A stretch of 64,000 bases of DNA from NCBI RefSeq assembly GCF_900115205.1, contig NZ_FOYQ01000001.1, positions 957,240 to 1,021,239 of the forward strand. The letters are read 5' to 3'. Under the pieces are notes generated by a model. It had not been told where the DNA came from, did no database searches, and worked only from the letters and a program-made list of their open reading frames with translations. Positions 1 through 64,000 of this stretch are shown piece after piece. The stretch's first letter is position 1. Each line of letters opens with the position of its first letter. Both the position numbers and the translations under genes were made by a program. This stretch comes from Robiginitalea myxolifaciens (GTDB lineage: Bacteria; Bacteroidota; Bacteroidia; Flavobacteriales; Flavobacteriaceae).

Positions 1-1655
1 ACAAGGTTTGGAGCCGACGCTCCTTCCTTCAGGCATTAGGCATTGCCGGGTCAGGTTCTATGATGCTCGGCAGTAATATGCTTACGGCATCTGCTCCATC
101 CCCACTGACTGCGGCAATCGCCAATGCCCCAGGCGATGGCATCCTGATTTTAATACGCCTTTCCGGGGGTAACGATGGACTGAGTACCGTTATTCCGATT
201 GAGCAATACGATACCTATGCCAATGCCCGGCCGAATATTTACATTCCGGAAAGTAAGGTTTTGAAACTCACGGACGAATTTGGTGTTCCTTCCTACATGC
301 AGGCGCTTGAAAGCCTCTGGGGGGAAGGATCCTTTAAGGCCGTACACGGTGTGGGTTACGAGGGGCAAAGCCTCTCCCACTTCACCGGTTCAGACATCTA
401 CGCCAATACCGACCTGACCACGACCGGATTTACCGGCTTGGATACCGGTTGGATGGGCCGCTACTTTGAAAACCTCTATCCCGACTACCTGATCAATCCT
501 CCTGCATCACCTGCAGCTGTGCAGATCGGACAGTATGGAAACCTGATTTTCCAGGGAGAGGAAACCAATTACGCCTTCGTAGCTTCCAACATTGATCAAC
601 TCGAAGAAATTGCCCAGACCGGGGAGCAGTATAACCTCGATCCCACATTATTCGGAGATTGTATGTATGGCGATCAGCTTCGATTCCTGCGTGGGGTTGC
701 GAATACCACCTATGAATATTCCGGATTGATCCATGCCGCCTACGAGCGCGGAAGGAATGATGTGGAATACCAGGAAAATGGTTTTGCCCGTCAGTTGGCG
801 CTACTTGCGCGTCTGATCAAAGGGAACCTGGGGACCCGGGTTTACATGATTTCCATGGGTGGATTTGACACTCACGGAAACCAGCCGCTGGCTCACGAGC
901 GTTTGATGACCAATCTTTCGGTTGCCGTAAAAGACTTCTACGAAGACCTGACCTTTACGGATCAGGACGATAAGGTGCTGAGTATGACCTTCTCGGAATT
1001 CGGACGCCGGATTTTCGAAAACGGTTCTAATGGAACGGACCACGGAAAGGCTGCCCCTACCCTGTTCTTTGGAGCAGGTCTGAACGGAAGTGCCTTTGTA
1101 GGGGATCACCCTTCCCTGGACAATCCGAACGGCCGAGGAAACCTGGAGTATACCATGGATTTCCGTGATCTCTACGCCACAGTACTGGCCGAATGGCTTT
1201 GTGTGGATATTCCGCTAGTAGAACAACACCTGCTCGGACACCCATATAACCCAGTTAATTTAGGATTCAACTGTTCCGGTGTGGACTTTGACGACATCGC
1301 TTACAGCGATCAACCGCCAACGCCACCTACCCCTCCGGACAGTAGTGATCCGAACCCGAATCCAAATCCTTCGGAGGAAATGCTCGATGCCATAGTGCAT
1401 AAGCCTTTCTACCCGGATGCGGCAGGAGCCAATCCATATATCCGACTGGATATGCCGTTCACTGCCCATGTGGATATTACCCTGTACAACATCCTGGGAC
1501 AGAAGGTCGCGACGCTCTATAACGAGATGATGCTCGAAGGAAGCCTGGAGATCAACGTTCGGGATCGGGTGCCAGCACACCTGGCAACCGGGAAATACAT
1601 TTATAGAATCGGTGTACAGGACCGGTTCATGGCTAAATCCATTATGGTAGCCTAG
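1..1655 (+). CDS. DUF1501 family protein with Tat signal and T9SS-like tail (5' end outside window)
   Basis: The reading frame is open to the window edge, so the true start lies upstream. Codons from base 3 give KVWSRRSFLQALGIAGSG, a twin-arginine motif (SRRSFLQ) followed by a hydrophobic stretch, as expected for DUF1501 proteins, which are usually exported folded. The body carries DUF1501-type sequence such as GGNDGLSTV near the start and GGFDTH and FSEFGRR further on. A Pro/Asn/Ser-rich linker follows (QPPTPPTPPDSSDPNPNPNP), then about 85 residues resembling a type IX secretion sorting domain (YNILGQKVATLYN, ending KSIMVA). The biochemical function of DUF1501 is unknown; in Bacteroidota such genes often sit beside DUF1800, which would lie off the left edge. 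A strong terminator follows. Confidence 0.85.
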   Translation, partial: KVWSRRSFLQALGIAGSGSMMLGSNMLTASAPSPLTAAIANAPGDGILILIRLSGGNDGLSTVIPIEQYDTYANARPNIYIPESKVLKLTDEFGVPSYMQALESLWGEGSFKAVHGVGYEGQSLSHFTGSDIYANTDLTTTGFTGLDTGWMGRYFENLYPDYLINPPASPAAVQIGQYGNLIFQGEETNYAFVASNIDQLEEIAQTGEQYNLDPTLFGDCMYGDQLRFLRGVANTTYEYSGLIHAAYERGRNDVEYQENGFARQLALLARLIKGNLGTRVYMISMGGFDTHGNQPLAHERLMTNLSVAVKDFYEDLTFTDQDDKVLSMTFSEFGRRIFENGSNGTDHGKAAPTLFFGAGLNGSAFVGDHPSLDNPNGRGNLEYTMDFRDLYATVLAEWLCVDIPLVEQHLLGHPYNPVNLGFNCSGVDFDDIAYSDQPPTPPTPPDSSDPNPNPNPSEEMLDAIVHKPFYPDAAGANPYIRLDMPFTAHVDITLYNILGQKVATLYNEMMLEGSLEINVRDRVPAHLATGKYIYRIGVQDRFMAKSIMVA

Positions 1656-1727
1656 AGCATAAAACCGCAATCGGCATTGCTTTCGAGCTTTGCAGCGGCG
1701 AAATGCATTCCCAATCTTACCGTTAAT

Positions 1728-1789
1728 GCCCTCGGACACTGGACGCCCCTGATATTGTATCTGTCCAGTGTCTTCGAGGGCTTTTTTTT
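1728..1789 (+). terminator. Intrinsic terminator after the DUF1501 gene
   Basis: GCCCTCGGACACTGGAC (1728-1744) pairs with bases 1763-1781 except for a two-base bulge, and is followed by eight T residues (1782-1789). This is a textbook rho-independent terminator. The metG promoter box begins four bases after the T run. Confidence 0.9.
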
Positions 1790-1792
1790 AGC

Positions 1793-1800
1793 TATTTTTG
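1793..1800 (+). promoter_or_regulatory. -7 promoter element upstream of metG
   Basis: TATTTTTG matches the Bacteroidota -7 consensus TAnnTTTG and lies 18 bases before the metG start codon. No convincing TTG box is seen at -33, because that position lies inside the upstream terminator stem. Confidence 0.5.
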
Positions 1801-1818
1801 TGCCTTAAAACCTAAGGC

Positions 1819-3936
1819 ATGCCGGCCAATCAGCGCCCTTTTAAGCGAACCTTAATCACCGCAGCCCTCCCCTACACAAACGGCCCGATCCATATCGGAC
1901 ACCTGGCAGGGGTGTATGTTCCTGCGGATATCTATAGCCGTTATCTGCGACAAAGCGGGAAGGAAGTACTCTTCGTCTGCGGAAGCGACGAACATGGGGT
2001 AGCGATCCCCATGAAAGCACGCAAAGAAGGGACGAGCCCTCAGGCGCTTATCGATAAATATCACGGCATCATAAAGGAGTCGTTTGAAGCCTTTGGGATT
2101 GCCTTTGACAACTATTCCCGAACCTCAGCGGAAATTCACCACAAAACCGCCTCTGATTTCTTTTTGCAGCTGCATGAGCAGGGTGGGTTCTCGGAGGAAG
2201 TCACTGAGCAATTATACGATCCCGAAGCCGAACAATTCCTCGCGGATCGCTTTGTGGTGGGTACCTGTCCGGTTTGCGGCCATACCGAGGCCTATGGGGA
2301 TCAGTGCGAAAATTGCGGTTCCTCCCTGAATGCTACGGATTTGATTTCCCCCCGCTCGGCCATAAGCGGGGCCAACCCCATCCTCAAAAAAACAAAACAC
2401 TGGTTCCTTCCCCTTGATCAGTCAGAACCCTTCTTGAGGGAATGGATTCTGGAGGGACATAAAGAGGACTGGAAAACCAACGTATACGGGCAGTGTAAAT
2501 CCTGGATCGATGATGGCCTTAAACCCCGGGCGGTAACCCGGGACCTGGATTGGGGAATCCCGGTTCCCGTACCCGGAGGAGAAGGTAAAGTCCTCTATGT
2601 CTGGTTCGACGCTCCGATCGGCTATATCAGTGCAACACGCGAATGGGCCGAGCGGGAAGGAACGGACTGGGAACCCTGGTGGAAAGACGAGGATACCCGC
2701 ATGCTCCACTTTATTGGAAAGGACAATATTGTCTTTCACTGTATCATCTTCCCTTCCATGCTTAAGGCGCATGGGGACTATATTCTGCCGGACAATGTGC
2801 CGGCCAATGAATTTCTGAACCTGGAAGGGCAGAAACTATCCACTTCCAAAAACTGGGCGGTCTGGCTGCACGAATATCTCGTGGATTTCCCGGATCTTCA
2901 GGATGTACTGCGTTATACGCTTACTGCCAACGCCCCGGAAACCAAGGACAACGATTTTACCTGGAAGGATTTCCAGGCCCGAAACAACAGCGAACTGGTT
3001 GCCATATTCGGGAACTTCGTTAACCGGGTAACTGTTTTGACCCACAAGTATTTCAACGGGGAAGTCCAGACCCCTGGATCGCTAACCGATATAGATACTG
3101 AAGTCCTGAAGGCTATTGGAAATTATCCATCGCAAATTGGAAAAAGCCTGGATCGATTCCGTTTCCGTGAGGCATCACAGGAACTACTGAACCTGGCACG
3201 TCTGGGGAATAAATACCTGGCCGATGAAGAACCCTGGAAAGTCATTAAAACAGATTCGCAGCGCGCCGCAACCATTTTGTACGTAGGTATTCAGGTAGCC
3301 GGAGCACTGGCCGTACTGAGTGAACCCTTCCTTCCATTTACCGCACAAAAGCTGCGGCGAATATTACGGCTAGGAGAAACCGGTTCGGCAAGGGCCCGTT
3401 TGGATTGGGACCTGCCGGCAACGGACCCGATTATTTTACCTGCTGGTCATACCATAGGACAAAGCGAACTATTGTTCCGAAAAATCGAAGATTCTGAAAT
3501 TCAGGCACAACTCGATCGCCTTGAGGCGACTAAAAAATCAAATGCAATGAGTGATTCTAATGCAGACGCTACCGATAATTCCGAAATTGAAATCATCCCC
3601 CAGAAGGATACCATTACCTACGATGATTTTATGAAACTCGATCTGCGGGTGGGTACTATCCTGGAAGCCGAGAAAATGCCGAAGGCCGACAAACTCATTG
3701 TTATGAAGGTCGATACCGGTATTGATACACGAACCATTGTTTCGGGAATCGCCCAGCACTTTAAACCTGAAGAGCTAATTGGGAAGCAGGTTACTGTATT
3801 GGTCAACCTGGCTCCCCGACCTTTGCGCGGAGTAGAAAGCCAGGGGATGATCCTGTTGGCCGAGAATCACGAAGGAAAACTCATCTTCGTCGGGCCGGAT
3901 CAGGACGGCGCGAATAATGGAGCGACCATTACTTAG
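1819..3936 (+). CDS. metG: Methionyl-tRNA synthetase with C-terminal tRNA-binding domain
   Basis: Charges tRNA-Met with methionine in the cytoplasm. The class I signatures are visible: HIGH at residues 25-28 and KLSTS (the KMSKS loop) at 339-343. A zinc knuckle lies between them (C150, C153, C163, C166). The anticodon-binding helical domain follows. From about residue 600 there is an EMAPII/Trbp111-like OB-fold that begins [20 protein letters not shown], the dimerising tRNA-binding module of long MetRS forms. The length of 705 residues fits the family. The stop codon overlaps the start of the next gene by one base, so the two are probably co-transcribed. Confidence 0.97.
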
Positions 3937-4838
3937 TGCTTAAAATAGCTTACCATCCCATTTATAAACATCCTTTGCCAGAGGGACACCGCTTCCCTAT
4001 GGAGAAGTACGAATTACTCCCCCAGCAGCTCCTGTATGAAGGAACCTGCAATGAGGAGAATTTCTTTGCCCCTGAAATAGTCGGGGACGAGGCGGTCTTT
4101 CGTGCCCATATCCCTGAATATGTTGCAAACCTGAAGGCGGGAGCGATACCTCCTCGGGAAATGCGGAAAGTGGGTTTTCCCTGGAGTCCAGCCCTGGTGG
4201 AACGCGAACTGCGTATTGCCCAGGGGACTATTCTTGGATGTGAATATGCCCTGAAATATGGCGTTGCGATGAATATTGCCGGAGGCACCCACCATGCTTA
4301 TTCGGACCGTGGCGAAGCCTTTTGCATGCTCAATGACCAGGCTATTGGCGCACACGACCTCTTACATCGCGGCCTGGCCGAACGAATACTCATTTTAGAT
4401 CTCGATGTGCATCAGGGTAATGGGACTGCTGAGATCTTTGCAGACGTCCCTGAAGTTTTTACATTCTCGATGCATGGTAAGGCCAACTATCCTTTCAGAA
4501 AAGAAACTTCGGATTGGGACATCCCGCTCGAAAAAGGGACTGGCGATCAGGAATACCTGACGATCCTGGAGGAAGCGCTGAATACCCTGGTAGAAAAGGT
4601 AGCGTCCGATTTTGTCTTTTACCTTTGCGGAGTCGATATTGTGGGTACCGATAAACTCGGCACCCTGGACCTGAGCGTTGCCGGGTGCCTGCAACGGGAC
4701 GAAATGGTCCTACGTTGGTGCCAACAAAACAACTTGCCCGTCCAATGCAGTATGGGCGGCGGCTACTCCCCGGAAATACGAATAATCGTCGAGGCCCATG
4801 CGAATACTTTCCGCTGTGCCCAAAGGTTATTTTTCTAG
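3936..4838 (+). CDS. Histone deacetylase-fold amidohydrolase
   Basis: Zinc-dependent arginase/deacetylase-fold hydrolase of the AcuC/HDAC-like group, probably removing acetyl or acyl groups from a small molecule or protein lysine; the substrate cannot be read from sequence. Visible active-site pieces are the tandem histidines H119-H120 in GGTHHAYSDRGEAF, the metal ligands D157 and H159 in LDLDVHQGNG, a later VDIVGTDKLG segment with a further metal Asp, and a C-terminal GGGYSPE. At 300 residues it is full length. It starts with GTG in the tetramer TAGTG, overlapping the metG stop by one base, which argues for translational coupling. Confidence 0.9.
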   Translation: MLKIAYHPIYKHPLPEGHRFPMEKYELLPQQLLYEGTCNEENFFAPEIVGDEAVFRAHIPEYVANLKAGAIPPREMRKVGFPWSPALVERELRIAQGTILGCEYALKYGVAMNIAGGTHHAYSDRGEAFCMLNDQAIGAHDLLHRGLAERILILDLDVHQGNGTAEIFADVPEVFTFSMHGKANYPFRKETSDWDIPLEKGTGDQEYLTILEEALNTLVEKVASDFVFYLCGVDIVGTDKLGTLDLSVAGCLQRDEMVLRWCQQNNLPVQCSMGGGYSPEIRIIVEAHANTFRCAQRLFF

Positions 4839-4911
4839 GGTTTTAATACGTAAATTAGTGGTGAGAAACCCAATATGGGTTATCTGAAGTAATCTAATAA
4901 TACGACCACCC

Positions 4912-5430
4912 ATGCTCAAAAAGAAAGTAGAAGAGGCCCTAAACGGCCAAATCCGCGTAGAAGCTCAATCCTCTCAAATTTATCTGTCCATGGCATCATG
5001 GGCGGAGGTCAAAGGCCTTGAGGGAATATCCCAGTTCCTCTATAAACACTCCGATGAGGAGCGCATGCATATGCTGAAGTTGGTGAAATACATCAATGAG
5101 CGAGGCGGGCATGCTATCGTATCCGAACTGGAAGCACCCAAGACCGAGTTCGGCAGTTTCCAGCAGCTTTTCAAGGCCCTGTTTGAGCACGAAATGTATG
5201 TCTCGGAATGCATAAACAACCTGGTCGAAGTAACCCTGAATGAGAAGGACTTTGCGACTCACAATTTCCTGCAATGGTATGTGGCTGAGCAGATTGAAGA
5301 GGAAGCGTTGGCGCGTACCATCCTGGATAAAATCAGCCTGATAGGCGACGATAAAGGAGGACTCTACCTGTTTGATCGGGATATCCAGCAATTAACCGTA
5401 GATAGCGCAGCTGCCGACCCGGGAGCCTGA
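4912..5430 (+). CDS. ftnA: Bacterial non-haem ferritin
   Basis: Cytoplasmic iron-storage protein that oxidises Fe(II) and deposits it as a mineral core in a 24-mer. The 172-residue sequence has the four-helix ferritin pattern: the first ferroxidase helix (ALNGQIRVEAQSSQIYLSMASW), the metal helix with SDEERMHMLKLVKYI, and the later EQIEEEALARTILDKI helix. It lacks the CxxC and methionine haem features of bacterioferritins. It stands alone, 73 bases after the deacetylase-like gene. The cysteine-rich mini-protein downstream has its own promoter box. I see no obvious Fur-type operator. Confidence 0.95.
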   Translation: MLKKKVEEALNGQIRVEAQSSQIYLSMASWAEVKGLEGISQFLYKHSDEERMHMLKLVKYINERGGHAIVSELEAPKTEFGSFQQLFKALFEHEMYVSECINNLVEVTLNEKDFATHNFLQWYVAEQIEEEALARTILDKISLIGDDKGGLYLFDRDIQQLTVDSAAADPGA

Positions 5431-5510
5431 GAATTATCCGGGAACTCTAAGACAATTTGGGTCTGATTTGATCTTTTTCGCTTTTTTTATTTAGAATTAA
5501 TAAAAATTAC

Positions 5511-5518
5511 TAGATTTG
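5511..5518 (+). promoter_or_regulatory. -7 promoter element before the cysteine-rich mini-protein
   Basis: TAGATTTG fits TAnnTTTG and lies 17 bases before the ATG, in a very AT-rich stretch (5470-5520). No clear -33 TTG is present. Confidence 0.5.
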
Positions 5519-5535
5519 TGTAGTCTTTCTACGCA

Positions 5536-5754
5536 ATGGGTAAAAAGAAACAGAAAAAAGCCGCCGAAAAACTCCAAAAAATACGCTTGAAGCACCTGCA
5601 GCGCTTCCAGGAAATACAGTGTTCCGGAAAGGCCTGTAAATCCAAGTGCTGTAAAAAATACAAGAAGTGTGAGGAGAAACGCTGTAAACGCTGTCCCTGC
5701 AAAGACCTGCTCAAAAAGTGCGATTTTGTACTGGAATTGGAGCGGGTAGCCTAA
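5536..5754 (+). CDS. Cysteine- and lysine-rich mini-protein, unknown function
   Basis: I do not recognise a named family. The 72-residue product opens with a highly basic segment (MGKKKQKKAAEKLQKIRLKH). Nine cysteines then fall in about 40 residues, including CC, CPC and several CxxC-like spacings (SGKACKSKCCKKYKKCEEKR covers four of them). There is no signal peptide. A zinc- or other metal-binding, nucleic-acid-contacting protein would fit the composition, but that is inference. It is preceded by an AT-rich promoter and follows ferritin, so a metal-related role is possible but unproven. Confidence 0.7.
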   Translation: MGKKKQKKAAEKLQKIRLKHLQRFQEIQCSGKACKSKCCKKYKKCEEKRCKRCPCKDLLKKCDFVLELERVA

Positions 5755-5786
5755 GCCCGCTTAATTAGCCAAAACCTTATTAAAGC

Positions 5787-6287
5787 TTAGTTCCTGGAAA
5801 CTCCAGCCAGGCTGTTATCCCGATTGAATCCCTGTAGCCAAACTAAAACTTCCGCGTCCTCAGAAACAAATTGTGCGTAATAGGAAGCTCGAAGGTGAAA
5901 GTAGTCGCCATGTGCGCACGCTTTGGTGCTCGAATGCTTATGGGCGGAGTACACCAACTGCTTGGCCAGAATATAGGTTGTAAATTCCTGAATGTCCTTA
6001 TCCAGAAGCGCACGTTCATAGGCACGCTGGTCCTTCCAATAATCCAGCTCATCCTGTTCAGATGAAAAAACCAGAGTTTGCTCTAAAGTAGCGTCGTTCT
6101 GACCCTGACGGAAATAAAAGGATAAATGGTTAAGGGATGTTCTGCTATCCTGAGCCTGGTGAGCTGACTGACCTACCGCCTTGCCGGTGGCCGGAGTGAA
6201 TCCATCATTATTGCCGTTACCCTGTGCCACACCCACAAGACTGAATGCCAGGCAAGTAAGCAGACAAAAATGTTTTCTGACGGGCAT
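5787..6287 (-). CDS. Secreted hypothetical protein
   Basis: The N-terminus (MPVRKHFCLLTCLAFSLVGVAQG) is a signal peptide with a probable cleavage after VAQ, so the mature protein is exported. The remainder, about 140 residues, contains a glutamine/asparagine-rich stretch and a helix-prone acidic middle (SEQDELDYWKDQRAYERALL). No domain or catalytic motif is recognised. It is read leftward and sits downstream of ssb, separated from it by a strong terminator, so it is probably transcribed separately. Confidence 0.7.
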   Translation of the reverse strand: MPVRKHFCLLTCLAFSLVGVAQGNGNNDGFTPATGKAVGQSAHQAQDSRTSLNHLSFYFRQGQNDATLEQTLVFSSEQDELDYWKDQRAYERALLDKDIQEFTTYILAKQLVYSAHKHSSTKACAHGDYFHLRASYYAQFVSEDAEVLVWLQGFNRDNSLAGVSRN

Positions 6288-6353
6288 GATGATGGCTTTA
6301 AAATATGACGAATCACTTCTATAAAAGTTACATCAATCGGAGCGCAATTTCAA

Positions 6354-6380
6354 AGAAAAGGGGTCAGCGACCCCTTTTCT
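6354..6380 (-). terminator. Terminator downstream of ssb
   Basis: AGAAAAGGGGTC and GACCCCTTTTCT form a perfect 12-bp stem with a three-base loop, symmetric enough to work in either direction. It lies between the ssb stop codon and the next minus-strand gene. Confidence 0.85.
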
Positions 6381-6397
6381 CCGATAAAGACCCCATT

Positions 6398-6733
6398 TTA
6401 TTGCTTTCCAAGTAGCAAAAGTTCACTGCATCGAACCTCAGTTACATATTTGCGTTGCCCTTCCTCTGTGTCGTATTGGCGATGGATCAACTTGCCTTCG
6501 ACAGCCACTTCCTTCCCTTTGACCAGGTAATTGGAAACGATATCTGCCAGCTTACCCCAGGCCACTACCTGATGCCATTGTGTTTCCGTTACCTTTTCTC
6601 CGGCGGCATTGCGGAAGGATTCGTTTGTGGCAACAGAAAAGCGCGCCCGCTTGCTGCCATTTTCATTTTCCGTAACCTCCGGATCCTGCCCCAGATTTCC
6701 AATTAACAGAACCTTATTTCTCAAAGCATTCAT
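6398..6733 (-). CDS. ssb: Single-stranded DNA-binding protein lacking the acidic tail
   Basis: OB-fold SSB with the usual opening (MNALRNKVLLIGNLGQDPEV), then SVATNESFRN, ETQWHQVVAWGKLADIV and GKEVAVEGKLIHRQY. It binds single-stranded DNA during replication, repair or recombination. At 111 residues the protein stops directly after the OB fold (ending LLLLGKQ). There is no glycine-rich linker and no acidic DDDIPF-type tip, the element through which the housekeeping SSB recruits partner proteins. It may therefore be a secondary paralogue, for example stress- or competence-related; the main ssb is expected elsewhere. Confidence 0.92.
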   Translation of the reverse strand: MNALRNKVLLIGNLGQDPEVTENENGSKRARFSVATNESFRNAAGEKVTETQWHQVVAWGKLADIVSNYLVKGKEVAVEGKLIHRQYDTEEGQRKYVTEVRCSELLLLGKQ

Positions 6734-6781
6734 TTCTTATTGTATTCGTTTGTTCTTCGTTACGGGACTTTCCCGAAAGGT

Positions 6782-6789
6782 CAAAACTA
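6782..6789 (-). promoter_or_regulatory. Possible -7 element for ssb
   Basis: On the minus strand this reads TAGTTTTG (TAnnTTTG), about 50 bases before the ssb ATG. No -33 TTG box is found, so the call is tentative. Confidence 0.3.
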
Positions 6790-6816
6790 GCCCGGGAAGT
6801 ATCTGTAGTCGTGCTT

Positions 6817-6846
6817 TAAACATTTATACCCGTTTATAAATGTTTA
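6817..6846. promoter_or_regulatory. 12-bp perfect inverted repeat, possible operator
   Basis: TAAACATTTATA, six bases, then TATAAATGTTTA. It lies 40 bases upstream of the M28 peptidase start and in the divergent region shared with ssb. There is no following T run, so an operator is more likely than a terminator. Confidence 0.45.
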
Positions 6847-6885
6847 TGCTTATCTTGATTTGCACCAATCTCGCAAACCACTATT

Positions 6886-8451
6886 ATGAAAATCAGTACC
6901 TCAAAAGACTTTTGGAGTAGTACCCTGCTCGGTCTTTTCCTATCGATCTTTTCCCTCTCCGCACAAGATTCAGACATCCCCAAGGCCATCGAAGAAGAGG
7001 CCACAGCAAACTCCCAACTCGAGGTCCTCGCGCATGAATTAATGGATCTTGTCGGGCCACGCCTGGTTGGCTCGCCTCAAATGGATAAAGCCCATGAATG
7101 GGCAGTCGAAACTTTCGCCTCCTGGGGAATAGAAGCCCAAAACGAAGCCTGGGGAACCTGGCGGGGATGGGAGCGCGGCATTTGCCACATAGACATGGTA
7201 GCCCCCCGGGTGGTTTCCCTCCACGGTCGTCAGTTGGCTTGGAGCCCTGCCACCCCAAAAGGAGGAATAACCGCGGAAGTTATCACACTTCCGGAAGTGG
7301 CCGATTCTTTGGCTTTTGCAAAATGGCTACCTGCAGTTAAAGGCAAGCTGGTTTGTGTTTCTATGCCTCAGATTACGGGCAGACCGGATTACAATTGGGA
7401 GGAGTTCGCTACCGAAGAATCCTTTGCGAAAATGAAGGAAATGCGCGATTCCCTCCAAGACGCCTGGCGTGCCAACTTGCGCAATACGGGATATACCTGG
7501 AGAACGCTGAACCAGGGCCTGGAAAAAGCAGGTGCCGCGGGTATTGTACAATCGCGCTGGTCGAATGCTTTCGGCGCAAATAAAATCTTCAGCGCCAATA
7601 CGGAGCAAATTCCGGTAATCGATTTGAGCCTGGAAGACTACGGCATGGTGTACCGGTTATCTGAAAGCGGTAAATCACCGAAACTGCGGGTGGTAGCCGA
7701 GTCTAAAGAATTGGGAAGGGTTCCGACCTTTAATACCATAGCCACTATTCCCGGAACGGAATTGCCCGATGAATACATCGTACTTTCTGCCCATTTCGAT
7801 TCCTGGGATGGAGGAACCGGAGCTACCGATAATGGTACCGGAACCATAACGATGATGGAGGCAGCCCGCATCCTGAAAAAAGTCTATCCCAATCCAAAAC
7901 GAACCATCATCATCGGTCTTTGGGGGAGTGAAGAACAGGGTTTGAATGGCTCCAGGGCGTACGTAGAAGACCATCCCGAAGTAGTGGAAGGCCTGCAAGC
8001 GCTCTTTAATCAGGACAATGGTACCGGTCGGGTGGTAAACCTCTCCGGTCAGGGCTTTTTACACGCCTATGAATACCTAGGACGCTGGATGGAAGCAGTC
8101 CCCGAGTCAATTACTACCCATATCGAAACTACGTTCCCCGGCAATCCGGGAAGGGGAGGTTCGGACTATGCCTCCTTTGTGGCTATGGGCGCCCCGGCTT
8201 TTTCGCTTTCCTCCTTAAGCTGGAGTTACTGGAACTACACCTGGCACACCAATCTGGACACCTATGATAAGATTGTTTTTGACGATGTGCGAAACAATGC
8301 CATCCTGACGGCAATTCTAACCTATATGGCCAGCGAAGATCCCGAGCAGACTTCCCGGGAGAAAGCCGTACTATCGATTAATCCCAGGAGCGGCGAACGC
8401 CGCGAATGGCCAACTCCGCGAAGCCCTAATCGCGAAGGGGGAATGAATTAA
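6886..8451 (+). CDS. Exported M28-family zinc peptidase
   Basis: Probable aminopeptidase or carboxypeptidase cutting peptides outside the cytoplasm. A signal peptide covers roughly residues 1-26 (ending FSLSAQ). A PA-like insert lies in the middle. The M28 catalytic set is visible: H303 in SAHFDSWDGG, D315 (ATDNG) as bridging Asp, and E349-E350 in WGSEEQGLNGS, with later GGSDYASF and a histidine in TWHTNLDTYD. The 521-residue length is normal for this extracellular group. It opens an apparent three-gene operon with the serine hydrolase (33 bases on) and the propeller protein, suggesting joint use of peptides. An inverted repeat upstream may control it. Confidence 0.92.
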   Translation: MKISTSKDFWSSTLLGLFLSIFSLSAQDSDIPKAIEEEATANSQLEVLAHELMDLVGPRLVGSPQMDKAHEWAVETFASWGIEAQNEAWGTWRGWERGICHIDMVAPRVVSLHGRQLAWSPATPKGGITAEVITLPEVADSLAFAKWLPAVKGKLVCVSMPQITGRPDYNWEEFATEESFAKMKEMRDSLQDAWRANLRNTGYTWRTLNQGLEKAGAAGIVQSRWSNAFGANKIFSANTEQIPVIDLSLEDYGMVYRLSESGKSPKLRVVAESKELGRVPTFNTIATIPGTELPDEYIVLSAHFDSWDGGTGATDNGTGTITMMEAARILKKVYPNPKRTIIIGLWGSEEQGLNGSRAYVEDHPEVVEGLQALFNQDNGTGRVVNLSGQGFLHAYEYLGRWMEAVPESITTHIETTFPGNPGRGGSDYASFVAMGAPAFSLSSLSWSYWNYTWHTNLDTYDKIVFDDVRNNAILTAILTYMASEDPEQTSREKAVLSINPRSGERREWPTPRSPNREGGMN

Positions 8452-8484
8452 TAAGGGATTCCCCTTAATTTAAATCATCCAACT

Positions 8485-9783
8485 ATGAGACTATTATACA
8501 CCCTGGTTGCCCTGCTTCTGATCATGAGTTGCCGGCAACAGCAGTCGGATTCCGCGGCCGCTGAGCAAGTAGCAGTCCTATCCAATGGAAATGCCAGGGC
8601 TGAAGGATTATCCCCTGAGCGGCTGGAACGCATCGACAACATGCTGGAAGCGGCAATTGCCGAGAATCAAATCCCGGGGGCCGTTGCCCTTATCGCCCGA
8701 AATGGTAAGATCGTGTATCACAAGACCTTTGGGATGTCGGATGCGGAAAACGATATACCCTATAAAGAGGACGACATATTCCGAATTGCCTCGCAAACCA
8801 AAGCGATTACCAGTACAGCGGTAATGATGCTCTGGGAGGAAGGGCACTTCCGCCTGGACGATCCCATTTCAAAGTATATTCCAGAGTTCGCCGATGCCGG
8901 TGTCATGGAAACCTTTAATGAAAGTGACAGCACCTTTACGGTCACGCCCCTGGAAACGCCGATCACAATCCGGCATTTGCTCTCCCATACCTCTGGAATC
9001 GGCTATGGGATGATCGATGGGGATCCTCGATTTCGAAAAGCCTTTGCGAAGGCCGGGATTATCGATGCTTTTACCGCAGAGCCGGTAACCCTGGCGGAAA
9101 ACATTCCCAAACTCGCCGGCATGCCCTTACATCACGAACCAGGGGAAGCCTGGACCTATAGTGAGGGGCTCGATGTCCTGGGACGTTTTATTGAAATAGT
9201 CTCCGGGATGCCTTTCGATGAATTCCTGAAGACGCGAATTTTTGATCCCCTGGGCATGAGCGATACCTGGTTTTACCTGCCCGACGCCCTATCCGAAAGG
9301 CTGGTACCGGTACAATACCAGGTGGAAGGCGAGTGGAAACGCTTTGAAACCCCTGTTTTTGACATCGATTATCCCATTAACGGAGCCAAAAGCTACTTCG
9401 CCGGTGGGGCGGGGCTTTCGAGCACGGCTAAGGATTACGCCACATTCCTCCAGATGCTTTTAAACCAGGGGGAATACAACGGAACCCGGATTTTGAGCCG
9501 CACGACGGTCGCTACCATGATGGCCAACCAGATCGGGGATCTCTGGGGCAATGGCGCCAAGGACTTCGGGCTTGCTTTTTCACGCACAACCGCCAAGGGT
9601 GTTGCCCAGGGTGGCGAAGGCGGCTGGGGCACCTTTGAATGGGGCGGTTATTTCAACACCCAATACTTTGCCGACCCCGGGGAGCAGCTCATCGGCATCC
9701 TGATGAAGCAAACTCAGAACGCCGCAACAGACCAAACCGGATGGAAATTTAAACAGATGGTTTTTGCCAGTATCGACGATTAG
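8485..9783 (+). CDS. Serine beta-lactamase-like hydrolase, lipoprotein
   Basis: Member of the class C beta-lactamase/DD-peptidase (S12) fold. A type II signal peptide ends in LLLIMSC, with the cysteine as lipidation site. The catalytic SxxK tetrad is S103-K106 (ASQTKA). The second motif reads Y225-S-E rather than the common YxN, and a glycine-rich GGEGGWG near residue 375 probably fills the third motif. Family members act as esterases, D-amino-acid peptidases or lactamases, so antibiotic resistance should not be assumed. It lies between an M28 peptidase and a propeller protein with gaps of 33 and 21 bases, pointing to one transcript and a peptide-processing role at the cell envelope. Confidence 0.88.
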   Translation: MRLLYTLVALLLIMSCRQQQSDSAAAEQVAVLSNGNARAEGLSPERLERIDNMLEAAIAENQIPGAVALIARNGKIVYHKTFGMSDAENDIPYKEDDIFRIASQTKAITSTAVMMLWEEGHFRLDDPISKYIPEFADAGVMETFNESDSTFTVTPLETPITIRHLLSHTSGIGYGMIDGDPRFRKAFAKAGIIDAFTAEPVTLAENIPKLAGMPLHHEPGEAWTYSEGLDVLGRFIEIVSGMPFDEFLKTRIFDPLGMSDTWFYLPDALSERLVPVQYQVEGEWKRFETPVFDIDYPINGAKSYFAGGAGLSSTAKDYATFLQMLLNQGEYNGTRILSRTTVATMMANQIGDLWGNGAKDFGLAFSRTTAKGVAQGGEGGWGTFEWGGYFNTQYFADPGEQLIGILMKQTQNAATDQTGWKFKQMVFASIDD

Positions 9784-9804
9784 TTCTAACCAACCAACAC
9801 TATT

Positions 9805-12800
9805 ATGAGTACCCAACCACTACGAATCCTGATTTTTTTAATAAGCCTAACGCTATTCCTCCCGGAAGCCAGCCAGGCACAACGCCGTAAGGCTCCACAG
9901 GCCCCTGCAATGGCAGATAGCCTTTACAAAGGCCTGAAATGGCGCAATATCGGACCGTATCGCGGGGGCCGAAGTGTTGCCGCTACCGGCGTACCTTCGC
10001 TTCCCGGGACCTACTATATGGGTTCTACCGGAGGGGGAATCTGGAAAACGGAAGACGACGGACTCAACTGGGTCAACGTCTCCGACGGATTCCTGAAAAC
10101 CGGAACCGTCGGCGCCCTCGATGTTTCCATGAGTAATCCCAATGTGGTGCTGGCGGGAATGGGCGAGCACGCCGCGCGGGGGGTAATGACTTCCATGGGC
10201 GATGGCGTTTACCTTTCCCGGGACGCCGGAAAGAGCTGGAAACATATTGGCCTGGAAGAAAGCAGGCATATCTCGGATGTCTGGATTCACCCTGAGGATG
10301 AAAACCTCTTTTATGTGGCCGTTCAGGGCGCGCAATACGGCCCCAGCGAAGCCCGGGGAATTTACAGATCGGCCGATGGAGGCAAGAACTGGGAGCGCAT
10401 TCTCTATGTCGATGCCAATACCGGCGCCTCCTCCTTTGCAGCAGATCCGGACAACCCACGCGTACTCTACGCAGCCATGTGGCAACATCGCCGCTATCCC
10501 TGGACCATGGAATCCGGTGGAAAAAATTCGGGCCTGTATCGGTCCATGGATGGGGGAGACAGTTGGCAACAACTCAAAGGTGGTCTACCTGACGCATTCG
10601 GAAAAGCCGGGATTTCTGCCAGCGGAGGGAATTCGAACCGCGTTTATGCGGTAATCGAAGCCGAAGGGGAAAAGTCCGGGGTGTACCGTTCAGACGATGG
10701 CGGTGACAAATGGACCCAGGTCAGTAAGGACCGTATCAATGTAACGCGCTCCTGGTATTATATGGAGATTTTTGCCGACCCGGTAAATCCGGACCTCGTA
10801 TATGTGCTGAACGCTCCGGTTACCCGGTCCATTGATGGAGGGCGCAGCTTTCAACCCATCCCTACCCCGCATGGGGACAACCACGATCTCTGGATCAACC
10901 CGCTGGACCCGAAAAAGATGATTAACGCCAATGATGGAGGCGCCAACGTATCCAATAATGGAGGGAAAAGTTGGAGTACACAACAAAATCAGCCGACGGC
11001 TCAATTCTATCGGGTAATTACGGACAATCGTTTTCCCTATTTTGTTTACGGCGGGCAGCAGGACAATTCCGCGATCGCCATCGCCAGCCGCACCAATGAT
11101 GTTGGCATTGACTGGAAGGACTGGTACTCGGTAGCCGGGTGTGAAAGTGCGTATCTGGCCTTTGATCCGGATAATCCGGAAGTTGTTTTCGGGGGATGTT
11201 ACCAGGGGATCATCGATCGCTGGGTTGCCTCCATCCGGGAAGCCAAACCCATTAACGAATACCCAGAGCTATCACTGGGAAATCCTCCCGAAAAACTCAA
11301 ATTCCGTTATAACTGGAATGCCCCGATCATTGCCGATCCTTTCGACAGCAATACCATTTATCACGCCGGGAATGTGGTGTTCAGAAGCCGGAACCAGGGA
11401 CAGAGCTGGGATATTGTAAGCCCCGATCTCACGCGCAATGAGGCCGACAAACACGGCCCCGGGGGAGGCCCGTATACGAATGAAGCCGCAGGAGGAGAAA
11501 ACTACAACACCATCATGTACCTGACCGCATCGCCTCATGAGCAGGGAGTGCTCTGGGCGGGGAGCGATGATGGTCTCATCCACCTGACCCGGGATGGCGG
11601 ACAAAATTGGGAACTCCGAAATCCACAGGGAATGCAGGAAGGGATCGTAAACAGCATTGAGATTAGCCCCCACGATCCGGCTACAGCTTATGCCGTTCTG
11701 ATGCGCTACAAGTTCATGGACCTGCAATCCTATGTCTACAAGACAACGGATTACGGGAAAAGCTGGACTAAAATCACCAATGGATTCAAGGACCCGCACG
11801 GATTTGTACGCGTCGTTCGGGAAGACCCCAAACGCCCCGGGCTGCTTTATGCAGGTACGGAAACGGGGCTTTATATAAGCCTGGATCAGGGAAGCAATTG
11901 GCAACCCTTCCAACTGAACCTACCCATTGTTCCGATTAATGACCTCACTTTCCGCCACAACGATCTAGTAGCTGCTACCGCCGGCCGGTCGTTCTGGATT
12001 CTGGACGATCTGGCAGGACTACAGGCCTTCGCCGGACAGGCAACTCCGGCTCTGGGGCTGGCGCAACCCCGGGATACCTACCTATTTGTGGGCGGACATC
12101 AGGCCAAGCCATCCCCGGGTCAGGGGCAAAACCCGAAGTCCGGGGTAATTTTAGATTATTACGTCCCTGCAAAACCAGATTCTACGGGGATTCAATTAGA
12201 AATAATGCATAACGGACGCGTGATACGCTCCTACTCCAGTATTCCGGACAAAACCTTTAAATCCTGGCCCGGAGGCCCGCCAAAACCAGAGGTACTACCC
12301 GCCGAGGTTGGATTAAATCGCATGGTCTGGGATTTTCGCAGGGATCAGCTTCCTGCTGTTGAAAAAGTATTTGTGTTTGGCGATTATCGGGGTGCCCAGG
12401 TTGCCCCTGGATCCTATTCCGTAAAGCTCAGCGCGGGCGACCAATCCATAACGCGTGAGTTTGCCATACTTCCCCACCCCGGGGTTGATGCTACTGCCGA
12501 GGATTTTACGCAGCAGCAGCAACTGCTGGACCAAATAACCCAGGCCGTTTCGGACATGCATACCGGAGTGAACCAAATGCGAAAGGTAAAGGAACAGCTG
12601 CGGCAATATGAGCGATTGCTGGAAGAGGAAGAAAAAGCCGAGCCGCTGTTGGAAATGGGCAAATCCCTGCTGGAGCGCATCGATACCTGGGAGCAGAAAC
12701 TTATTCAACCCAAGCAAAAGACCTTTCAGGATGTAATCAATTACAACAATGAGCTCAATGCCCAGCTGATGTTCCTGAAATCCTTTATGGAGTCTGCCGA

Positions 12801-12957
12801 ACCGCAGGTTACCGATGGTGCCCGGGAACGCCTGTCCGATTTGCTGGCGACCTGGAACACCTTCAAGCAGGAAAAAGATGCCATTGTCCGGGAAGGGATG
12901 GCCGAATACAACGCCAAATACAAGGAATTGGAGTTACCCGCTCTGATTATGAATTGA
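9805..12957 (+). CDS. Large exported sortilin/BNR-type beta-propeller protein
   Basis: The signal peptide ends near SQAQ (residue 25). Residues about 40-740 contain many BNR/Asp-box and VPS10-like repeats (for example TEDDGLNWVNV, SRDAGKSWKHI, SADGGKNWERI, STQQNQPTAQFY), predicting two stacked seven- or ten-bladed propellers. The C-terminal part holds an Ig-like segment and a long helical region (LRQYERLLEEEEKAEPLL). Databases often label such proteins glycosyl hydrolase, but no catalytic residues can be assigned. The family co-occurs with secreted peptidases, as here. A clear paralogue of 1,053 residues lies at 56785-59946 on the other strand. Confidence 0.88.
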   Translation: MSTQPLRILIFLISLTLFLPEASQAQRRKAPQAPAMADSLYKGLKWRNIGPYRGGRSVAATGVPSLPGTYYMGSTGGGIWKTEDDGLNWVNVSDGFLKTGTVGALDVSMSNPNVVLAGMGEHAARGVMTSMGDGVYLSRDAGKSWKHIGLEESRHISDVWIHPEDENLFYVAVQGAQYGPSEARGIYRSADGGKNWERILYVDANTGASSFAADPDNPRVLYAAMWQHRRYPWTMESGGKNSGLYRSMDGGDSWQQLKGGLPDAFGKAGISASGGNSNRVYAVIEAEGEKSGVYRSDDGGDKWTQVSKDRINVTRSWYYMEIFADPVNPDLVYVLNAPVTRSIDGGRSFQPIPTPHGDNHDLWINPLDPKKMINANDGGANVSNNGGKSWSTQQNQPTAQFYRVITDNRFPYFVYGGQQDNSAIAIASRTNDVGIDWKDWYSVAGCESAYLAFDPDNPEVVFGGCYQGIIDRWVASIREAKPINEYPELSLGNPPEKLKFRYNWNAPIIADPFDSNTIYHAGNVVFRSRNQGQSWDIVSPDLTRNEADKHGPGGGPYTNEAAGGENYNTIMYLTASPHEQGVLWAGSDDGLIHLTRDGGQNWELRNPQGMQEGIVNSIEISPHDPATAYAVLMRYKFMDLQSYVYKTTDYGKSWTKITNGFKDPHGFVRVVREDPKRPGLLYAGTETGLYISLDQGSNWQPFQLNLPIVPINDLTFRHNDLVAATAGRSFWILDDLAGLQAFAGQATPALGLAQPRDTYLFVGGHQAKPSPGQGQNPKSGVILDYYVPAKPDSTGIQLEIMHNGRVIRSYSSIPDKTFKSWPGGPPKPEVLPAEVGLNRMVWDFRRDQLPAVEKVFVFGDYRGAQVAPGSYSVKLSAGDQSITREFAILPHPGVDATAEDFTQQQQLLDQITQAVSDMHTGVNQMRKVKEQLRQYERLLEEEEKAEPLLEMGKSLLERIDTWEQKLIQPKQKTFQDVINYNNELNAQLMFLKSFMESAEPQVTDGARERLSDLLATWNTFKQEKDAIVREGMAEYNAKYKELELPALIMN

Positions 12958-12987
12958 AACTGCGTAGCGCAACCTTAATTTCCCGGC

Positions 12988-13377
12988 ATGAAAAAGTGCC
13001 GGGAATGTGGGCTGCCGATATATGGGCGGAGTGACAAACGCTTTTGCGATGACGGTTGTCGCAACGCCTTTCACAATCGCAGGGCTCAGGGAATTAACCG
13101 GGAACTGCAGGGGACCCACCGTAAACTCCTCAGGAATTTCCGCTTGTTACAGGATTACGAAAGCTCAGGAATCAACCGGGTTAGGTTGGAGGAGTTGCTC
13201 CGACAAGGATTCGATCCGGAATCTTGTACAGGTTTAAAGACTGCTAAAATCCGGGGCAAGCGAAGGCGCAGCTTTTGGAGTAAAAAAACAGGCGGCACCG
13301 GGAGGTACCGCCTGATCTATACGTTGGCTTTTCGCGTGGAAAAAGGAGTAGTCCTTATTTCCAGTTTTGGGAGCTGA
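12988..13377 (+). CDS. Zinc-ribbon protein (DUF2116-like), unknown function
   Basis: The N-terminus has a compact four-cysteine ribbon: CRECGLPIYGRSDKRFC then DDGC, followed by a basic helix (RNAFHNRR). The middle is helical (HRKLLRNFRLLQDYESSG) and the C-terminus very basic (KIRGKRRRSFWSKK). Nucleic-acid contact is plausible. It begins 30 bases after the propeller gene. Its last 23 bases overlap the convergent CBS gene, and its 3' part also contains that gene's terminator hairpin, so the last 20 or so residues may not be conserved. Confidence 0.75.
   Translation: MKKCRECGLPIYGRSDKRFCDDGCRNAFHNRRAQGINRELQGTHRKLLRNFRLLQDYESSGINRVRLEELLRQGFDPESCTGLKTAKIRGKRRRSFWSKKTGGTGRYRLIYTLAFRVEKGVVLISSFGS
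13282..13313 (-). terminator. Terminator of the CBS gene, inside the opposing zinc-ribbon gene
   Basis: Read leftward, AGGCGGTACC pairs with GGTGCCGCCT (nine of ten positions) around a TCCC loop and runs into seven T residues. It lies 42 bases past the CBS stop codon and within the convergent coding sequence. Confidence 0.8.
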
Positions 13378-13825
13378 GTTTCAAAGCAGCTACCACAATA
13401 TCTTTACGGCTGATCTGCCCTACCAGCAGGCCATCCTTCATTACCGGCAATCGGCGCCGATTGTTGCGGTGAAACACCCCTGCCGCATCGAAAATGCTCA
13501 TGTCGTGGGGTATGGTTTCCACCTCTTTTGTCATAAATCGCTCTACACTTTTGTCCAGGATCGGCTGATTGAAATAACGGCTTTCCGAAATCTGTTTCAT
13601 GCAATCTGCCTCTGAGACAATTCCTACCAGAAATCCGCTATCATCCAGGACGGGCCCACCTGAAATACGGTGTTTGGCAAAGGCTTCCATAACTTCCAGA
13701 ATGGATTGCTCCGGATGAAAAGTAACCAGTTTGGTAGTCATATAGTCGGTGACCAGGATAGGAGCATCGAACTCCTTCTTGGCCGATTCTTTGGCTCTTC
13801 GGCCCTGAAAACTCTTAATGGCCAT
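13355..13825 (-). CDS. Two-CBS-domain protein
   Basis: A stand-alone pair of CBS domains in 156 residues: the first around TDYMTTKLVTFHPEQSILEV to VSEADCMKQI, the second around VERFMTKEVETIPHDMSIFD to QISRKDIVVAA. CBS pairs bind adenine nucleotides such as AMP, ATP or S-adenosylmethionine and act as energy or ligand sensors. No catalytic domain is attached, so it probably regulates a partner not identifiable here. It is monocistronic and converges with the zinc-ribbon gene; the two stop codons overlap. Confidence 0.9.
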   Translation of the reverse strand: MAIKSFQGRRAKESAKKEFDAPILVTDYMTTKLVTFHPEQSILEVMEAFAKHRISGGPVLDDSGFLVGIVSEADCMKQISESRYFNQPILDKSVERFMTKEVETIPHDMSIFDAAGVFHRNNRRRLPVMKDGLLVGQISRKDIVVAALKLSSQNWK

Positions 13826-13946
13826 ATGCTTCGTTTTTAGTCAGGTTATTCTTAAATATAGCATTTTCTTTCTAATGCCTTCAATTTAATCGTCGAACGG
13901 GAGCTGCGCTGTATATTTTTATACCTTTAAAATTCAATTGATTGGA

Positions 13947-16229
13947 ATGAAAAATACCGCAGTCGTCAGCACGCTTTTACTTCTTGTATTCCTCGCATTT
14001 TGGGCCTTTGACGGGACCATCCCGCGCTACGCTCCCGATGGAGACATTCCTGCTGAGAACTTTTCAACGGATCGGGCCATGGACCATGTAAAAGCCATGT
14101 CGGCCGAACCGCATGCCGTTGGATTTCCCAATCACAGCGTAGTACGCGATTACATTCGCGCAGAACTCGAAAAACTGGGCCTGGAAACTACCCTGCAAAG
14201 CGGATATACTGCCGGAGACTGGGCCAACCTGAGCAAGGCGGAAAACATCCTAGCCCGGATCCCGGGCAGTGGGCAGGGGAAAGCCCTTTTGCTGTTATCG
14301 CATTACGACAGTTCTCCCCACTCCTCCTTTGGGGCGAGCGACGCCGGTAGCGGGGTAGCCACGATCCTGGAGGGGCTTCGGGCCTATTTAAGCACCAATC
14401 CCAAGCCCGTGAACGACATTATTGTCCTGATCAGCGATGCGGAAGAATTGGGCTTGAATGGAGCTGATCTGTTCGTAAACCAGCATCCCTGGACCCGGGA
14501 AGTAGGCCTTGTCCTGAATTTCGAAGCAAGGGGAAGCGGAGGCGCAAGCTTTATGCTCATTGAAACCAATCGCGGGAACGCCCGGATGATCGAAGAATTC
14601 GTGGCAGCTGACCCGGAATTCCCCGTGGGTAACTCCCTGGCTTACAGCATCTATAAAATGCTCCCGAACGACACCGATTTGACGGTTTTCCGGGAGGACG
14701 CTGATATCGAAGGATTTAATTTTGCCTTTATCGGGGATCATTTCGATTATCATACCGCCCTGGACCGGGCAGACCGGCTGGATACCCGGACCCTGGCCCA
14801 TCAGGGTAGTTATCTCATGCCCTTGTTGAATCACTTTGCTCAGGCCGACCTGGGAAATCTGAAAAGCCTCAACGACCAGGTTTACTTTAACATGGCCTTT
14901 TTTAAGCTAATCACCTATCCTTATGATTGGATCTGGTTGATGTGGGCGGGAACTGTACTACTCTTTATTATTCTGCTGATTTCTGGCTTTCGATCGGGGG
15001 CCCTGAGCCTGCGCGGTGTCCTTCTCGGATTTGTCCCAGCCTTGCTTTGTCTGGTAATCAATGGTCTTGCCGGTCATTTTGCCTGGCCATTATTGACCAA
15101 ACTGTACCCGGATTATACCGATATGCTTCATGGGTTTACCTATAACGGCTATTATTATATCGCGGCTATTGCCGCACTGGCTATCGGGATGTGTTTCCTG
15201 ATTTACAATGGCTTTGCTAAGCTTAAGACTGCAGATGCCCTGGTGGGTCCTATGGTTTTATGGCTTGCCATTTGCGGCCTCCTGAATTCCGCTTTGAGCG
15301 GGGCAGCCTTTTTCCTGATCCCCGGCTTGAGCTTGCTGGCTGGCCTGTGGATCAGCATGCAAAAGGAGGAAGCCAATCCGTATATCCTGGCCTTACTGGC
15401 ACTACCTGTGCTTTGGATTTTTGCCCCATTTATAAAAGTATTCCCGGTAGGCCTGGGCCTGAAACTCTTAAGTGCTGCAAGCATCATGAGTGTTTTCATC
15501 TTCTTATTGCTCCTCGGACTCTTACACCGCTATCCCAATAAAAAGCTTTTAGGAGGTTTAGGGATGCTACTTTTTGTACTATTCATGGTGGGCGCCCATT
15601 TCAACAGCTCAAGCACCCCGGAGCGACCCAAACCCACCAGCTTGCTATATGTACTGAATACGGACAGCGAATCGGCCTATTGGACCACCTACGATCAGGT
15701 CTTAACATCCTGGTCGGGTGCCTACTTCAAAGAAAGTGTATCCGAGCAAGTGCGGGAGCGCTTCAATAAGCTGAGCAGTAAATACGGCTCTGGATTTTCC
15801 AAACTATCGCCAGCCCCATTAAAGACCGTTTTAGCTTCGGAGGTCAAAATCCAGGGGGATACTACGATAGACGGCACCCGTAATCTTAAGCTTAGCCTCG
15901 TGCCCCGGCGTGCGATTAATCGCCTGGAAATCTATACGAATGAGACGGAATTGCAGCAAGCCACAGTCAATGGGATCGAACTTTCGGAATACTTCCTGGA
16001 GAATCGCTCGAGCCGGCTCATAACCCATTATGTCAGCGATAATGATTCCACCTATCTCGACCTGAGCTATCCTGCGGATCAGCCCCTGGAACTCACCTTG
16101 TACGAGGCTTCAAATGATTTGCTGGATAATCCGCAATTCAGCGTTCCGCCCAGACCTGAAACCGAAATCCCCAAACCCTTTGTCCTTAATGACGCGGTAA
16201 TGACCATTCAAACCCTGAGTTTTGAGTAA
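13947..16229 (+). CDS. Membrane-anchored M28 peptidase (ER metallopeptidase 1-like)
   Basis: The start is placed at ATG 13947; an in-frame TTG nine bases earlier is less likely. An N-terminal hydrophobic anchor precedes an M28 domain with HYDSSPHSSFGASDAGSG (zinc His and bridging Asp) and SDAEELGLNGADLF (catalytic and zinc glutamates). From about residue 325 there are eight or nine membrane segments, then a 180-residue C-terminal extracytoplasmic domain. This is the layout of Fxna/ERMP1-like peptidases. The catalytic part should face the periplasm. The last eight bases overlap the next gene. Confidence 0.9.
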   Translation: MKNTAVVSTLLLLVFLAFWAFDGTIPRYAPDGDIPAENFSTDRAMDHVKAMSAEPHAVGFPNHSVVRDYIRAELEKLGLETTLQSGYTAGDWANLSKAENILARIPGSGQGKALLLLSHYDSSPHSSFGASDAGSGVATILEGLRAYLSTNPKPVNDIIVLISDAEELGLNGADLFVNQHPWTREVGLVLNFEARGSGGASFMLIETNRGNARMIEEFVAADPEFPVGNSLAYSIYKMLPNDTDLTVFREDADIEGFNFAFIGDHFDYHTALDRADRLDTRTLAHQGSYLMPLLNHFAQADLGNLKSLNDQVYFNMAFFKLITYPYDWIWLMWAGTVLLFIILLISGFRSGALSLRGVLLGFVPALLCLVINGLAGHFAWPLLTKLYPDYTDMLHGFTYNGYYYIAAIAALAIGMCFLIYNGFAKLKTADALVGPMVLWLAICGLLNSALSGAAFFLIPGLSLLAGLWISMQKEEANPYILALLALPVLWIFAPFIKVFPVGLGLKLLSAASIMSVFIFLLLLGLLHRYPNKKLLGGLGMLLFVLFMVGAHFNSSSTPERPKPTSLLYVLNTDSESAYWTTYDQVLTSWSGAYFKESVSEQVRERFNKLSSKYGSGFSKLSPAPLKTVLASEVKIQGDTTIDGTRNLKLSLVPRRAINRLEIYTNETELQQATVNGIELSEYFLENRSSRLITHYVSDNDSTYLDLSYPADQPLELTLYEASNDLLDNPQFSVPPRPETEIPKPFVLNDAVMTIQTLSFE

Positions 16230-17049
16230 AACGGTTGGTGTCCTGGGATGTGGTTGGTTGGGGTTTCCCCTGGCCAAATCACTCATCCGAGAGGGTATTT
16301 CCGTTCGCGGAACTACGACCAGCCAGGACCGAATAACGGATTTGGAAGCTGCAGGCATCCAACCCTTTTGCCTGCAACTTACGGCTGAGGAGATACAAGG
16401 TCCGATTGCTTCCTTCCTGCAGGGTCTGGATGCCCTGGTGCTGAACATTCCACCTGGCTTGCGCAGCAATCCCGAGACCCGATACACCCCTAAAATAATT
16501 CACCTGTTGGACCGGCTTGAACAATCCGATTGCAAACGGCTCATCTATGTGAGCAGCACTTCCGTGTACGGCAATAAGCAAGGAAGCGTCGATGAAGATA
16601 CACCACCCGAACCCGATAGCGAAAGCGGCCGGCAATTGCTCGAGGCGGAGCAGGCGGTGTTATCGCGCAGTGGGCTCAAAACCCTGGTGCTTCGTTTTGG
16701 GGGATTGCTGGCCCGGGACAGACATCCGGTGCGATTCCTGAGTGGTAGGTCCGGCATGCAAAATGGCCGTGATCCGGTAAACCTCATCCATCGGGAGGAT
16801 TGTATCCGACTCATTCGCGCAGGACTACAGGACCCTGAATTAACTGGTTTGATCAATGGGGTATACCCGGAACATCCGGTAAAATCCGAATACTACACTC
16901 GGGAAGCTAAGGCCGCTGGTATTCCTCCACCGCAGTATGAAGACAATGCCCAGCCGGCCACGCCCAAAATCGTGGGGAGCAACCACCCCCTGGGAGCGCA
17001 GAAAGCGTTCCTTCGGGGCATATATACCTTCGACCGTTCGGATTTATGA
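16222..17049 (+). CDS. NAD(P)-dependent epimerase-type SDR protein (YeeZ-like)
   Basis: Extended SDR with a Rossmann start GVLGCGWLGFPLAKSLI, a serine-rich catalytic strand (IYVSSTSVYG), and a later LRFGGLLARDRHP segment. The usual YxxxK active-site lysine is not evident after SVYGNKQG, as in many YeeZ-like proteins, so a redox role is uncertain. The start is a TTG at 16222, chosen because the Rossmann strand begins only five codons later and no ATG is available before it. This start overlaps the upstream peptidase stop (TTGAGTAA), suggesting translational coupling. Confidence 0.82.
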   Translation: MSKTVGVLGCGWLGFPLAKSLIREGISVRGTTTSQDRITDLEAAGIQPFCLQLTAEEIQGPIASFLQGLDALVLNIPPGLRSNPETRYTPKIIHLLDRLEQSDCKRLIYVSSTSVYGNKQGSVDEDTPPEPDSESGRQLLEAEQAVLSRSGLKTLVLRFGGLLARDRHPVRFLSGRSGMQNGRDPVNLIHREDCIRLIRAGLQDPELTGLINGVYPEHPVKSEYYTREAKAAGIPPPQYEDNAQPATPKIVGSNHPLGAQKAFLRGIYTFDRSDL

Positions 17050-17092
17050 AATGCCGAAGCGGCTTTAACACAATCGATTCGAAAAATTACCT

Positions 17093-17100
17093 TAATTTTG
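17093..17100 (+). promoter_or_regulatory. -7 element before the TPR protein
   Basis: TAATTTTG matches TAnnTTTG and lies 23 bases before the chosen ATG at 17124. Confidence 0.5.
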
Positions 17101-17123
17101 GCACGCTTTAAAAGCGATTGAAA

Positions 17124-17834
17124 ATGAGAAAATTATTCTTCCTTTTGCTGGTTTTAAGTGCCACAACTTCCTGGTCTCAGGACAATACTGCCCTAATGCA
17201 GCATTACGAGGCCTACTACAACCAAATGCGGCAGCAGGCCGACGTTAACGGGGTGATCAATGCCCTGACACACCTGTATGTGCTGCAACCCACCGAGGAA
17301 CGCCGGGATACCCTGGCCTATCTCTATGCCAATAATGAGCAACACGTTCAGGCCTTGAACCTGGTTGGAATAGAAACCAGCCCGGAAGATTCTGATATCG
17401 CAGTCGAAGTCAAAGCAATTTCCCTGAAGGCCATTGGTCAACCTCAGCGCGCTATTGCACCTTTCCAGGAAATTTACAAGCGGAATCCCAACGCCTACAT
17501 CCTGTATGAACTGGCCGATTTGAAAATCCAGACAGGAGAAAATGCCGGAGCCCTTATCGATATTCAGAAAGGCTTAGAGACCGCAACTGACGAAATGAAG
17601 CATGCGTTTTATGAGCGCAACCAGCCTTATGAAGTATCCCTGAAAGCTGCGTTGCTGCATTTGCGCGGATTAGCAGAATACGGGATGAACAAGAACAACA
17701 TCGACAAGGCCATCGCAAGTATTGATGAAGCCCTGGCGATCAGCCCGAGTTTCAACCTGGCCAGCCTGAGCAAGCAGGCGCTGGAATCCCGTAAATCAGG
17801 GGCTGCACCGGGAACGTCGGACAACCAGAATTAG
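17124..17834 (+). CDS. Exported TPR-repeat protein
   Basis: The start is set at ATG 17124 (an in-frame TTG lies six bases earlier), giving a clean signal peptide MRKLFFLLLVLSATTSWSQ. The mature part, about 215 residues, is almost all helical with tetratricopeptide-like units, for example AIAPFQEIYKRNPNAYILYE and DKAIASIDEALAISPSFNLA. TPRs mediate protein-protein contact; the partner is unknown. It converges with the trehalase operon with only 14 bases between stop codons. Confidence 0.8.
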   Translation: MRKLFFLLLVLSATTSWSQDNTALMQHYEAYYNQMRQQADVNGVINALTHLYVLQPTEERRDTLAYLYANNEQHVQALNLVGIETSPEDSDIAVEVKAISLKAIGQPQRAIAPFQEIYKRNPNAYILYELADLKIQTGENAGALIDIQKGLETATDEMKHAFYERNQPYEVSLKAALLHLRGLAEYGMNKNNIDKAIASIDEALAISPSFNLASLSKQALESRKSGAAPGTSDNQN

Positions 17835-17848
17835 TCGGACAAGCCGAA

Positions 17849-19435
17849 TTAATTCTCCGCGGCGCCTTCTAACAAGGCCTTAAATCCTAAAGCCACGCCG
17901 TTAGACCAACCAAATCCGTCCTGGGTGGGATACTCCCCTCCACCGGATAAAAGGGTGGTATCCTGAACGTTGTATTTTTCCATCATTTTCCCGGTGTCCC
18001 GGTAAACCTTCTCATTGACGTAGACCCACCGGCGTGCGATTTCCATGGCGAGGTCGTCGTGGCCGTAGCGCTGTAACCCCGCAACCGCCATCCACTGCAG
18101 GGGAGCCCAACCATTAGGAGCGTCCCATTGCTGCCCACTGGGCTTCAGGGTAGTAACCAATCCTCCCGGCATCAGGAATTCCATCTCCAGGCGATTCTTT
18201 ACCGCCTCTGCCTGGGCTTCCGTTGCCAGACCAAAATACAATGGGTACACCCCGGCCAGGGTACGCTCGGAGGTCCTGCTGGAGGAAGTATAATCGTAGT
18301 CCATGAAATAGCCCAACTCAGCATCCCAGAAACGGGATTGAAACAGCGCAGCCCTTTGGTCTGCGCTGGCTCCCACACGGTCAGCCTCCGACTCCATGCC
18401 ACGTTTGCGGTATCCGGCTTCCAGAAAGCGCTCCATGCCATAGATAAGGGCATTGAGGTCTACCGGCAATAAATCAGTAGTCCGGGTAGAGCCGAATTCT
18501 CCTTCCTGTCCATACCAGCGACTGCTAAAATCCCATCCGGATGCCGCTGCAGCGCGAAGATTGGCGTATAAGGCAGTCTTGTCGGTTTCACTTTCCAGCT
18601 CCCCCGCCAGGTGCAGATCCTCGGCATAAGATTCCGGGCGAGGGGTGGTCCCGCTATCCCAGAATCGATTGGCCAGCGTATCCCCTTGCAGGCGGACTAC
18701 CCGGGCCGTTTCCTCAGTATCGGAAAGCGTTGAAGCCCCTTCCATCCAGTAGGCGTATTCCTTTTCGACCTGGTCAAAATAGGTGTCGGCCAGGCTGCTG
18801 TCTTTTGTGGCCAGGAGTTCCACCATGAGGGTGAAGAATGGGGGTTGGGACCGGGTCAGGTAGTAATCCCGGGTACCGTTGGGAATGAAACCCAAGGTAT
18901 CGATCAGATAGCCAAAATTCTCCAGCATACTCTCGGCCAGTTGTTCCTGTCCGTCTTCTACCAGTCCAATCATCGTAAAGTAACTGTCCCAGTAATAAAT
19001 TTCACGGAAGCGGCCTCCGGGTACCACATAGCTTTTGGGTAGCGGTATCTTGGAAGATAAGGGATTGACCTGATCGGCCGGGCGCTGAAGTACCTCCCAC
19101 ATATAATTGATGTGTTCTTCCATAGACCGGGTAGAATCGGCCACAAAATCCCGTTGTTGCATCGGGGCTTCCCGAAAGTGTGCCTTGACGAAGGCGCCAA
19201 TTTCAAAGTCTTCGTTTTCCCGCTCCGCTAAATACAAGGCCTCGAGTTCTTCCCAGGGACGGTCGCGCAGGAGATCTACGAAGGTTTTGGAATCTTCGAA
19301 CAAGCCGGCGAGCTGAGCCTCGCGAAACAGTTCGGTTTCATAGAAAGATTCAACGGTAACTTCAGTCTCGGTTGCTGTGCGGCACTGCCAGAAAAGCAGG
19401 CCGGCAAAACTGATAATCAGGAGTTTGGTTTTCAT
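17849..19435 (-). CDS. Trehalase (GH37), exported
   Basis: Hydrolyses trehalose to two glucose. Both family signatures are present: PGGRFREIYYWDSYF near residue 135 and QWDAPNGWAPLQWM near residue 440. RxxRPESYAEDL and GWDFSSRWY, which line the (alpha/alpha)6-barrel active site, are also visible. The N-terminus MKTKLLIISFAGLLFWQC could be a lipoprotein signal with C18 as acceptor, although FWQC is not an ideal lipobox; a periplasmic or surface location is likely. It is last in a three-gene leftward cluster behind a DUF4440-like protein (8 bases) and a small lipoprotein. Confidence 0.94.
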   Translation of the reverse strand: MKTKLLIISFAGLLFWQCRTATETEVTVESFYETELFREAQLAGLFEDSKTFVDLLRDRPWEELEALYLAERENEDFEIGAFVKAHFREAPMQQRDFVADSTRSMEEHINYMWEVLQRPADQVNPLSSKIPLPKSYVVPGGRFREIYYWDSYFTMIGLVEDGQEQLAESMLENFGYLIDTLGFIPNGTRDYYLTRSQPPFFTLMVELLATKDSSLADTYFDQVEKEYAYWMEGASTLSDTEETARVVRLQGDTLANRFWDSGTTPRPESYAEDLHLAGELESETDKTALYANLRAAAASGWDFSSRWYGQEGEFGSTRTTDLLPVDLNALIYGMERFLEAGYRKRGMESEADRVGASADQRAALFQSRFWDAELGYFMDYDYTSSSRTSERTLAGVYPLYFGLATEAQAEAVKNRLEMEFLMPGGLVTTLKPSGQQWDAPNGWAPLQWMAVAGLQRYGHDDLAMEIARRWVYVNEKVYRDTGKMMEKYNVQDTTLLSGGGEYPTQDGFGWSNGVALGFKALLEGAAEN

Positions 19436-19443
19436 AAGGTGTA

Positions 19444-19977
19444 TTAATTTCTGGGAGGTAGTGAAGCCTTGAAAACGCTATCGCGTTCCTTTTTCAGGGC
19501 AATGGCTCCCTCAACTTCTTCGTTGGGCATAGTCATGGACAGCACGTAATGGGAGATCTTCCATTTCCCATCTACTTTGATTACCACCCCGGATCCCCTG
19601 CAGAGCTTCATCCAGGTATCCAAAATTTCATCGAACCATCCCCACTCCCCGCTGGGATGCAGGTAGATATTTCGTTCTATAGCCGTAAATGACCAGGCCT
19701 GTCCCCTTTTAAAATAGGGTTCGGAAAACTCCATAAAGGCGTCCTTCCCCCAATTTTCAGAAGCATCCGTCCCAATAAAAGTGGCGCGTTCTGTCATCAG
19801 GGAAAAATAACCTTCAAAATCGGCATCGGCCGCAGCCTTGTGCCATTGGGTGAGCATGGCATCTATGGCAGCACGCTCCGGATCCCCGGACTGGGTGGTT
19901 GCCCCCGATGGAGATTCCTGAGCGGCACCCAGGGTACAGCTTGCAAAAATGCAGCAGATAAGAAATTGACGTATCAT
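19444..19977 (-). CDS. Exported SnoaL/NTF2-like (DUF4440-type) protein
   Basis: A signal peptide (MIRQFLICCIFASCTLGAAQ) is followed by a cone-shaped NTF2-like fold: DAMLTQWHKAAADADFEGYF, MTERATFIGTDASENWGKDA and a terminal KWKISHYVLSM. Such domains bind small hydrophobic ligands or act as ketosteroid-isomerase-like enzymes, but no reaction can be assigned. Its ATG overlaps the upstream lipoprotein stop by four bases, and trehalase follows after eight bases, so the three genes are probably one operon. Confidence 0.85.
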   Translation of the reverse strand: MIRQFLICCIFASCTLGAAQESPSGATTQSGDPERAAIDAMLTQWHKAAADADFEGYFSLMTERATFIGTDASENWGKDAFMEFSEPYFKRGQAWSFTAIERNIYLHPSGEWGWFDEILDTWMKLCRGSGVVIKVDGKWKISHYVLSMTMPNEEVEGAIALKKERDSVFKASLPPRN

Positions 19978-20486
19978 TTATCGAAGATTGTCGGATCGAT
20001 ATTCATGGCATCGAGCCGGTTGAATTGTTCACGAAGTGCGTTGTACGCTTCAGCGGTGAGGAGCTGGGAATCGCGATAGTTTAATTGGTAGTGGAAATCC
20101 TCCTTTAGTTTGAGTAAAAAGGTTCGGACTACCCGAATCCGGCTGCGAATGGAAGGTTTATCGGCATCCGCTGGAAATTCTGAAGTTTCCAGGGCCTGTG
20201 AGAGCTCGAGGAGCTCTTCGGCAAGCAGGAGTACTTCCCCGCCATCCTCGGTTTTAAGCAATTCGTCCATGCGCGTCGCCCAATCCTTGTATTCCGTCCA
20301 GCCATCCAGCATGGTAGCCACACGCGGTCGCAAGTTAACGGGCTGTGGGATCGCTACTTCCACCACCTGAGCTTCCGGTTCCGCTATTGCTTCCGGGGCT
20401 TCGGCATCTCCGCAACCATTTAGGAACAAGACGGCGAAAACAACCAAAATCGCATTATTTCGAAGGAAAAAATGGGTGGAAAACAT
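19974..20486 (-). CDS. Small lipoprotein, unknown function
   Basis: A type II signal peptide ends in LFLNGC, so the protein should be lipid-anchored. The remaining 140 residues are acidic and helical (MDELLKTEDGGEVLLLAEEL), with a C-terminal stretch of alternating charge (NALREQFNRLDAMNIDPTIF). I recognise no domain. It is first in the trehalase cluster, with a four-base ATGA overlap to the NTF2-like gene. Confidence 0.7.
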   Translation of the reverse strand: MFSTHFFLRNNAILVVFAVLFLNGCGDAEAPEAIAEPEAQVVEVAIPQPVNLRPRVATMLDGWTEYKDWATRMDELLKTEDGGEVLLLAEELLELSQALETSEFPADADKPSIRSRIRVVRTFLLKLKEDFHYQLNYRDSQLLTAEAYNALREQFNRLDAMNIDPTIFDK

Positions 20487-20533
20487 ATAACGAAGTTACA
20501 ATATTGCGTCGAGTTATCTTTTGGGTAAACCGT

Positions 20534-20541
20534 TATCTTTG
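20534..20541 (+). promoter_or_regulatory. -7 element before threonine dehydrogenase
   Basis: TATCTTTG (TAnnTTTG) lies 24 bases before the ATG at 20566 and inside what would be an upstream TTG extension, which supports the ATG as the start. Confidence 0.5.
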
Positions 20542-20565
20542 GGCGTAGCTAATCAAACGAACTAC

Positions 20566-21513
20566 ATGTCCAAAACAATACTAATTCTGGGAGCCTGCGG
20601 GCAAATTGGCACAGAACTCACTCTGAACCTCAGAAGTGTGCACGGGAACGACCGGGTTATTGCCAGTGATATCCGGGAAGGCAGCGGAGAATTGATGTCG
20701 TCCGGACCTTTTGAAATCCTGGATGCCACAAACGCCCAGGCCGTCGAAGATGTAGTGGTCCATCACAATGTGGAGGAGATTTACCTGATGGCTGCCCTGT
20801 TGAGCGCTACTGCCGAAAAGTTCCCGGACCGCGCCTGGAATCTAAATATGACTTCCCTTTTTAATGTCCTGGACCTGGCCAAGGAGGGGAAGATCGACAA
20901 GGTGTTCTGGCCATCGAGCATTGCTGTTTTCGGACCCAATACGCCAAGCGAACAGACCCCTCAGGCAACAATTATGGAACCGAGCACCGTTTACGGTATC
21001 AGCAAGTTGGCCGGGGAGCGCTGGTGTGCGTATTACCATCGCAAATTCGGTGTAGATGTACGCAGCGTGCGTTATCCGGGCTTGATTAGCTGGAAAACCC
21101 AACCAGGTGGAGGCACCACGGACTATGCCGTTGAGATTTTCCACAAAGCCGTGGCCGGGGAGCCCTATGAATGTTTCCTGAAGGAAGATTCCCGCCTGCC
21201 CATGATGTATATGGAGGATGCCATAAGGGCTACCATTAACTTAATGCAGGCCGATGCCGACGATGTGAAAGTGCGGTCCTCCTATAATCTGGCTTCCATG
21301 AGCTTTACCCCGGAGGAAATTGCCCGGGAAATCCAAAAGCATAAACCGGAGTTCACTGTCAGTTATGCCCCGGATTTCCGACAAGACATTGCAGACTCCT
21401 GGCCCGGGAGTATCGACGACAACCAGGCACGCACGGATTGGGGTTGGGAACCGGAATTTGATCTTTCGGCGACTACAGCCGCCATGCTGGAAGGGCTGGG
21501 AGGCTCGCAATAA
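20566..21513 (+). CDS. tdh: L-threonine 3-dehydrogenase, SDR (GalE-like) type
   Basis: Oxidises L-threonine to 2-amino-3-ketobutyrate with NAD, feeding glycine and acetyl-CoA formation. The protein is the short-chain, metal-independent type typical of Flavobacteria rather than the zinc-dependent E. coli type. It shows the nucleotide loop GACGQIG, the catalytic Ser/Tyr/Lys set (WPSSIAVFG and TVYGISK) and the family stretch RYPGLISWKTQPGGGTTDYA. The ATG at 20566 is preferred over an in-frame TTG at 20521 because the Rossmann strand follows at once and a promoter box lies between. A length of 315 residues is normal. Confidence 0.9.
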   Translation: MSKTILILGACGQIGTELTLNLRSVHGNDRVIASDIREGSGELMSSGPFEILDATNAQAVEDVVVHHNVEEIYLMAALLSATAEKFPDRAWNLNMTSLFNVLDLAKEGKIDKVFWPSSIAVFGPNTPSEQTPQATIMEPSTVYGISKLAGERWCAYYHRKFGVDVRSVRYPGLISWKTQPGGGTTDYAVEIFHKAVAGEPYECFLKEDSRLPMMYMEDAIRATINLMQADADDVKVRSSYNLASMSFTPEEIAREIQKHKPEFTVSYAPDFRQDIADSWPGSIDDNQARTDWGWEPEFDLSATTAAMLEGLGGSQ

Positions 21514-21534
21514 GCGTCCTTCCAACCGGGAGCA

Positions 21535-22923
21535 TTAAACCGTTGCTACGGGTTCCGGATTGTATTTGAGTTTCTTTTCGATACAGCGAATCATACTGTC
21601 GGCAATATCCTTTCCCGTTGCCTTTTCAATCCCTTCCAACCCGGGAGACGAATTGACTTCCAGCAGTAAGGGGCCTTTATTGGAGCGAATGATATCCACT
21701 CCGGCAACAGTAAGGTTGAGTACCTTGGCGGCCTTAATGGCCAGACGTCTTTCCTCCGGGGTAATCTTGATTCGGGAGGCCTTTCCCCCCTGGTGAAGAT
21801 TGGAACGGAATTCCCCCTTCTCGGCCTGGCGTTGCATGGAAGCCACCACTTTGCCATTCACGACAAAACAGCGAATATCCTGCCCATTGGCTTCCTTGAT
21901 GAATTCCTGAACCAGGATGTTGGTCTGAACACTCTTAAAGGCGTTGATCACACTCTCGGCAGCCTTATTTGTTTCGGCCAAAACCACGCCCTTCCCCTGG
22001 GTACTTTCCAGTAGCTTAATAATCAGCGGTGCCCCGTTAACCATCTTGATCAGGTCCTTGGTATCATTGGGCGATTTGGCAAAGCCGGTTATCGGGATGT
22101 TGATATCATTCCGCGAAAACAATTGTGACGCGAATAATTTGTCCCGGGACTGGGAAATAGACTCTGCCGTATTCAGGCAATATACCCCGAGATTGTCGAA
22201 TTGCCGGATCAGGGCACAGCCATAAAAAGTGACCGAGGGTTTAATGCGCGGAATAACAGCGTCGAATTCATTGAGGATATTCCCCCCGCGGTAACGGATT
22301 TGCGGGGCTTGTGCATCCAACTTCATATAGGCCAGTTCCACATTGAGGAATACGATCTCATGTCCCCGGGCCTCCGCCGCCTCTACAATCCGTTTGTTGC
22401 TGTATAATTCGGGGTTGCTGGCCAGCAGGGCAATTTTTAATCCGGTGCGCTCGGGCTTGAATGAGGCATACAGCCGATCCAGTTCCTCCTGCTCCAAATC
22501 CCCCTGGGTAAAACTTCGGGCCGGATCGATCAGGTAGCGATCGGAAAGCGCGCTACGCCCCAGGAGCATGCGATACTCCATGGTATCCCGCTTGGCCAGG
22601 GTTAGTTCCGTTTCAAAGATGTCGGCTCCCAAACGGATTTTAGTCGCAACCACCAGGCGTTCTTCGGCAATCCCCAGCGAACTTTTAACCATGCGGCGAT
22701 CGACCAAACGGGCTTCACAATGTAGCGTGATACTCCGGCTGTCTTGAAGCGGGTTTACCTCGAACTGCACGTATTCTACGGCGTTGCGGTAAATTACCTT
22801 GATGTTGTTTGCCTGAATGGACGAGGTTTTGGCTCCGGAATCGACCCGAGCCTTAATGGCCGGGATACCCAGGCCTTCGAAGGCGCACCATTCCTCGCCC
22901 CCGAGTATTTTGTGTTCTTGCAT
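21535..22923 (-). CDS. rimK: Fusion of retropepsin-like (RimB/Zn-protease family) domain and RimK-type ATP-grasp ligase
   Basis: Residues about 5-140 match the family once called ATP-dependent zinc protease (PF05618), with the aspartic-protease-like D28-S-G-A motif ([14 protein letters not shown]). Residues about 165-455 are a RimK-type ATP-grasp ligase: [58 protein letters not shown] and metal-binding [15 protein letters not shown]. RimK adds glutamates to the C-terminus of ribosomal protein S6. In Pseudomonas a separate retropepsin-like RimB works with RimK; here both activities sit on one chain. It follows the polyamine genes on the same strand after a 65-base gap. Confidence 0.9.
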
Positions 22924-22988
22924 GTAAAATTGAATTCCCTTTCGGGCTAATGAAATTATCCTGGGGTTAGTACCCCCTTACCGGTATA

Positions 22989-23294
22989 CTAGGATTCCTC
23001 CTCATTGTCCACTTCGAAATCATCGGAAATAGCATCCGGATCATCATCGTCGTAGTCTTCGTAGTCTTCTTCGTCGTAATTGGCCATGGTATGTTCCAGT
23101 TTGGCGCTGATCTTGACGAGGTATTTGGTATCCTCAGTCAGGACCTCAACAGCCTCTATCCGTTCCCCCTGCGCGTTGCGAAAGGAAATGATATCGGCAT
23201 CGTCGTACCCATCCGGATATTCCTCTACCAGAAGACGGAGCACCTCCGGAGTGAGCTTTTTAAAGTCTACTATGACGCGTTTGAGTTGGTCCAT
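22989..23294 (-). CDS. Small acidic protein, unknown function
   Basis: A 101-residue protein. The first 70 residues look folded (MDQLKRVIVDFKKLTPEVLR, then VEVLTEDTKYLVKISAKLE), and the tail is almost entirely Asp/Glu/Tyr (DEEDYEDYDDDDPDAISDDF). No family name is recognised. It begins two bases after the deoxyhypusine-synthase-like stop codon, so it is almost certainly co-translated with the polyamine genes. The acidic tail could bind polyamines or basic proteins, but this is speculation. Confidence 0.75.
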   Translation of the reverse strand: MDQLKRVIVDFKKLTPEVLRLLVEEYPDGYDDADIISFRNAQGERIEAVEVLTEDTKYLVKISAKLEHTMANYDEEDYEDYDDDDPDAISDDFEVDNEEES

Positions 23295-23296
23295 AA

Positions 23297-24271
23297 TTAC
23301 ATATCCAAAAGATAGGCAAAAATTAGGGGTGCTACAATGGTTGCATCACTTTCGATGATGAACTTTGGTGTATTGATCCCCAATTTGCCCCAGGTGATTT
23401 TTTCGTTAGGTACCGCCCCGGAATAAGAGCCGTAACTGGTGGTACTATCGCTGATCTGGCAGAAATAACTCCAAAAGGGTGTATCGGTTCGCTCGAGATC
23501 CTGGTAGAGCATGGGCACCACGCAGATCGGGAAATCCCCGGCTATCCCTCCGCCGATTTGGAAAAATCCAATGCCCTTGGCCGAATTCTCAGTATACCAG
23601 TCGGCCAGGAAAGTCATGTATTCGATGCCCGATTTAACGGTCGAGGCCTTTAATTCTCCCTTCAGCACGTAGGATGCAAAAATGTTACCCATGGTACTGT
23701 CTTCCCAACCCGGGCAGACCAGGGGAAGGTTGCGCTCCGCAGCCGCATACATCCAGGAATCCTTCAGGTCAATTTCATAATACTCCTCCAGGACCCCGGA
23801 AAGCAGCATTTGATACATGTATTCATGGGGAAAATAGCGTTCGCCTTTTTCTTCGGCGGCTTTCCATAGCTCAAAAATATGCTCCTGTAAACGGCGGAAA
23901 GCCTCCTCCTCGGGGATACAGGTATCAGTAACCCGGTTCAGGCCCTTTTCCAGCAACTCCCACTCATGTTCCGGCGTAAGGTCCCGGTAGTTCGGGATGC
24001 GCTTGTAATGGCTGTGGGCAACCAGGTTCATGATATCTTCCTCCAGGTTGGCCCCGGTACAGGAAATAATATGCACCTTATCCTTACGGATTACCTCGGC
24101 AAAAATACGGCCCAACTCCGCGGTACTCATGGCCCCTGCCAGGGAAACCAACATCCTGGCCCCACCGGCCAATTGTTCCTCATATCCCTTTGCGGCGTCC
24201 ACCAATGCCGCGGCATTGAAATGCAGGTAGTACTTTTCTATAAACTGGGAAATCTGTCCTTTTGTGTTCAT
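23297..24271 (-). CDS. Deoxyhypusine synthase-like aminobutyltransferase
   Basis: NAD-dependent aminobutyltransferase of the deoxyhypusine/homospermidine synthase family. Visible signatures are SLAGAMSTAELGRIF, ISCTGANLEEDIMNLVAHSH, GGGIAGDFPICVVPML and the C-terminal ITWGKLGIN, which holds the lysine that carries the enzyme-imine intermediate. Bacteria lack eIF5A, so the probable acceptor is a polyamine such as putrescine, giving homospermidine or a similar product. That is inferred from family knowledge and from the neighbouring agmatinase, which makes putrescine. Its start overlaps the agmatinase stop by four bases. Confidence 0.9.
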   Translation of the reverse strand: MNTKGQISQFIEKYYLHFNAAALVDAAKGYEEQLAGGARMLVSLAGAMSTAELGRIFAEVIRKDKVHIISCTGANLEEDIMNLVAHSHYKRIPNYRDLTPEHEWELLEKGLNRVTDTCIPEEEAFRRLQEHIFELWKAAEEKGERYFPHEYMYQMLLSGVLEEYYEIDLKDSWMYAAAERNLPLVCPGWEDSTMGNIFASYVLKGELKASTVKSGIEYMTFLADWYTENSAKGIGFFQIGGGIAGDFPICVVPMLYQDLERTDTPFWSYFCQISDSTTSYGSYSGAVPNEKITWGKLGINTPKFIIESDATIVAPLIFAYLLDM

Positions 24272-25125
24272 TCTTGGGAGAATTTATAACTCAACATTTT
24301 ATAATACAGTTTGGCCGCCAGAAAGTCAGCAGCCGGATGCGCCTCGTTCGGGCATAATTCCACCAGGTCAAATCCGACGACATTGCGCTCAGCAAAAACC
24401 TGTTTTAAAAACTCCAGGGTTTCGTACCACATAAGCCCACCGGGTTCAGGAGTTCCGGTCGCCGGCATGATCGAAGGGTCCAATCCGTCCAGGTCAAAAG
24501 TAATGAAGACGTTTTCGGTCATCAGCTCCACCACCTTATCCATCCAGAATTCATCCTCCAGGATTTCGTGGGCAAAAAAGGTCTTCTCGCGATCCATAAA
24601 GGACTCCTCCAGAACATCCATGCTGCGGATGCCCACCTGGATCAGGTTTGTGGTTTGGGACGCCTCATGCATGGCACAAGCGTGGTTACAGGCACTTCCC
24701 TGATAGGTCGCGCGCAAGTCGGCATGGGCGTCGATTTGTAAAACGGTAAGGTCCTCATATACTTCGTTAAACGCCCGGATTGAGCCAATTGACAAGGAAT
24801 GCTCCCCTCCGAAAAGGGTGACAAACTTCCCGCGTTTGAGGTATTCCTTGGTTTGCTTGCGCACTACTTCCACCAGGGCTTCCGGACTGCCGTCCTCGGT
24901 AATTGCCGGTGCCAGGTAAACGCCTTGCTTGTAGACCTCGGATTCAGTTTCAATGTCATACAGCTCCATATTTTCGGAAGCGTGGAGGAAAGCCTCCGGA
25001 CCCTTGTCGGCCCCTTTCTTCCAGGTACTGGTTCCGTCATAGGGAACCGGGATCAAAACGATTTTTGCCGTATCGGCCTGAGCGTATTGCTCAGCGATTC
25101 CAGCATAGGTTGCATTATTTTTCAT
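24268..25125 (-). CDS. speB: Agmatinase (ureohydrolase family)
   Basis: Hydrolyses agmatine to putrescine and urea with a binuclear manganese centre. The arginase-family ligands are visible: GGEHSLSIGSIRAF, DAHADLR (DxHxD) and ITFDLDGLDPSIMPATGTPE (DxD). The 285-residue length is typical. It lies 12 bases downstream of arginine decarboxylase, which supplies agmatine, and overlaps the deoxyhypusine-synthase-like gene by ATGA. The order decarboxylase, agmatinase, aminobutyltransferase follows the expected metabolic sequence. Confidence 0.94.
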   Translation of the reverse strand: MKNNATYAGIAEQYAQADTAKIVLIPVPYDGTSTWKKGADKGPEAFLHASENMELYDIETESEVYKQGVYLAPAITEDGSPEALVEVVRKQTKEYLKRGKFVTLFGGEHSLSIGSIRAFNEVYEDLTVLQIDAHADLRATYQGSACNHACAMHEASQTTNLIQVGIRSMDVLEESFMDREKTFFAHEILEDEFWMDKVVELMTENVFITFDLDGLDPSIMPATGTPEPGGLMWYETLEFLKQVFAERNVVGFDLVELCPNEAHPAADFLAAKLYYKMLSYKFSQE

Positions 25126-25137
25126 TGCGGATTTTAT

Positions 25138-26532
25138 TTATCGGTAACCCAATATTTCCAGATGTTCTTCAGGGCGTTGTTGCTCCCGGAAGACGCTAAC
25201 TTCCAGACGGCCATCTTCGGTGCGCTGGATAAGCAGGTGTTTTGGCGTGGGGATGAGACAGTGCTGCAGGCCCCCGTATCCGCCGATATTCTCTTGATAC
25301 GCCCCGGTATGGAAGAAGCCTATGTAAAGGGGTTTGTCCTTTTTAAAGGTAGGCAGGTAAATCGCGTTCATGTCCTGCTGGCTGTTGTAATAATCATCGC
25401 TATCGCAGGTAAGCCCGCCCAGCAGAACCCGCTCATAGCGGTCTTCCCAGCGGTTAACCGGCAGCATGATAAAGCGCTTATTGATCGCCCAGGTATCCGG
25501 CAGGGTGGTGATGAATGAACTGTCGATCATATTCCACTTTTCCCGATCGTTCTGTTGCTTTTGGTAGAGGACCTTGTAAATGGCTCCGCCGCTTTCCCCT
25601 ACGGTAAAACTTCCGAATTCCGTAAAGATGTTCGGGACCGGTACGTTGGCCTCTTCACAGGCTAGTTTTATCTGATTTACGATTTCATCGACCATATAGG
25701 CGTAATCGTACTCGAAGGCCAGGGAATTTTTCACCGGGAAGCCCCCGCCTATGTTAAGGCTATCGAGGCTAGGGCAAATCTTCTTCAGGCTTACGTAGAC
25801 CTTCAGACACTTGTTGAGTTCGTTCCAATAGTAGGCGTTGTCCCGAATCCCGGTATTGATAAAGAAGTGGAGCATTTTCAGCGAAACCCCTTTTTGATCC
25901 TGGATCTGATCTTTGTAAAAGGAAACGATATTCTTGTAACCTATCCCCAGGCGGGAGGTGTAAAATTCAAACTTGGGCTCCTCTTCTGAGGCAATCCGAA
26001 TCCCAACCTGCATGGGCTTGTTTACCGCAGCAGTCAGCAATTCCAACTCCTCGTAGTTATCGATAATCGGAATACATCCTTTGTGCCCATTATTGATCAG
26101 CCGGGCAATGTTGGAGATGTAGGCATCCCGTTTAAAGCCGTTGCAAATGACATGGGTATGGTCATTGATTTTGCCTTCGCGCTTTAAATGCTCTACGATC
26201 TCAATGTCAAAAGCCGAAGACGTCTCAATGTGGATATCGTTCTTGAGGGCTTCGGTAAGCACAAAGTTAAAATGCGAACTCTTGGTGCAGTAACAATAGA
26301 AATAGTTACCTCCATAGTTATGGTTCTCGATAGCATCCGCAAACCAGCCTTTGGCCCGTTGGATATTTTCTGAAATCTTCGGGAGGTAATTGAATTTGAG
26401 CGGGCTCCCGTACTGGCGGACGAGGTCCATCAGGGGGATGCCGTGAAACTCCAGGCCGTCATTGCCCAGTTCGAACTCCTGGGTTGGAAAGTAATAGGTC
26501 TGATCGATCAGATCTCGGTAGGAAACGTTCAT
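25138..26532 (-). CDS. speA: Arginine decarboxylase (PLP, alanine-racemase fold)
   Basis: Converts arginine to agmatine. This is the shorter fold-III decarboxylase found in Bacteroidota (464 residues instead of about 650 in E. coli). The PLP lysine probably lies in YFYCYCTKSSHFNF. The phosphate-binding glycines are in LDSLNIGGGFPVKN, and the cofactor-contacting cysteine region is GLTCDSDDYYN. It is the first gene of the polyamine operon. A 68-codon open frame directly upstream overlaps its ATG (ATGA); see findings. Confidence 0.92.
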   Translation of the reverse strand: MNVSYRDLIDQTYYFPTQEFELGNDGLEFHGIPLMDLVRQYGSPLKFNYLPKISENIQRAKGWFADAIENHNYGGNYFYCYCTKSSHFNFVLTEALKNDIHIETSSAFDIEIVEHLKREGKINDHTHVICNGFKRDAYISNIARLINNGHKGCIPIIDNYEELELLTAAVNKPMQVGIRIASEEEPKFEFYTSRLGIGYKNIVSFYKDQIQDQKGVSLKMLHFFINTGIRDNAYYWNELNKCLKVYVSLKKICPSLDSLNIGGGFPVKNSLAFEYDYAYMVDEIVNQIKLACEEANVPVPNIFTEFGSFTVGESGGAIYKVLYQKQQNDREKWNMIDSSFITTLPDTWAINKRFIMLPVNRWEDRYERVLLGGLTCDSDDYYNSQQDMNAIYLPTFKKDKPLYIGFFHTGAYQENIGGYGGLQHCLIPTPKHLLIQRTEDGRLEVSVFREQQRPEEHLEILGYR

Positions 26533-26888
26533 AAGGCGTGTGCTGAATGGTTTGAGTCTTCAGCGTTGCCCGGAGCGTTCGCAAAATGTTGTTCGGAAGC
26601 TAGCTTTAAATACCGGTCACTTACTCCGTAAGCTGTCGGGAAGTATGACTTCCTGATTCTTTCCGACCCGGCGGTAAAAACAATGTTCATGTGTTCAGCT
26701 AGCGCAGGCAAACCGCTTTGCCAACGCGAGTGCAAATGAAATTAAAATTTTTGATAATTAGCGATTTGATGTAAAAAATATTTGAATCATTGAAAATACT
26801 TATAAAACCCTGAATTACAAAGTTTTACGAGCTTATTAAAAATCAGAAATATATCGTAATTTAGTAAATACACGATCAAATCCATGTT
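26533..26888. other. Divergent intergenic region upstream of speA
   Basis: A 356-base gap. The half next to speA is of normal composition and carries a leftward 68-codon open frame (26529-26735) ending in an ATGA overlap with speA. The half from 26740 to 26880 is strongly AT-rich and probably contains the promoters for both directions. No TAnnTTTG box with a proper -33 partner was found on either strand, and no riboswitch fold is recognised. Confidence 0.5.
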
Positions 26889-27623
26889 ATGATATTATCA
26901 GGAATACTTAAAGTAGGTTTCAAGAGGATTGTAATTGCCTTTTGCGGGGCACTCGCACCGTTTTTTGTTTTGGCGCAACCGGAACCCGGCGTATATCATG
27001 CCGAGGAAATCCTCGATAGTGGAACCCGGAATTATCGCCTGATGATCTCGGACAATTATGTGATCCATTCGGTCTTTGAATCCAGCCCTGCCCATTTTTT
27101 GGAAACCAAGGGCGGATACTTCCAGGTGGAAGGCGACAGCCTTTTCCTCGACCTGGAGTTCAACTCAAACCTAGAGGCCGATCAAATCCGGGAGCAGCGG
27201 TTCCATTTTAGTTATACCGGGGGGAACCTCATATTGAATGGTAACGAAGGCCGGCTGTATCGGCGCATGGCAAAAGTAGAACAGGCCCTGGATGGCGCCT
27301 GGTTATTTGCAACAAGAGGCCCTGACGAGGGACAGGACCGCCGTGGGGATGAGAACCCCCGCAAAACCCTGAAGTTCCTGATCGATGGGTACTTTCAGTG
27401 GACCGCCTACAATGTGGAGGATATGCGATTCATGGGCTGCGGCGGTGGACGGTATGCCGCCGATCAGGGTGCCTATATCGAAATGATCGAGTATTTCTCC
27501 CGGGACGATTCCCGGGTGGGGGCCGAACTTAGTTTTACCTTCGACCGGCAGGGCAACGACTGGCACCATACGGGTAACAACAGCCGTGGGGAACCCATGT
27601 ATGAGATCTGGGCGATACGTTAA
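26889..27623 (+). CDS. Exported hypothetical protein
   Basis: The N-terminal stretch MILSGILKVGFKRIVIAFCG with ALAPFFVLAQ looks like a signal peptide cleaved after LAQ. The 215-residue mature part appears beta-rich with repeated tryptophan/tyrosine and charged turns, and resembles lipocalin-like proteins that measure modification state (WLFATRGPDEGQDR, then GYFQWTAYNVEDM and GCGGGRYAADQGAYIEMIEY). No enzymatic motif is recognised. It stands alone between the polyamine operon and the molybdopterin genes. Confidence 0.75.
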   Translation: MILSGILKVGFKRIVIAFCGALAPFFVLAQPEPGVYHAEEILDSGTRNYRLMISDNYVIHSVFESSPAHFLETKGGYFQVEGDSLFLDLEFNSNLEADQIREQRFHFSYTGGNLILNGNEGRLYRRMAKVEQALDGAWLFATRGPDEGQDRRGDENPRKTLKFLIDGYFQWTAYNVEDMRFMGCGGGRYAADQGAYIEMIEYFSRDDSRVGAELSFTFDRQGNDWHHTGNNSRGEPMYEIWAIR

Positions 27624-27707
27624 ACCGTTTATCTACACTTAATCGCAATCCGTCCCGTTCCTGTAGTTTTTCAGCACATTTCGGGAACTGGCATTTCTTT
27701 AATATTC

Positions 27708-27715
27708 TAGTTTTG
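27708..27715 (+). promoter_or_regulatory. -7 element before a 37-codon ORF
   Basis: TAGTTTTG is a full match to TAnnTTTG and lies 34 bases before ATG 27750. The -33 region has no clear TTG. Confidence 0.45.
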
Positions 27716-27749
27716 GGGTGTAAATGTTACGAATCCCAAATCTTGTATT

Positions 27750-27863
27750 ATGAAAAATTCACTGTTTGTATCGTTCTACCTCAAGACACTTATCTCTGCA
27801 ATGGTCTTGATTCTCTCTACAGTAACTACAGTTGTGCCTATGAGTATGATCGGAGTTCTCTAA
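27750..27863 (+). CDS. Candidate 37-residue hydrophobic peptide
   Basis: The frame starts MKNSLFVSFYLKTLISAMVL, continues with more hydrophobic residues (ILSTVTTVVP) and ends MSMIGVL. It has one lysine near the start and could form a single membrane segment. It follows a good -7 promoter box and its stop codon overlaps the 3' end of moaC on the other strand by four bases. It is short enough to be chance; conservation in relatives would decide. Confidence 0.35.
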   Translation: MKNSLFVSFYLKTLISAMVLILSTVTTVVPMSMIGVL

Positions 27864-28288
27864 TTCCGGTGAATATCGCTTTTACCCCCGCGTTTTTCGA
27901 GTAGGCGGATGTTGCGAATCTCAATGCCCTTGTCGATAGGTTTGAGCATGTCGTACAGGTTCAGCGCTACAACGCTGGCCCCGTGCATGGCTTCTACCTC
28001 TACCCCGGTTTTGTAGATGGTTTCCACACGCACCTCAACGCGAATTTGTGCATCACTGAGTTCATAGTTGACGCTGGCCGCTTCGATGGGCAGGGGGTGA
28101 CAATCCGGCAATAGGTCCGGGGTCTTTTTGATCCCCAATAAACCTGCGGCCCGGCTCATTTCAAAGACATCCCCCTTTGGAACGCGATTTTCGCGAATGG
28201 CCTGAGCGGTTTCAGCACTCCCAAAGACAACTGTTGCTTCTGCAATCGCAATGCGGTGGGTATTGCTCTTATGTGTGATATCTACCAT
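27860..28288 (-). CDS. moaC: Cyclic pyranopterin monophosphate synthase MoaC
   Basis: Second half of the first step of molybdenum cofactor synthesis, forming cPMP from the MoaA product. Signatures are MVDITHKSNTHRIAIAEATV, VPKGDVFEMSRAAG, LLPDCHPLPIE (active-site His) and GVEVEAMHGASVVALNLYDM, ending in RLLEKRGGKSD. The 142-residue length is slightly short for the family but all motifs are present. It lies 36 bases downstream of moaE; moaA, moaD and moeA are not in the window. Confidence 0.94.
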   Translation of the reverse strand: MVDITHKSNTHRIAIAEATVVFGSAETAQAIRENRVPKGDVFEMSRAAGLLGIKKTPDLLPDCHPLPIEAASVNYELSDAQIRVEVRVETIYKTGVEVEAMHGASVVALNLYDMLKPIDKGIEIRNIRLLEKRGGKSDIHRN

Positions 28289-28324
28289 TATCGTTACGGG
28301 TTTGCCGGGCTAAATTTTTGGAAA

Positions 28325-28768
28325 CTAGCGATTCACTTTCCAGGCGTAATCGCCTTCGGAGAATAATTCCTTTCCGAAAACGGGCAGTTCTGCCTTGATG
28401 CGTTCCACCAGATAGCGGATTCCATCGAAGGCCTCCTGTCTGTGGGGTGCAGATACGAAGACAAATAAGCAAATTCCCCCTACAGGCACCTCCCCCATAC
28501 TGTGGTACACGTGCATACAGGTCAACGGGAATTTTTCGAAGGTCGCCTCCCGGATCTCGTGCATCTTTGCATTGGCCATTTCCTCATAGGCCTCGTAGGC
28601 AATCCCGGTTACCGTTTTACCTTCAATCTCATCGGCCCGTACCTGTCCGAGGAAAATATCATGGGCCCCGATTTGCGTTTTATGCTGGTGTTTGGCGATG
28701 GCCTCAGCGATAAACTCCGGCGCAATGGCCCCGGGTTTAAATATGTTCTTGAATTTGGTCTCCTTCAT
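28325..28768 (-). CDS. moaE: Molybdopterin synthase catalytic subunit MoaE
   Basis: Transfers sulfur from the MoaD thiocarboxylate onto cPMP to make molybdopterin. The family core is visible: GAHDIFLGQVRADEIEGKTV, YEAYEEMANAKMHEI, VYHSMGEVPVGGICLFVFVS (HRxGxxxxG-type region) and HRQEAFDGIRYLVERIKAEL. The 147-residue length is as expected. moaE and moaC run leftward as a two-gene unit. No riboswitch-like moco motif was recognised upstream. Confidence 0.94.
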   Translation of the reverse strand: MKETKFKNIFKPGAIAPEFIAEAIAKHQHKTQIGAHDIFLGQVRADEIEGKTVTGIAYEAYEEMANAKMHEIREATFEKFPLTCMHVYHSMGEVPVGGICLFVFVSAPHRQEAFDGIRYLVERIKAELPVFGKELFSEGDYAWKVNR

Positions 28769-28912
28769 AATCTTTTATCTTCTCCTGCATGCGCAATTAC
28801 TACGCTCTTACGTGTGCCACACTCTCCTCTTGCGCCGAGCTTAGCTTTACCTTCGAAGGTAAGCCAATTTTAGAAAACTATTCATAAATTCGCGGGCTGC
28901 AAAGCAGCATCC

Positions 28913-28984
28913 GGCCCCATAGTTCAATGGATAGAATAGAAGTTTCCTAAACTTTAGATCCAGGTTCGATTCCTGGTGGGGCTA
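28913..28984 (+). tRNA. tRNA-Arg (anticodon CCT)
   Basis: A full cloverleaf can be drawn: acceptor GGCCCCA/TGGGGCT (first pair a G-U wobble), T8 A9, D-stem GTTC/GAAT, anticodon stem GAAGT/ACTTT around loop TTCCTAA (anticodon CCT at 28946-28948), T-stem CCAGG/CCTGG around TTCGATT, and discriminator A at 28984. The 3' CCA is not encoded. It decodes AGG codons. No integrated element follows it. Confidence 0.93.
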
Positions 28985-28995
28985 CTGACAAGCAC

Positions 28996-29025
28996 AAAAT
29001 ACCCCGGCGAGAGCCGGGGTATTTT
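28996..29025 (+). terminator. Terminator directly after tRNA-Arg
   Basis: AAAATACCCCGGC (28996-29008), GAGA loop, GCCGGGGTATTTT (29013-29025): a perfect 13-bp stem whose 3' arm ends in TATTTT followed by CGTTTT. Confidence 0.88.
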
Positions 29026-29043
29026 CGTTTTAGGGGGTGGCGT

Positions 29044-29115
29044 CGAAAGCTCGCTTTCGTAAGGCAGCCAACGAAACGAAAATCCAGGCTTGCGAATGCA
29101 AGCCTGGGTATTTTG
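29044..29115 (+). repeat. Two more hairpins downstream of the tRNA terminator
   Basis: CGAAAGC-TC-GCTTTCG (29044-29059) and CCAGGCTTGC-GAAT-GCAAGCCTGG (29084-29107). The second is followed by GTATTTTG and looks like another terminator. Apart from these, the 200 bases between the tRNA and the leftward DUF4242 gene hold nothing recognised. Confidence 0.6.
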
Positions 29116-29187
29116 TATTTCCAGCACGAGCTACCCCAGGAACACCGAGCACATGCGAGGTATCTCCTGGTGTATAGATACTAACTT

Positions 29188-29559
29188 TCAATCCTCTGCA
29201 GTAGCAGGACTGATCACCGTAGACAATTCACGAATATTATTGATGGGAAAACCTCCCTTTGCGGCGTGCTCTTTGAGCAATTCTTCGTTTTCCGCCTTGT
29301 ATACGCATATTACTTTGTCATCGGTCACATAGCTATGTAACCATTCAATCCCAGACCCCATCTCAAATAAGACTTCATTGGATTTCTTTGAGATTCCCTG
29401 TAATTCCTCAGCAGACAGGTCGCCGGCATTCGGGATAACGCGCTCAATAACATAGGTCTTCAATTCGGCCTGGTCGGCTGTGTTGGTATTTGTTTGGGCC
29501 AGGGTAGTATGACCTGCAAGTACAACGAGTAAAAAGCTTAAGAGATAGTGCATTTTCAT
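29188..29559 (-). CDS. Exported DUF4242 protein
   Basis: A signal peptide (MKMHYLLSFLLVVLAGHTTLAQ) is followed by a single DUF4242 domain, a ferredoxin-like fold (KTYVIERVIPNAGDLSAEEL, WLHSYVTDDKVICVYKAENE, LKEHAAKGGFP). One DUF4242 member is known to bind nickel, but the metal ligands cannot be assigned from this sequence alone. It lies 91 bases downstream of a regulator that carries the same domain at its N-terminus, and has its own promoter box. A sensor/effector pair is a reasonable inference. Confidence 0.85.
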   Translation of the reverse strand: MKMHYLLSFLLVVLAGHTTLAQTNTNTADQAELKTYVIERVIPNAGDLSAEELQGISKKSNEVLFEMGSGIEWLHSYVTDDKVICVYKAENEELLKEHAAKGGFPINNIRELSTVISPATAED

Positions 29560-29587
29560 GACGATAAGTTTTAAAAGTTTATACCTC

Positions 29588-29615
29588 CAAAACTAGATCG
29601 TGGACTGATGAACAA
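29588..29615 (-). promoter_or_regulatory. Promoter of the exported DUF4242 gene
   Basis: On the minus strand: TTG (29613-29615), 17 bases, then TAGTTTTG (29588-29595), close to the TTG-N19-TAnnTTTG consensus, 28 bases before the start codon. Confidence 0.55.
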
Positions 29616-29650
29616 CTATCAGGGATAAATCAAAAAATAACAGAGAGGGT

Positions 29651-30760
29651 TCAGCTGGCCTGATAGGACTTTTGGTAGGTCAGGGGTAAAAGCTCAAATC
29701 GCTCCTGAAAGCACTTGGTAAAATACGAAGGGCTCCCAAACCCACTATCGAAGGAAACCTGGGTGATATTGCGATCGGTTCGCAACAGGGATAAGGATTG
29801 CTGTAATCGAAACTCTTTGAGTAATTCATTGGGTGAAAGGTCAAAAAGGGAAACACATTTGCGATAGAGCTTGGATTTACTCATACTTGCACGGCCTTCA
29901 AAATCCTTGATGCTGAATTTAGGGTTTGCAAAATTATCCTGGAGGATAGTCATTAAAAGCAGCATACTATTCTCTTCTACAGGAGGATGGGAAAGAAAGC
30001 TAGTGGAATCATTTAAATCGCTTTGGCCATCGTCCTTGTATAATTCCCTTATGATAGAAGCCATAACAATCTGATTCGGGCCGGCAGTCAGACAGAGGTA
30101 ATCCGCCAGTTTAATTACGTCCCCAAAGATGCTCTTGTCCTTGTCCACCGGCATCCCCGCATTGATGCCTATACGCATCTCGATTAATTCTCCGGCGATG
30201 TGCAGCTGTTTCTGTACCGCCGCGGCACAGGCTATTGCCTGGGTAACCGATACAAATGAAGCGATAAAGCGCTCCCCGACTAATTCCACCTCCCTGCCCT
30301 GATTGGCCTTGATCTGCTCACGCATGATCTCGTGATACAGGGATAGCAATTTATGTGCTTTGTTAGCGCCTATTTTCTGCTTAAGTAAGTTAGAATCTTC
30401 GGCCTTTGCGACCAGAATAATCCGGAAGGAAGGATCATTGAAGATCTTCAGGTCGGGATCATCAGCATCATAGTACCCTTCCGGGTCTGTGACTCGGCCT
30501 AAAAAGGCTTCAACTACATTGCTATTAACCTGAACAATTTCATGGGGAATCAACCCATGGGCCCGATCGTGCATCTCCTTTACCGCCTCCTCATTCGGAG
30601 CATCTATCAAACAGAAGGCACTTCCTCTTTCTTCATCGACCCAATAAGTCATGCATCTGCATCCGTATTCGTCCTGAATTAACAAGTCCTCACGGTGGGC
30701 TTGAGCCGCATGTTTGGCTTCGATTCCCGGTACGATATGTCGATCCATATAGATTGGCAT
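29651..30760 (-). CDS. AraC-type regulator with DUF4242 and degenerate nucleotide-cyclase-like domains
   Basis: A three-domain regulator of 369 residues. Residues 1-90 are DUF4242 (MPIYMDRHIVPGIEAKHAAQ, GCRCMTYWVDEERGSAFCLI). Residues about 110-235 align with class III adenylate/guanylate cyclases (HEIMREQIKANQGREVELVG, MRIGINAG, FGDVIKLADYLC), but the two metal aspartates are replaced: K119 at the first site and GER (162-164) in place of GDG, so it is probably not catalytic. Residues about 275-369 are an AraC double helix-turn-helix (FEGRASMSKSKLYRKCVSLF, FDSGFGSPSYFTKCFQERF). It probably senses a ligand in the cytoplasm and controls the neighbouring DUF4242 gene and/or the divergent hydrolase. 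Confidence 0.88.
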   Translation of the reverse strand: MPIYMDRHIVPGIEAKHAAQAHREDLLIQDEYGCRCMTYWVDEERGSAFCLIDAPNEEAVKEMHDRAHGLIPHEIVQVNSNVVEAFLGRVTDPEGYYDADDPDLKIFNDPSFRIILVAKAEDSNLLKQKIGANKAHKLLSLYHEIMREQIKANQGREVELVGERFIASFVSVTQAIACAAAVQKQLHIAGELIEMRIGINAGMPVDKDKSIFGDVIKLADYLCLTAGPNQIVMASIIRELYKDDGQSDLNDSTSFLSHPPVEENSMLLLMTILQDNFANPKFSIKDFEGRASMSKSKLYRKCVSLFDLSPNELLKEFRLQQSLSLLRTDRNITQVSFDSGFGSPSYFTKCFQERFELLPLTYQKSYQAS

Positions 30761-30965
30761 GCCCCTAATTACGTGATCCTACTGTGTTGAAAATATGACA
30801 TATAGACCATAATTTATCAAAATTGGATCAGTTTTAAATGTTTCTACAACCTTCGATAGCAACATTCCCGAAGTTTTCTGATGATTGAAAAACGTTGATA
30901 TTTACCTGATCTGTAACATCCGTTGTTTTTCAGGCTCTTTAAGAGGTGAATTACTATTAGAACTT

Positions 30966-32495
30966 ATGCGTGTATTAATTACCTTACTGCTTTTTGCCGG
31001 GGGCACCTGTCTTATTTCGGCCCAAACCTCTTTAGCCGAGATCGACCTGGATTACGGAAATTACACGGTTGGCTTCCAGCACTATACCCTTTCCGACAAT
31101 ACCCGCACATACAACAGGATCTACGATTATTCTAATGAAAAGATAGCCAGACCTATACCGATAAGTCTGTGGTATCCCGCAGAGGCAAATTCAAGCACAA
31201 TAACGCCATTGAAAGTTCTGGATTACCTTGAAATCCTGAAGGAGGAAGAGGAATGGGAACACCTACCCAATGAACAAATCCTCAATTGGTTCTATTATGC
31301 CAACACGCCTCAAAATCAGAAACACCTACCCGAGGTCAGTCAAGCCCACCCAAATGCACCCAAGCTGAATGGTAAATTTCCTGTAGTAGTTTACGCCCCG
31401 AGTTTTCAAGCCTCGTCCATCGAAAACTTCGGACTCTGTGAATATCTGGCCAGTCATGGATACGTTGTGATCTCCAGTCCCAGCCGGGGTACGGAAACCC
31501 GTTGGTTTATCGATAATTACCCGATGGAAATGGAAACTCAGGCCCGGGACGTCGAATTCCTGATTCGCGAAGCAAAAAAACAGTCCATAGTCGATCCTGA
31601 TCTCGTCGCTTTGATGGGCTTCAGTTTCGGAGGCTTGTCTAACATTGTAGTGCAGAACAGGAACGACGCTGTAAAAGCAGTGGTGAGCCTGGATGGGACT
31701 GAGCGTTATCAGTATGAACTCTTGATGAAATCCCCTTTTACATACCCGGACAAACTCGATGTTCCTTATCTCCACATGGCGCAGAAAGTAATCCCAAAGC
31801 AGGTTCTGGAAGCCGATAATATTCCTGAGGCATTAAACACTACGTTTCAGCTTTACGATAGTATCTCCCTTACTCAGGCTTACAAAGTTCGGTTTCATAA
31901 CCTTACCCATAGCCATTTCAGCACCCTTGGGGTTTTGTTCTCAAATCGGGACCCCAGGCAGGATAAGAGCGATCCGAAGATCATGGAATCCTATAAATTG
32001 ATGGCAGCTTTCACCCTCAATTTTCTGAATACCCACCTACAACTTAATTCTACCAGCCCAAATGATCAAAGTAATGATCTCGGTGAATTCAGTGATTCTT
32101 CAGAGCTTTTGACGGTTGAAAGGAAAACAGGAGGAAAGGATTCTTTTAACTATAAGGACTTCAACGATCTGGCTTCAACCCAAAACTATGAAAACCTGAT
32201 TCCCCTATACGATTCCCTTAAAGCAGCCCATCCTGAATTGGCACTACCTGAAGGGGTGTTGAATACCCTGGGATTACAATTGGTTTTTAACCCGGAAAAA
32301 GGTAGCGCCGGAATTAGTGTTTTTCTATTAGCACTACATCTCTATCCTAACTCGGCCAACCTCTACGACAGCATGGCCGAAGGCTATTTGTTCCTCGGCG
32401 AAGAACAAAACGCTAAGGATTCATTTAAGAAATCCCTGGAGCTCAATCCGGAAAACCAAAATGCCATAAAACGATTACAGGAACTCAGAAAGTAA
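30966..32495 (+). CDS. Exported alpha/beta hydrolase with C-terminal TPR-like helices
   Basis: The start is set at ATG 30966, giving the signal peptide MRVLITLLLFAGGTCLISAQ; an open extension upstream lacks signal features. The hydrolase part resembles dienelactone hydrolase/PAF-acetylhydrolase proteins: GKFPVVVYAPSFQASSIENF, the nucleophile elbow GFSFGG, and a catalytic histidine in LTHSHFSTLG. After residue 390 come helical TPR-like repeats (NLYDSMAEGYLFLGEEQNAK, FKKSLELNPENQNAIKRLQE). The substrate is unknown. It is divergent from the AraC-type regulator, with about 200 bases between, which makes it a candidate target. Confidence 0.85.
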   Translation: MRVLITLLLFAGGTCLISAQTSLAEIDLDYGNYTVGFQHYTLSDNTRTYNRIYDYSNEKIARPIPISLWYPAEANSSTITPLKVLDYLEILKEEEEWEHLPNEQILNWFYYANTPQNQKHLPEVSQAHPNAPKLNGKFPVVVYAPSFQASSIENFGLCEYLASHGYVVISSPSRGTETRWFIDNYPMEMETQARDVEFLIREAKKQSIVDPDLVALMGFSFGGLSNIVVQNRNDAVKAVVSLDGTERYQYELLMKSPFTYPDKLDVPYLHMAQKVIPKQVLEADNIPEALNTTFQLYDSISLTQAYKVRFHNLTHSHFSTLGVLFSNRDPRQDKSDPKIMESYKLMAAFTLNFLNTHLQLNSTSPNDQSNDLGEFSDSSELLTVERKTGGKDSFNYKDFNDLASTQNYENLIPLYDSLKAAHPELALPEGVLNTLGLQLVFNPEKGSAGISVFLLALHLYPNSANLYDSMAEGYLFLGEEQNAKDSFKKSLELNPENQNAIKRLQELRK

Positions 32496-32501
32496 GCAGT
32501 A

Positions 32502-33248
32502 TTACTCCAAATTGTAGCACTTTAAATCCTTCCCTGGATGCTCTGTAGCCAGTGAAAAAAGGCCAAATTCCGGGACTTCATACGTTGCAATATGCGTTTC
32601 CCGCATCCATTCAGGTGCCACGTCAGGTAGGTGCTCGAGGGTGGGTACCTGCTCCAAAACATTGATTCCCCTTAAGTCTATCGGAGTGGATAGTCCGAAC
32701 CCCGCTTTTTTGATCAGGGCTTCTTTGCGGGTCCATAACTGGTAGAAACGCGCTGCTGAATCGGATCCTCCCGCCGAGATATAATCCATTTCGGAAGCGC
32801 TGTAAACCCGACTTCCAACTTCCTGCACATCGATTTCCGGATTATGCCATTCCACATCAATGCCCAGCTCCTGGTTGCGATCAAAGGCAAGGGCTATCCG
32901 ATCCCGGCTATGGGATAAACTAAAATTCAATCTGGCCCCTACAGGTAAGTAGGGCTTCCCAAAGTCCCCCCTGGAAAACTCCTGAGAACTGAGTTCATCA
33001 CCGCCAAAAGCTTTAAGGACCTGGCGAAGGACCGCATGGGCAGCGACATAAGTCTGTCGATCTTTGTCAAACATAAAACGCCCGCCACGCTCGCGTTCCT
33101 CCTGAGTTATTAAGGCCTCAAGATGTGGGTATTGCTGTATAATCTCAGAATTAAATACCAGACAACTTCCTTCCAACCCGCTGGCCTGAAGTTTCTCCAA
33201 ACCGGCCAGGGATAAGCTGTTTACTTCGGGGGTGATTACTGCGAACAT
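32502..33248 (-). CDS. 4'-phosphopantetheinyl transferase (Sfp type)
   Basis: Attaches the phosphopantetheine arm from CoA to the serine of carrier domains, activating the two synthetases and the free carrier protein of this locus. Sfp-family motifs are clear: GDFGKPYLP, NFSLSHSRDRIALAF, GIDVEWHNPEID (magnesium ligands) and FYQLWTRKEALIKKAGFGL. The 248-residue length is typical. Its start lies within the end of the large NRPS gene (13-base overlap), so the two are translationally coupled. Confidence 0.94.
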   Translation of the reverse strand: MFAVITPEVNSLSLAGLEKLQASGLEGSCLVFNSEIIQQYPHLEALITQEERERGGRFMFDKDRQTYVAAHAVLRQVLKAFGGDELSSQEFSRGDFGKPYLPVGARLNFSLSHSRDRIALAFDRNQELGIDVEWHNPEIDVQEVGSRVYSASEMDYISAGGSDSAARFYQLWTRKEALIKKAGFGLSTPIDLRGINVLEQVPTLEHLPDVAPEWMRETHIATYEVPEFGLFSLATEHPGKDLKCYNLE

Positions 33249-36200
33249 GCCGATTCGATGTGTTGGCCCAACAAGGCCACATGGGGCTCCTCAAAAATAC
33301 TGAAGTGGTTGCCGCTATTGTACACCACCTCGGGTTCCTGCCCAAGCCAGTGCGTCCACCGTTCGATCTTTTCTTCGATCAGATCGGGATGCTCCTCCCG
33401 GATCAGGATCAGGGTTGCTTTATTGCGCACGATCTTCCACTGGTATTTCAGAAAAAGGTTGTGCAGGTTTTCCCGAATCTTACGCAATTGCAGGGTTTCG
33501 CGCTGGTTGAAGATTTTTAACACCAAGGGTTCCAGGTGCCTTCGGTAGCGATAGATGACTGAAGATTTTATTGTAATCAGGGGGAATCGCTTTAATCGCT
33601 TTAAATACTCAACGGAACGTCGGTTGTCGGTGTAGCTGGCTGCAAGGGATGGTGCCAGAGCTGTACTGTCTATGATAATCAGGTTGGGACTTCGGTCCTT
33701 TTTCTTTAACTGCTGGGCCATTTCAATAGCAAGGGCACTGTAGCAATAATAGACCAGGTTTACCTCCTCCCCGTCATAAACCTCATTGATTTCCCGGAGA
33801 TAATCGCTGGCCATCTCCTCAAGGCTCTCATGCTGATCAGTTTCGCCATTAACCCCTTTGGGCTGGAGCAGATAAATAGGTCGGTCCGGGTCCAGATACT
33901 TGCTGAGCTCGCGGTAAAACAAGATATGACCTTCGCCCCCGTGAACACAGAACAAAGGAGCTTTCGTCCCAACGGTCCTCAGAGGAACCAGGGAGGTGGG
34001 CTCGGCTACCCCTGTGTCTTCTTGATGCACCAGATTGCTCGCCAGGTCTTCAATGGTCGGATGGAATAAAATAGTCGTTGGAGGCAACTTAATGCCGATT
34101 TCCTTTTCGATTCGCGCAAAAAGGTGAATCACATCGAGGGAGGTTCCCCCTGCATTGAAGAAATCCTCGCGCACACCGATTTTTTCAGTCCCCAATAACT
34201 CGTCCCAAATCTGCTGGAGCGCAGTCTCTTCAGGATTGGAAGGCTGCTTACCAGGACTGCGTTCGTTATATCCGCCGTTATCGCTGCCCACCGCGGTCTT
34301 ACTTGCCGAGGGAAGTTCAAAATCCACAGGGGAAAGTACTTCGCTAAGGCCGGAAGCAGTTTGCGGAAGTTCCGAAATGAACTCACGAATTAGCACCATG
34401 AGGTTTTCACCGAGCCAATTGGGAATCGGAGAATCCTCGGGCTCATGACTGATTAGCGAAATCTGAATTTCCCGCCCGGGAACCACGATCAGATTTAACG
34501 GGTAATTCGTGGTAGCTCCGCTTTTGAACTGATCAATCGAAATAGTATTGGAGGCGGGCGTATCCCAGGGATGACTCTCAAAAATCAGCAGGGATTCTAC
34601 CGCCTGGGACCAGGATTTATTTTCAAAGTACTTTTCAAAGTAGGAATTCGGTGTCTGTTCGTATTCCAGAGCCGCCATATCGCGCTGCTGAATTTCACCA
34701 AGCCAGGTCTTGAAGGGTGTATCCTCTGCAATGGAAATTCTTACCGGTAAGACATTGGTAAACATCCCCACGGCTTGCTCCATACCGGGTAATCCATTGG
34801 CCCGACCGGAAACCGTGGCCCCGAAACAAGAATCCGAATTGCCGGTAAGGCTCGCCTCGAGGATTGCCCACAAAGCGCGGAAAACCGTATTGGGACTTAC
34901 CTGTAGTACTTTGGCATGTTCCAGAAATCCTTGGGTTTCCGCTACGGATAATCTGAATTCCCTCTGCTGCGGCGGGCCCAATCGATATCGCGCCGGGTAA
35001 ACAGCCCGCTCCTTACTAAAATTCCTGAAGTAATCTGTCCAAAACGTATCGCGAGCAATCGCATCGATCGATTCCGAGTGTTTATAGATGGTCTGCAAGG
35101 CCGGGATTCCCGGCAGCACTATTGGCTTACCGACCAATAGCTGGTCATAGGAAAGGACGAGCTCAGTTAGTAAATTAGTACTGGACCAGCCATCGAGCAG
35201 TATATGGTGAACCGGCCATACGATCCAATGTTCTTCGGGAGCTGTCTGCACGATATGGAGCTGGGTTAGGGGAACTTCCTGAAGGTCAAAAGATCCTGCG
35301 ATTTCTTCCCATAACTTTTCAAAGTAGCCCTCGAATGAGGTGTTTGTAGGCACTTCATTGCGGGTGATCTTCACAGCGGCCGATTCGTGAATTACCCATG
35401 CGGGTTGGCTGAGGCCTTCGAACCGGACACTACTGCGCAATACTTCATGGCGTTGGACCAGACTTTGTAAGGCCTGCGCGAATACATCGGCATTCAGCTT
35501 TCCGGTTATCCGGAATCGCATCGGTAGAAGTCCCTCGTCCTCCTTACTCGTCCTGCGGTGGATGAGCAAGGCATGCTGGATTTCAGTAAGGGGGAGGATA
35601 TTAGAAATACCGGTTGCTGATGAGCCTTTGACTTGTTGTTGGATTTGAACCAGGTCGTTCTGATCTAAGCCAGTCATGGGGAAATCCGAAGGGGTAAAAT
35701 GCCGCTCCGATACCAGCGAACAGTGTTCTGTTATAGCCTGCAATTCCTGCTCATAGTCCCGGAGTAAGTTGCGAACATCATCCGCGGTGAGCACTGCAGG
35801 GTTATAGGAGAGCTTATACACCAGTACGTTACCTTCCATCCAGGAGTTCATCTCGAGATTGTGCTGGCGTTCACTCTGCGGATGCCGTAGATTCTCTACA
35901 AATCCTTCAAATACAATTCCATTGGTGTTCTTTCCGGCTTGGACTTCGCCGGTATAATTAAAAACCAGTTGTGGGTGAAACGCCAGTAATTCCTCCTCCA
36001 TGGTGGATTCCATCCCATACCGGAGCAATCCATATCCCAGGCCTTGATTCGGTATTTTTCGGAGTTGTTCCTTTACATAAGGGAGGCAGTTTTCGGGACT
36101 TTGATCCGAATCGGGAAGCTTCAGGGTGATCGGAAAAAAAGAGGTCAACCATCCTACAATGCTGCTGAAATCGGAATGAAACGCTTCCTGTGGCCTACCT

Positions 36201-39200
36201 GTTCGTTCCAACCAAAGCGATAACCCATTCCGGTGGGTTACTTTTTGGGTGGCCCGCAAGAGGGCCGTTAGTAAGACTTCATCGGTTTTGGTCCCATAGG
36301 CGCGATTTACCTCCGACCAGGTATTTTCTGTATCGAATAGAACTATCCGCCCTTCTACTTGTGAAGCTTGTTCCTCAGAATAGGCAGGAGTCTTTTGATC
36401 TCCGGGCCAAACAGCCGGATGTCTTTGTTGGCGTTTCCAAAAATCCAAATTTCCCGAAGGCAATGCGCTTGAGAAATGCTCCTTTAATTCCTGCATCCAG
36501 GAATAGGGAGTATCTGTTGCTTTGTTTACTGGGGTTCCTTCCTCATGGCTAAGGGCAAGCTCGAAATCTTCCTGCAGTATTTGCCACGAAACCACATCCA
36601 AAAGCAAATGATGGGCCACGAGGAATATCCTCGGATTCCCTTGGGGTGGCATAAAATAGAAGGCCTTGAACAGTGGGCCATCCGTTAAATCAAAACCTGC
36701 TTGTTCGCGGAGCAGGACCTCCTGAATAAAACGCTGTTGTTCCGATTGCACCGTAGTCTCCATTGCTGCAACTATCACGGAATCTTTTGGGATTTCCCTG
36801 GATTGAATGGTCCAGGATGCCTCCGATTTATGAAATCCGCTGGACAGTCCCGGATGCCGTTCCATCAGATAGCGGATCGCCGTATTGAGTTTCCCCGGAT
36901 CAATATTCCCCAAGCCGTGAACTTCGACCCCCATATTCCAAAAATGAGGGGCTTTTTGATGGGTTTCAAAAAACCACTGTTGGATAGGCAGGAGTTCCCA
37001 ATTGGCATCGGATTTCTCCTCTATCGAAGTGGCTTCGGCTTTTTCCAGAAACAACGATAATTCCCGGATTGTGGGATAGTTAAAAACCTGGGCGGGGTGT
37101 ATGGTGAACCCCTGCTTGCGTATGGCTGCAATTAATTGGATACTCTTAATAGAATCCCCCCCAAGGTCAAAATAGTTATCGTCCAAGCCCACGTGAGCAA
37201 CACCTAAAAGGCGTTTCCAGATGTCCCGAAGTACAGCGGCAGTTCCGTCTACCGGCTCTTCGGATTTTTCAGCTTGAGGGCCGGTATGATCTCGTAAGAG
37301 CTGCAGCAAGGCATTCCGGTCGCTTTTGCCATTGGGAAGCGTTGGGATACGCTCCACTTGGACCAATTGGTTCGGGATCATATACCCCGGAAGCGATCCG
37401 GCGAGGATTCGTTTAATCTCCCCGAATGAGATGGTTGCCTTAACCGTGTAGGCCGCTCGTAATTTGTTCTCGGATTTATCCCATAAGACATGCGCCTGGT
37501 CTATTGCGTCAACAGCCCTCAAACGTTCTTCAATCTCCCCGAGTTCCACCCGAAATCCCCGGATTTTTACTTGTTCATCGGCCCTCCCGAGGTAGTAATA
37601 GTTGCCGTCAGCGCCCAATTTGGCAAGGTCCCCGGTTTTATACAACCGAACGGTATATTCTGGATGCAAAGCCACCTCCCGGAATGGATCACTACTGCTT
37701 TTCGGCGGCTTCAGATAGCCTGGCGTAAGTCCGGGACCACCGATATAAATCTCCCCGACAGCCCCCTGTGGAACCAGGTTCTGATTTTTGTCCAGGAGAA
37801 ATATGCGGGCCCCGGCAACCGGTTTCCCAATAGGAACCTGTGTATCAGCAGGACTAACGTTATGAGCGATACACCAAACGGTGGCTTCTGTAGGACCGTA
37901 TTCGTTATACAAGCCTGTATTGTTGAGCTCCGTAAAATGTTTTTGCACTAATTCCGCAGGGCAGGCTTCCCCGGCAACCACTACTCCCTGCAGCTGGTCA
38001 AAAGTGTTGGGGGGACATACTTCCAACAGGACTTTATAAAGCGAGGGCAGCATCAAGGTGTGGCTAATGGAAGCCTCTTGCAGAATCTTACCCAGTTGCA
38101 GGGGATCCTGTTCTATGCGCTTGGGAGCGAGAACCAGGGTTCCGCCTGTAGTAAGGGTCCAAAAGATTCCGGCCTTGGAACTGTCAAAGGATATGGAGGA
38201 AAGCAATAGGAAAGCCGACGGATTCTCCGGATAAAAATCCAATCGGCCTGCCGTCGAGTCCAGAATATTTCCATGGGTTACCGGCACGCCCTTCGGCTGA
38301 CCCGTACTCCCGGAGGTGTAGATCATATAGGCATAATCCTCCCGCCCAACAGAAACCAAAGAAGGTGGTGTATTGGTGGCTTGCAGGTCTTCAATAATCA
38401 AGGGTTCAATGCCTAAAGCCGCCAGTTTTGGAGCCAAATCGGACTGGGTCACGATCTTTTTGATTTGTGCATCGCCGACCATAAACTGCAGGCGTTCATC
38501 GGGATATCCGGGGTCCAGGGGCAAATAAGCGTGGCCCGACAGGAGGATGCCGAGCATCCCGGCAATCATATTGCAGGAATTCTCCATGCAAAGACCAACA
38601 ATCCCCTGATGCTTTTCGATCTGTAGATGAAAGGCCACTTTTCCCGCCTCCAGAATCAACTCCCTGTACGTCATTTTCTCGTCCCCGAATTGAACGGCGA
38701 CCTTGTCGGGATGATGCTTGGCGATTTCGAGAATTACCTCGTGAATCCCCTGATAATCGGCAAATGGTAATTTTTGACCTGCGGGCTCCTCAAGAACAGC
38801 TTGTATTTCTTTCGGGCTAAGCAGCGGGATTGACCCAATAATAATTTCGGGCGTATCCACCACCTGACTAAGGATCATTACCAGGTGTTTCTGAATGGCA
38901 TCGATGGCCTCCGGACTGAACTTTGCGGTACTGTATTCGATCAGGGAGCTGATTACGCCCTGGTCTTCCTCGAATCCAAATGTGATATCGAATTTGGAAT
39001 AGTCCAGGGTATAGTCTTCTGAACAGGTCAGCTCCAAGTCTTCCCCAAAAGGGGGTTCTTCCGGTTTCTCGAAGTACAGGAACATGGAATTGAAAAACGG
39101 GTTGTCCTGATAGGCTCGGGTTGGATTGACTTCCTTCACGAGTACTTCGAGGGGGACGTCTTTATGTCCAAGAACCCGGAACCAATCCGCATTCAGGTCC

Positions 39201-40222
39201 ATGATGTACTCCCGGAAGGTTAGGTCTGGCTGAACAGTACTTCGCAAGACCAGGGAATTCAGGAAAAATCCCATTACGCGGTCCAATTCCTTGCTGTTAC
39301 GCGTTGAGATAGGTGTTCCCACCGCAATGTCTTCCTCCATGGCATATCGGGAAAGCAACAGGTTGTGCACACCTAGAAATAATACAAATGGAGTAATCTT
39401 TAAGTCTTTGGCCAGCTGCAGCGCGCGGGTGGAAAGCTCTTGTGATAGGGCAAATTTCTGGTGCTTCCCCGCAAATTGCGTTTCACTCAGGCTGGCTTCG
39501 GCATCGCCGAGTTGCAAGCTCGGGATATCCCCGGCCAGAAACTTTTTCCAAAAAGGGATTTGATCCTGGTACTGCTCCCCTTTACCAGCTTGTGCGGCAT
39601 AGGCAGTAAAACTTGTTGTTCCTGAAGAGGTGGCAGGGGTTTGGCCTGCCCGAAATTCCTTGTAATATGCTGCCAGGTCTTCCTTGAAAATTCGAATGGA
39701 CCACTCATCGATGATGATATGATGAAAGGCCAGTAACAATTCATAAACCGCGTCCTCAAGGCGCACCAGGGTACAGGAAAATAAGGGTGGCTTATCCAGC
39801 GCAAAGCGGTGATTCCCCCGCTCCCGGAACAGCGATTCCCGGCGTTTATCCCGTTCTGACGCATCAAATCCCCGAAGGTCTACACGGGTAAGTGGAAGGT
39901 CAACATCCTTGTGCAACACCAATTCCGGAACCCCATCTTTGCCTGGATAACTAGTTCGCAACACATCTTGTTTTTCCAGGATTAGTTCCAGGCTCTTTTC
40001 CAGGGCTCCAACATCGAGATTCCCTTTAAACTTCAGAAGGGTTACATAGTTGTAGAACGAAGACCCGGGATACAGGTTTTGGAGGATCCAAAGCCGTTTC
40101 TGATCTCGTGTAGGCACAGGTATAGCGGGTGCAATCGCGGCTGGCTTTTCCTTTTTAGCTGTTGCCTGTTGCTGCCGGGATTTCCACCGCTGTAATGCGG
40201 AATTTTGCGAGTTCCCTTCCAT
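33236..40222 (-). CDS. Nonribosomal peptide synthetase, C-A-T-E-C-T-TE
   Basis: A 2,328-residue megasynthase. Domains in order: C1 (about 40-480, HHIIIDE at 167), A (about 490-1000, YTSGSTGQPKG near 635, NEYGPTEATVW), T1 (GGDS, S1024), E (about 1070-1500, HHLLLDVVSW near 1202, FNYTGEV near 1420), C2 (about 1540-1980, HHILLDGW at 1672), T2 (GGTS, S2028) and TE (about 2090-2328). The E domain predicts a D-configured first residue. Module 2 has no A domain, so T2 must be loaded by another protein. The TE elbow reads YCYSALA (S2162), without the usual flanking glycines. By eye the A-domain code is D-S-A-M-V-A-E-V-W-K, which I cannot assign. Confidence 0.93.
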   Translation of the reverse strand: MEGNSQNSALQRWKSRQQQATAKKEKPAAIAPAIPVPTRDQKRLWILQNLYPGSSFYNYVTLLKFKGNLDVGALEKSLELILEKQDVLRTSYPGKDGVPELVLHKDVDLPLTRVDLRGFDASERDKRRESLFRERGNHRFALDKPPLFSCTLVRLEDAVYELLLAFHHIIIDEWSIRIFKEDLAAYYKEFRAGQTPATSSGTTSFTAYAAQAGKGEQYQDQIPFWKKFLAGDIPSLQLGDAEASLSETQFAGKHQKFALSQELSTRALQLAKDLKITPFVLFLGVHNLLLSRYAMEEDIAVGTPISTRNSKELDRVMGFFLNSLVLRSTVQPDLTFREYIMDLNADWFRVLGHKDVPLEVLVKEVNPTRAYQDNPFFNSMFLYFEKPEEPPFGEDLELTCSEDYTLDYSKFDITFGFEEDQGVISSLIEYSTAKFSPEAIDAIQKHLVMILSQVVDTPEIIIGSIPLLSPKEIQAVLEEPAGQKLPFADYQGIHEVILEIAKHHPDKVAVQFGDEKMTYRELILEAGKVAFHLQIEKHQGIVGLCMENSCNMIAGMLGILLSGHAYLPLDPGYPDERLQFMVGDAQIKKIVTQSDLAPKLAALGIEPLIIEDLQATNTPPSLVSVGREDYAYMIYTSGSTGQPKGVPVTHGNILDSTAGRLDFYPENPSAFLLLSSISFDSSKAGIFWTLTTGGTLVLAPKRIEQDPLQLGKILQEASISHTLMLPSLYKVLLEVCPPNTFDQLQGVVVAGEACPAELVQKHFTELNNTGLYNEYGPTEATVWCIAHNVSPADTQVPIGKPVAGARIFLLDKNQNLVPQGAVGEIYIGGPGLTPGYLKPPKSSSDPFREVALHPEYTVRLYKTGDLAKLGADGNYYYLGRADEQVKIRGFRVELGEIEERLRAVDAIDQAHVLWDKSENKLRAAYTVKATISFGEIKRILAGSLPGYMIPNQLVQVERIPTLPNGKSDRNALLQLLRDHTGPQAEKSEEPVDGTAAVLRDIWKRLLGVAHVGLDDNYFDLGGDSIKSIQLIAAIRKQGFTIHPAQVFNYPTIRELSLFLEKAEATSIEEKSDANWELLPIQQWFFETHQKAPHFWNMGVEVHGLGNIDPGKLNTAIRYLMERHPGLSSGFHKSEASWTIQSREIPKDSVIVAAMETTVQSEQQRFIQEVLLREQAGFDLTDGPLFKAFYFMPPQGNPRIFLVAHHLLLDVVSWQILQEDFELALSHEEGTPVNKATDTPYSWMQELKEHFSSALPSGNLDFWKRQQRHPAVWPGDQKTPAYSEEQASQVEGRIVLFDTENTWSEVNRAYGTKTDEVLLTALLRATQKVTHRNGLSLWLERTGRPQEAFHSDFSSIVGWLTSFFPITLKLPDSDQSPENCLPYVKEQLRKIPNQGLGYGLLRYGMESTMEEELLAFHPQLVFNYTGEVQAGKNTNGIVFEGFVENLRHPQSERQHNLEMNSWMEGNVLVYKLSYNPAVLTADDVRNLLRDYEQELQAITEHCSLVSERHFTPSDFPMTGLDQNDLVQIQQQVKGSSATGISNILPLTEIQHALLIHRRTSKEDEGLLPMRFRITGKLNADVFAQALQSLVQRHEVLRSSVRFEGLSQPAWVIHESAAVKITRNEVPTNTSFEGYFEKLWEEIAGSFDLQEVPLTQLHIVQTAPEEHWIVWPVHHILLDGWSSTNLLTELVLSYDQLLVGKPIVLPGIPALQTIYKHSESIDAIARDTFWTDYFRNFSKERAVYPARYRLGPPQQREFRLSVAETQGFLEHAKVLQVSPNTVFRALWAILEASLTGNSDSCFGATVSGRANGLPGMEQAVGMFTNVLPVRISIAEDTPFKTWLGEIQQRDMAALEYEQTPNSYFEKYFENKSWSQAVESLLIFESHPWDTPASNTISIDQFKSGATTNYPLNLIVVPGREIQISLISHEPEDSPIPNWLGENLMVLIREFISELPQTASGLSEVLSPVDFELPSASKTAVGSDNGGYNERSPGKQPSNPEETALQQIWDELLGTEKIGVREDFFNAGGTSLDVIHLFARIEKEIGIKLPPTTILFHPTIEDLASNLVHQEDTGVAEPTSLVPLRTVGTKAPLFCVHGGEGHILFYRELSKYLDPDRPIYLLQPKGVNGETDQHESLEEMASDYLREINEVYDGEEVNLVYYCYSALAIEMAQQLKKKDRSPNLIIIDSTALAPSLAASYTDNRRSVEYLKRLKRFPLITIKSSVIYRYRRHLEPLVLKIFNQRETLQLRKIRENLHNLFLKYQWKIVRNKATLILIREEHPDLIEEKIERWTHWLGQEPEVVYNSGNHFSIFEEPHVALLGQHIESACSQ

Positions 40223-40238
40223 TCTGTGGCTGATTAAC

Positions 40239-41486
40239 CTAGACCGGTTCTTTTATGCCGAGCCAACGCAGCAGGTCTCCCCCTGCGCGAATGATTTTAT
40301 CATCGAGGGTTAAGTTAATGTCAAAAGCGCGTTCCACAAGCCAGTAAAGCGAAATTACGATCAGGAAGATAGAAGTATAGACCAGGAAACCGGAATACTT
40401 CCCGGATTTCCTGATGAAGTAAAGTATCGGAAAAATCAGGGCAATGATTACAATCTGACCCAATTCCACTCCGATGTTGAAACCGAGTAAGGATAGGGTG
40501 AGAAATTCCCCGCGGAAGCCCAGGTCGCCCAATACACTCGCAAATCCAAATCCATGGAACAATCCAAATCCAAAGGCGATAATCCAATCCCGTGATTTGA
40601 AAATTGGAGTAATGTTATGCAGCGCAGCCAAACCGATGGAAAACGCAATCACAGATTCTACAAATCGAGGTGGGAGCACCACGATTTCAAGGGCAGCTAC
40701 ACTCAGGGTTATGGTATGTGCTATGGTAAAAAAGGTGACTACCTTAAGTATATACCAGAATGCAGGTTTAAAAGCTTTTACCGGTTCCCATTCCCAGCGC
40801 AACCAACCGGTCGGGTTCTCCTTCCGCCTGCGTCGTACTACTGAGGGAAGAATTAAAGCCAGGAGAAACAGGATATGATCCAGGCCAATCCAAATGTGCC
40901 AAACCCCCTGTTTGATCATCATCCAAAAGCCATTCCATACACTCGAATCGGCCAGGTCCAGGGTTTGGACATCTCCAGTCTCAGAAAAAGCCAGGGAAAG
41001 GTAGGATTCGTTATTGATCAGTCCTGCGCGCCAGTTATATTCGATACCTAACATATTAACGTGACTCGGATCCTTATCTAGAAACACAGAATAGGAAACG
41101 TCGATCTTATCGGGATATCCCGCAGAATCGGCCAGCTTAAAATGCAGGTTTACAAACGATCCGATTTGCACGCGCCAAAAGCTGATTTCCCCTGTAAATA
41201 CGATAGTATAGGGCTTTCCATTGGCACTAAAGGAAGCGTTGGCCAGGATGTAATTCTGTAAGGCTTCCTGATAGGGTCGGACATCGGCTTCTTCCGGGTA
41301 TTCCGGGAGGTCGTAACCCAGATATTCAATCAGGTCATCGACATGCATTTCAAAACGTCCTTCTATCCCGTCGGTTTCATACATCCTTAAATAGATGAAA
41401 CTCTTATCCAGGGTATGGGCCTGAGCGCCAAATCCAATCAGGGCGAAAAAGAAAAATGCGAGTAATCGGTTGGGTTTAAGAAACAT
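40239..41486 (-). CDS. HupE/UreJ-type membrane protein with exported N-terminal domain
   Basis: A signal peptide (MFLKPNRLLAFFFFALIGFG then AQA) is followed by about 170 residues of extracytoplasmic beta-rich domain and then six or seven membrane helices with conserved histidines: VWHIWIGLDHILFLLALILP, FFTIAHTITLSVAAL, SIGLAALHNITPIF and FGFGLFHGFGFASVLGDLGF. These fit the HupE/UreJ_2 family. Relatives HupE and UreJ are nickel permeases, so transport of a metal ion is likely, the metal being unproven. It is the first gene of the leftward synthetase operon, 16 bases before the large NRPS. Confidence 0.85.
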   Translation of the reverse strand: MFLKPNRLLAFFFFALIGFGAQAHTLDKSFIYLRMYETDGIEGRFEMHVDDLIEYLGYDLPEYPEEADVRPYQEALQNYILANASFSANGKPYTIVFTGEISFWRVQIGSFVNLHFKLADSAGYPDKIDVSYSVFLDKDPSHVNMLGIEYNWRAGLINNESYLSLAFSETGDVQTLDLADSSVWNGFWMMIKQGVWHIWIGLDHILFLLALILPSVVRRRRKENPTGWLRWEWEPVKAFKPAFWYILKVVTFFTIAHTITLSVAALEIVVLPPRFVESVIAFSIGLAALHNITPIFKSRDWIIAFGFGLFHGFGFASVLGDLGFRGEFLTLSLLGFNIGVELGQIVIIALIFPILYFIRKSGKYSGFLVYTSIFLIVISLYWLVERAFDINLTLDDKIIRAGGDLLRWLGIKEPV

Positions 41487-41683
41487 GTGGTGGCGTACAA
41501 TTTTTCCTAAATATCCTTAATTTTTTGCGAGTTCATTGGGGTTAAGGCCCTGATTTTCGACCAAATGGGAAAAAATCTGGTTATACCGGCCGGTTGGCTT
41601 TTTTACAGGCGTAAGAGTCGCCTTACCTTTATTTCCTGCTAAAAGAGCACCTTTTCCTCAAACCAACCAAGCCCCTATTTTTT
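41487..41683. promoter_or_regulatory. Divergent control region of the peptide locus
   Basis: A 197-base gap between the leftward and rightward arms, so it should hold both promoters. It contains a perfect 10-bp palindrome ACCGGCCGGT (41585-41594) and a small hairpin AGGCG/CGCCT (41607-41623). Only imperfect -7 matches are seen (TACCTTTA near 41624). No Fur-like or other known operator is recognised. Confidence 0.4.
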
Positions 41684-41929
41684 GTGAAAAAAGACGAGAT
41701 CACAACAATACTTATTAAGTATATCAAAAAAGAGTTTACCAGGGATTCCGAAGTAGAAATTGTGGCGGAAACCGACCTTTTCGCAAGTGGAATTCTGGAT
41801 TCGCTGGGCTTGATGAAGCTAATCCGGTTTATAGAAGCAACCTTTGATAATCCCGTTCCTCTTATTGATATACTGCCGGAAAACTTTAGCAGCGTCCGCA
41901 ATATCTCGCTATACCTGACCAACGCCTAG
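41684..41929 (+). CDS. Free-standing acyl/peptidyl carrier protein
   Basis: An 81-residue four-helix carrier protein of the ACP/DltC type. The phosphopantetheine serine lies in ASGILDSLGLMKL, and the third helix region is DNPVPLIDILPENFSSVRNI. The start is GTG at 41684; no ATG precedes the first helix. It is the first gene of the rightward arm and lies eight bases from the second synthetase. It may carry a starter or tailoring intermediate and would be activated by the PPTase of this locus. Confidence 0.88.
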   Translation: MKKDEITTILIKYIKKEFTRDSEVEIVAETDLFASGILDSLGLMKLIRFIEATFDNPVPLIDILPENFSSVRNISLYLTNA

Positions 41930-41937
41930 CCGAGTTC

Positions 41938-44900
41938 ATGACCAACCCCACACCGACATATTACCCGCTAACCCCGAGTCAGAAACAAATCTGGACCGGG
42001 CAGTTGCTCTTTCCCGACTCCCCGCTATACCATGTTCCATATTTGTTCAAGTTCAATGGCGCTATAAATCCAGAGGTCTTACAAAATGCCTTTCAGGAAC
42101 TGGTTAACTGTACGGATATCCTGCGCATTGTTATTGGCGAAGGGAATGAGGGGCTGGAACAACAGGTACTCCCCACCTATACCTTTGCTCTGGAACGCAT
42201 TGAAATGGGGAGTGCGGATTTCGAAAAATCGGTCGAAAAATGGGCGCTGGATCGCAGTAACCTTCCCCTTGCGACAAACAAACCGCTTTTTGATGCAGCC
42301 ATACTGGAAAACCGGGAGTCCGGTTTTGTCCTTTACCTGAACCTGCACCATGTAATCACCGATGCCATTACTGCTTCCCTGCTCTTTGAGCGATTAAGTG
42401 GAATTTACGACAACCTAATACAGGGTAAACCAGCCCTCACCGAGCTGGAACTCCCGCAATACAGGGACTGCATCACCCCATTGGTTGCACAAGGGGAATC
42501 TCACGCTCAGGATGCAACCATCAGGTATTGGCAGGATAAACAAACGCGTCTACCCGTATTTCCGCAACTCGGAAGTCCTGGAAAACCAGGCCTTGATACC
42601 AAAACTACCCGAGTAGCAATTCCTCTTGGAAGCGAGCGATTTAAAAAGATAACTGAACTCCTGGGTCAAAAAGGGTTTGCCACCTTTACCCGGCAGATGT
42701 CCCTGACGAATTTTTTTACCAGTGTCCTAACTGCTTACCTGTATCGCGTTAGCGGACAACGAGCGTTTACCATTGGAACCCCGGTGCACAACCGGTATAC
42801 GCATCAGGAAAAAAAGACCCCGGGTTTGTTTATTGGGGTCTACCCGCTTATCAATAAGATAGATCCAGAGCGCTCCTTTCGGGAGTTGGCTGCAAGTAAC
42901 TATCAGGAACTGGCCGAGACGCTGGGACATTGTGGCTCGGGGATTGCCTCTACGGCAATAAGTCGGAACATTAATTGTATCGTCAACTACCTCCCAGCGA
43001 CCTTTACAAATTTCGGCGGGATGCCCGTTGAGACAAAATGGATTCATCCCGGATATAGTGATCCCATGCACTACATCCGCCTCCACCTTACGGAATTCGC
43101 TGCAGATGAACCCCTGGAACTTTCAGCTGATCTGAGCTCGGATGTATTTACTGCTGAGCAGATAAACAGCTTTCCTCAGAATTTCCTGGATATCCTGGAC
43201 GCTTTGGTTGCCCAGCCCGACGAGACCCTCGGTAAAATCTCCCGGGTTAACCCGGAGATGGAGGCCTTGTTTCTCGAAAATTTTGATAAAACAGCGCTGG
43301 CACCCGAACCTAAAACCTTCCTGGAACTCTTTCAGGAGCAGGTTCAAAACCAGCCGGAAAATACAGCGTTTACCCTTAATGATTCGGCAGTTTCCTATGC
43401 GGAATATCAGCAAAAGGCCAACACATGGGCTGCTGCCCTCAAAGCTTCAGGCTGCCAGCGCGGAGACACGGTAGCCCTTCAATTGGGGCGAACTGAAGAC
43501 TATATGTTTGCGTTGCTTGCCATCATGCAGCTTGGAGGGATATTTATCCCAATGCCAAGCGACTTACCCGCGGAGCGACGGGATTATATCCTGGTCGATT
43601 CGGGATGTAGTTTTATTTTATCCCGAAGCACCTTCACTACTCCGGAGGGAATTCAGGTATTAACCCCTGAGGACTTGAATCGAGCAGAACCTAATGAAAC
43701 ACCGGAATTCAATTCCCTGGGAACCGCAGATCGTGCGTATATCATTTACACCTCCGGTAGTACCGGAAATCCAAAAGGGGTAGCCATACAACACGGGGCC
43801 CTCGGAAATTACCTGCAGTGGGCACGGGACCGTTACGCAATCGATGCCCAAACCGTAATGCCGCTGTTTACCTCCTTAGGGTTCGATTTAACGCTGACCT
43901 CTACCCTGCTGCCTTTGGTTGCCGGAGGACGGGTTTCCCTGGTCCCTGAACCCGCAATAGGTCCGGACTTGGCGGCCTTGCGAATCTGGTCCATGGAGGA
44001 CATTACCGCCATCAAACTCACGCCTTCCCACCTCAGACTTGCCGGGGATCGGAATCCTGAATTGCCCAATTTAAAGACGCTGATCGTAGGAGGAGAAAAC
44101 TTTCAGACTGCCCTGGCCGAACAAGCTACCGCTAATTTTGGGCATGGAGTGGCCATTTATAATGAATACGGGCCAACGGAGGCCACCATTGGGTGTATTG
44201 TTCACCGCTATGCGCCTACCCAATCGGCTTCAGTCCCCATCGGGAGCACTATTGCCGGGATGGGTGCTTTTATTTTGGATGAGCATATGCAATTAACTCC
44301 TCCAGGGGTCCCCGGTGAAATATACCTCAGCGGGGCAGGCCTCTCCACTGGCTATATCAACCGTGCCGAATTAAATCAGGAGCGCTTTGTTTTCCACCCG
44401 GAATCGGGCCAACGCCTCTACCGCACTGGTGATGTAGGCATATGGAATACCGATGGCGTCATGGAATACCACGGCCGGAACGACGAACAGGTTAAGGTTA
44501 ACGGGCACCGGGTAGAGCTCCAGGAAATAGAGGCCGTCCTCGCCCAGTTCCCTTCGCTTGAAGGCGCCGCAGTGAGTCTGGACACCATAAATAAACCCTT
44601 GCAGGAATCGGAGGCGAATTGCCGCGAATGTGGTTTACCCAGCGAATATCCCTCAGCAGATTTTGACGAAAATAATGTTTGTCACCTATGCCGGTCCTTT
44701 GCCGATTATCAAAATGAGGTGGCGAGTTATTTCAAAACCGAAGACGATTTATACCAGCAAATTCGCTCGGGCACCAATTCAGACAATAAATATGATTGTC
44801 TTTCCCTACTCAGCGGTGGAAAGGACAGTACCTATGTGCTCGCCAAACTCATAGACATGGGCTTTAAGGTCCTGGCCTTTACCCTGGACAACGGGTATAT

Positions 44901-46068
44901 CTCGGAACAGGCCAAAGCCAATATCGACAAAATTGTAACTGCCCTGGGGGTAGACCATGTGTACGGGAGCACCGAACACATGAACGAGATTTTTGTCGAT
45001 AGCCTGGAGCGACACGCCAATGTTTGCAATGGCTGTTTTAAAACCATTTATACCCTGAGCACCCAGATAGCGCTGGAACATGAAATTCCCTTTATCGTAA
45101 CGGGACTGTCCCGCGGGCAGTTTTTCGAAACCCGATTGGCCGAAGAAACCTTCATGGATTTCCGGGATTCAGGGAAAAGTATCGACGATATTATCCTGGA
45201 GGCACGCAAGCTCTATCACCAGGAGGACGATGCGATTAAACAACTTTTGGAAACGGAGATCTTCAACGACGCCAATAACTTTGAAAAGGTTCAGTTTATC
45301 GACTTCTATCGCTATACGGATGTCTCGCTGTCCGAGTTACTTCGTTTCCTTAAAGAAAAGATTGGCTGGGAGCGGCCTACCGATACCGGGCGTTCTACGA
45401 ATTGCCTTATTAACCAGCTCGGGATCTATGTCCACAAGAAAAAGAAAGGATATAGCAACTATGCCTTCCCCTATAGCTGGGATGTACGACTGGGCCACAA
45501 AACGCGGGAGGAAAGCCTGGATGAGATCAATGAAGCCCTGGACGAGGAAGAGATTCGCAAAATGATGGGGGAAATCGGGTATTTCGAAGACCTGGAACCC
45601 ACCGATCAGCTGGTTGCCTATGTCGCCGGGGATAACCTCCCCAATAGCCAGGAGCTTCGAGCCTACCTTGCTGGTAAATTACCCGCGTATATGATTCCAA
45701 CTACTTTCAAAAAAGTAGAGGCGTTGCCCCTTACCCCTAATGGAAAAGTGGATAAAAAGGCATTACAGGAGCTCAACCCCTTACAACTGGGTGCTGCAAC
45801 CAAATACGTAGCCCCCCGAAACGATCTTGAAGAATTGCTTGCCGAACATTGGGGGGAAGTACTACAGCTCGAAAAAGTTGGGATCCATGACAATTTTATT
45901 GATCTGGGCGGACATTCCCTTGCGGCGATCCGGATAACCGGTCGTATTAACCGCGAACTTACCCTGGAACTGCCGCTGAGCAAAATATTCGAGCACCCCA
46001 CCGTGGCCGAATACGGGGTGTATCTCGAAAACAAACTGGAAGAATTGATGGCCCTGGACGATGATTAG
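41938..46068 (+). CDS. NRPS with adenylation domain interrupted by a PP-loop amidotransferase-like domain, C-A(AANH)-T
   Basis: A 1,376-residue synthetase. C domain: about 8-430 (HHVITDA at 137). A domain: from about 455, with A3 near 602-620 (YTSGSTGNPKG), A5 NEYGPTEATIG and A8 RNDEQVKVNGHRVELQEIE. Then about 340 residues, roughly 885-1222, are foreign to A domains: C895-R-E-C898, a second CHLC pair, SGGKDS at 959-964, CNGC at 1030-1033 and RLGHKTREESLDEIN. This is the layout of N-acetyl-sugar amidotransferases (WbpG/LegA type, adenine nucleotide alpha-hydrolase fold). The A domain resumes with LPAYMIP and NGKVDKKAL. T domain: GGHS, S1327. There is no TE. The A code reads D-L-T-K-I-G-E-I-G-K, nearest to Asn/Asp codes. 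Confidence 0.93.
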   Translation: MTNPTPTYYPLTPSQKQIWTGQLLFPDSPLYHVPYLFKFNGAINPEVLQNAFQELVNCTDILRIVIGEGNEGLEQQVLPTYTFALERIEMGSADFEKSVEKWALDRSNLPLATNKPLFDAAILENRESGFVLYLNLHHVITDAITASLLFERLSGIYDNLIQGKPALTELELPQYRDCITPLVAQGESHAQDATIRYWQDKQTRLPVFPQLGSPGKPGLDTKTTRVAIPLGSERFKKITELLGQKGFATFTRQMSLTNFFTSVLTAYLYRVSGQRAFTIGTPVHNRYTHQEKKTPGLFIGVYPLINKIDPERSFRELAASNYQELAETLGHCGSGIASTAISRNINCIVNYLPATFTNFGGMPVETKWIHPGYSDPMHYIRLHLTEFAADEPLELSADLSSDVFTAEQINSFPQNFLDILDALVAQPDETLGKISRVNPEMEALFLENFDKTALAPEPKTFLELFQEQVQNQPENTAFTLNDSAVSYAEYQQKANTWAAALKASGCQRGDTVALQLGRTEDYMFALLAIMQLGGIFIPMPSDLPAERRDYILVDSGCSFILSRSTFTTPEGIQVLTPEDLNRAEPNETPEFNSLGTADRAYIIYTSGSTGNPKGVAIQHGALGNYLQWARDRYAIDAQTVMPLFTSLGFDLTLTSTLLPLVAGGRVSLVPEPAIGPDLAALRIWSMEDITAIKLTPSHLRLAGDRNPELPNLKTLIVGGENFQTALAEQATANFGHGVAIYNEYGPTEATIGCIVHRYAPTQSASVPIGSTIAGMGAFILDEHMQLTPPGVPGEIYLSGAGLSTGYINRAELNQERFVFHPESGQRLYRTGDVGIWNTDGVMEYHGRNDEQVKVNGHRVELQEIEAVLAQFPSLEGAAVSLDTINKPLQESEANCRECGLPSEYPSADFDENNVCHLCRSFADYQNEVASYFKTEDDLYQQIRSGTNSDNKYDCLSLLSGGKDSTYVLAKLIDMGFKVLAFTLDNGYISEQAKANIDKIVTALGVDHVYGSTEHMNEIFVDSLERHANVCNGCFKTIYTLSTQIALEHEIPFIVTGLSRGQFFETRLAEETFMDFRDSGKSIDDIILEARKLYHQEDDAIKQLLETEIFNDANNFEKVQFIDFYRYTDVSLSELLRFLKEKIGWERPTDTGRSTNCLINQLGIYVHKKKKGYSNYAFPYSWDVRLGHKTREESLDEINEALDEEEIRKMMGEIGYFEDLEPTDQLVAYVAGDNLPNSQELRAYLAGKLPAYMIPTTFKKVEALPLTPNGKVDKKALQELNPLQLGAATKYVAPRNDLEELLAEHWGEVLQLEKVGIHDNFIDLGGHSLAAIRITGRINRELTLELPLSKIFEHPTVAEYGVYLENKLEELMALDDD

Positions 46069-46531
46069 GAACGGGAAACATATCAGTGGCTATTCCAGCA
46101 TCCCTCGCTATTCCAGCGAAAAGAGATTGCTCGCGGTCTTGCTGGCTGCACTTTACCTGCTGCAGCCCATGCAAGGGACCCTGAACGCCTGCTTCCAAAA
46201 TGTCGTTCAAATCATGGATTCACCAGAGTACATCATGGGACATTATTCTACGGATGCGAACGAGCAAAAAACCCATCGCTCCACAGAACACATTCTGATC
46301 AGCAAAAACGATAATAACCTCGCGGCCAAACTCTGGCAAAGCCTCTCCGACACGGATACCGAGGGCCCTTATATGCTTCCGGAACCCAATAAGCAGCAAA
46401 AGCACACACCCCTGCACAGGGAATTCTTACTGGCGCGCTGGGTAGCAGAAAAACTTGACTTTTCTAAGACTAGCATAGAAATGCCCCTGGTGATCCTGCC
46501 AGTACCTATAGAGCCGCCACAGGCCTCCTGA
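46061..46531 (+). CDS. Small exported or membrane-anchored protein of the peptide locus
   Basis: 156 residues, with a basic start, one hydrophobic stretch (RLLAVLLAALYLLQP) and a soluble, His/Asp/Asn-containing remainder (GHYSTDANEQKTHRSTEHIL). No named domain is recognised; small proteins of this build are often found directly before TonB-dependent receptors in Bacteroidota. Its ATG lies inside the synthetase stop region (ATGATTAG), so it is translationally coupled. The receptor gene follows after 120 bases. Confidence 0.7.
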   Translation: MIRNGKHISGYSSIPRYSSEKRLLAVLLAALYLLQPMQGTLNACFQNVVQIMDSPEYIMGHYSTDANEQKTHRSTEHILISKNDNNLAAKLWQSLSDTDTEGPYMLPEPNKQQKHTPLHREFLLARWVAEKLDFSKTSIEMPLVILPVPIEPPQAS

Positions 46532-46651
46532 ACTCCTCCCCATTTCTTTCGTACTTCATCCTTAAAAACTTTGGGATTTAAACAAAACCCCTCCAAGCAT
46601 TACATCCTTTATCAGGAGACCGTAGTGAGGAGGGCTTAAAAAGCTATCGCA

Positions 46652-48886
46652 ATGTTACGATTATTGAATTTTCTAATCCTGTTCCTCCTGGCCACGCCCC
46701 TGTGTGCGCATGAGTTGAACGGAACCATAGTAGACGCCAATAAACAGCCTTTGGAAGGAATTGGGGTTTACAACAAAACCAACGGGAGTTATACCTACTC
46801 CAACATGTCCGGATATTTTGAGCTGGACGGAATTTCAGTAGGAGATGAAATTTTCTTCTATGGCCTGGGATATGCCAACCAGGAAATGACCATCGCCGAA
46901 TCCGACCTGGACACCACCATTGAGGTGGTTATGCAGGAAGCAGCCCTTTCCCTGGACCAGGTGGTCCTGGTCTCTAAAGTAGACGCCCTTACCCGACTGG
47001 TAGATATCGATATTCAGACCAACCCCATAAAGTCTTCCCAGGAGGTGCTGCGGAAGGTTCCCGGCCTGATTATTGGCCAGCACGCGGGAGGCGGAAAAGC
47101 AGAGCAAATCTTCCTGCGCGGATTTGACATTGACCACGGAACTGATGTTGCCATTAACCTGGATGGAATGCCGGTGAACATGGTTTCTCATGCCCATGGA
47201 CAGGGATATTCCGATATGCACTTCATTATTCCGGAAACGGTGGAGAACATCGATTTTGGGAAGGGACCGTATTACGCCTCAAAAGGAAACTTTACAACGG
47301 CCGGTTACATCGGATTAAACACCAAGAAAGTCCTGGACAATAACTTGGTTACCGTAGAAGCGGGACAATTCAACACGCTCCGCGCCCTGGGGATGGTTAA
47401 ACTGGTTAGCGGAGAGCAATCCAATGCCTACCTGGCCTCGGAAATGTTGGTTACGGATGGATTCTTTGATGCCTCACAGAATTTCAACCGCTACAACCTG
47501 ATGGGTCGGTACCATTACAACAATAAGGAAGACGAGGAACTTACCCTGTCTATCTCACATTTCCAGAGTAAGTGGGACGCCTCCGGGCAGATTCCACAGC
47601 GTGCAGTAGACCAGGGGCTGATTGGCCGCTTTGGCGCTATTGACAGCACCGAAGGGGGAAATACTTCCCGCTCTAACATCTGGGCGAACCACCGCATTCA
47701 ACTCGATGAGCATAACCGGGTAACCACCAACGCCTTCCTGAGTACCTATGGCTTTGAGCTCTTTTCGAATTTTACCTTCCTCCTGAATAACCCGGTAGAT
47801 GGGGATCAAATTCGGCAGCACGAACAACGTACGCTGCTGGGTATGGAATCCGTGTACAATCATAGCTTCCACCTGGACGATCACAACGACCAGTTGCAAT
47901 ACGACCTTGGGGTTGGATTCCGTTATGACGATGTCAATGATGTGGAATTATCCCGGACCGCAAACCGAACGGAAACCCTGGAACGTTTGGCGGACGGTGA
48001 CATCGACGAACTCAACTTTTTCGCCTATACCAATTGGACCTATAAGAAAGGCGACTGGACCTTTATCCCTGGTTTGCGCATGGATTATTTCCGATTTGAC
48101 TATCGGGACCGACTCCCGGAGAATTACACCAGTCTGAGCGAATCCAAAATGTTCCTGGGTCCAAAGTTTAATATGATTTACGCGGCGAATCCGGATACGC
48201 AAATCTTCCTGAAATCCGGGTATGGCTTCCACTCCAACGACACCCGGGTGGTGGTTGCCAATAACGGCCGGCAAATCCTTCCCGGTGCCCTGGGGGCAGA
48301 CCTGGGAATAATCAGCAAACCCTTTCGCAGAACCGTTTTTAACCTGACGCTCTGGACGCTCTTCCTCGAACAGGAATTCGTTTATGTTGGAGACGAAGCC
48401 ATTGTGGAGCCCAGCGGGAAAACCCGGAGGATGGGTGTTGAGGCAGGTGTTCGCCAGCAGATAACTGACCAACTATTCTTTAACACGGATATAACCTATA
48501 CCTATGCCCGAAGTACCGAAGAACCGGATGGAGCGGATTTTATTCCACTTGCCCCGGACCTCACCTGGACAGGTGGATTGAATTATACCAACAATGGTCC
48601 TATCTCCGGAAGTATCAATGCCCGGTATATCGCAGATCGCCCGGCCAATGAAGACAACTCCATTGTGGCCGAAGGATATTTTGTCACAGATCTCAATGTA
48701 CAGTACACCGTCGGTGCCTGGAGTTTTGGGATTATTGTAGAAAACCTCTTCGATACCGAGTGGAACGAAACCCAGTTTGCAACCTTGAGCCGTTTACCGG
48801 GAGAGCCTGCAGCAGGGATAGAGGAAATTCACTTTACCCCGGGAAGCCCATTCTTTGCCCGCGGTCGAATCAGTGTGCGGTTTTAA
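46652..48886 (+). CDS. TonB-dependent receptor of the peptide locus
   Basis: Outer-membrane 22-stranded receptor of 744 residues. Signal peptide to about residue 19 (LFLLATPLCA), a carboxypeptidase-regulatory-like domain (LNGTIVDANKQPLEGIGVYN), a plug (SSQEVLRKVPGLIIGQHAGG, IFLRGFDIDHGTDVAINLDG, VNMVSHAHGQGYSDMHF) and a barrel ending ARGRISVRF with a terminal aromatic. The plug region is unusually rich in histidine. As last gene of the synthetase arm it is the natural uptake route for the locus product, probably loaded with a ligand. It is a stand-alone receptor: no SusD partner follows. A terminator lies 73 bases on. Confidence 0.92.
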   Translation: MLRLLNFLILFLLATPLCAHELNGTIVDANKQPLEGIGVYNKTNGSYTYSNMSGYFELDGISVGDEIFFYGLGYANQEMTIAESDLDTTIEVVMQEAALSLDQVVLVSKVDALTRLVDIDIQTNPIKSSQEVLRKVPGLIIGQHAGGGKAEQIFLRGFDIDHGTDVAINLDGMPVNMVSHAHGQGYSDMHFIIPETVENIDFGKGPYYASKGNFTTAGYIGLNTKKVLDNNLVTVEAGQFNTLRALGMVKLVSGEQSNAYLASEMLVTDGFFDASQNFNRYNLMGRYHYNNKEDEELTLSISHFQSKWDASGQIPQRAVDQGLIGRFGAIDSTEGGNTSRSNIWANHRIQLDEHNRVTTNAFLSTYGFELFSNFTFLLNNPVDGDQIRQHEQRTLLGMESVYNHSFHLDDHNDQLQYDLGVGFRYDDVNDVELSRTANRTETLERLADGDIDELNFFAYTNWTYKKGDWTFIPGLRMDYFRFDYRDRLPENYTSLSESKMFLGPKFNMIYAANPDTQIFLKSGYGFHSNDTRVVVANNGRQILPGALGADLGIISKPFRRTVFNLTLWTLFLEQEFVYVGDEAIVEPSGKTRRMGVEAGVRQQITDQLFFNTDITYTYARSTEEPDGADFIPLAPDLTWTGGLNYTNNGPISGSINARYIADRPANEDNSIVAEGYFVTDLNVQYTVGAWSFGIIVENLFDTEWNETQFATLSRLPGEPAAGIEEIHFTPGSPFFARGRISVRF

Positions 48887-48958
48887 TGAGCTAAAAACCG
48901 GTAAGCCGGTAACAACAGCTCTACCAATGGCTTAAGCAAGCCGCTGAATCATGCTTAT

Positions 48959-49004
48959 AAACGTTAGGAGTCGTCCCCGGATAGCTCCTGACGTTTTATT
49001 TTTT
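48959..49004 (+). terminator. Terminator of the peptide locus, rightward arm
   Basis: AAACGTTAGGAG (48959-48970) pairs with CTCCTGACGTTT (48985-48996), with one G-U, followed by TATTTTTT. It separates the receptor gene from the sigma-factor operon. Confidence 0.85.
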
Positions 49005-49066
49005 AGCACCTTGTAACAAATCGGCTGAGTGGTGCAACCTACCCCGTGTTATTTACCAGCAGAGCA

Positions 49067-49549
49067 ATGGCCAACCAAGACGAGTTCATAGCCAAAATCC
49101 AGGAGCATAAGGGAATGATCAATAAGATCCTCTACCTCTATGCCGATAGTTTGGAAGAACGCAAAGACCTGAGGCAGGAGATACTGGCAGCAGCGTGGAA
49201 GTCGTATCCGAAATTTGAAAATCGGGCAAAGTTCTCGACCTGGCTCTATCGCATTGGCCTCAATGTTTCGTTCATGCGCCTTCGTAAAAAAGAGCGAACC
49301 AAAAGCTGGGACACAGAACACACCGAATTGTCTACCCCACAATCCGGATCATTGGAAGGCAAGGAATTACTGGCCTATATCATGGGCCTCTTGCAGCCCA
49401 TCGAAAAATCCATTGTGATGTTGCTCATAGAAGGATATGACCAGCAGGAAATTTCAGAGGTGCTGGGTATTTCTCCTGGGAATACGCGAGTCAAAATTCA
49501 CCGATTACGCAAAAAACTTGAAGATTATGGAGTTAAAGAAATTGCTTGA
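49067..49549 (+). CDS. ECF-type RNA polymerase sigma factor
   Basis: About 160 residues with sigma region 2 (LRQEILAAAWKSYPKFENRA, FSTWLYRIGLNVSFMRLRKK) and region 4 (LLQPIEKSIVMLLIEGYDQQ, VLGISPGNTRVKIHRLRKKL), lacking regions 1 and 3 as in ECF sigmas. ATG 49067 is preferred over an upstream in-frame GTG at 49046. The next gene starts inside its last 23 bases, so the two are coupled. The overlapping membrane protein may play the anti-sigma role. Targets are unknown; the TonB-dependent receptor further on is one candidate. Confidence 0.9.
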   Translation: MANQDEFIAKIQEHKGMINKILYLYADSLEERKDLRQEILAAAWKSYPKFENRAKFSTWLYRIGLNVSFMRLRKKERTKSWDTEHTELSTPQSGSLEGKELLAYIMGLLQPIEKSIVMLLIEGYDQQEISEVLGISPGNTRVKIHRLRKKLEDYGVKEIA

Positions 49550-50147
49550 AAGCCAGAATTGGTCCGACTCTCAACTGAGCTACGATGACGCCGAACTCAT
49601 CACTGCCATTCGTGAAAAAACCAAGGCCCCTGTTAAACGCGTTCTCGCCAATGGCAAGCGGTCCTTGTGGTTAAACGGGCTATTCTTTTTGGCTTTTGGC
49701 CTGATATACCTGCTTTTGCCCAACGAACTTACCCTGCTGGCCTGTTTGCTGATCTGCGGGTGTTATCTCTTTGTATTTCTATCCGTGCTTTTAGCCTTGC
49801 AGGCCAATCCTGAGCCCAGATTAGAAAACAATATTAAGCAAGTGCTAGAGGAAACCCTCGCTTTTGATGAAACCGTGAACCGATTCCAGTGCCGGAATTT
49901 CTCGGTTATCCTCACCGTGGCCTATTTAGGTGGAAGCTTCCTGGGACTTGGGGTGCAAGGATGGAATTTCGCCAAATTAATCGAAAAATGGCCCGTGTTG
50001 ATCATCTTTGGGATTGGTACTGTTGCGGTATACCTGTTTTCCAGGACGCGATTATTTACCAAAGCCAACCGATACTTTACTCCTCATTACCACAACTCGA
50101 AAAAGTTCGTTAAGGAACAACTAGAAATATTAAATGCAATCTCATGA
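49527..50147 (+). CDS. Membrane protein coupled to the sigma factor
   Basis: 206 residues starting MELKKLLESQNWSDSQLSYD. An 80-residue soluble N-terminal part is followed by four membrane helices (LWLNGLFFLAFGLIYLLLP, LLACLLICGCYLFVFLSVLL, VILTVAYLGGSFLGLG, WPVLIIFGIGTVAVYLF). There is no ZAS anti-sigma zinc motif. The 23-base overlap with the sigma gene and the cytoplasmic-looking N-terminus make it a candidate non-classical anti-sigma factor; this is inference. Confidence 0.78.
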   Translation: MELKKLLESQNWSDSQLSYDDAELITAIREKTKAPVKRVLANGKRSLWLNGLFFLAFGLIYLLLPNELTLLACLLICGCYLFVFLSVLLALQANPEPRLENNIKQVLEETLAFDETVNRFQCRNFSVILTVAYLGGSFLGLGVQGWNFAKLIEKWPVLIIFGIGTVAVYLFSRTRLFTKANRYFTPHYHNSKKFVKEQLEILNAIS

Positions 50148-50380
50148 AGAAGAAAAACAGTAGAAAAACCTTAATAGGAGTAAGTTTCGGAATTCTTTTG
50201 GCCTGGGTGCTCCTAATATCCTGGGCGTTGTACAAGGAAATGGAAACCGACATGATTGTGCTGTTCGTCGTAATGATGCTGTCCACCTCTTTTACGACAT
50301 TAGCCTCCTCCTATGCTACCGGAAATAAAGCCTGTAGTAGTTCCTATTTTGGCAATATTTTTAAGAAAAAACGGCTGTGA
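50144..50380 (+). CDS. Small two-helix membrane protein
   Basis: 78 residues: a basic start (MKKKNSRK), then two hydrophobic segments (LIGVSFGILLAWVLLISWAL and MIVLFVVMMLSTSFTTLASS) and a lysine-rich end. Its ATG overlaps the previous stop (ATGA), so it belongs to the sigma-factor operon. Function unknown. Confidence 0.7.
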   Translation: MKKKNSRKTLIGVSFGILLAWVLLISWALYKEMETDMIVLFVVMMLSTSFTTLASSYATGNKACSSSYFGNIFKKKRL

Positions 50381-50477
50381 CCCCTTCGCAATATCAGAAA
50401 CGGCTCTCGCAAGAATCTTGAGAGCTCTTGCAGGAAACGTAATAGTCCTTTAGTAACAATACTCCGATTTTTGAATT

Positions 50478-50515
50478 GTTTAACTTTTTAACCTTTTTGT
50501 TAAACAATATCTTTG
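50478..50515 (+). promoter_or_regulatory. Inverted repeat plus -7 element before the second TonB-dependent receptor
   Basis: GTTTAAC (50478-50484), 14 bases, GTTAAAC (50499-50505): a perfect 7-bp inverted repeat, ending two bases before TATCTTTG (50508-50515), which matches TAnnTTTG. The repeat covers the place of the -33 box and could be an operator. The receptor ATG is at 50543. Confidence 0.5.
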
Positions 50516-50542
50516 ATTACTAATTGCTACGATCTTCTTGCT

Positions 50543-52906
50543 ATGAAATCACTGTTCGGCTTCTTCTTACCTACTCTGCTGATTATTCTTTGTTCGCATA
50601 CTGTAAATGCCCAGGTAAACACCGAAATATTCGGGGTAGTCACTGATCCCTCAGGAGAACCTATTATTGGCGCCTCTGTTTATCTTGAAGGAACGGATAA
50701 GGGATCCCAGACCGACTTCGATGGGAAGTATACCATTACAGGTATTAGTCCGGGATCATATAACCTGATTGCCAGTTATCTGGGCTACGAAACGCAGACC
50801 AAATACAATATTCTCGTTCGCTCGGTGGGTACGCCGGACTTTAATTTTGTCCTGGTGGAATCGGCGCAGCAACTCGATGAAGTGGTCGTTTCGAATGCAA
50901 ATGTGATAAGCCGTCCCAAGGAGACTCCATTGTCTACCCAATCCCTTTCCGCCGTGGAGATAGCCACCTATCCGGGGAGCAACAACGACGTGGTTCAAGT
51001 AGCTCAGACCTTACCAGGAGTGTCACCATCGATTGGTGGATTTCGGAATGATCTGATTATTCGTGGGGGAGCGCCGAACGAAACCGTGTACTACCTGGAC
51101 GGCATGGAAATTCCCAATATCAATCATTTTGCCACCCAGGGAAGCGCTGGAGGACCAGTAGGGCTAATCAATGTATCTTTTATAGACAACGTAACCCTCT
51201 CCACCTCGGCATTTGGTGCGCAATATGACAACCCGCTTTCTGGCGTTTTGCAATTCAGCCAGCGCACCGGAAATAGTCGCGATTTTACCGGAAACTTCCG
51301 GGTTAGTGCCAGCGAAGCGGCCCTTACCCTGGAGGGTCCTTTACTCAGAAAAGGAAAGGAAGAATCCGCTACCACTTATTTGGTATCGGTTCGCAGGAGT
51401 TACCTGCAATTTTTGTTCGAAGTAATCGGTTTGCCCTTCCGGCCGAACTATTGGGACTACCAATACAAGGTGAACCACACCCTGGATGCCTACAATGACA
51501 TAAGCCTGATCGGTGTGGGATCTATTGATGATTTTTCTGTGGAAGCGCCTGAAGAATTTGACCCGGAGCAGCAAGCGGCTCTGGAACAAGCTCCCTTTAT
51601 AGCTCAGCGCACGAATGCCATAGGGATTACCTGGAAGAACCGGTTCAAAAATGGGAACGGGTTTATGGAAACCACCTTGAGCAACAATACCCTGATTAAC
51701 GATTTTACCCGCTACGAAGATCCTGAAAATGAAGTGGGGATTGTTTTCCGCAACGATGCCCGGGAATCGGAAACAAAACTTCGATATGCCATGACCAACT
51801 TTTTTGACGGTTGGAAGTTATCCTCCGGTTTCAATTTCCAATATTCCGACTATGAGAATACTACTATTGACCAAAACCGGCAACTGGCATTTGATACCCA
51901 AATCGACTTTTTCAAATACGGGCTCTTTTCAAATATTACTAAGTCATTTATAGACAACAAGCTCGATCTTTCTTTCGGTTTTAGATTGGACGATGACACC
52001 TTTACCACGGAAGATAATCTTCTTTCAACGTTCTCCCCCCGATTCTCACTTTCCTATGAATTTCAGAAAGATTGGCGCATAAATGCATCGGTGGGTCGCT
52101 ATTTCAAACTACCCCCCTATACCATTTTGGGCTTCCGTGATAACGCAGGCGGTTTACTCAATGAAAACAGTCAGTATACCCGTAGCGACCATTTCGTACT
52201 GGGATTGCAACACTATTTCGGTCCCTCTTCAACCATTTCCCTCGAAGGCTTTTATAAACGATATGCTGATTATCCTGTTTCCGTGGCCGACCAGGTCTCC
52301 CTGGCCAATAAGGGGGCAGATTTTGAAATTTTGGGAAGTGAAGAAATTGAAACTGTCGGCAGGGGTCGCAGTTACGGGGCAGAATTGCAGTTTCAACAGA
52401 AGCTCACCAACAACTTTTACGGTATCCTGGCCTACACCTGGTTCTTCAGTGAATTCACAGGGTTTGATACAGAGGAGTTCCTTCCCTCCGTTTGGGACAG
52501 CCGCCATTTAATATCTTTCACAGGCGGCTATAAATTCAATCGCAATTGGGAGTTTAGTGCTAGATACCGGTTCGCAGGGCCAACCCCATTTGTCCCGACA
52601 GATTTGGAGGCAACACTGGATAGTTATCCGGAAGTTATCCTGGACTATACCCGGTTGGGGGAAGAAAACCTGGACATATTCAGCCAGCTCGATATCCGGA
52701 TCGACAAGAAGTGGAATTTTGAGAAGCTTGCCCTCAATATATTTTTCGAAGCCCAGAATATCCTTGCCCAAAACATCCCCCAACCAACCGAATATGGCTT
52801 AAATCGCGATACCAACGGAAACATCGTCAACCCGCGTAGTCTGGTTCCGATTACCGCAGAGAACAATCAGGTAATCCCAAGTATAGGAATAGTGCTGGAT
52901 TTTTAA
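50543..52906 (+). CDS. TonB-dependent receptor
   Basis: 787 residues counted from ATG 50543 (a TTG at 50513 lies within the promoter box and is rejected). Signal peptide ending in VNAQ, carboxypeptidase-regulatory-like domain (GVVTDPSGEPIIGASVYLEG), plug (LPGVSPSIGGFRNDLIIRGG, YYLDGMEIPNINHF) and a beta-barrel ending SIGIVLDF. The substrate is not evident. No SusD-like gene is adjacent. It follows the sigma-factor operon on the same strand, which may regulate it, though 160 bases with their own promoter box lie between. Confidence 0.92.
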   Translation: MKSLFGFFLPTLLIILCSHTVNAQVNTEIFGVVTDPSGEPIIGASVYLEGTDKGSQTDFDGKYTITGISPGSYNLIASYLGYETQTKYNILVRSVGTPDFNFVLVESAQQLDEVVVSNANVISRPKETPLSTQSLSAVEIATYPGSNNDVVQVAQTLPGVSPSIGGFRNDLIIRGGAPNETVYYLDGMEIPNINHFATQGSAGGPVGLINVSFIDNVTLSTSAFGAQYDNPLSGVLQFSQRTGNSRDFTGNFRVSASEAALTLEGPLLRKGKEESATTYLVSVRRSYLQFLFEVIGLPFRPNYWDYQYKVNHTLDAYNDISLIGVGSIDDFSVEAPEEFDPEQQAALEQAPFIAQRTNAIGITWKNRFKNGNGFMETTLSNNTLINDFTRYEDPENEVGIVFRNDARESETKLRYAMTNFFDGWKLSSGFNFQYSDYENTTIDQNRQLAFDTQIDFFKYGLFSNITKSFIDNKLDLSFGFRLDDDTFTTEDNLLSTFSPRFSLSYEFQKDWRINASVGRYFKLPPYTILGFRDNAGGLLNENSQYTRSDHFVLGLQHYFGPSSTISLEGFYKRYADYPVSVADQVSLANKGADFEILGSEEIETVGRGRSYGAELQFQQKLTNNFYGILAYTWFFSEFTGFDTEEFLPSVWDSRHLISFTGGYKFNRNWEFSARYRFAGPTPFVPTDLEATLDSYPEVILDYTRLGEENLDIFSQLDIRIDKKWNFEKLALNIFFEAQNILAQNIPQPTEYGLNRDTNGNIVNPRSLVPITAENNQVIPSIGIVLDF

Positions 52907-52947
52907 ACCAGCCGTAAAACTCCAAAGTGGGTAATTAGTCTGGCCCC

Positions 52948-53913
52948 TTAGTTTACCGAATAACTCACAAAAGCTACCTGACGACTATCCGGACTCCAGG
53001 ACGGTACGTTAATGGAACCTTGCCCTCCAAAAAATACAGGAGTCAAATCACGGATTTCCCGAGTCTCCAAATCCATTAAACGGAGTTTTACCTGTTTACC
53101 AAATGGATGTGCCTGACCCTGATCCTCCACATATGAAATGTAGACAATCCACTTCCCATCCGGGGATACATGTGGGAACCAATTAGAATACTGATCAAAG
53201 GTCATTTGCTCGGGATTAGAGCCATTGGCCTGCATCCTCCAGATTTGCATTTTACCCGTTCGAAAAGAATTGAAGTATACGTATTTTCCATCTGGAGAAT
53301 ACTCAGGACCATCATCCAGACCTTCGGTAGTCGTGAGACGTATCTCTTTTCCACCATTACTATCAATAGCGTAAATATCAAAGTTGTCCCCACGCTTACC
53401 GGTATAAATGACTGCAGAGCCATCGGGTTTCCATCCGTGTAAGAAAGAATTAGATTCTTGTGTTATCCGTTGCGGGGTCCCCCCGGTTATAGGCATCTTA
53501 AATATTACCGATTGACCGCGCCCCTCTTGTGATGCAGAGTCCTTTACATAATGGCTTATTCCCAGCCATTTCAAATCTGGTGAAATAACGTGATCATTAT
53601 TATTCCGATCGGCAAAACCGGAATCCAGTACATCTAGTTTATTACTCGTTAGATCGAGTGTGTACAGTTTGCCCTTACTATTGATAATTAAATAATTGTC
53701 CGGGTGCCAATTGGGAGCCTCAAAATGTTTGTCAAATGTTGCAATGGTGTCGATATGTCCATCATTGATATGGACCGTCTGAATAAAACTTGTAGTATCC
53801 TGTAAAATCATAAAGCCAGGAGAAATATTTCCATAAAGCATTTGTCCAAAAAATAGTTCGGAAAATAAAAGCGCTATCAGCGCCGCAAGTCGAAATATAG
53901 GCCTACTCCTCAT
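52948..53913 (-). CDS. TolB-like beta-propeller protein
   Basis: The N-terminus is hydrophobic ([16 protein letters not shown]), signalling export. The body has several PD40/WD40-like units: [69 protein letters not shown] and [13 protein letters not shown], predicting a six-bladed propeller like the TolB C-terminal domain. No peptidase domain is attached. It overlaps the upstream DUF6090 gene by 11 bases; a joint role is not known. Confidence 0.85.
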
Positions 53914-54643
53914 ACTGCTGACAAAGTTCGATGATAGCTTCGATCCGGGTAGCTGCTTCCTCGTAGAATTCCATCAGGAAGCGGTTCACGGTAACCCGCC
54001 CAACAAGTTTATTTTCAAAAGAAATTTCACGTAGCAGGGCCTCGTTGGTACCAGGAAAACTGGAATTTCCATAGCGGGCACCCCGCATAGCCGTAAAGTT
54101 TCGGCCTATGCTGTTCTCTTCCAAATATTGGAAATACTTTTCTCCCCCATCGACGTAAAAATCGCACCAATCCACCAGATTGGCATAGAAACTCTCCCAC
54201 TCAATGAGCTTTAGTTTGAGCTCCTCATTGGATAGCGTGGCGAGCTGCCCTGAATTCTTGATGCTGCTCAAGGTGTAGAGGCTGGGATCCCAAACGACCA
54301 TGCGTTGGGTAAAAGAAATCAGACTGTCTGCATTGATGTCCCCATCCGTATACCCCGGTCCGGTATGCTGCAGTAAGAGCTCCCCGGCTGCTTTAATATC
54401 CCTGACGTTTTCGATACTGGCACCTAAATCTGTCAGGTTCTTTTCAAACTCGAGTTTTAAGCTTCGGATGGTGGCCTTTTCATCGTCCCGGGCCTTTCGC
54501 TCCTCGTTCCAATTATTGATTTGCAAGGCAATCAGGATCCCGATGACCACGAGTAGAATTTCGCCCAGGGCGTAGAGCAGGTATTTTGAAAATTTGTTCT
54601 CCTGCAAAAGGTTCTGGCGGATCCGTCTGAAAAATCGAAGCAT
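53903..54643 (-). CDS. DUF6090 membrane protein
   Basis: 246 residues of the DUF6090 family, common in Flavobacteria and of unknown function. The typical start [20 protein letters not shown] leads into one membrane helix ([20 protein letters not shown]), followed by the family hallmark [11 protein letters not shown] and a long periplasmic helical region. It lies directly after the RidA lipoprotein gene (adjacent stop and start) and overlaps the TolB-like gene, so the three are probably one transcript. Confidence 0.87.
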
Positions 54644-55270
54644 CTATTCTACCTCTACTACCAATTCTACTTCTACCGCAATTCCACGGGGCAAGGAGCC
54701 CATACCCACAGCGGCCCGGGCGTGCTTACCGCGTTCTCCAAGGACTTCGACCAGGAGATCTGAAAAGCCATTGACCACTTCGGGCTGATTGCCAAAATCC
54801 GGGCTGCAATTTACCATCCCCAGCACTTTGACAACCCGTTTTATTCGGGAAAGCTCCCCCAATTCGGCTTTGAGCACGGCCAGTTGATTCAACGCTACAA
54901 TTCGGGCAGCTTCATAGCCCTCTTCTACCGTTAAGTCCTCACCGACCTTCCCGGTAATGTAGGTGCCATCTGCCTTTCGCGGGCCTTTACCCGCCAGGAA
55001 TATCAGGTTACCGGTGCGCACGGCATTGACATAGTTGGCTACAGGTGCAGAAATTACAGGAAGTTCCAATCCCAGGGAATCGAGTATGGCTTCCGGAGTT
55101 CGGGTATTTGTGGTTTGGGTGGCAGGGAGGGCATCCGAATGTGCTGCCTTGCCTACCTCAGCTTTGGAATCGGCATCGGCTGTGGCCTCTCCGCAAGAGT
55201 TCAGGGAAATACAAATCAGGAGGGCGGCAAAAACAACGCCAATGGACGTAAGGTGTTTTTTGGGTGTCAT
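54644..55270 (-). CDS. RidA-family protein with lipoprotein signal
   Basis: A type II signal peptide (FAALLICISLNSC) precedes a 150-residue RidA/YjgF domain (YVNAVRTGNLIFLAGKGPRK, VALNQLAVLKAELGELSRIK, HARAAVGMGSLPRGIAVEVE). Cytoplasmic RidA deaminates reactive enamines; the arginine in the conserved HARAAVG position is present, so the pocket may be functional. Envelope anchoring is unusual for this family and points to another, extracytoplasmic ligand. First gene before DUF6090 on the same strand. Confidence 0.88.
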   Translation of the reverse strand: MTPKKHLTSIGVVFAALLICISLNSCGEATADADSKAEVGKAAHSDALPATQTTNTRTPEAILDSLGLELPVISAPVANYVNAVRTGNLIFLAGKGPRKADGTYITGKVGEDLTVEEGYEAARIVALNQLAVLKAELGELSRIKRVVKVLGMVNCSPDFGNQPEVVNGFSDLLVEVLGERGKHARAAVGMGSLPRGIAVEVELVVEVE

Positions 55271-55307
55271 CGGTTGGTAATTTGTACATAAGATACGGTT
55301 TACTCAC

Positions 55308-55508
55308 CTACCCTTCCTCGTGATATTCAAATATTTCCTCGATTCTCTTTTCAAAAACCCCTGCCAGGCGGAAGGCCGTGGGCAAACTGGGATCAAATTT
55401 ACCTTTCTCGATAGCATTGATCGTTTGCCGGCTTACCCCGATGGCATCGGCCAGTTCCCCTTGCGTCAATTTTCGTTCGGCCCGTAAAACACGGATATTA
55501 TTTTTCAT
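55308..55508 (-). CDS. Small XRE-family DNA-binding regulator
   Basis: 66 residues, a single helix-turn-helix: NIRVLRAERKLTQGELADAI, GVSRQTINAIEKGKFDPSLP, ending in an acidic tail. This compact form (YozG/SinR-like) usually represses its own promoter. It follows the membrane protein gene by 12 bases, and the palindrome flanking the operon promoter is its probable binding site. Confidence 0.92.
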   Translation of the reverse strand: MKNNIRVLRAERKLTQGELADAIGVSRQTINAIEKGKFDPSLPTAFRLAGVFEKRIEEIFEYHEEG

Positions 55509-55520
55509 ATCCTTTTAGGA

Positions 55521-55934
55521 TTAGCGGTATCGGCGGGTGTTCATAAAAATTGCCAGCATATAGCAAATGCCCATAAACATGACCAGGAAGCTTATCTCCG
55601 CATCCCAGGGAATAACATCAGTTACGTCTAACATTGAATAGGCCAAGCCGATCACCAGGGTTAAACCTAATGTTATTGCCATAGATTCGAGCTGAATTTT
55701 TCGTTCCAACTCATCGAGGATTTCCAAGAAATTGCGATGTGCTAAAATCATTCCTATCCCGAGTAGGATATTAATGCCCAATGCAAAAACGGTAAGCCCC
55801 TTAGTCCCATTCCAGATAAATTCGCTGCCAAATACCACTAAAGCCGTACTTATGGTCCAAACAAAGGTCCAAAGCGCCAGTAGGCGTACGCGTCGTAAAC
55901 GTTCTGATTTTCGTTCCATAGTTACACTATTCAT
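55521..55934 (-). CDS. Four-helix membrane protein paired with the XRE regulator
   Basis: The start is set at 55934 (MNSVTMERKSERLRRVRLLA), because an upstream in-frame ATG lies in the promoter. It gives 137 residues with four membrane helices (LALWTFVWTISTALVVFGSE, LTVFALGINILLGIGMILA, ITLGLTLVIGLAYSMLDV, ISFLVMFMGICYMLAIFM). Small XRE regulators are often paired with membrane proteins of this size, which may sense the signal; no named domain is recognised. Confidence 0.8.
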   Translation of the reverse strand: MNSVTMERKSERLRRVRLLALWTFVWTISTALVVFGSEFIWNGTKGLTVFALGINILLGIGMILAHRNFLEILDELERKIQLESMAITLGLTLVIGLAYSMLDVTDVIPWDAEISFLVMFMGICYMLAIFMNTRRYR

Positions 55935-55966
55935 TGTAAATATTATTTGTCTTTTTGTAAAGTTTA

Positions 55967-56002
55967 CTTGACAAATATAAAACAAAAAATAGAAATGTCA
56001 AG
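55967..56002 (-). promoter_or_regulatory. Promoter and flanking inverted repeat of the XRE operon
   Basis: Read leftward: TTG (55999-56001), 19 bases, TATATTTG (55972-55979), an exact fit to the Bacteroidota promoter consensus. The core is framed by CTTGACA and TGTCAAG (55996-56002 and 55967-55973), a perfect 7-bp inverted repeat that overlaps both boxes, as expected for an operator. Confidence 0.75.
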
Positions 56003-56046
56003 TCTTATTTACATTTTATAGGAACTAACAGTGAAGTACAGGCCTA

Positions 56047-56709
56047 TTAAGACCTTGGCATGCTTTCGCCTTCCTTATGGTAAAGGTCGGCCAGCTCGGT
56101 CATCAGGTAATCCACGATCCGCTGATCGGAGGCTCCTTTCTGGAAGAGGGCAAAGGAAGCGCGCAATTGTTCGTCCAGGAAAAATTCAAGATCATCTGAG
56201 CCATTTATCTGAAACGACTTCCAGGATCGCAATCCTTCCAGCATTTGCCGGTGGGCTTCGTAGCGCCTTTTGGCCAAAAGGAATTCATCCTTTACCCGTT
56301 GGTCGTTTTGATTATCTGCTTTGTGGGATTCCACATACCAATGTTGGTAGGCGGCCACAATCTCGCGATCGGCATCCAGGGCCTCCGCGATCAACCGGAA
56401 ATAAGCGCGGCTGACCAGGCGCGGATACGTTTGCATAAATTCCGGACTTACCTGAGTTGCGCTGATTTGTGATAACCCGGGTAAGGCGTAGTAGGCTTCC
56501 TGAAATTCCAGAGTCGTCTCGGAATCGGGAATAGCCCGGGAAGGCGTAGTTCCCCCCAAAGAAAGTTTGGGGGTGTTTTCATCCGTAACATCGGAAAGAC
56601 GTTGGTTCCAGGCAGCCTGGTAGGGATCTTCTTCCGTTTGCAGGGTAGCACAAGCCTGCAGGCTTAAAAAAAGCAACAGCAAACAACATCCGAAAGCTGG
56701 GAATTTCAT
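56047..56709 (-). CDS. Lipoprotein, unknown function
   Basis: Signal peptide II with lipobox SLQAC, so lipid-anchored. The start at 56709 (MKFPAFGCCLLLLFLSLQAC) is slightly favoured; an ATG five codons earlier is also possible. The mature part, about 200 residues, is helical with conserved-looking aromatic positions (YPRLVSRAYFRLIAEALDAD, RYEAHRQMLEGLRSW, FFLDEQLRASFALFQKG). No domain is recognised. It lies downstream of the large propeller gene on the same strand and may be co-transcribed with it. Confidence 0.75.
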   Translation of the reverse strand: MKFPAFGCCLLLLFLSLQACATLQTEEDPYQAAWNQRLSDVTDENTPKLSLGGTTPSRAIPDSETTLEFQEAYYALPGLSQISATQVSPEFMQTYPRLVSRAYFRLIAEALDADREIVAAYQHWYVESHKADNQNDQRVKDEFLLAKRRYEAHRQMLEGLRSWKSFQINGSDDLEFFLDEQLRASFALFQKGASDQRIVDYLMTELADLYHKEGESMPRS

Positions 56710-56784
56710 TTTCAAAGGGGGCATCGTGTTCTGCTCCGAAAAAAGGAAATTTGAACCACTTTACAAAATGCCCCGGACTAAGCG

Positions 56785-59700
56785 TTACATATTCCCGGGC
56801 AAATACAAAACACCGATCCCCGCCTCCTGGAGTTTGCGATTGAATTCCGGAATGTCTTCATGAATTATAGCTCGCGCTGCCGCCTTGTGTTTTGCCCATT
56901 CCTGGTTCAATTCAGCGATTCGTGCCCGTGTCCCGTCGTTAACCGCAGGTATGGTCGCATCACTATGGTTGATGGCGGTGATGTACTGGGCTGTAAATCC
57001 ATTGACATAATTCTCCACATCGTCATAGGCTTTGGCCAAACGCTGTACCATAATCCCATCCCAATCCGCCATTTTCTGCGCAAGGACCTCAGCCTGGGTT
57101 GCCAGGTCCTCCTGTTGATTCTGCTTTAAGTGCTGGGTGAGTTTATCGAGTCGTCCGCTTACCTCTTTCAGGGCATTGGTCATCACCGTCATTTCCCGAT
57201 AATTCTCTTCGGCGGCTTCCATGAAATTCGCGTAGTCTTCGTATTGAGCCGCAGTAGTAGGCAGCATCGGGTTAAAATTGAGCGTGGCCTCGGCTTCTAC
57301 CTTGTTGTTCCCTGAAATCAGTGCAAGGGAATAGGTACCCGGTATGGCCCGGTGACCTGAAAAGCTACCCTCGATGTACACCTCCGGAGCACCCGGGAGT
57401 GGCTCATGCCTCAGGTCCCAAACCAAGCGGTTGAGGCCCGGATTCGCGGGAAGTACTCGTGGCGGTGGCGGAGCTCCCTCGTACTTGGGGGCTACAATTT
57501 CATAGGCCGCTTTGTAGGTGCGTACCAGCTTTCCGGAAGCGTCCCGGATTTCAAGTCGCAGTTTGGCCGGATCGGTCCCTTCGGGAATTTCATAATAAAT
57601 CGGTAAGCCACTGGCCGGGTTCACCCCCATATCCGGATGGGTCCCGTCAGAACCATTTCCATTGAGAGCGCTCCCCCAGTTGGGCATGACCATAGGCTCC
57701 GGATGATACAGGGTAAGGGAATTGGCCTTCCCCTTGTACTGCCGCAACAAGCCCAGATCATCAAAAATCCAGAACGAGCGCCCTTGGGTAGCGATGATGA
57801 TATCCGAAAAACGAAGTTGCAGATCCGTAATGGGGACTACCGGGAGGTTGCCCTTTAAGGCTTCCCATGTATTCCCCGCATTGAAAGATACATACAGCCC
57901 AAGCTCGGTCCCTGCAACCAATAAATCCTTGCGAACGGGATCCTCCCGAACTACCCGGGTATACGCCCCCATAGGAATACCCGTATTGATGCGCGTCCAG
58001 CTTTGCCCATAATTGGTGCTTTTATACAACATGGGCTCAAAATCATTGAACTTATAGCGCGTAGCCGCGATATAAACGGTCGCAGGATCATGAGGGCTTA
58101 CCTCAATAGCGTTGACCAGGGACTCGGGCATTCCCTTTGGCGTAATGTCGTTCCAACTGGCGCCGTTGTTCCGGGTAATGTGAACGAGTCCGTCATCACT
58201 ACCGGTGTATAGGGTTCCGGCCTCATGCTGGGATTCGGCCACGTAGGCAAGGGTACCGTAATTTTCCGCCCCAACGGCCTCGTTGGTGTAAGGTGCACCC
58301 CCATTTCCCTGCTTCTCGTCTATGTTGCGGGTGAGGTCCGGACTAACAACTTCCCAGGATTTTCCTTCGTCCCGGGTTCGCAACAAATACTGAGCCCCGT
58401 GGTAATAGGTATTGGGTTCGTGCATTGACTTAATGATCGGCGCATTCCAGTTAAAGAGGTACTTCATTTCCCGGGCCGGCAGTCCGAGATACATCCTGGG
58501 TTCGATCATTACATTGGTTGCACCTCCCGCGTTTACATTCACAACATTGACGGTTCCCAGGTAGCTTCCCCCCATCACTTTTTGGGGGTCCTTGGGATCA
58601 AAAGCAAGAAACGCGCTTTCCCCGCCTGCCGAAGGCGACCAGTGCTGTCGGCCAATACCCCGGGAGCCAATGCCTATACTGGCGATCTTCACCGAACTGT
58701 TGTCCTGCTGTCCCCCGTATAGGTTGTATGGGAAGAGGCTATCCACGGCCACGCGGTAAAACTGGGCGGTGGGCATCTTGTCCTGATACGACCAGTGTTG
58801 GCCTCCGTCAAAGGTAATCTCTGCGCCTCCATCATCGGAGATCACCATATTCTTTGGGTTATCCGGGTTTATCCAGAGATCGTGATAGTCTCCATGGTGG
58901 GTGTCGATTTCCTCCCAGCTTTTTCCCCCGTCTATGGAGCGGTAGGTGGAAGCACTCATCACATAAATTGTGTTTTCATCTACAGGATCGGGTGTGATTT
59001 CAATGTAGTACCAGGCCCGCTGGATCAATCGGTGATCCCCGCTTACACGGGTCCAGCTTCCTCCTGCATTCCGGGAAACGAATAACCCGCCAAGCTCTTT
59101 GTATGTATCGCTTTCGATGAGGGCATAGACCAATTGCGAATTTGCCGGGCTTACCGCGATGGCCATCTTACCCTTTTCCTTGGGAAGCCCGTTATGGATC
59201 AGGGTCCAGGTACTTCCACCATCTGTAGACTTGTAGAGCCCGCTACCTTCTCCCCCACTGACTACCTGCCAGGGAAGTCGCTGGTGCTCCCACATGGCCG
59301 CGTACAGGGTAGTAGGGTTATGCACATCCATGGAGAGGTCGCTACACCCGGTCAGGTCGTTGACAAAAAGTACTTGTTCCCAGGTCTCTCCGCCGTCTTC
59401 CGAGCGGTAAATGCCACGTTCGCGGGAAGGACCGTGCAAGGCCCCTTGGGCTGCCACCCAGATCTTGTCCGGATTCCGAGGATGAATAATGATCCGGGAA
59501 ATATGTCGGGTCATTTCCAGGCCCATATGCTTCCAGGTCTTGCCCGCATCAGTAGATTTATAGACCCCATCGCCATAGGAGGTCATAACCCCGCGGGGGG
59601 CATGTTCCCCCATACCGACAAAGACAATATCCGGATGACTCTCCGAAACACTGACCGTTCCCACGGAGCCCGTCTTAAAATACCCATCGGAAATATTTTT

Positions 59701-59946
59701 CCAGTACTGCCCGGCATCGGTGGTTTTCCATAATCCGCCCCCGGTTGTCCCCATGTAGTAGGTAAGCGGATCGCCGACTACCCCGGTGGATCCTGTAGAA
59801 CGTCCCCCTCGAAAAGGGCCGATATTCCGGAATTTGGCTGGCTTTAAATAATTGTCCAGTTCCTGAGCCAGGGTGGGCAAACTGAAAAGTGTGAGCAGGG
59901 ATAATAACAGGGTGTGACGAAACCCCGAGTGTAGTCTTCGAAACAT
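56785..59946 (-). CDS. Large exported sortilin/BNR-type beta-propeller protein (paralogue)
   Basis: 1,053 residues; signal peptide ending in TLAQ. Contains many Asp-box/VPS10-like repeats ([42 protein letters not shown]) and a C-terminal Ig-like and helical part ([20 protein letters not shown]). It is clearly homologous over its whole length to the protein at 9805-12957; for example both share FR/WRNIGP-RGGRS, YYMG-TGGG and GMGEHA-RGVMTS blocks. It again lies close to peptidase-type genes (M20 amidohydrolase, penicillin acylase). Catalysis is not demonstrated for the family. Confidence 0.88.
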
Positions 59947-60043
59947 AGGTTGGTACTTTCCTCTAAAAGTAAGGAATTAAGGGGATTTTAGGCCGTAAAT
60001 CTGCGCTGCCGTATCTTTAGCCGACTTCTTTCAAAGCAAGGTA

Positions 60044-60535
60044 ATGATTGCAATTCGCGAAGCTTCCGCTCAGGATTTTACGACCGTAGCCACCCTGGCA
60101 CATACGATCTGGCGCGAGCATTATACGCCGATTATTGGCGTGGACCAGGTGGCCTATATGCTCAATCGTTACCAGTCCGAAGCTGCCATTGCGGAACAAA
60201 CAGCCCGGGGCATGCAGTACTTCCTAATGACCTGGGACGCCCAGGCGGTAGGTTATCTGGCCTTTGAAAAACGAGACGAAGAATTGTTCTTGAGTAAAAT
60301 CTATGTGCTTAGGGACTACCGGGGGAAAGGCATTGGCCGCGCAGGGATGGATTTCCTGGTGGAACAGGCCCGTAAAATGGGATGTACCCGGATAAGCCTG
60401 ACGGTGAACAAATACAACAGCAATTCCATCAAGGCCTATGAAGCCTATGGATTCCGGAATACCGGAGCCCTGGTTACAGACATTGGCGAAGGTTTCGTCA
60501 TGGACGATTTCCGTATGGAACTCCCCCTGCAATAG
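60044..60535 (+). CDS. GNAT-family N-acetyltransferase
   Basis: 163-residue acetyl-CoA-dependent acyltransferase. The core motif A is KIYVLRDYRGKGIGRAGMDF (pyrophosphate-binding RGKGIG), preceded by a beta-bulge strand QAVGYLAFEKRDEELFLSKI and followed by SLTVNKYNSNSIKAYEAYGF. The acceptor is unknown; the sequence resembles the spermidine-acetyltransferase-like (PaiA) group. It is a single rightward gene between two leftward ones. Confidence 0.9.
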   Translation: MIAIREASAQDFTTVATLAHTIWREHYTPIIGVDQVAYMLNRYQSEAAIAEQTARGMQYFLMTWDAQAVGYLAFEKRDEELFLSKIYVLRDYRGKGIGRAGMDFLVEQARKMGCTRISLTVNKYNSNSIKAYEAYGFRNTGALVTDIGEGFVMDDFRMELPLQ

Positions 60536-60552
60536 TCGGTTCCCCGGCAGGC

Positions 60553-62196
60553 TTATTCCTCTCCCTTGGAGCCAGTTGAACCGGCAGCGGTATCCGCCTT
60601 CATCTTAAGGGTAGGATATTCCACCCCTAACTGTTCCAAATAGGTCTCATATCTGGTCTCGTCGTAGTAATACTTCTCGAGTTCCGGCCGGAAGGTTTCC
60701 ATGATGGCCGTATTCCGCTCTATGGGTGGCGGATCGTTCTCCGTGATCATGGGACGATATTCCGTTTCCTTTTGTTGGACATCGGTAAAGTAGGCCTTGG
60801 CCTCGTCGACCAATTCCGGTTTCATCAAAAAGTCGAGCATGGTCATAGCCACTACCTTGGCTCCGGCCGTAGCGCCTTTATGGGCGATTGGTGTGGCCAT
60901 AGTGATGGCATTTGACCAGTGATGACCTTGCAAGCCCGGGATATTGGATGGAAAACGCAGGGTAACGGTAGGTACCGTCCAACTAACATCTCCAATATCG
61001 TCAGACCCGCCGCTAACGGGATTGACCACGGGCAGGCCCAACGGAGCCAGTTCAGTAGCCAGGCCTGTGGTGTCCCTTGAATTCACTTCTTTTTGAACGG
61101 CTACGGCAAGTTGCTGGTCCTCCTCCGACCAGGTGGGCAAGCCCACGACCTGGATGTTGTCGTACATTTTCTCGGCGATTACCTTGTTGAAGTGACGCGG
61201 CCAGGCGGCACCCACTACCTTGGAGGTCAATTCGGTATCGGTCATCAGGGCCGCCCCTTGGGCGATGTTATTGGCATCCGCATACATATCCATAATCCCT
61301 TCGTAGGTTACGTCCCTGAGGTAAAACCAGATCGAAGCCTTGGACGGAACCACATTGGGCTGGTCGCCGGCATCCGTAAATATGGAATGGGAACGCTTCA
61401 GCGGGTGCAGGTGTTCTCGTTTGTAGTTCCACCCGATGTTCATGAGCTCGGCGGCATCCAGCGCACTGCGTCCGCGCCAGGGCGATCCGGCAGAATGCGC
61501 GGCCTCCCCGTCAAAGGAGTATTCCACGGAAATTAAACCTGTCCCGCGGGCCTGTCCATAACTCACTGCCATATTACTGCTTACGTGGGTAAAGATGCAC
61601 ATATCGATGCCTTCAAAATAGCCATCGCGTACATACCAGGCTTTGGCGGCAACCAGCTCCTCGGCAATCCCGGGCCAGATTTTCAGGGTGCCTCCGATAT
61701 TGGCATCCTTCATCGATTGCTGTACGGCCAGGGCTGCCGTGATGTTTAAAGGGAGTCCGGAATTATGCCCTTCTCCATGTCCGGGGGCCCCTTCGACCAT
61801 GGGTTTGTGATAGGCTACTCCAGGGTATTGGGAGGCTTTGGGAATGCAGTCTACATCGCTACCCAGAGCAATGACCGGTCCGGGTCCATTAGACCAGCTT
61901 GCCATCCAGGCTGTAGGAATCCCGGAAATTCCATATTCAATTTCGAAACCGGCTTCTTCGAGGATACCCGTCAGGTATTTTGAGGATTCCACTTCGTGAA
62001 AACCCAGTTCGGCAAAGCTGAAGATTTTATCGACCATGACCTGGGTATTCTTGTGGCGGTTCTGGACTTCTGTCGCCACCGTCTCCTTTTGTTTGCGGAT
62101 AGCGGAATTGGAATATTTCTTTTGAGCAGTTAGTGACAGGCCGCTCCCAAGGAAAAGCAGGAGCAGGATGCTGGCGATAATGGTTGGATTTTTCAA
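60553..62196 (-). CDS. M20-family amidohydrolase (AbgB-like), exported
   Basis: A signal peptide (MKNPTIIASILLLLFLGSGL then SLTAQ) precedes a 520-residue M20 peptidase of the aminoacyl/p-aminobenzoyl-glutamate hydrolase group. Metal ligands are visible in SDVDCIP, the GAPGHGEGHNSG loop (the usual GHD/HxCG region), WPGIAEELVAAKAW and the C-terminal LQGHHWSNAITMATP histidine; a dimerisation lid lies around VEYSFDGEAAHSAGSPW. It probably splits an amide bond in a periplasmic peptide or acylated amino acid. It lies 28 bases after the penicillin acylase gene on the same strand. Confidence 0.9.
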   Translation of the reverse strand: MKNPTIIASILLLLFLGSGLSLTAQKKYSNSAIRKQKETVATEVQNRHKNTQVMVDKIFSFAELGFHEVESSKYLTGILEEAGFEIEYGISGIPTAWMASWSNGPGPVIALGSDVDCIPKASQYPGVAYHKPMVEGAPGHGEGHNSGLPLNITAALAVQQSMKDANIGGTLKIWPGIAEELVAAKAWYVRDGYFEGIDMCIFTHVSSNMAVSYGQARGTGLISVEYSFDGEAAHSAGSPWRGRSALDAAELMNIGWNYKREHLHPLKRSHSIFTDAGDQPNVVPSKASIWFYLRDVTYEGIMDMYADANNIAQGAALMTDTELTSKVVGAAWPRHFNKVIAEKMYDNIQVVGLPTWSEEDQQLAVAVQKEVNSRDTTGLATELAPLGLPVVNPVSGGSDDIGDVSWTVPTVTLRFPSNIPGLQGHHWSNAITMATPIAHKGATAGAKVVAMTMLDFLMKPELVDEAKAYFTDVQQKETEYRPMITENDPPPIERNTAIMETFRPELEKYYYDETRYETYLEQLGVEYPTLKMKADTAAGSTGSKGEE

Positions 62197-62224
62197 GGTG
62201 TATCGGGTTGATTTAGCTCATAAT

Positions 62225-64000
62225 TTACAAATTCCCGGGAATTAGCAGCTCCTTTTCATAGGCGTATTTCAAGACGGAATCCCGGGAATAAGGCATCGGG
62301 AAATACTGGTCCTCGGCCCAGGGCTCAAAGAGGTTGTCGTAAAAGGGGCTTTCGGGATCTCCGGATTGTCCCGGGCTGTTCGTGCCCAGGGTCCGATCCC
62401 AGTCGCCCACCGGGACCAGCATCCGAAACGACGCCCCGCTGGTTTGCTGGTAATTATTTCCTGTTGACCCCGGCGTATATCCATTTCCTCCCCTTGGTAG
62501 TGGTCCCAGGTCGGTTTTGGTTCTTTCCTCCTGGGAAATCAAACTACTCAGGGGATGTTCCATGAACGTGTGTTTCAGATTTTCCTGACCGTATTGCCAG
62601 GAGCCCATATCCGCGCCAAGGCGCTGGGATAAGTCGGCCACCGACCGCTGGAAGCAATCAACGAGGAAAGCGTCTCGGGCAGCAACACTCCCAAATCGCG
62701 AACCCGGTTCCCGGATCCATTGTAAAATCCGCTCCAGTTGTATGCTGGAAAGGTAAGGTTTGGCTTTTTCAGGCATGAATGCTTCCCAGGCCGATCTTCT
62801 AAGGGTGTTTTCAAAATTGACATAAATGGCTGCAGCCACGGAATTTGGTTCAAGGCGATAATCCCAGGTTTTCAAGACGTCCCGGGCAGCTACCGCCTGG
62901 CCTGCTACCTCCAGATCCATTAAATAAGGGGTCAATTCGCGAGCAGGCAAAGAAGTTACATCTACTTGCAAGGCCATCATTTCTTCCATAGAAAATGGAC
63001 CTTCCCCTTCAAGGACTTCTTCGATACGGTCGCCCCGGAACGGATCACTCCATTCAAAGCCTATGGCATCCCAATGCGTATAGTCTTCCGGAGTCACGTT
63101 TTGGTTTGCTGTGGCAATATATCCCGACGCCGGATTCTCGATATGGGGTTTTTGGGGTATGGGCAAATACCCTTCCCATTCAAACCGCCCGTCTCCGGGT
63201 ACAGGTACCAACCCGGAATAATTCCGGCGGATTGGGGCAATTCCTACCGCTTGCCAGCCGATAACCCCTGAAGTATCTGCCCAGATCATGTTTTCCCCCG
63301 GAATATGGCTGTAGGAGCAAGCATCCCTGAATTCCTCCCAGGTTCTCGCCTGATCCATTCTCAGGGAAGCCAGATAGGGCGAACCCCCGGGTTCCATCCA
63401 GGCACATCGCACTGCGTAAGCAAGGTTACGCACGGAATCCTGATAAACTACGGGGCCATGCCGGCTGTATTTCAGGGAAACCGGTACCGGGTCCTTCCCC
63501 TTAACCGGAATCTCCTCTTCAATAACCTCCATAGCGACCCACTGACCTTGATAAAAATATTCATCCGGAGCCTCCGGATTGGTCTTATAAACCATAAGAT
63601 CTTCTCCATCGGTACTGTACACAGTAAGTCCCCAGGCGCCGTGTTGGTTATGTCCAATAGATATTCCGGGGATTTCCGGCTCCCCACCCCCAATGACATC
63701 CCAGCCCGGTGCAACCAGATGCGCCATGTATCGTAAAGAGGGTACGGCTATCCTCCGGTGCGGGTCATTGGCCATAAAAGGAAGGCCATTAGCCATGCGG
63801 GAAGCCTCGACTACCCAGTTATTGCTTCCCAGGGAAAGGCTGTCGGCCAGGGAGGGGCCGTTATAAACCGCCAGGTCAGCTTCCTCAAATTTTACGGATT
63901 GCCGGTAGGCATTATAAAGCTCGAGGATATCGGCTTCCAGAGCATCCGAATCAATTTTCCCGTGCAGGGTAAGGTCGGGGCTTTTGGGATGAAACCAGAG
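62225..64000 (-). CDS. Penicillin acylase-family hydrolase (start outside window)
   Basis: N-terminal nucleophile hydrolase of the penicillin/aculeacin/homoserine-lactone acylase family. The frame is open to the right edge of the window, so the gene begins beyond 64000. The autocatalytic serine lies at 63824-63826 in LGSNNWVVEASR, which marks the start of the beta chain; to its right is the end of the alpha chain and spacer (YNAYRQSVKFEEADL). Beta-chain motifs include NDPHRRIAVPS, YTNGPS-type turns and HIPGENMIWADTSGVIGWQA. The periplasmic enzyme probably cleaves amides of acylated amino acids or lactones. The downstream M20 gene may act on its products. Confidence 0.92.
   Translation of the reverse strand, partial: LWFHPKSPDLTLHGKIDSDALEADILELYNAYRQSVKFEEADLAVYNGPSLADSLSLGSNNWVVEASRMANGLPFMANDPHRRIAVPSLRYMAHLVAPGWDVIGGGEPEIPGISIGHNQHGAWGLTVYSTDGEDLMVYKTNPEAPDEYFYQGQWVAMEVIEEEIPVKGKDPVPVSLKYSRHGPVVYQDSVRNLAYAVRCAWMEPGGSPYLASLRMDQARTWEEFRDACSYSHIPGENMIWADTSGVIGWQAVGIAPIRRNYSGLVPVPGDGRFEWEGYLPIPQKPHIENPASGYIATANQNVTPEDYTHWDAIGFEWSDPFRGDRIEEVLEGEGPFSMEEMMALQVDVTSLPARELTPYLMDLEVAGQAVAARDVLKTWDYRLEPNSVAAAIYVNFENTLRRSAWEAFMPEKAKPYLSSIQLERILQWIREPGSRFGSVAARDAFLVDCFQRSVADLSQRLGADMGSWQYGQENLKHTFMEHPLSSLISQEERTKTDLGPLPRGGNGYTPGSTGNNYQQTSGASFRMLVPVGDWDRTLGTNSPGQSGDPESPFYDNLFEPWAEDQYFPMPYSRDSVLKYAYEKELLIPGNL

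Follow-up and report, generated by a model that had tools for sequence, protein, structure and literature searches.

The window, that is, the whole stretch of 64,000 nucleotides of Robiginitalea myxolifaciens DNA that was analysed, contains a locus centered on a C-A-T NRPS with an interrupted A domain, which is accompanied by a standalone carrier protein, a second NRPS and genes for membrane and receptor proteins (Table 1).

Table 1. Genes and domains of the locus, with positions in the window and residues of the interrupted NRPS
Feature	Position	Strand	Basis or remark
4'-Phosphopantetheinyl transferase	32502..33248	-	
Second NRPS, 2328 aa	33236..40222	-	read by eye as C-A-T-E-C-T-TE
HupE/UreJ-type membrane protein (PF13795), divergent	40239..41486	-	Pfam, locus comparison
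Standalone carrier protein, GTG start, DSLGLMKL site	41684..41929	+	recognised by eye
NRPS, C-A(interrupted)-T, 1376 aa	41938..46068	+	ORF open throughout, Pfam
Condensation domain, residues 8-440, HHxxxD intact	41959..43257	+	Pfam
A domain, N-terminal part, reaching past motif A8, residues 465-880	43330..44577	+	Pfam
Inserted PP-loop (AANH) domain, residues 888-1224	44599..45609	+	profiles, motifs, model
A domain, C-terminal subdomain, A9-A10, catalytic Lys1270	45607..45747	+	Pfam, alignment
Peptidyl carrier domain (T)	45835..46011	+	Pfam
Small protein, hydrophobic N-terminal stretch, overlaps NRPS end	46061..46531	+	
TonB-dependent receptor	46652..48886	+	Pfam; 64-66% identity in five first relatives

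Pfam searches of the interrupted NRPS recovered Condensation (8-440), AMP-binding (465-806), the PP-loop family QueC (954-1026), AMP-binding_C (1224-1270) and PP-binding (1300-1358), such that AMP-binding and AMP-binding_C flank the insert. Both halves of the A domain are conserved, with Asp849 of motif A8 and Lys1270 of motif A10 retained in all 75 full rows of an alignment of interrupted A domains. An A domain broken by a PP-loop domain between A8 and A9 had been claimed from the sequence alone for positions 44590-45610; both the site and the coordinates are borne out, the insert being modelled here as about 337 residues. Every motif named in that claim was located, namely CREC at residue 895, CHLC at 915, SGGKDS at 959, CNGC at 1030, RLGHKTREESLDEIN at 1184 and LPAYMIP at 1248. 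The insert thus begins with two CxxC pairs (895/898 and 915/918) followed by the PP-loop SGGKDS (959-964), and contains an additional invariant cysteine, C1156, which had gone unnoticed earlier. By its sequence pattern the triad C1030, C1033 and C1156 is of the [4Fe-4S] type, and both this CxxC...C triad and the SGGKDS PP-loop are found in all 81 interrupted-domain sequences. A profile search, a predicted structure (pLDDT 84.5) and a fold search confirm the PP-loop/AANH fold, and SGGKDS together with the fold matches places the insert in the AANH/PP-loop ATP pyrophosphatase superfamily.

The interrupted synthetase was recovered in 27 of 397 genomes of the same family, counting the source genome, as ORFs of 1373-1426 aa, and in the other Flavobacteriaceae genomes the same insert occupies the same place with 67-72% identity. 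Scanning one genome per species yielded 127 relatives; in all 80 that were examined the insert comes after an A8 motif (56-73% identity), and at 78 of these 80 loci the frame is NRPS-sized or cut by a contig end. The sequence-only reading had suggested a search for other A domains with the same insert, and its recurrence at the same site in other genomes rules out a chance origin or a misassembly. Related enzymes are encoded in rhizobia, Acidobacteriota and Acidimicrobiia. A rhizobial protein (L091), of the form A-insert-T and about 1000 aa long, lacks the C domain, and its five relatives are equally short.

Examination of sequence profiles reveals that the nearest family overall is that of the N-acetyl-sugar amidotransferases (NATs; WbuX/WbpG/LegA-like). 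The NCBIfam profile TIGR03573 (WbuX, N-acetyl sugar amidotransferase) aligns with residues 895-1213 at E 7.7e-38, a profile comparison with NAT gives E 6.3e-36, and the NAT structure 8wex ranks first in the fold search, albeit with a modest score (TMq 0.56-0.58). The two groups are homologous over nearly their whole length, sharing the N-terminal CxxC pairs, the PP-loop and a C-terminal TREE-like region. Membership in this family, which had also been claimed, is not supported, because the TIGR03573 match (130.8 bits) falls under the curated cut-off of 203.2 bits, the inserts are separate from NATs in a tree, their loci are devoid of HisH and HisF, and they carry the extra cysteine triad; moreover, unlike NATs, they sit within an A domain. 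In the midpoint-rooted tree, in which long branches were flagged, 41 rows (39 inserts and two Streptomyces relatives) separate from 32 NAT rows with support of 100/99, with the inserts alone grouping at only 86/71. The ammonia partners HisH and HisF, labels that were verified on four members, occur at 25 and 26 of 32 standalone NAT loci but at none of the 81 interrupted loci. By a motif script, the central CxxC is present in just two of the 32 standalone relatives (L108 and L112). L108 is a NAT that adjoins a class-I glutaminase and a HisF-type protein, and the triad is therefore no proof of sulfur chemistry. Two of four relatives of about 600-680 aa were examined, and both carry their own glutaminase domain, which is absent from the insert.

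After 8wex, the fold search recovered TtuA, YcfA, LarE and NcsA, with modest scores of 0.28-0.41; these are AANH enzymes of sulfur chemistry that act on nucleotides, bases or tRNA and are not part of an A domain. QueC is not among the 50 matches listed in this search, and its Pfam match is just over the gathering cut-off (24.2 versus 22 bits) and confined to the PP-loop region. Profile comparison with LarE (probability 96.4, E 1.4e-9) places the three triad cysteines in register, and the best sequence match to a solved structure is mmLarE with [4Fe-4S] (E 2.7e-8), followed by the NAT 8wex (E 5.5e-7). A CxxC...C triad within the catalytic domain is thus shared with sulfur-inserting AANH enzymes of the TtuA/LarE/CtaC type. 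Of these, CtaC from closthioamide biosynthesis is a carrier-dependent thioamide synthetase with [4Fe-4S] cysteines C154, C157 and C284, which modifies the backbone amides of a beta-alanine chain, belongs to a cluster that contains no sulfur-donor gene, and has homologues mostly in anaerobes (PMC6772006). Judging by these published positions, the cysteine spacing is close to that of 1030/1033/1156, and the insert is likewise proposed to act on a carrier-bound substrate; however, CtaC is a protein of its own, whereas the insert lies in an Asn-type A domain. The A8-A9 site, with both A halves intact, is common to the methyltransferase, oxidase, ketoreductase and monooxygenase inserts described in the portions consulted of PMC11355689, PMC8949500 and PMC8097286, and these portions do not list an AANH/PP-loop insert. 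Our literature searches also returned no paper describing an A domain interrupted by such a domain.

The specificity code of the source A domain, DLTKIGEIG(K), is of the asparagine type, and an Asn-type code was found in all 77 scorable interrupted A domains (79 aligned rows, 2 without the code region). Bacillomycin D synthetase has two Asn modules, in BamA and BamB; the majority code is identical to theirs at all nine positions, and the source code differs from them at one (I for V). Of the other A domains in this comparison, seven in all, the BamB module is closest. The assignment of these modules to Asn follows what we take to be the residue order of bacillomycin. This code-based prediction points to L-Asn as the residue selected by the host A domain, and the asparagine side-chain carboxamide is a natural target for the chemistry of the insert; the sequence-only reading had left the substrate unnamed. 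Given that L091 has no C domain and that all six short rhizobial-type proteins keep the Asn-type code, the predicted target is most simply Asn itself.

In 64 of 78 loci, tblastn places a relative of the standalone carrier immediately before the interrupted NRPS, and HupE/UreJ and the TonB receptor are present in 59 and 61 of 81 loci, respectively, with neither of the latter two at the six rhizobial loci. The small protein downstream of the NRPS holds the place of a small, partly His-rich protein of 43 Flavobacteriaceae-type loci, though by BLAST it does not cluster with these positional counterparts. The second NRPS contains three condensation-type domains, one A, two T and one TE, and its A code, DSALVAEVW, is one we take to be of the His type. 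These neighbours suggest a metallophore in most lineages, though not in all. Upstream of HupE only a shared TTTTCGAT element was seen, with no convincing palindromic regulator site, and a search of positions 28000-57000 of the window for a riboswitch that might hint at the metal found a tRNA alone. The leading conserved-neighbour families that were identified included no conspicuous sulfur donor. Standalone A proteins have variable codes (DIFYLGV, DPFYLAL, DQFFRGS and others) that differ from that of the bacillomycin Pro module (DVQFIAHV), and a Pro specificity could not be confirmed for them.

In light of these connections, we propose, with roughly even confidence, that the insert is an in-cis, carrier-dependent AANH enzyme that most likely thioamidates Asn, and that the product is a metallophore. 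The general chemistry foreseen in the sequence-only reading, adenylation of a carbonyl and exchange of its oxygen for nitrogen or sulfur, fits our results, and the cysteine triad favours sulfur. The host A domain would pick L-Asn and load it onto the adjacent carrier, whereupon the insert, with ATP bound at SGGKDS, would adenylate the side-chain carboxamide oxygen of Asn-S-carrier. A hydrosulfide on the open iron of a putative [4Fe-4S] cluster held by the triad would then displace AMP to give a thio-asparaginyl residue on the carrier. The standalone carrier could supply a starter acid, in many relatives probably pyrrole-2-carboxylate, for the C domain to couple to this residue, and the second NRPS may extend the chain, presumably with His, and release the product. 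The resulting metallophore would enter through the TonB receptor, and HupE/UreJ would transport the metal. Two further observations run against the thioamide reading, as do the closeness of the amidotransferases, the modest fold scores and the lack of a conspicuous sulfur donor among the leading neighbour families: the hosts of the interrupted A domain are presumably mostly not anaerobes, in contrast to those of CtaC homologues, and a Streptomyces relative split off from an A domain adjoins asnB, with the neighbouring A-T protein being without an Asn code.

An exchange of the carboxamide oxygen of carrier-bound Asn for NH, by analogy to the action of NATs on acetamido groups, would instead yield a beta-amidino residue that could cyclise. 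The overall similarity to NATs, the common N-terminal CxxC pairs and the triad-bearing L108 with its glutaminase and HisF-type neighbours speak for such an amidine, but we consider it unlikely in view of the missing HisH/HisF, the want of a glutaminase domain like that in the longer relatives, the separation in the tree and the rarity of the central CxxC among NATs. Formation of a nitrile is the second half-reaction of QueC, and the QueC match above the cut-off would fit an insert in which adenylation of the Asn carboxamide is followed by loss of AMP, leaving beta-cyanoalanine on the carrier. This route needs neither an ammonia nor a sulfur partner, which suits the loci without HisH/HisF, and a PDB protein named nitrile synthetase gave a weak match (E 0.35) in the solved-structure search; nevertheless, it is distinctly improbable, as it leaves the invariant triad without a role and the 50 fold matches listed include the sulfur enzymes but not QueC.

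A still less probable alternative is that the adenylated side chain reacts with a nucleophile close by on the carrier-bound chain to form a heterocycle, with the Fe-S site being structural or absent. A pyrrolyl-Asn chain could conceivably close a six-membered ring in this way, but L091 has no C domain to bring in an upstream acyl group. That the insert is non-catalytic and merely structural is scarcely credible: we found no point in its support, the PP-loop and triad residues are invariant, and the insert evolves more slowly than its host A domain, with identities of 68.6% and 46.2%, respectively, and the higher value for the insert in every pair (75 rows).

Returning to the thioamide reading, we tentatively suggest, at somewhat short of an even chance, that these are bifunctional A domains making thio-asparagine on the carrier, with related enzymes in at least four phyla, that they contain the first thioamide synthetase embedded in an A domain, and that they carry out the key step towards a widespread metallophore of pyrrole-thioAsn-His type. 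The A-domain inserts covered in the above portions of the literature methylate, oxidise or reduce, and an AANH insert would, if this is correct, extend the repertoire of peptide assembly lines to the exchange of O for S (or N). Engineering could also profit from its constant pairing with Asn and from the fusion point that nature provides. Further, it would introduce a new amino acid into a probably metal-binding product of some Flavobacteriaceae (27 of the 397 genomes sampled). When compared with known receptors for a clue to this metal, the TonB receptor of the locus shows only weak matches, to BtuB and the colicin I receptor over about 110 residues.

The C-A-T synthetase of the window contains a foreign stretch, at residues about 881-1222, between motifs A8 (846-865) and A9 (1248-1254) of its adenylation (A) domain, which is where the sequence-only reading had placed it; every motif listed in that reading was also recovered from the protein. 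Its likening of the stretch to N-acetyl sugar amidotransferases (NATs) stood as a match to the profile TIGR03573 (E 7.7e-38) but not as family membership, the score of 130.8 bits lying below the cut-off of 203.2. Structure prediction yielded a mean pLDDT of 84.4 for the A domain with the insert and 84.5 for the insert alone. Both the aspartate of A8 and the lysine of A10 are conserved in all 75 full-length rows of the alignment.

Coordinates of the features discussed (window positions unless a locus is named)
Feature	Position	Strand	Remark
AraC-type regulator fused to SCO4226-like (nickel-responsive family) domain	29651-30760		near the cluster
Second NRPS	33236-40222	-	2328 aa
Standalone carrier	41684-41929		retained in the window
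Interrupted NRPS	41938-46068	+	1376 residues
PP-loop (AANH) insert	44599-45609	+	
Small protein	46061-46531		no Pfam match
A-T protein, then PP-loop-condensation fusion	L130:13077-17127		Streptomyces sp. NBC_01216 plasmid
Distant PP-loop protein with triad	L132:7755-8903		Streptomyces sp. NBC_00470 plasmid
NAT-like protein	L134:4108-6138		676 aa
NAT-like protein	L135:4365-6179		604 aa

Many further A domains with this insert were found. A survey of 60 genomes (the window's own included; E up to 0.001) gave matches in nine: six, again including the own genome, encode the insert within ORFs of 1374-1417 aa, and three show only 27% identity in ORFs of 380-415 aa. The search of 397 same-family genomes (own included) gave 39 with a match. 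Identity was 67-100% in 27 of these, every one in an ORF of 1373-1426 aa, and the other 12 were distant matches, at 43% or less. A genome-collection scan returned 127 relatives; a motif script detected the domain in 78 of the best 80, and in the two that it missed, L081 and L082, the domain is part of NRPS ORFs that are 1989 and 1859 aa long. The hosts, a good share of them MAGs, include Bacteroidota (Flavobacteriaceae, Saprospiraceae, Cyclobacteriaceae), Acidobacteriota, Acidimicrobiia, Bradyrhizobium, Microvirga and Mesorhizobium. A phylum search added another copy (L133), a C-A-T protein of 1339 aa adjoining an A protein and an acyl-CoA dehydrogenase. Misassembly or chance is ruled out by this recurrence in NRPS ORFs of many other genomes. 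Two short proteins, L066 (563 aa, contig-cut) and L072 (552 aa), keep A8, insert and A10 and lack the N-terminal A part; as L072 is not cut, its gene may be broken. Of two plasmid matches, that in Roseovarius falls within an annotated NRPS and that in Pseudohalocynthiibacter at a position without any gene listed. Identical protein accessions (WP_165198430 to WP_165198437) adjoin the cluster on both plasmids, which suggests recent transfer.

Two N-terminal CxxC pairs, SGGKDS and a cysteine triad (C1030, C1033 and C1156 in the window) are conserved in all 79 aligned rows, and also in L081 and L082. The top Foldseek match of the insert is the NAT 8wex (E 3e-11, TMq 0.56-0.58), followed by TtuA, YcfA, LarE and NcsA (TMq 0.28-0.41), with asparagine synthetase only at rank 47. 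Profile-profile comparison gave E 6.3e-36 against 17 standalone NATs and 1.4e-9 against nine LarE proteins, the latter with all three triad cysteines in register; by motif script, the central CxxC occurs in 2 of 32 standalone NAT loci. A tree separates the inserts and two Streptomyces relatives from 32 NATs (support 100/99) and groups the inserts by themselves at 86/71, with long branches flagged. HisH and HisF, the ammonia partners of NATs, were seen in 25 and 26 of the 32 NAT loci, and a search of the 81 interrupted loci found neither in any. The insert thus combines a NAT-like body with an arrangement of cysteines shared with [4Fe-4S] enzymes that insert sulfur, and has no linked ammonia partner. 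Two NAT-like proteins (L134, L135) have an N-terminal glutaminase (GATase_6/7) domain instead, as an ammonia source of their own.

In the 77 of 79 aligned rows that could be scored, the specificity code of the host A domain is always DL[TS]K[IL]GE[VI]G. With bacillomycin D synthetase as control, BamA and the second BamB module, which by the order of residues in the peptide are Asn modules, both give DLTKIGEVG; the Tyr, Pro, Glu and Ser modules lack that code. The BamB Asn module was also the closest (39%) of seven other A domains compared. The rhizobial L091 protein lacks a C domain, its five relatives are of similarly short length, and all six retain the Asn-type code, so the insert would most simply work on Asn itself. 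Among 75 sequences, mean pairwise identity is 0.686 for the insert versus 0.462 for the A core; the insert is always the more similar of the two, and insert and A core identities have a correlation of 0.87. The pattern fits a catalytic domain travelling with its host domain.

All four readings of the chemistry are drawn from anatomy. The likeliest of them, to which we give roughly even chances, is that the insert forms a thioamide in cis on carrier-bound Asn. Its cysteine pattern recalls CtaC, described in PMC6772006 as thioamidating carrier-bound chains, with cluster cysteines C154, C157 and C284; according to a review (PMC8584467), CxxC-C motifs that presumably bind a persulfide or an iron-sulfur cluster are present in most LarE homologues. 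However, one standalone NAT (L108) counts against thioamide formation, as it combines a CxxC...C triad with an adjoining glutaminase and HisF-type protein. Amidine formation, weighed with the NAT-like body on one side and the lack of a linked ammonia partner on the other, seems unlikely; a nitrile is less probable still, and ring formation driven by the insert is the most doubtful of the four. In the passages of PMC11355689, PMC8949500 and PMC8097286 consulted, only methyltransferase, oxidase, reductase and monooxygenase inserts are named, and PMC9259500 touches on interrupted A domains only by citing a review. Term searches of the open-licence literature found no paper pairing an AANH/PP-loop domain with an adenylation domain.

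Neighbor counts over the 81 loci are lower bounds, flanks being limited: TonB receptors occur in at least 61, HupE/UreJ in at least 59, a small exported-looking ORF in at least 43 (the window's counterpart falls outside that cluster), acyl-CoA dehydrogenase in at least 37, the ornithine-cyclodeaminase family in at least 25, and PPTase and glycosyltransferase in at least 13 each. Many loci encode a standalone A protein, and in 64 of 78 a standalone carrier lies immediately upstream. For the dehydrogenase of L018 the best-scoring models are PigA and L-prolyl-carrier dehydrogenase, and for that of L091 acryloyl-CoA reductase; none of these scores reaches its cut-off. The cyclodeaminase, dehydrogenase, and standalone A protein and carrier together suggest a pyrrole-2-carboxyl-carrier starter made from ornithine via proline, the Pro specificity of the A proteins being putative. 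The window's genome gave no cyclodeaminase match in a search run without positive control and only dehydrogenase matches of 38% or weaker, so the starter of its pathway may differ. Three condensation-type domains, a single A domain, two carriers and a thioesterase were recognized in the second NRPS, which from its motifs would be ordered C-A-T-E-C-T-TE; its code in most loci is DSAL[IVM]AEVW, presumably of His type.

Outside Bacteroidota, HupE/UreJ is found in L079, L082, L083 and Roseovarius, but the six rhizobial loci lack it. Upstream of it, many loci (e.g. L045, L049, L051) share the element TTTTCGAT, mostly followed by GA or AA, which is a possible regulator site; the background of this 8-mer is 0.12 per kb in L015-L062. 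Several relatives of the small protein that overlaps the end of the interrupted NRPS have His-rich stretches, and the family possibly represents a periplasmic metal-binding protein.

The rhizobial short cluster (L086, L089-L091, L093, L094) comprises PPTase, A(insert)-T, acyl-CoA dehydrogenase and, where found, a TubC_N-thioesterase (by Pfam in L086, L091 and L093; not seen in L090); its product may be a free modified amino acid. On the Streptomyces plasmids, L130 shows a split version, in which the A-T protein has the code DARHASLMT, the PP-loop-condensation fusion that follows keeps the triad intact and asnB adjoins; the L132 protein has an acyl carrier protein and a ketosynthase as neighbors.
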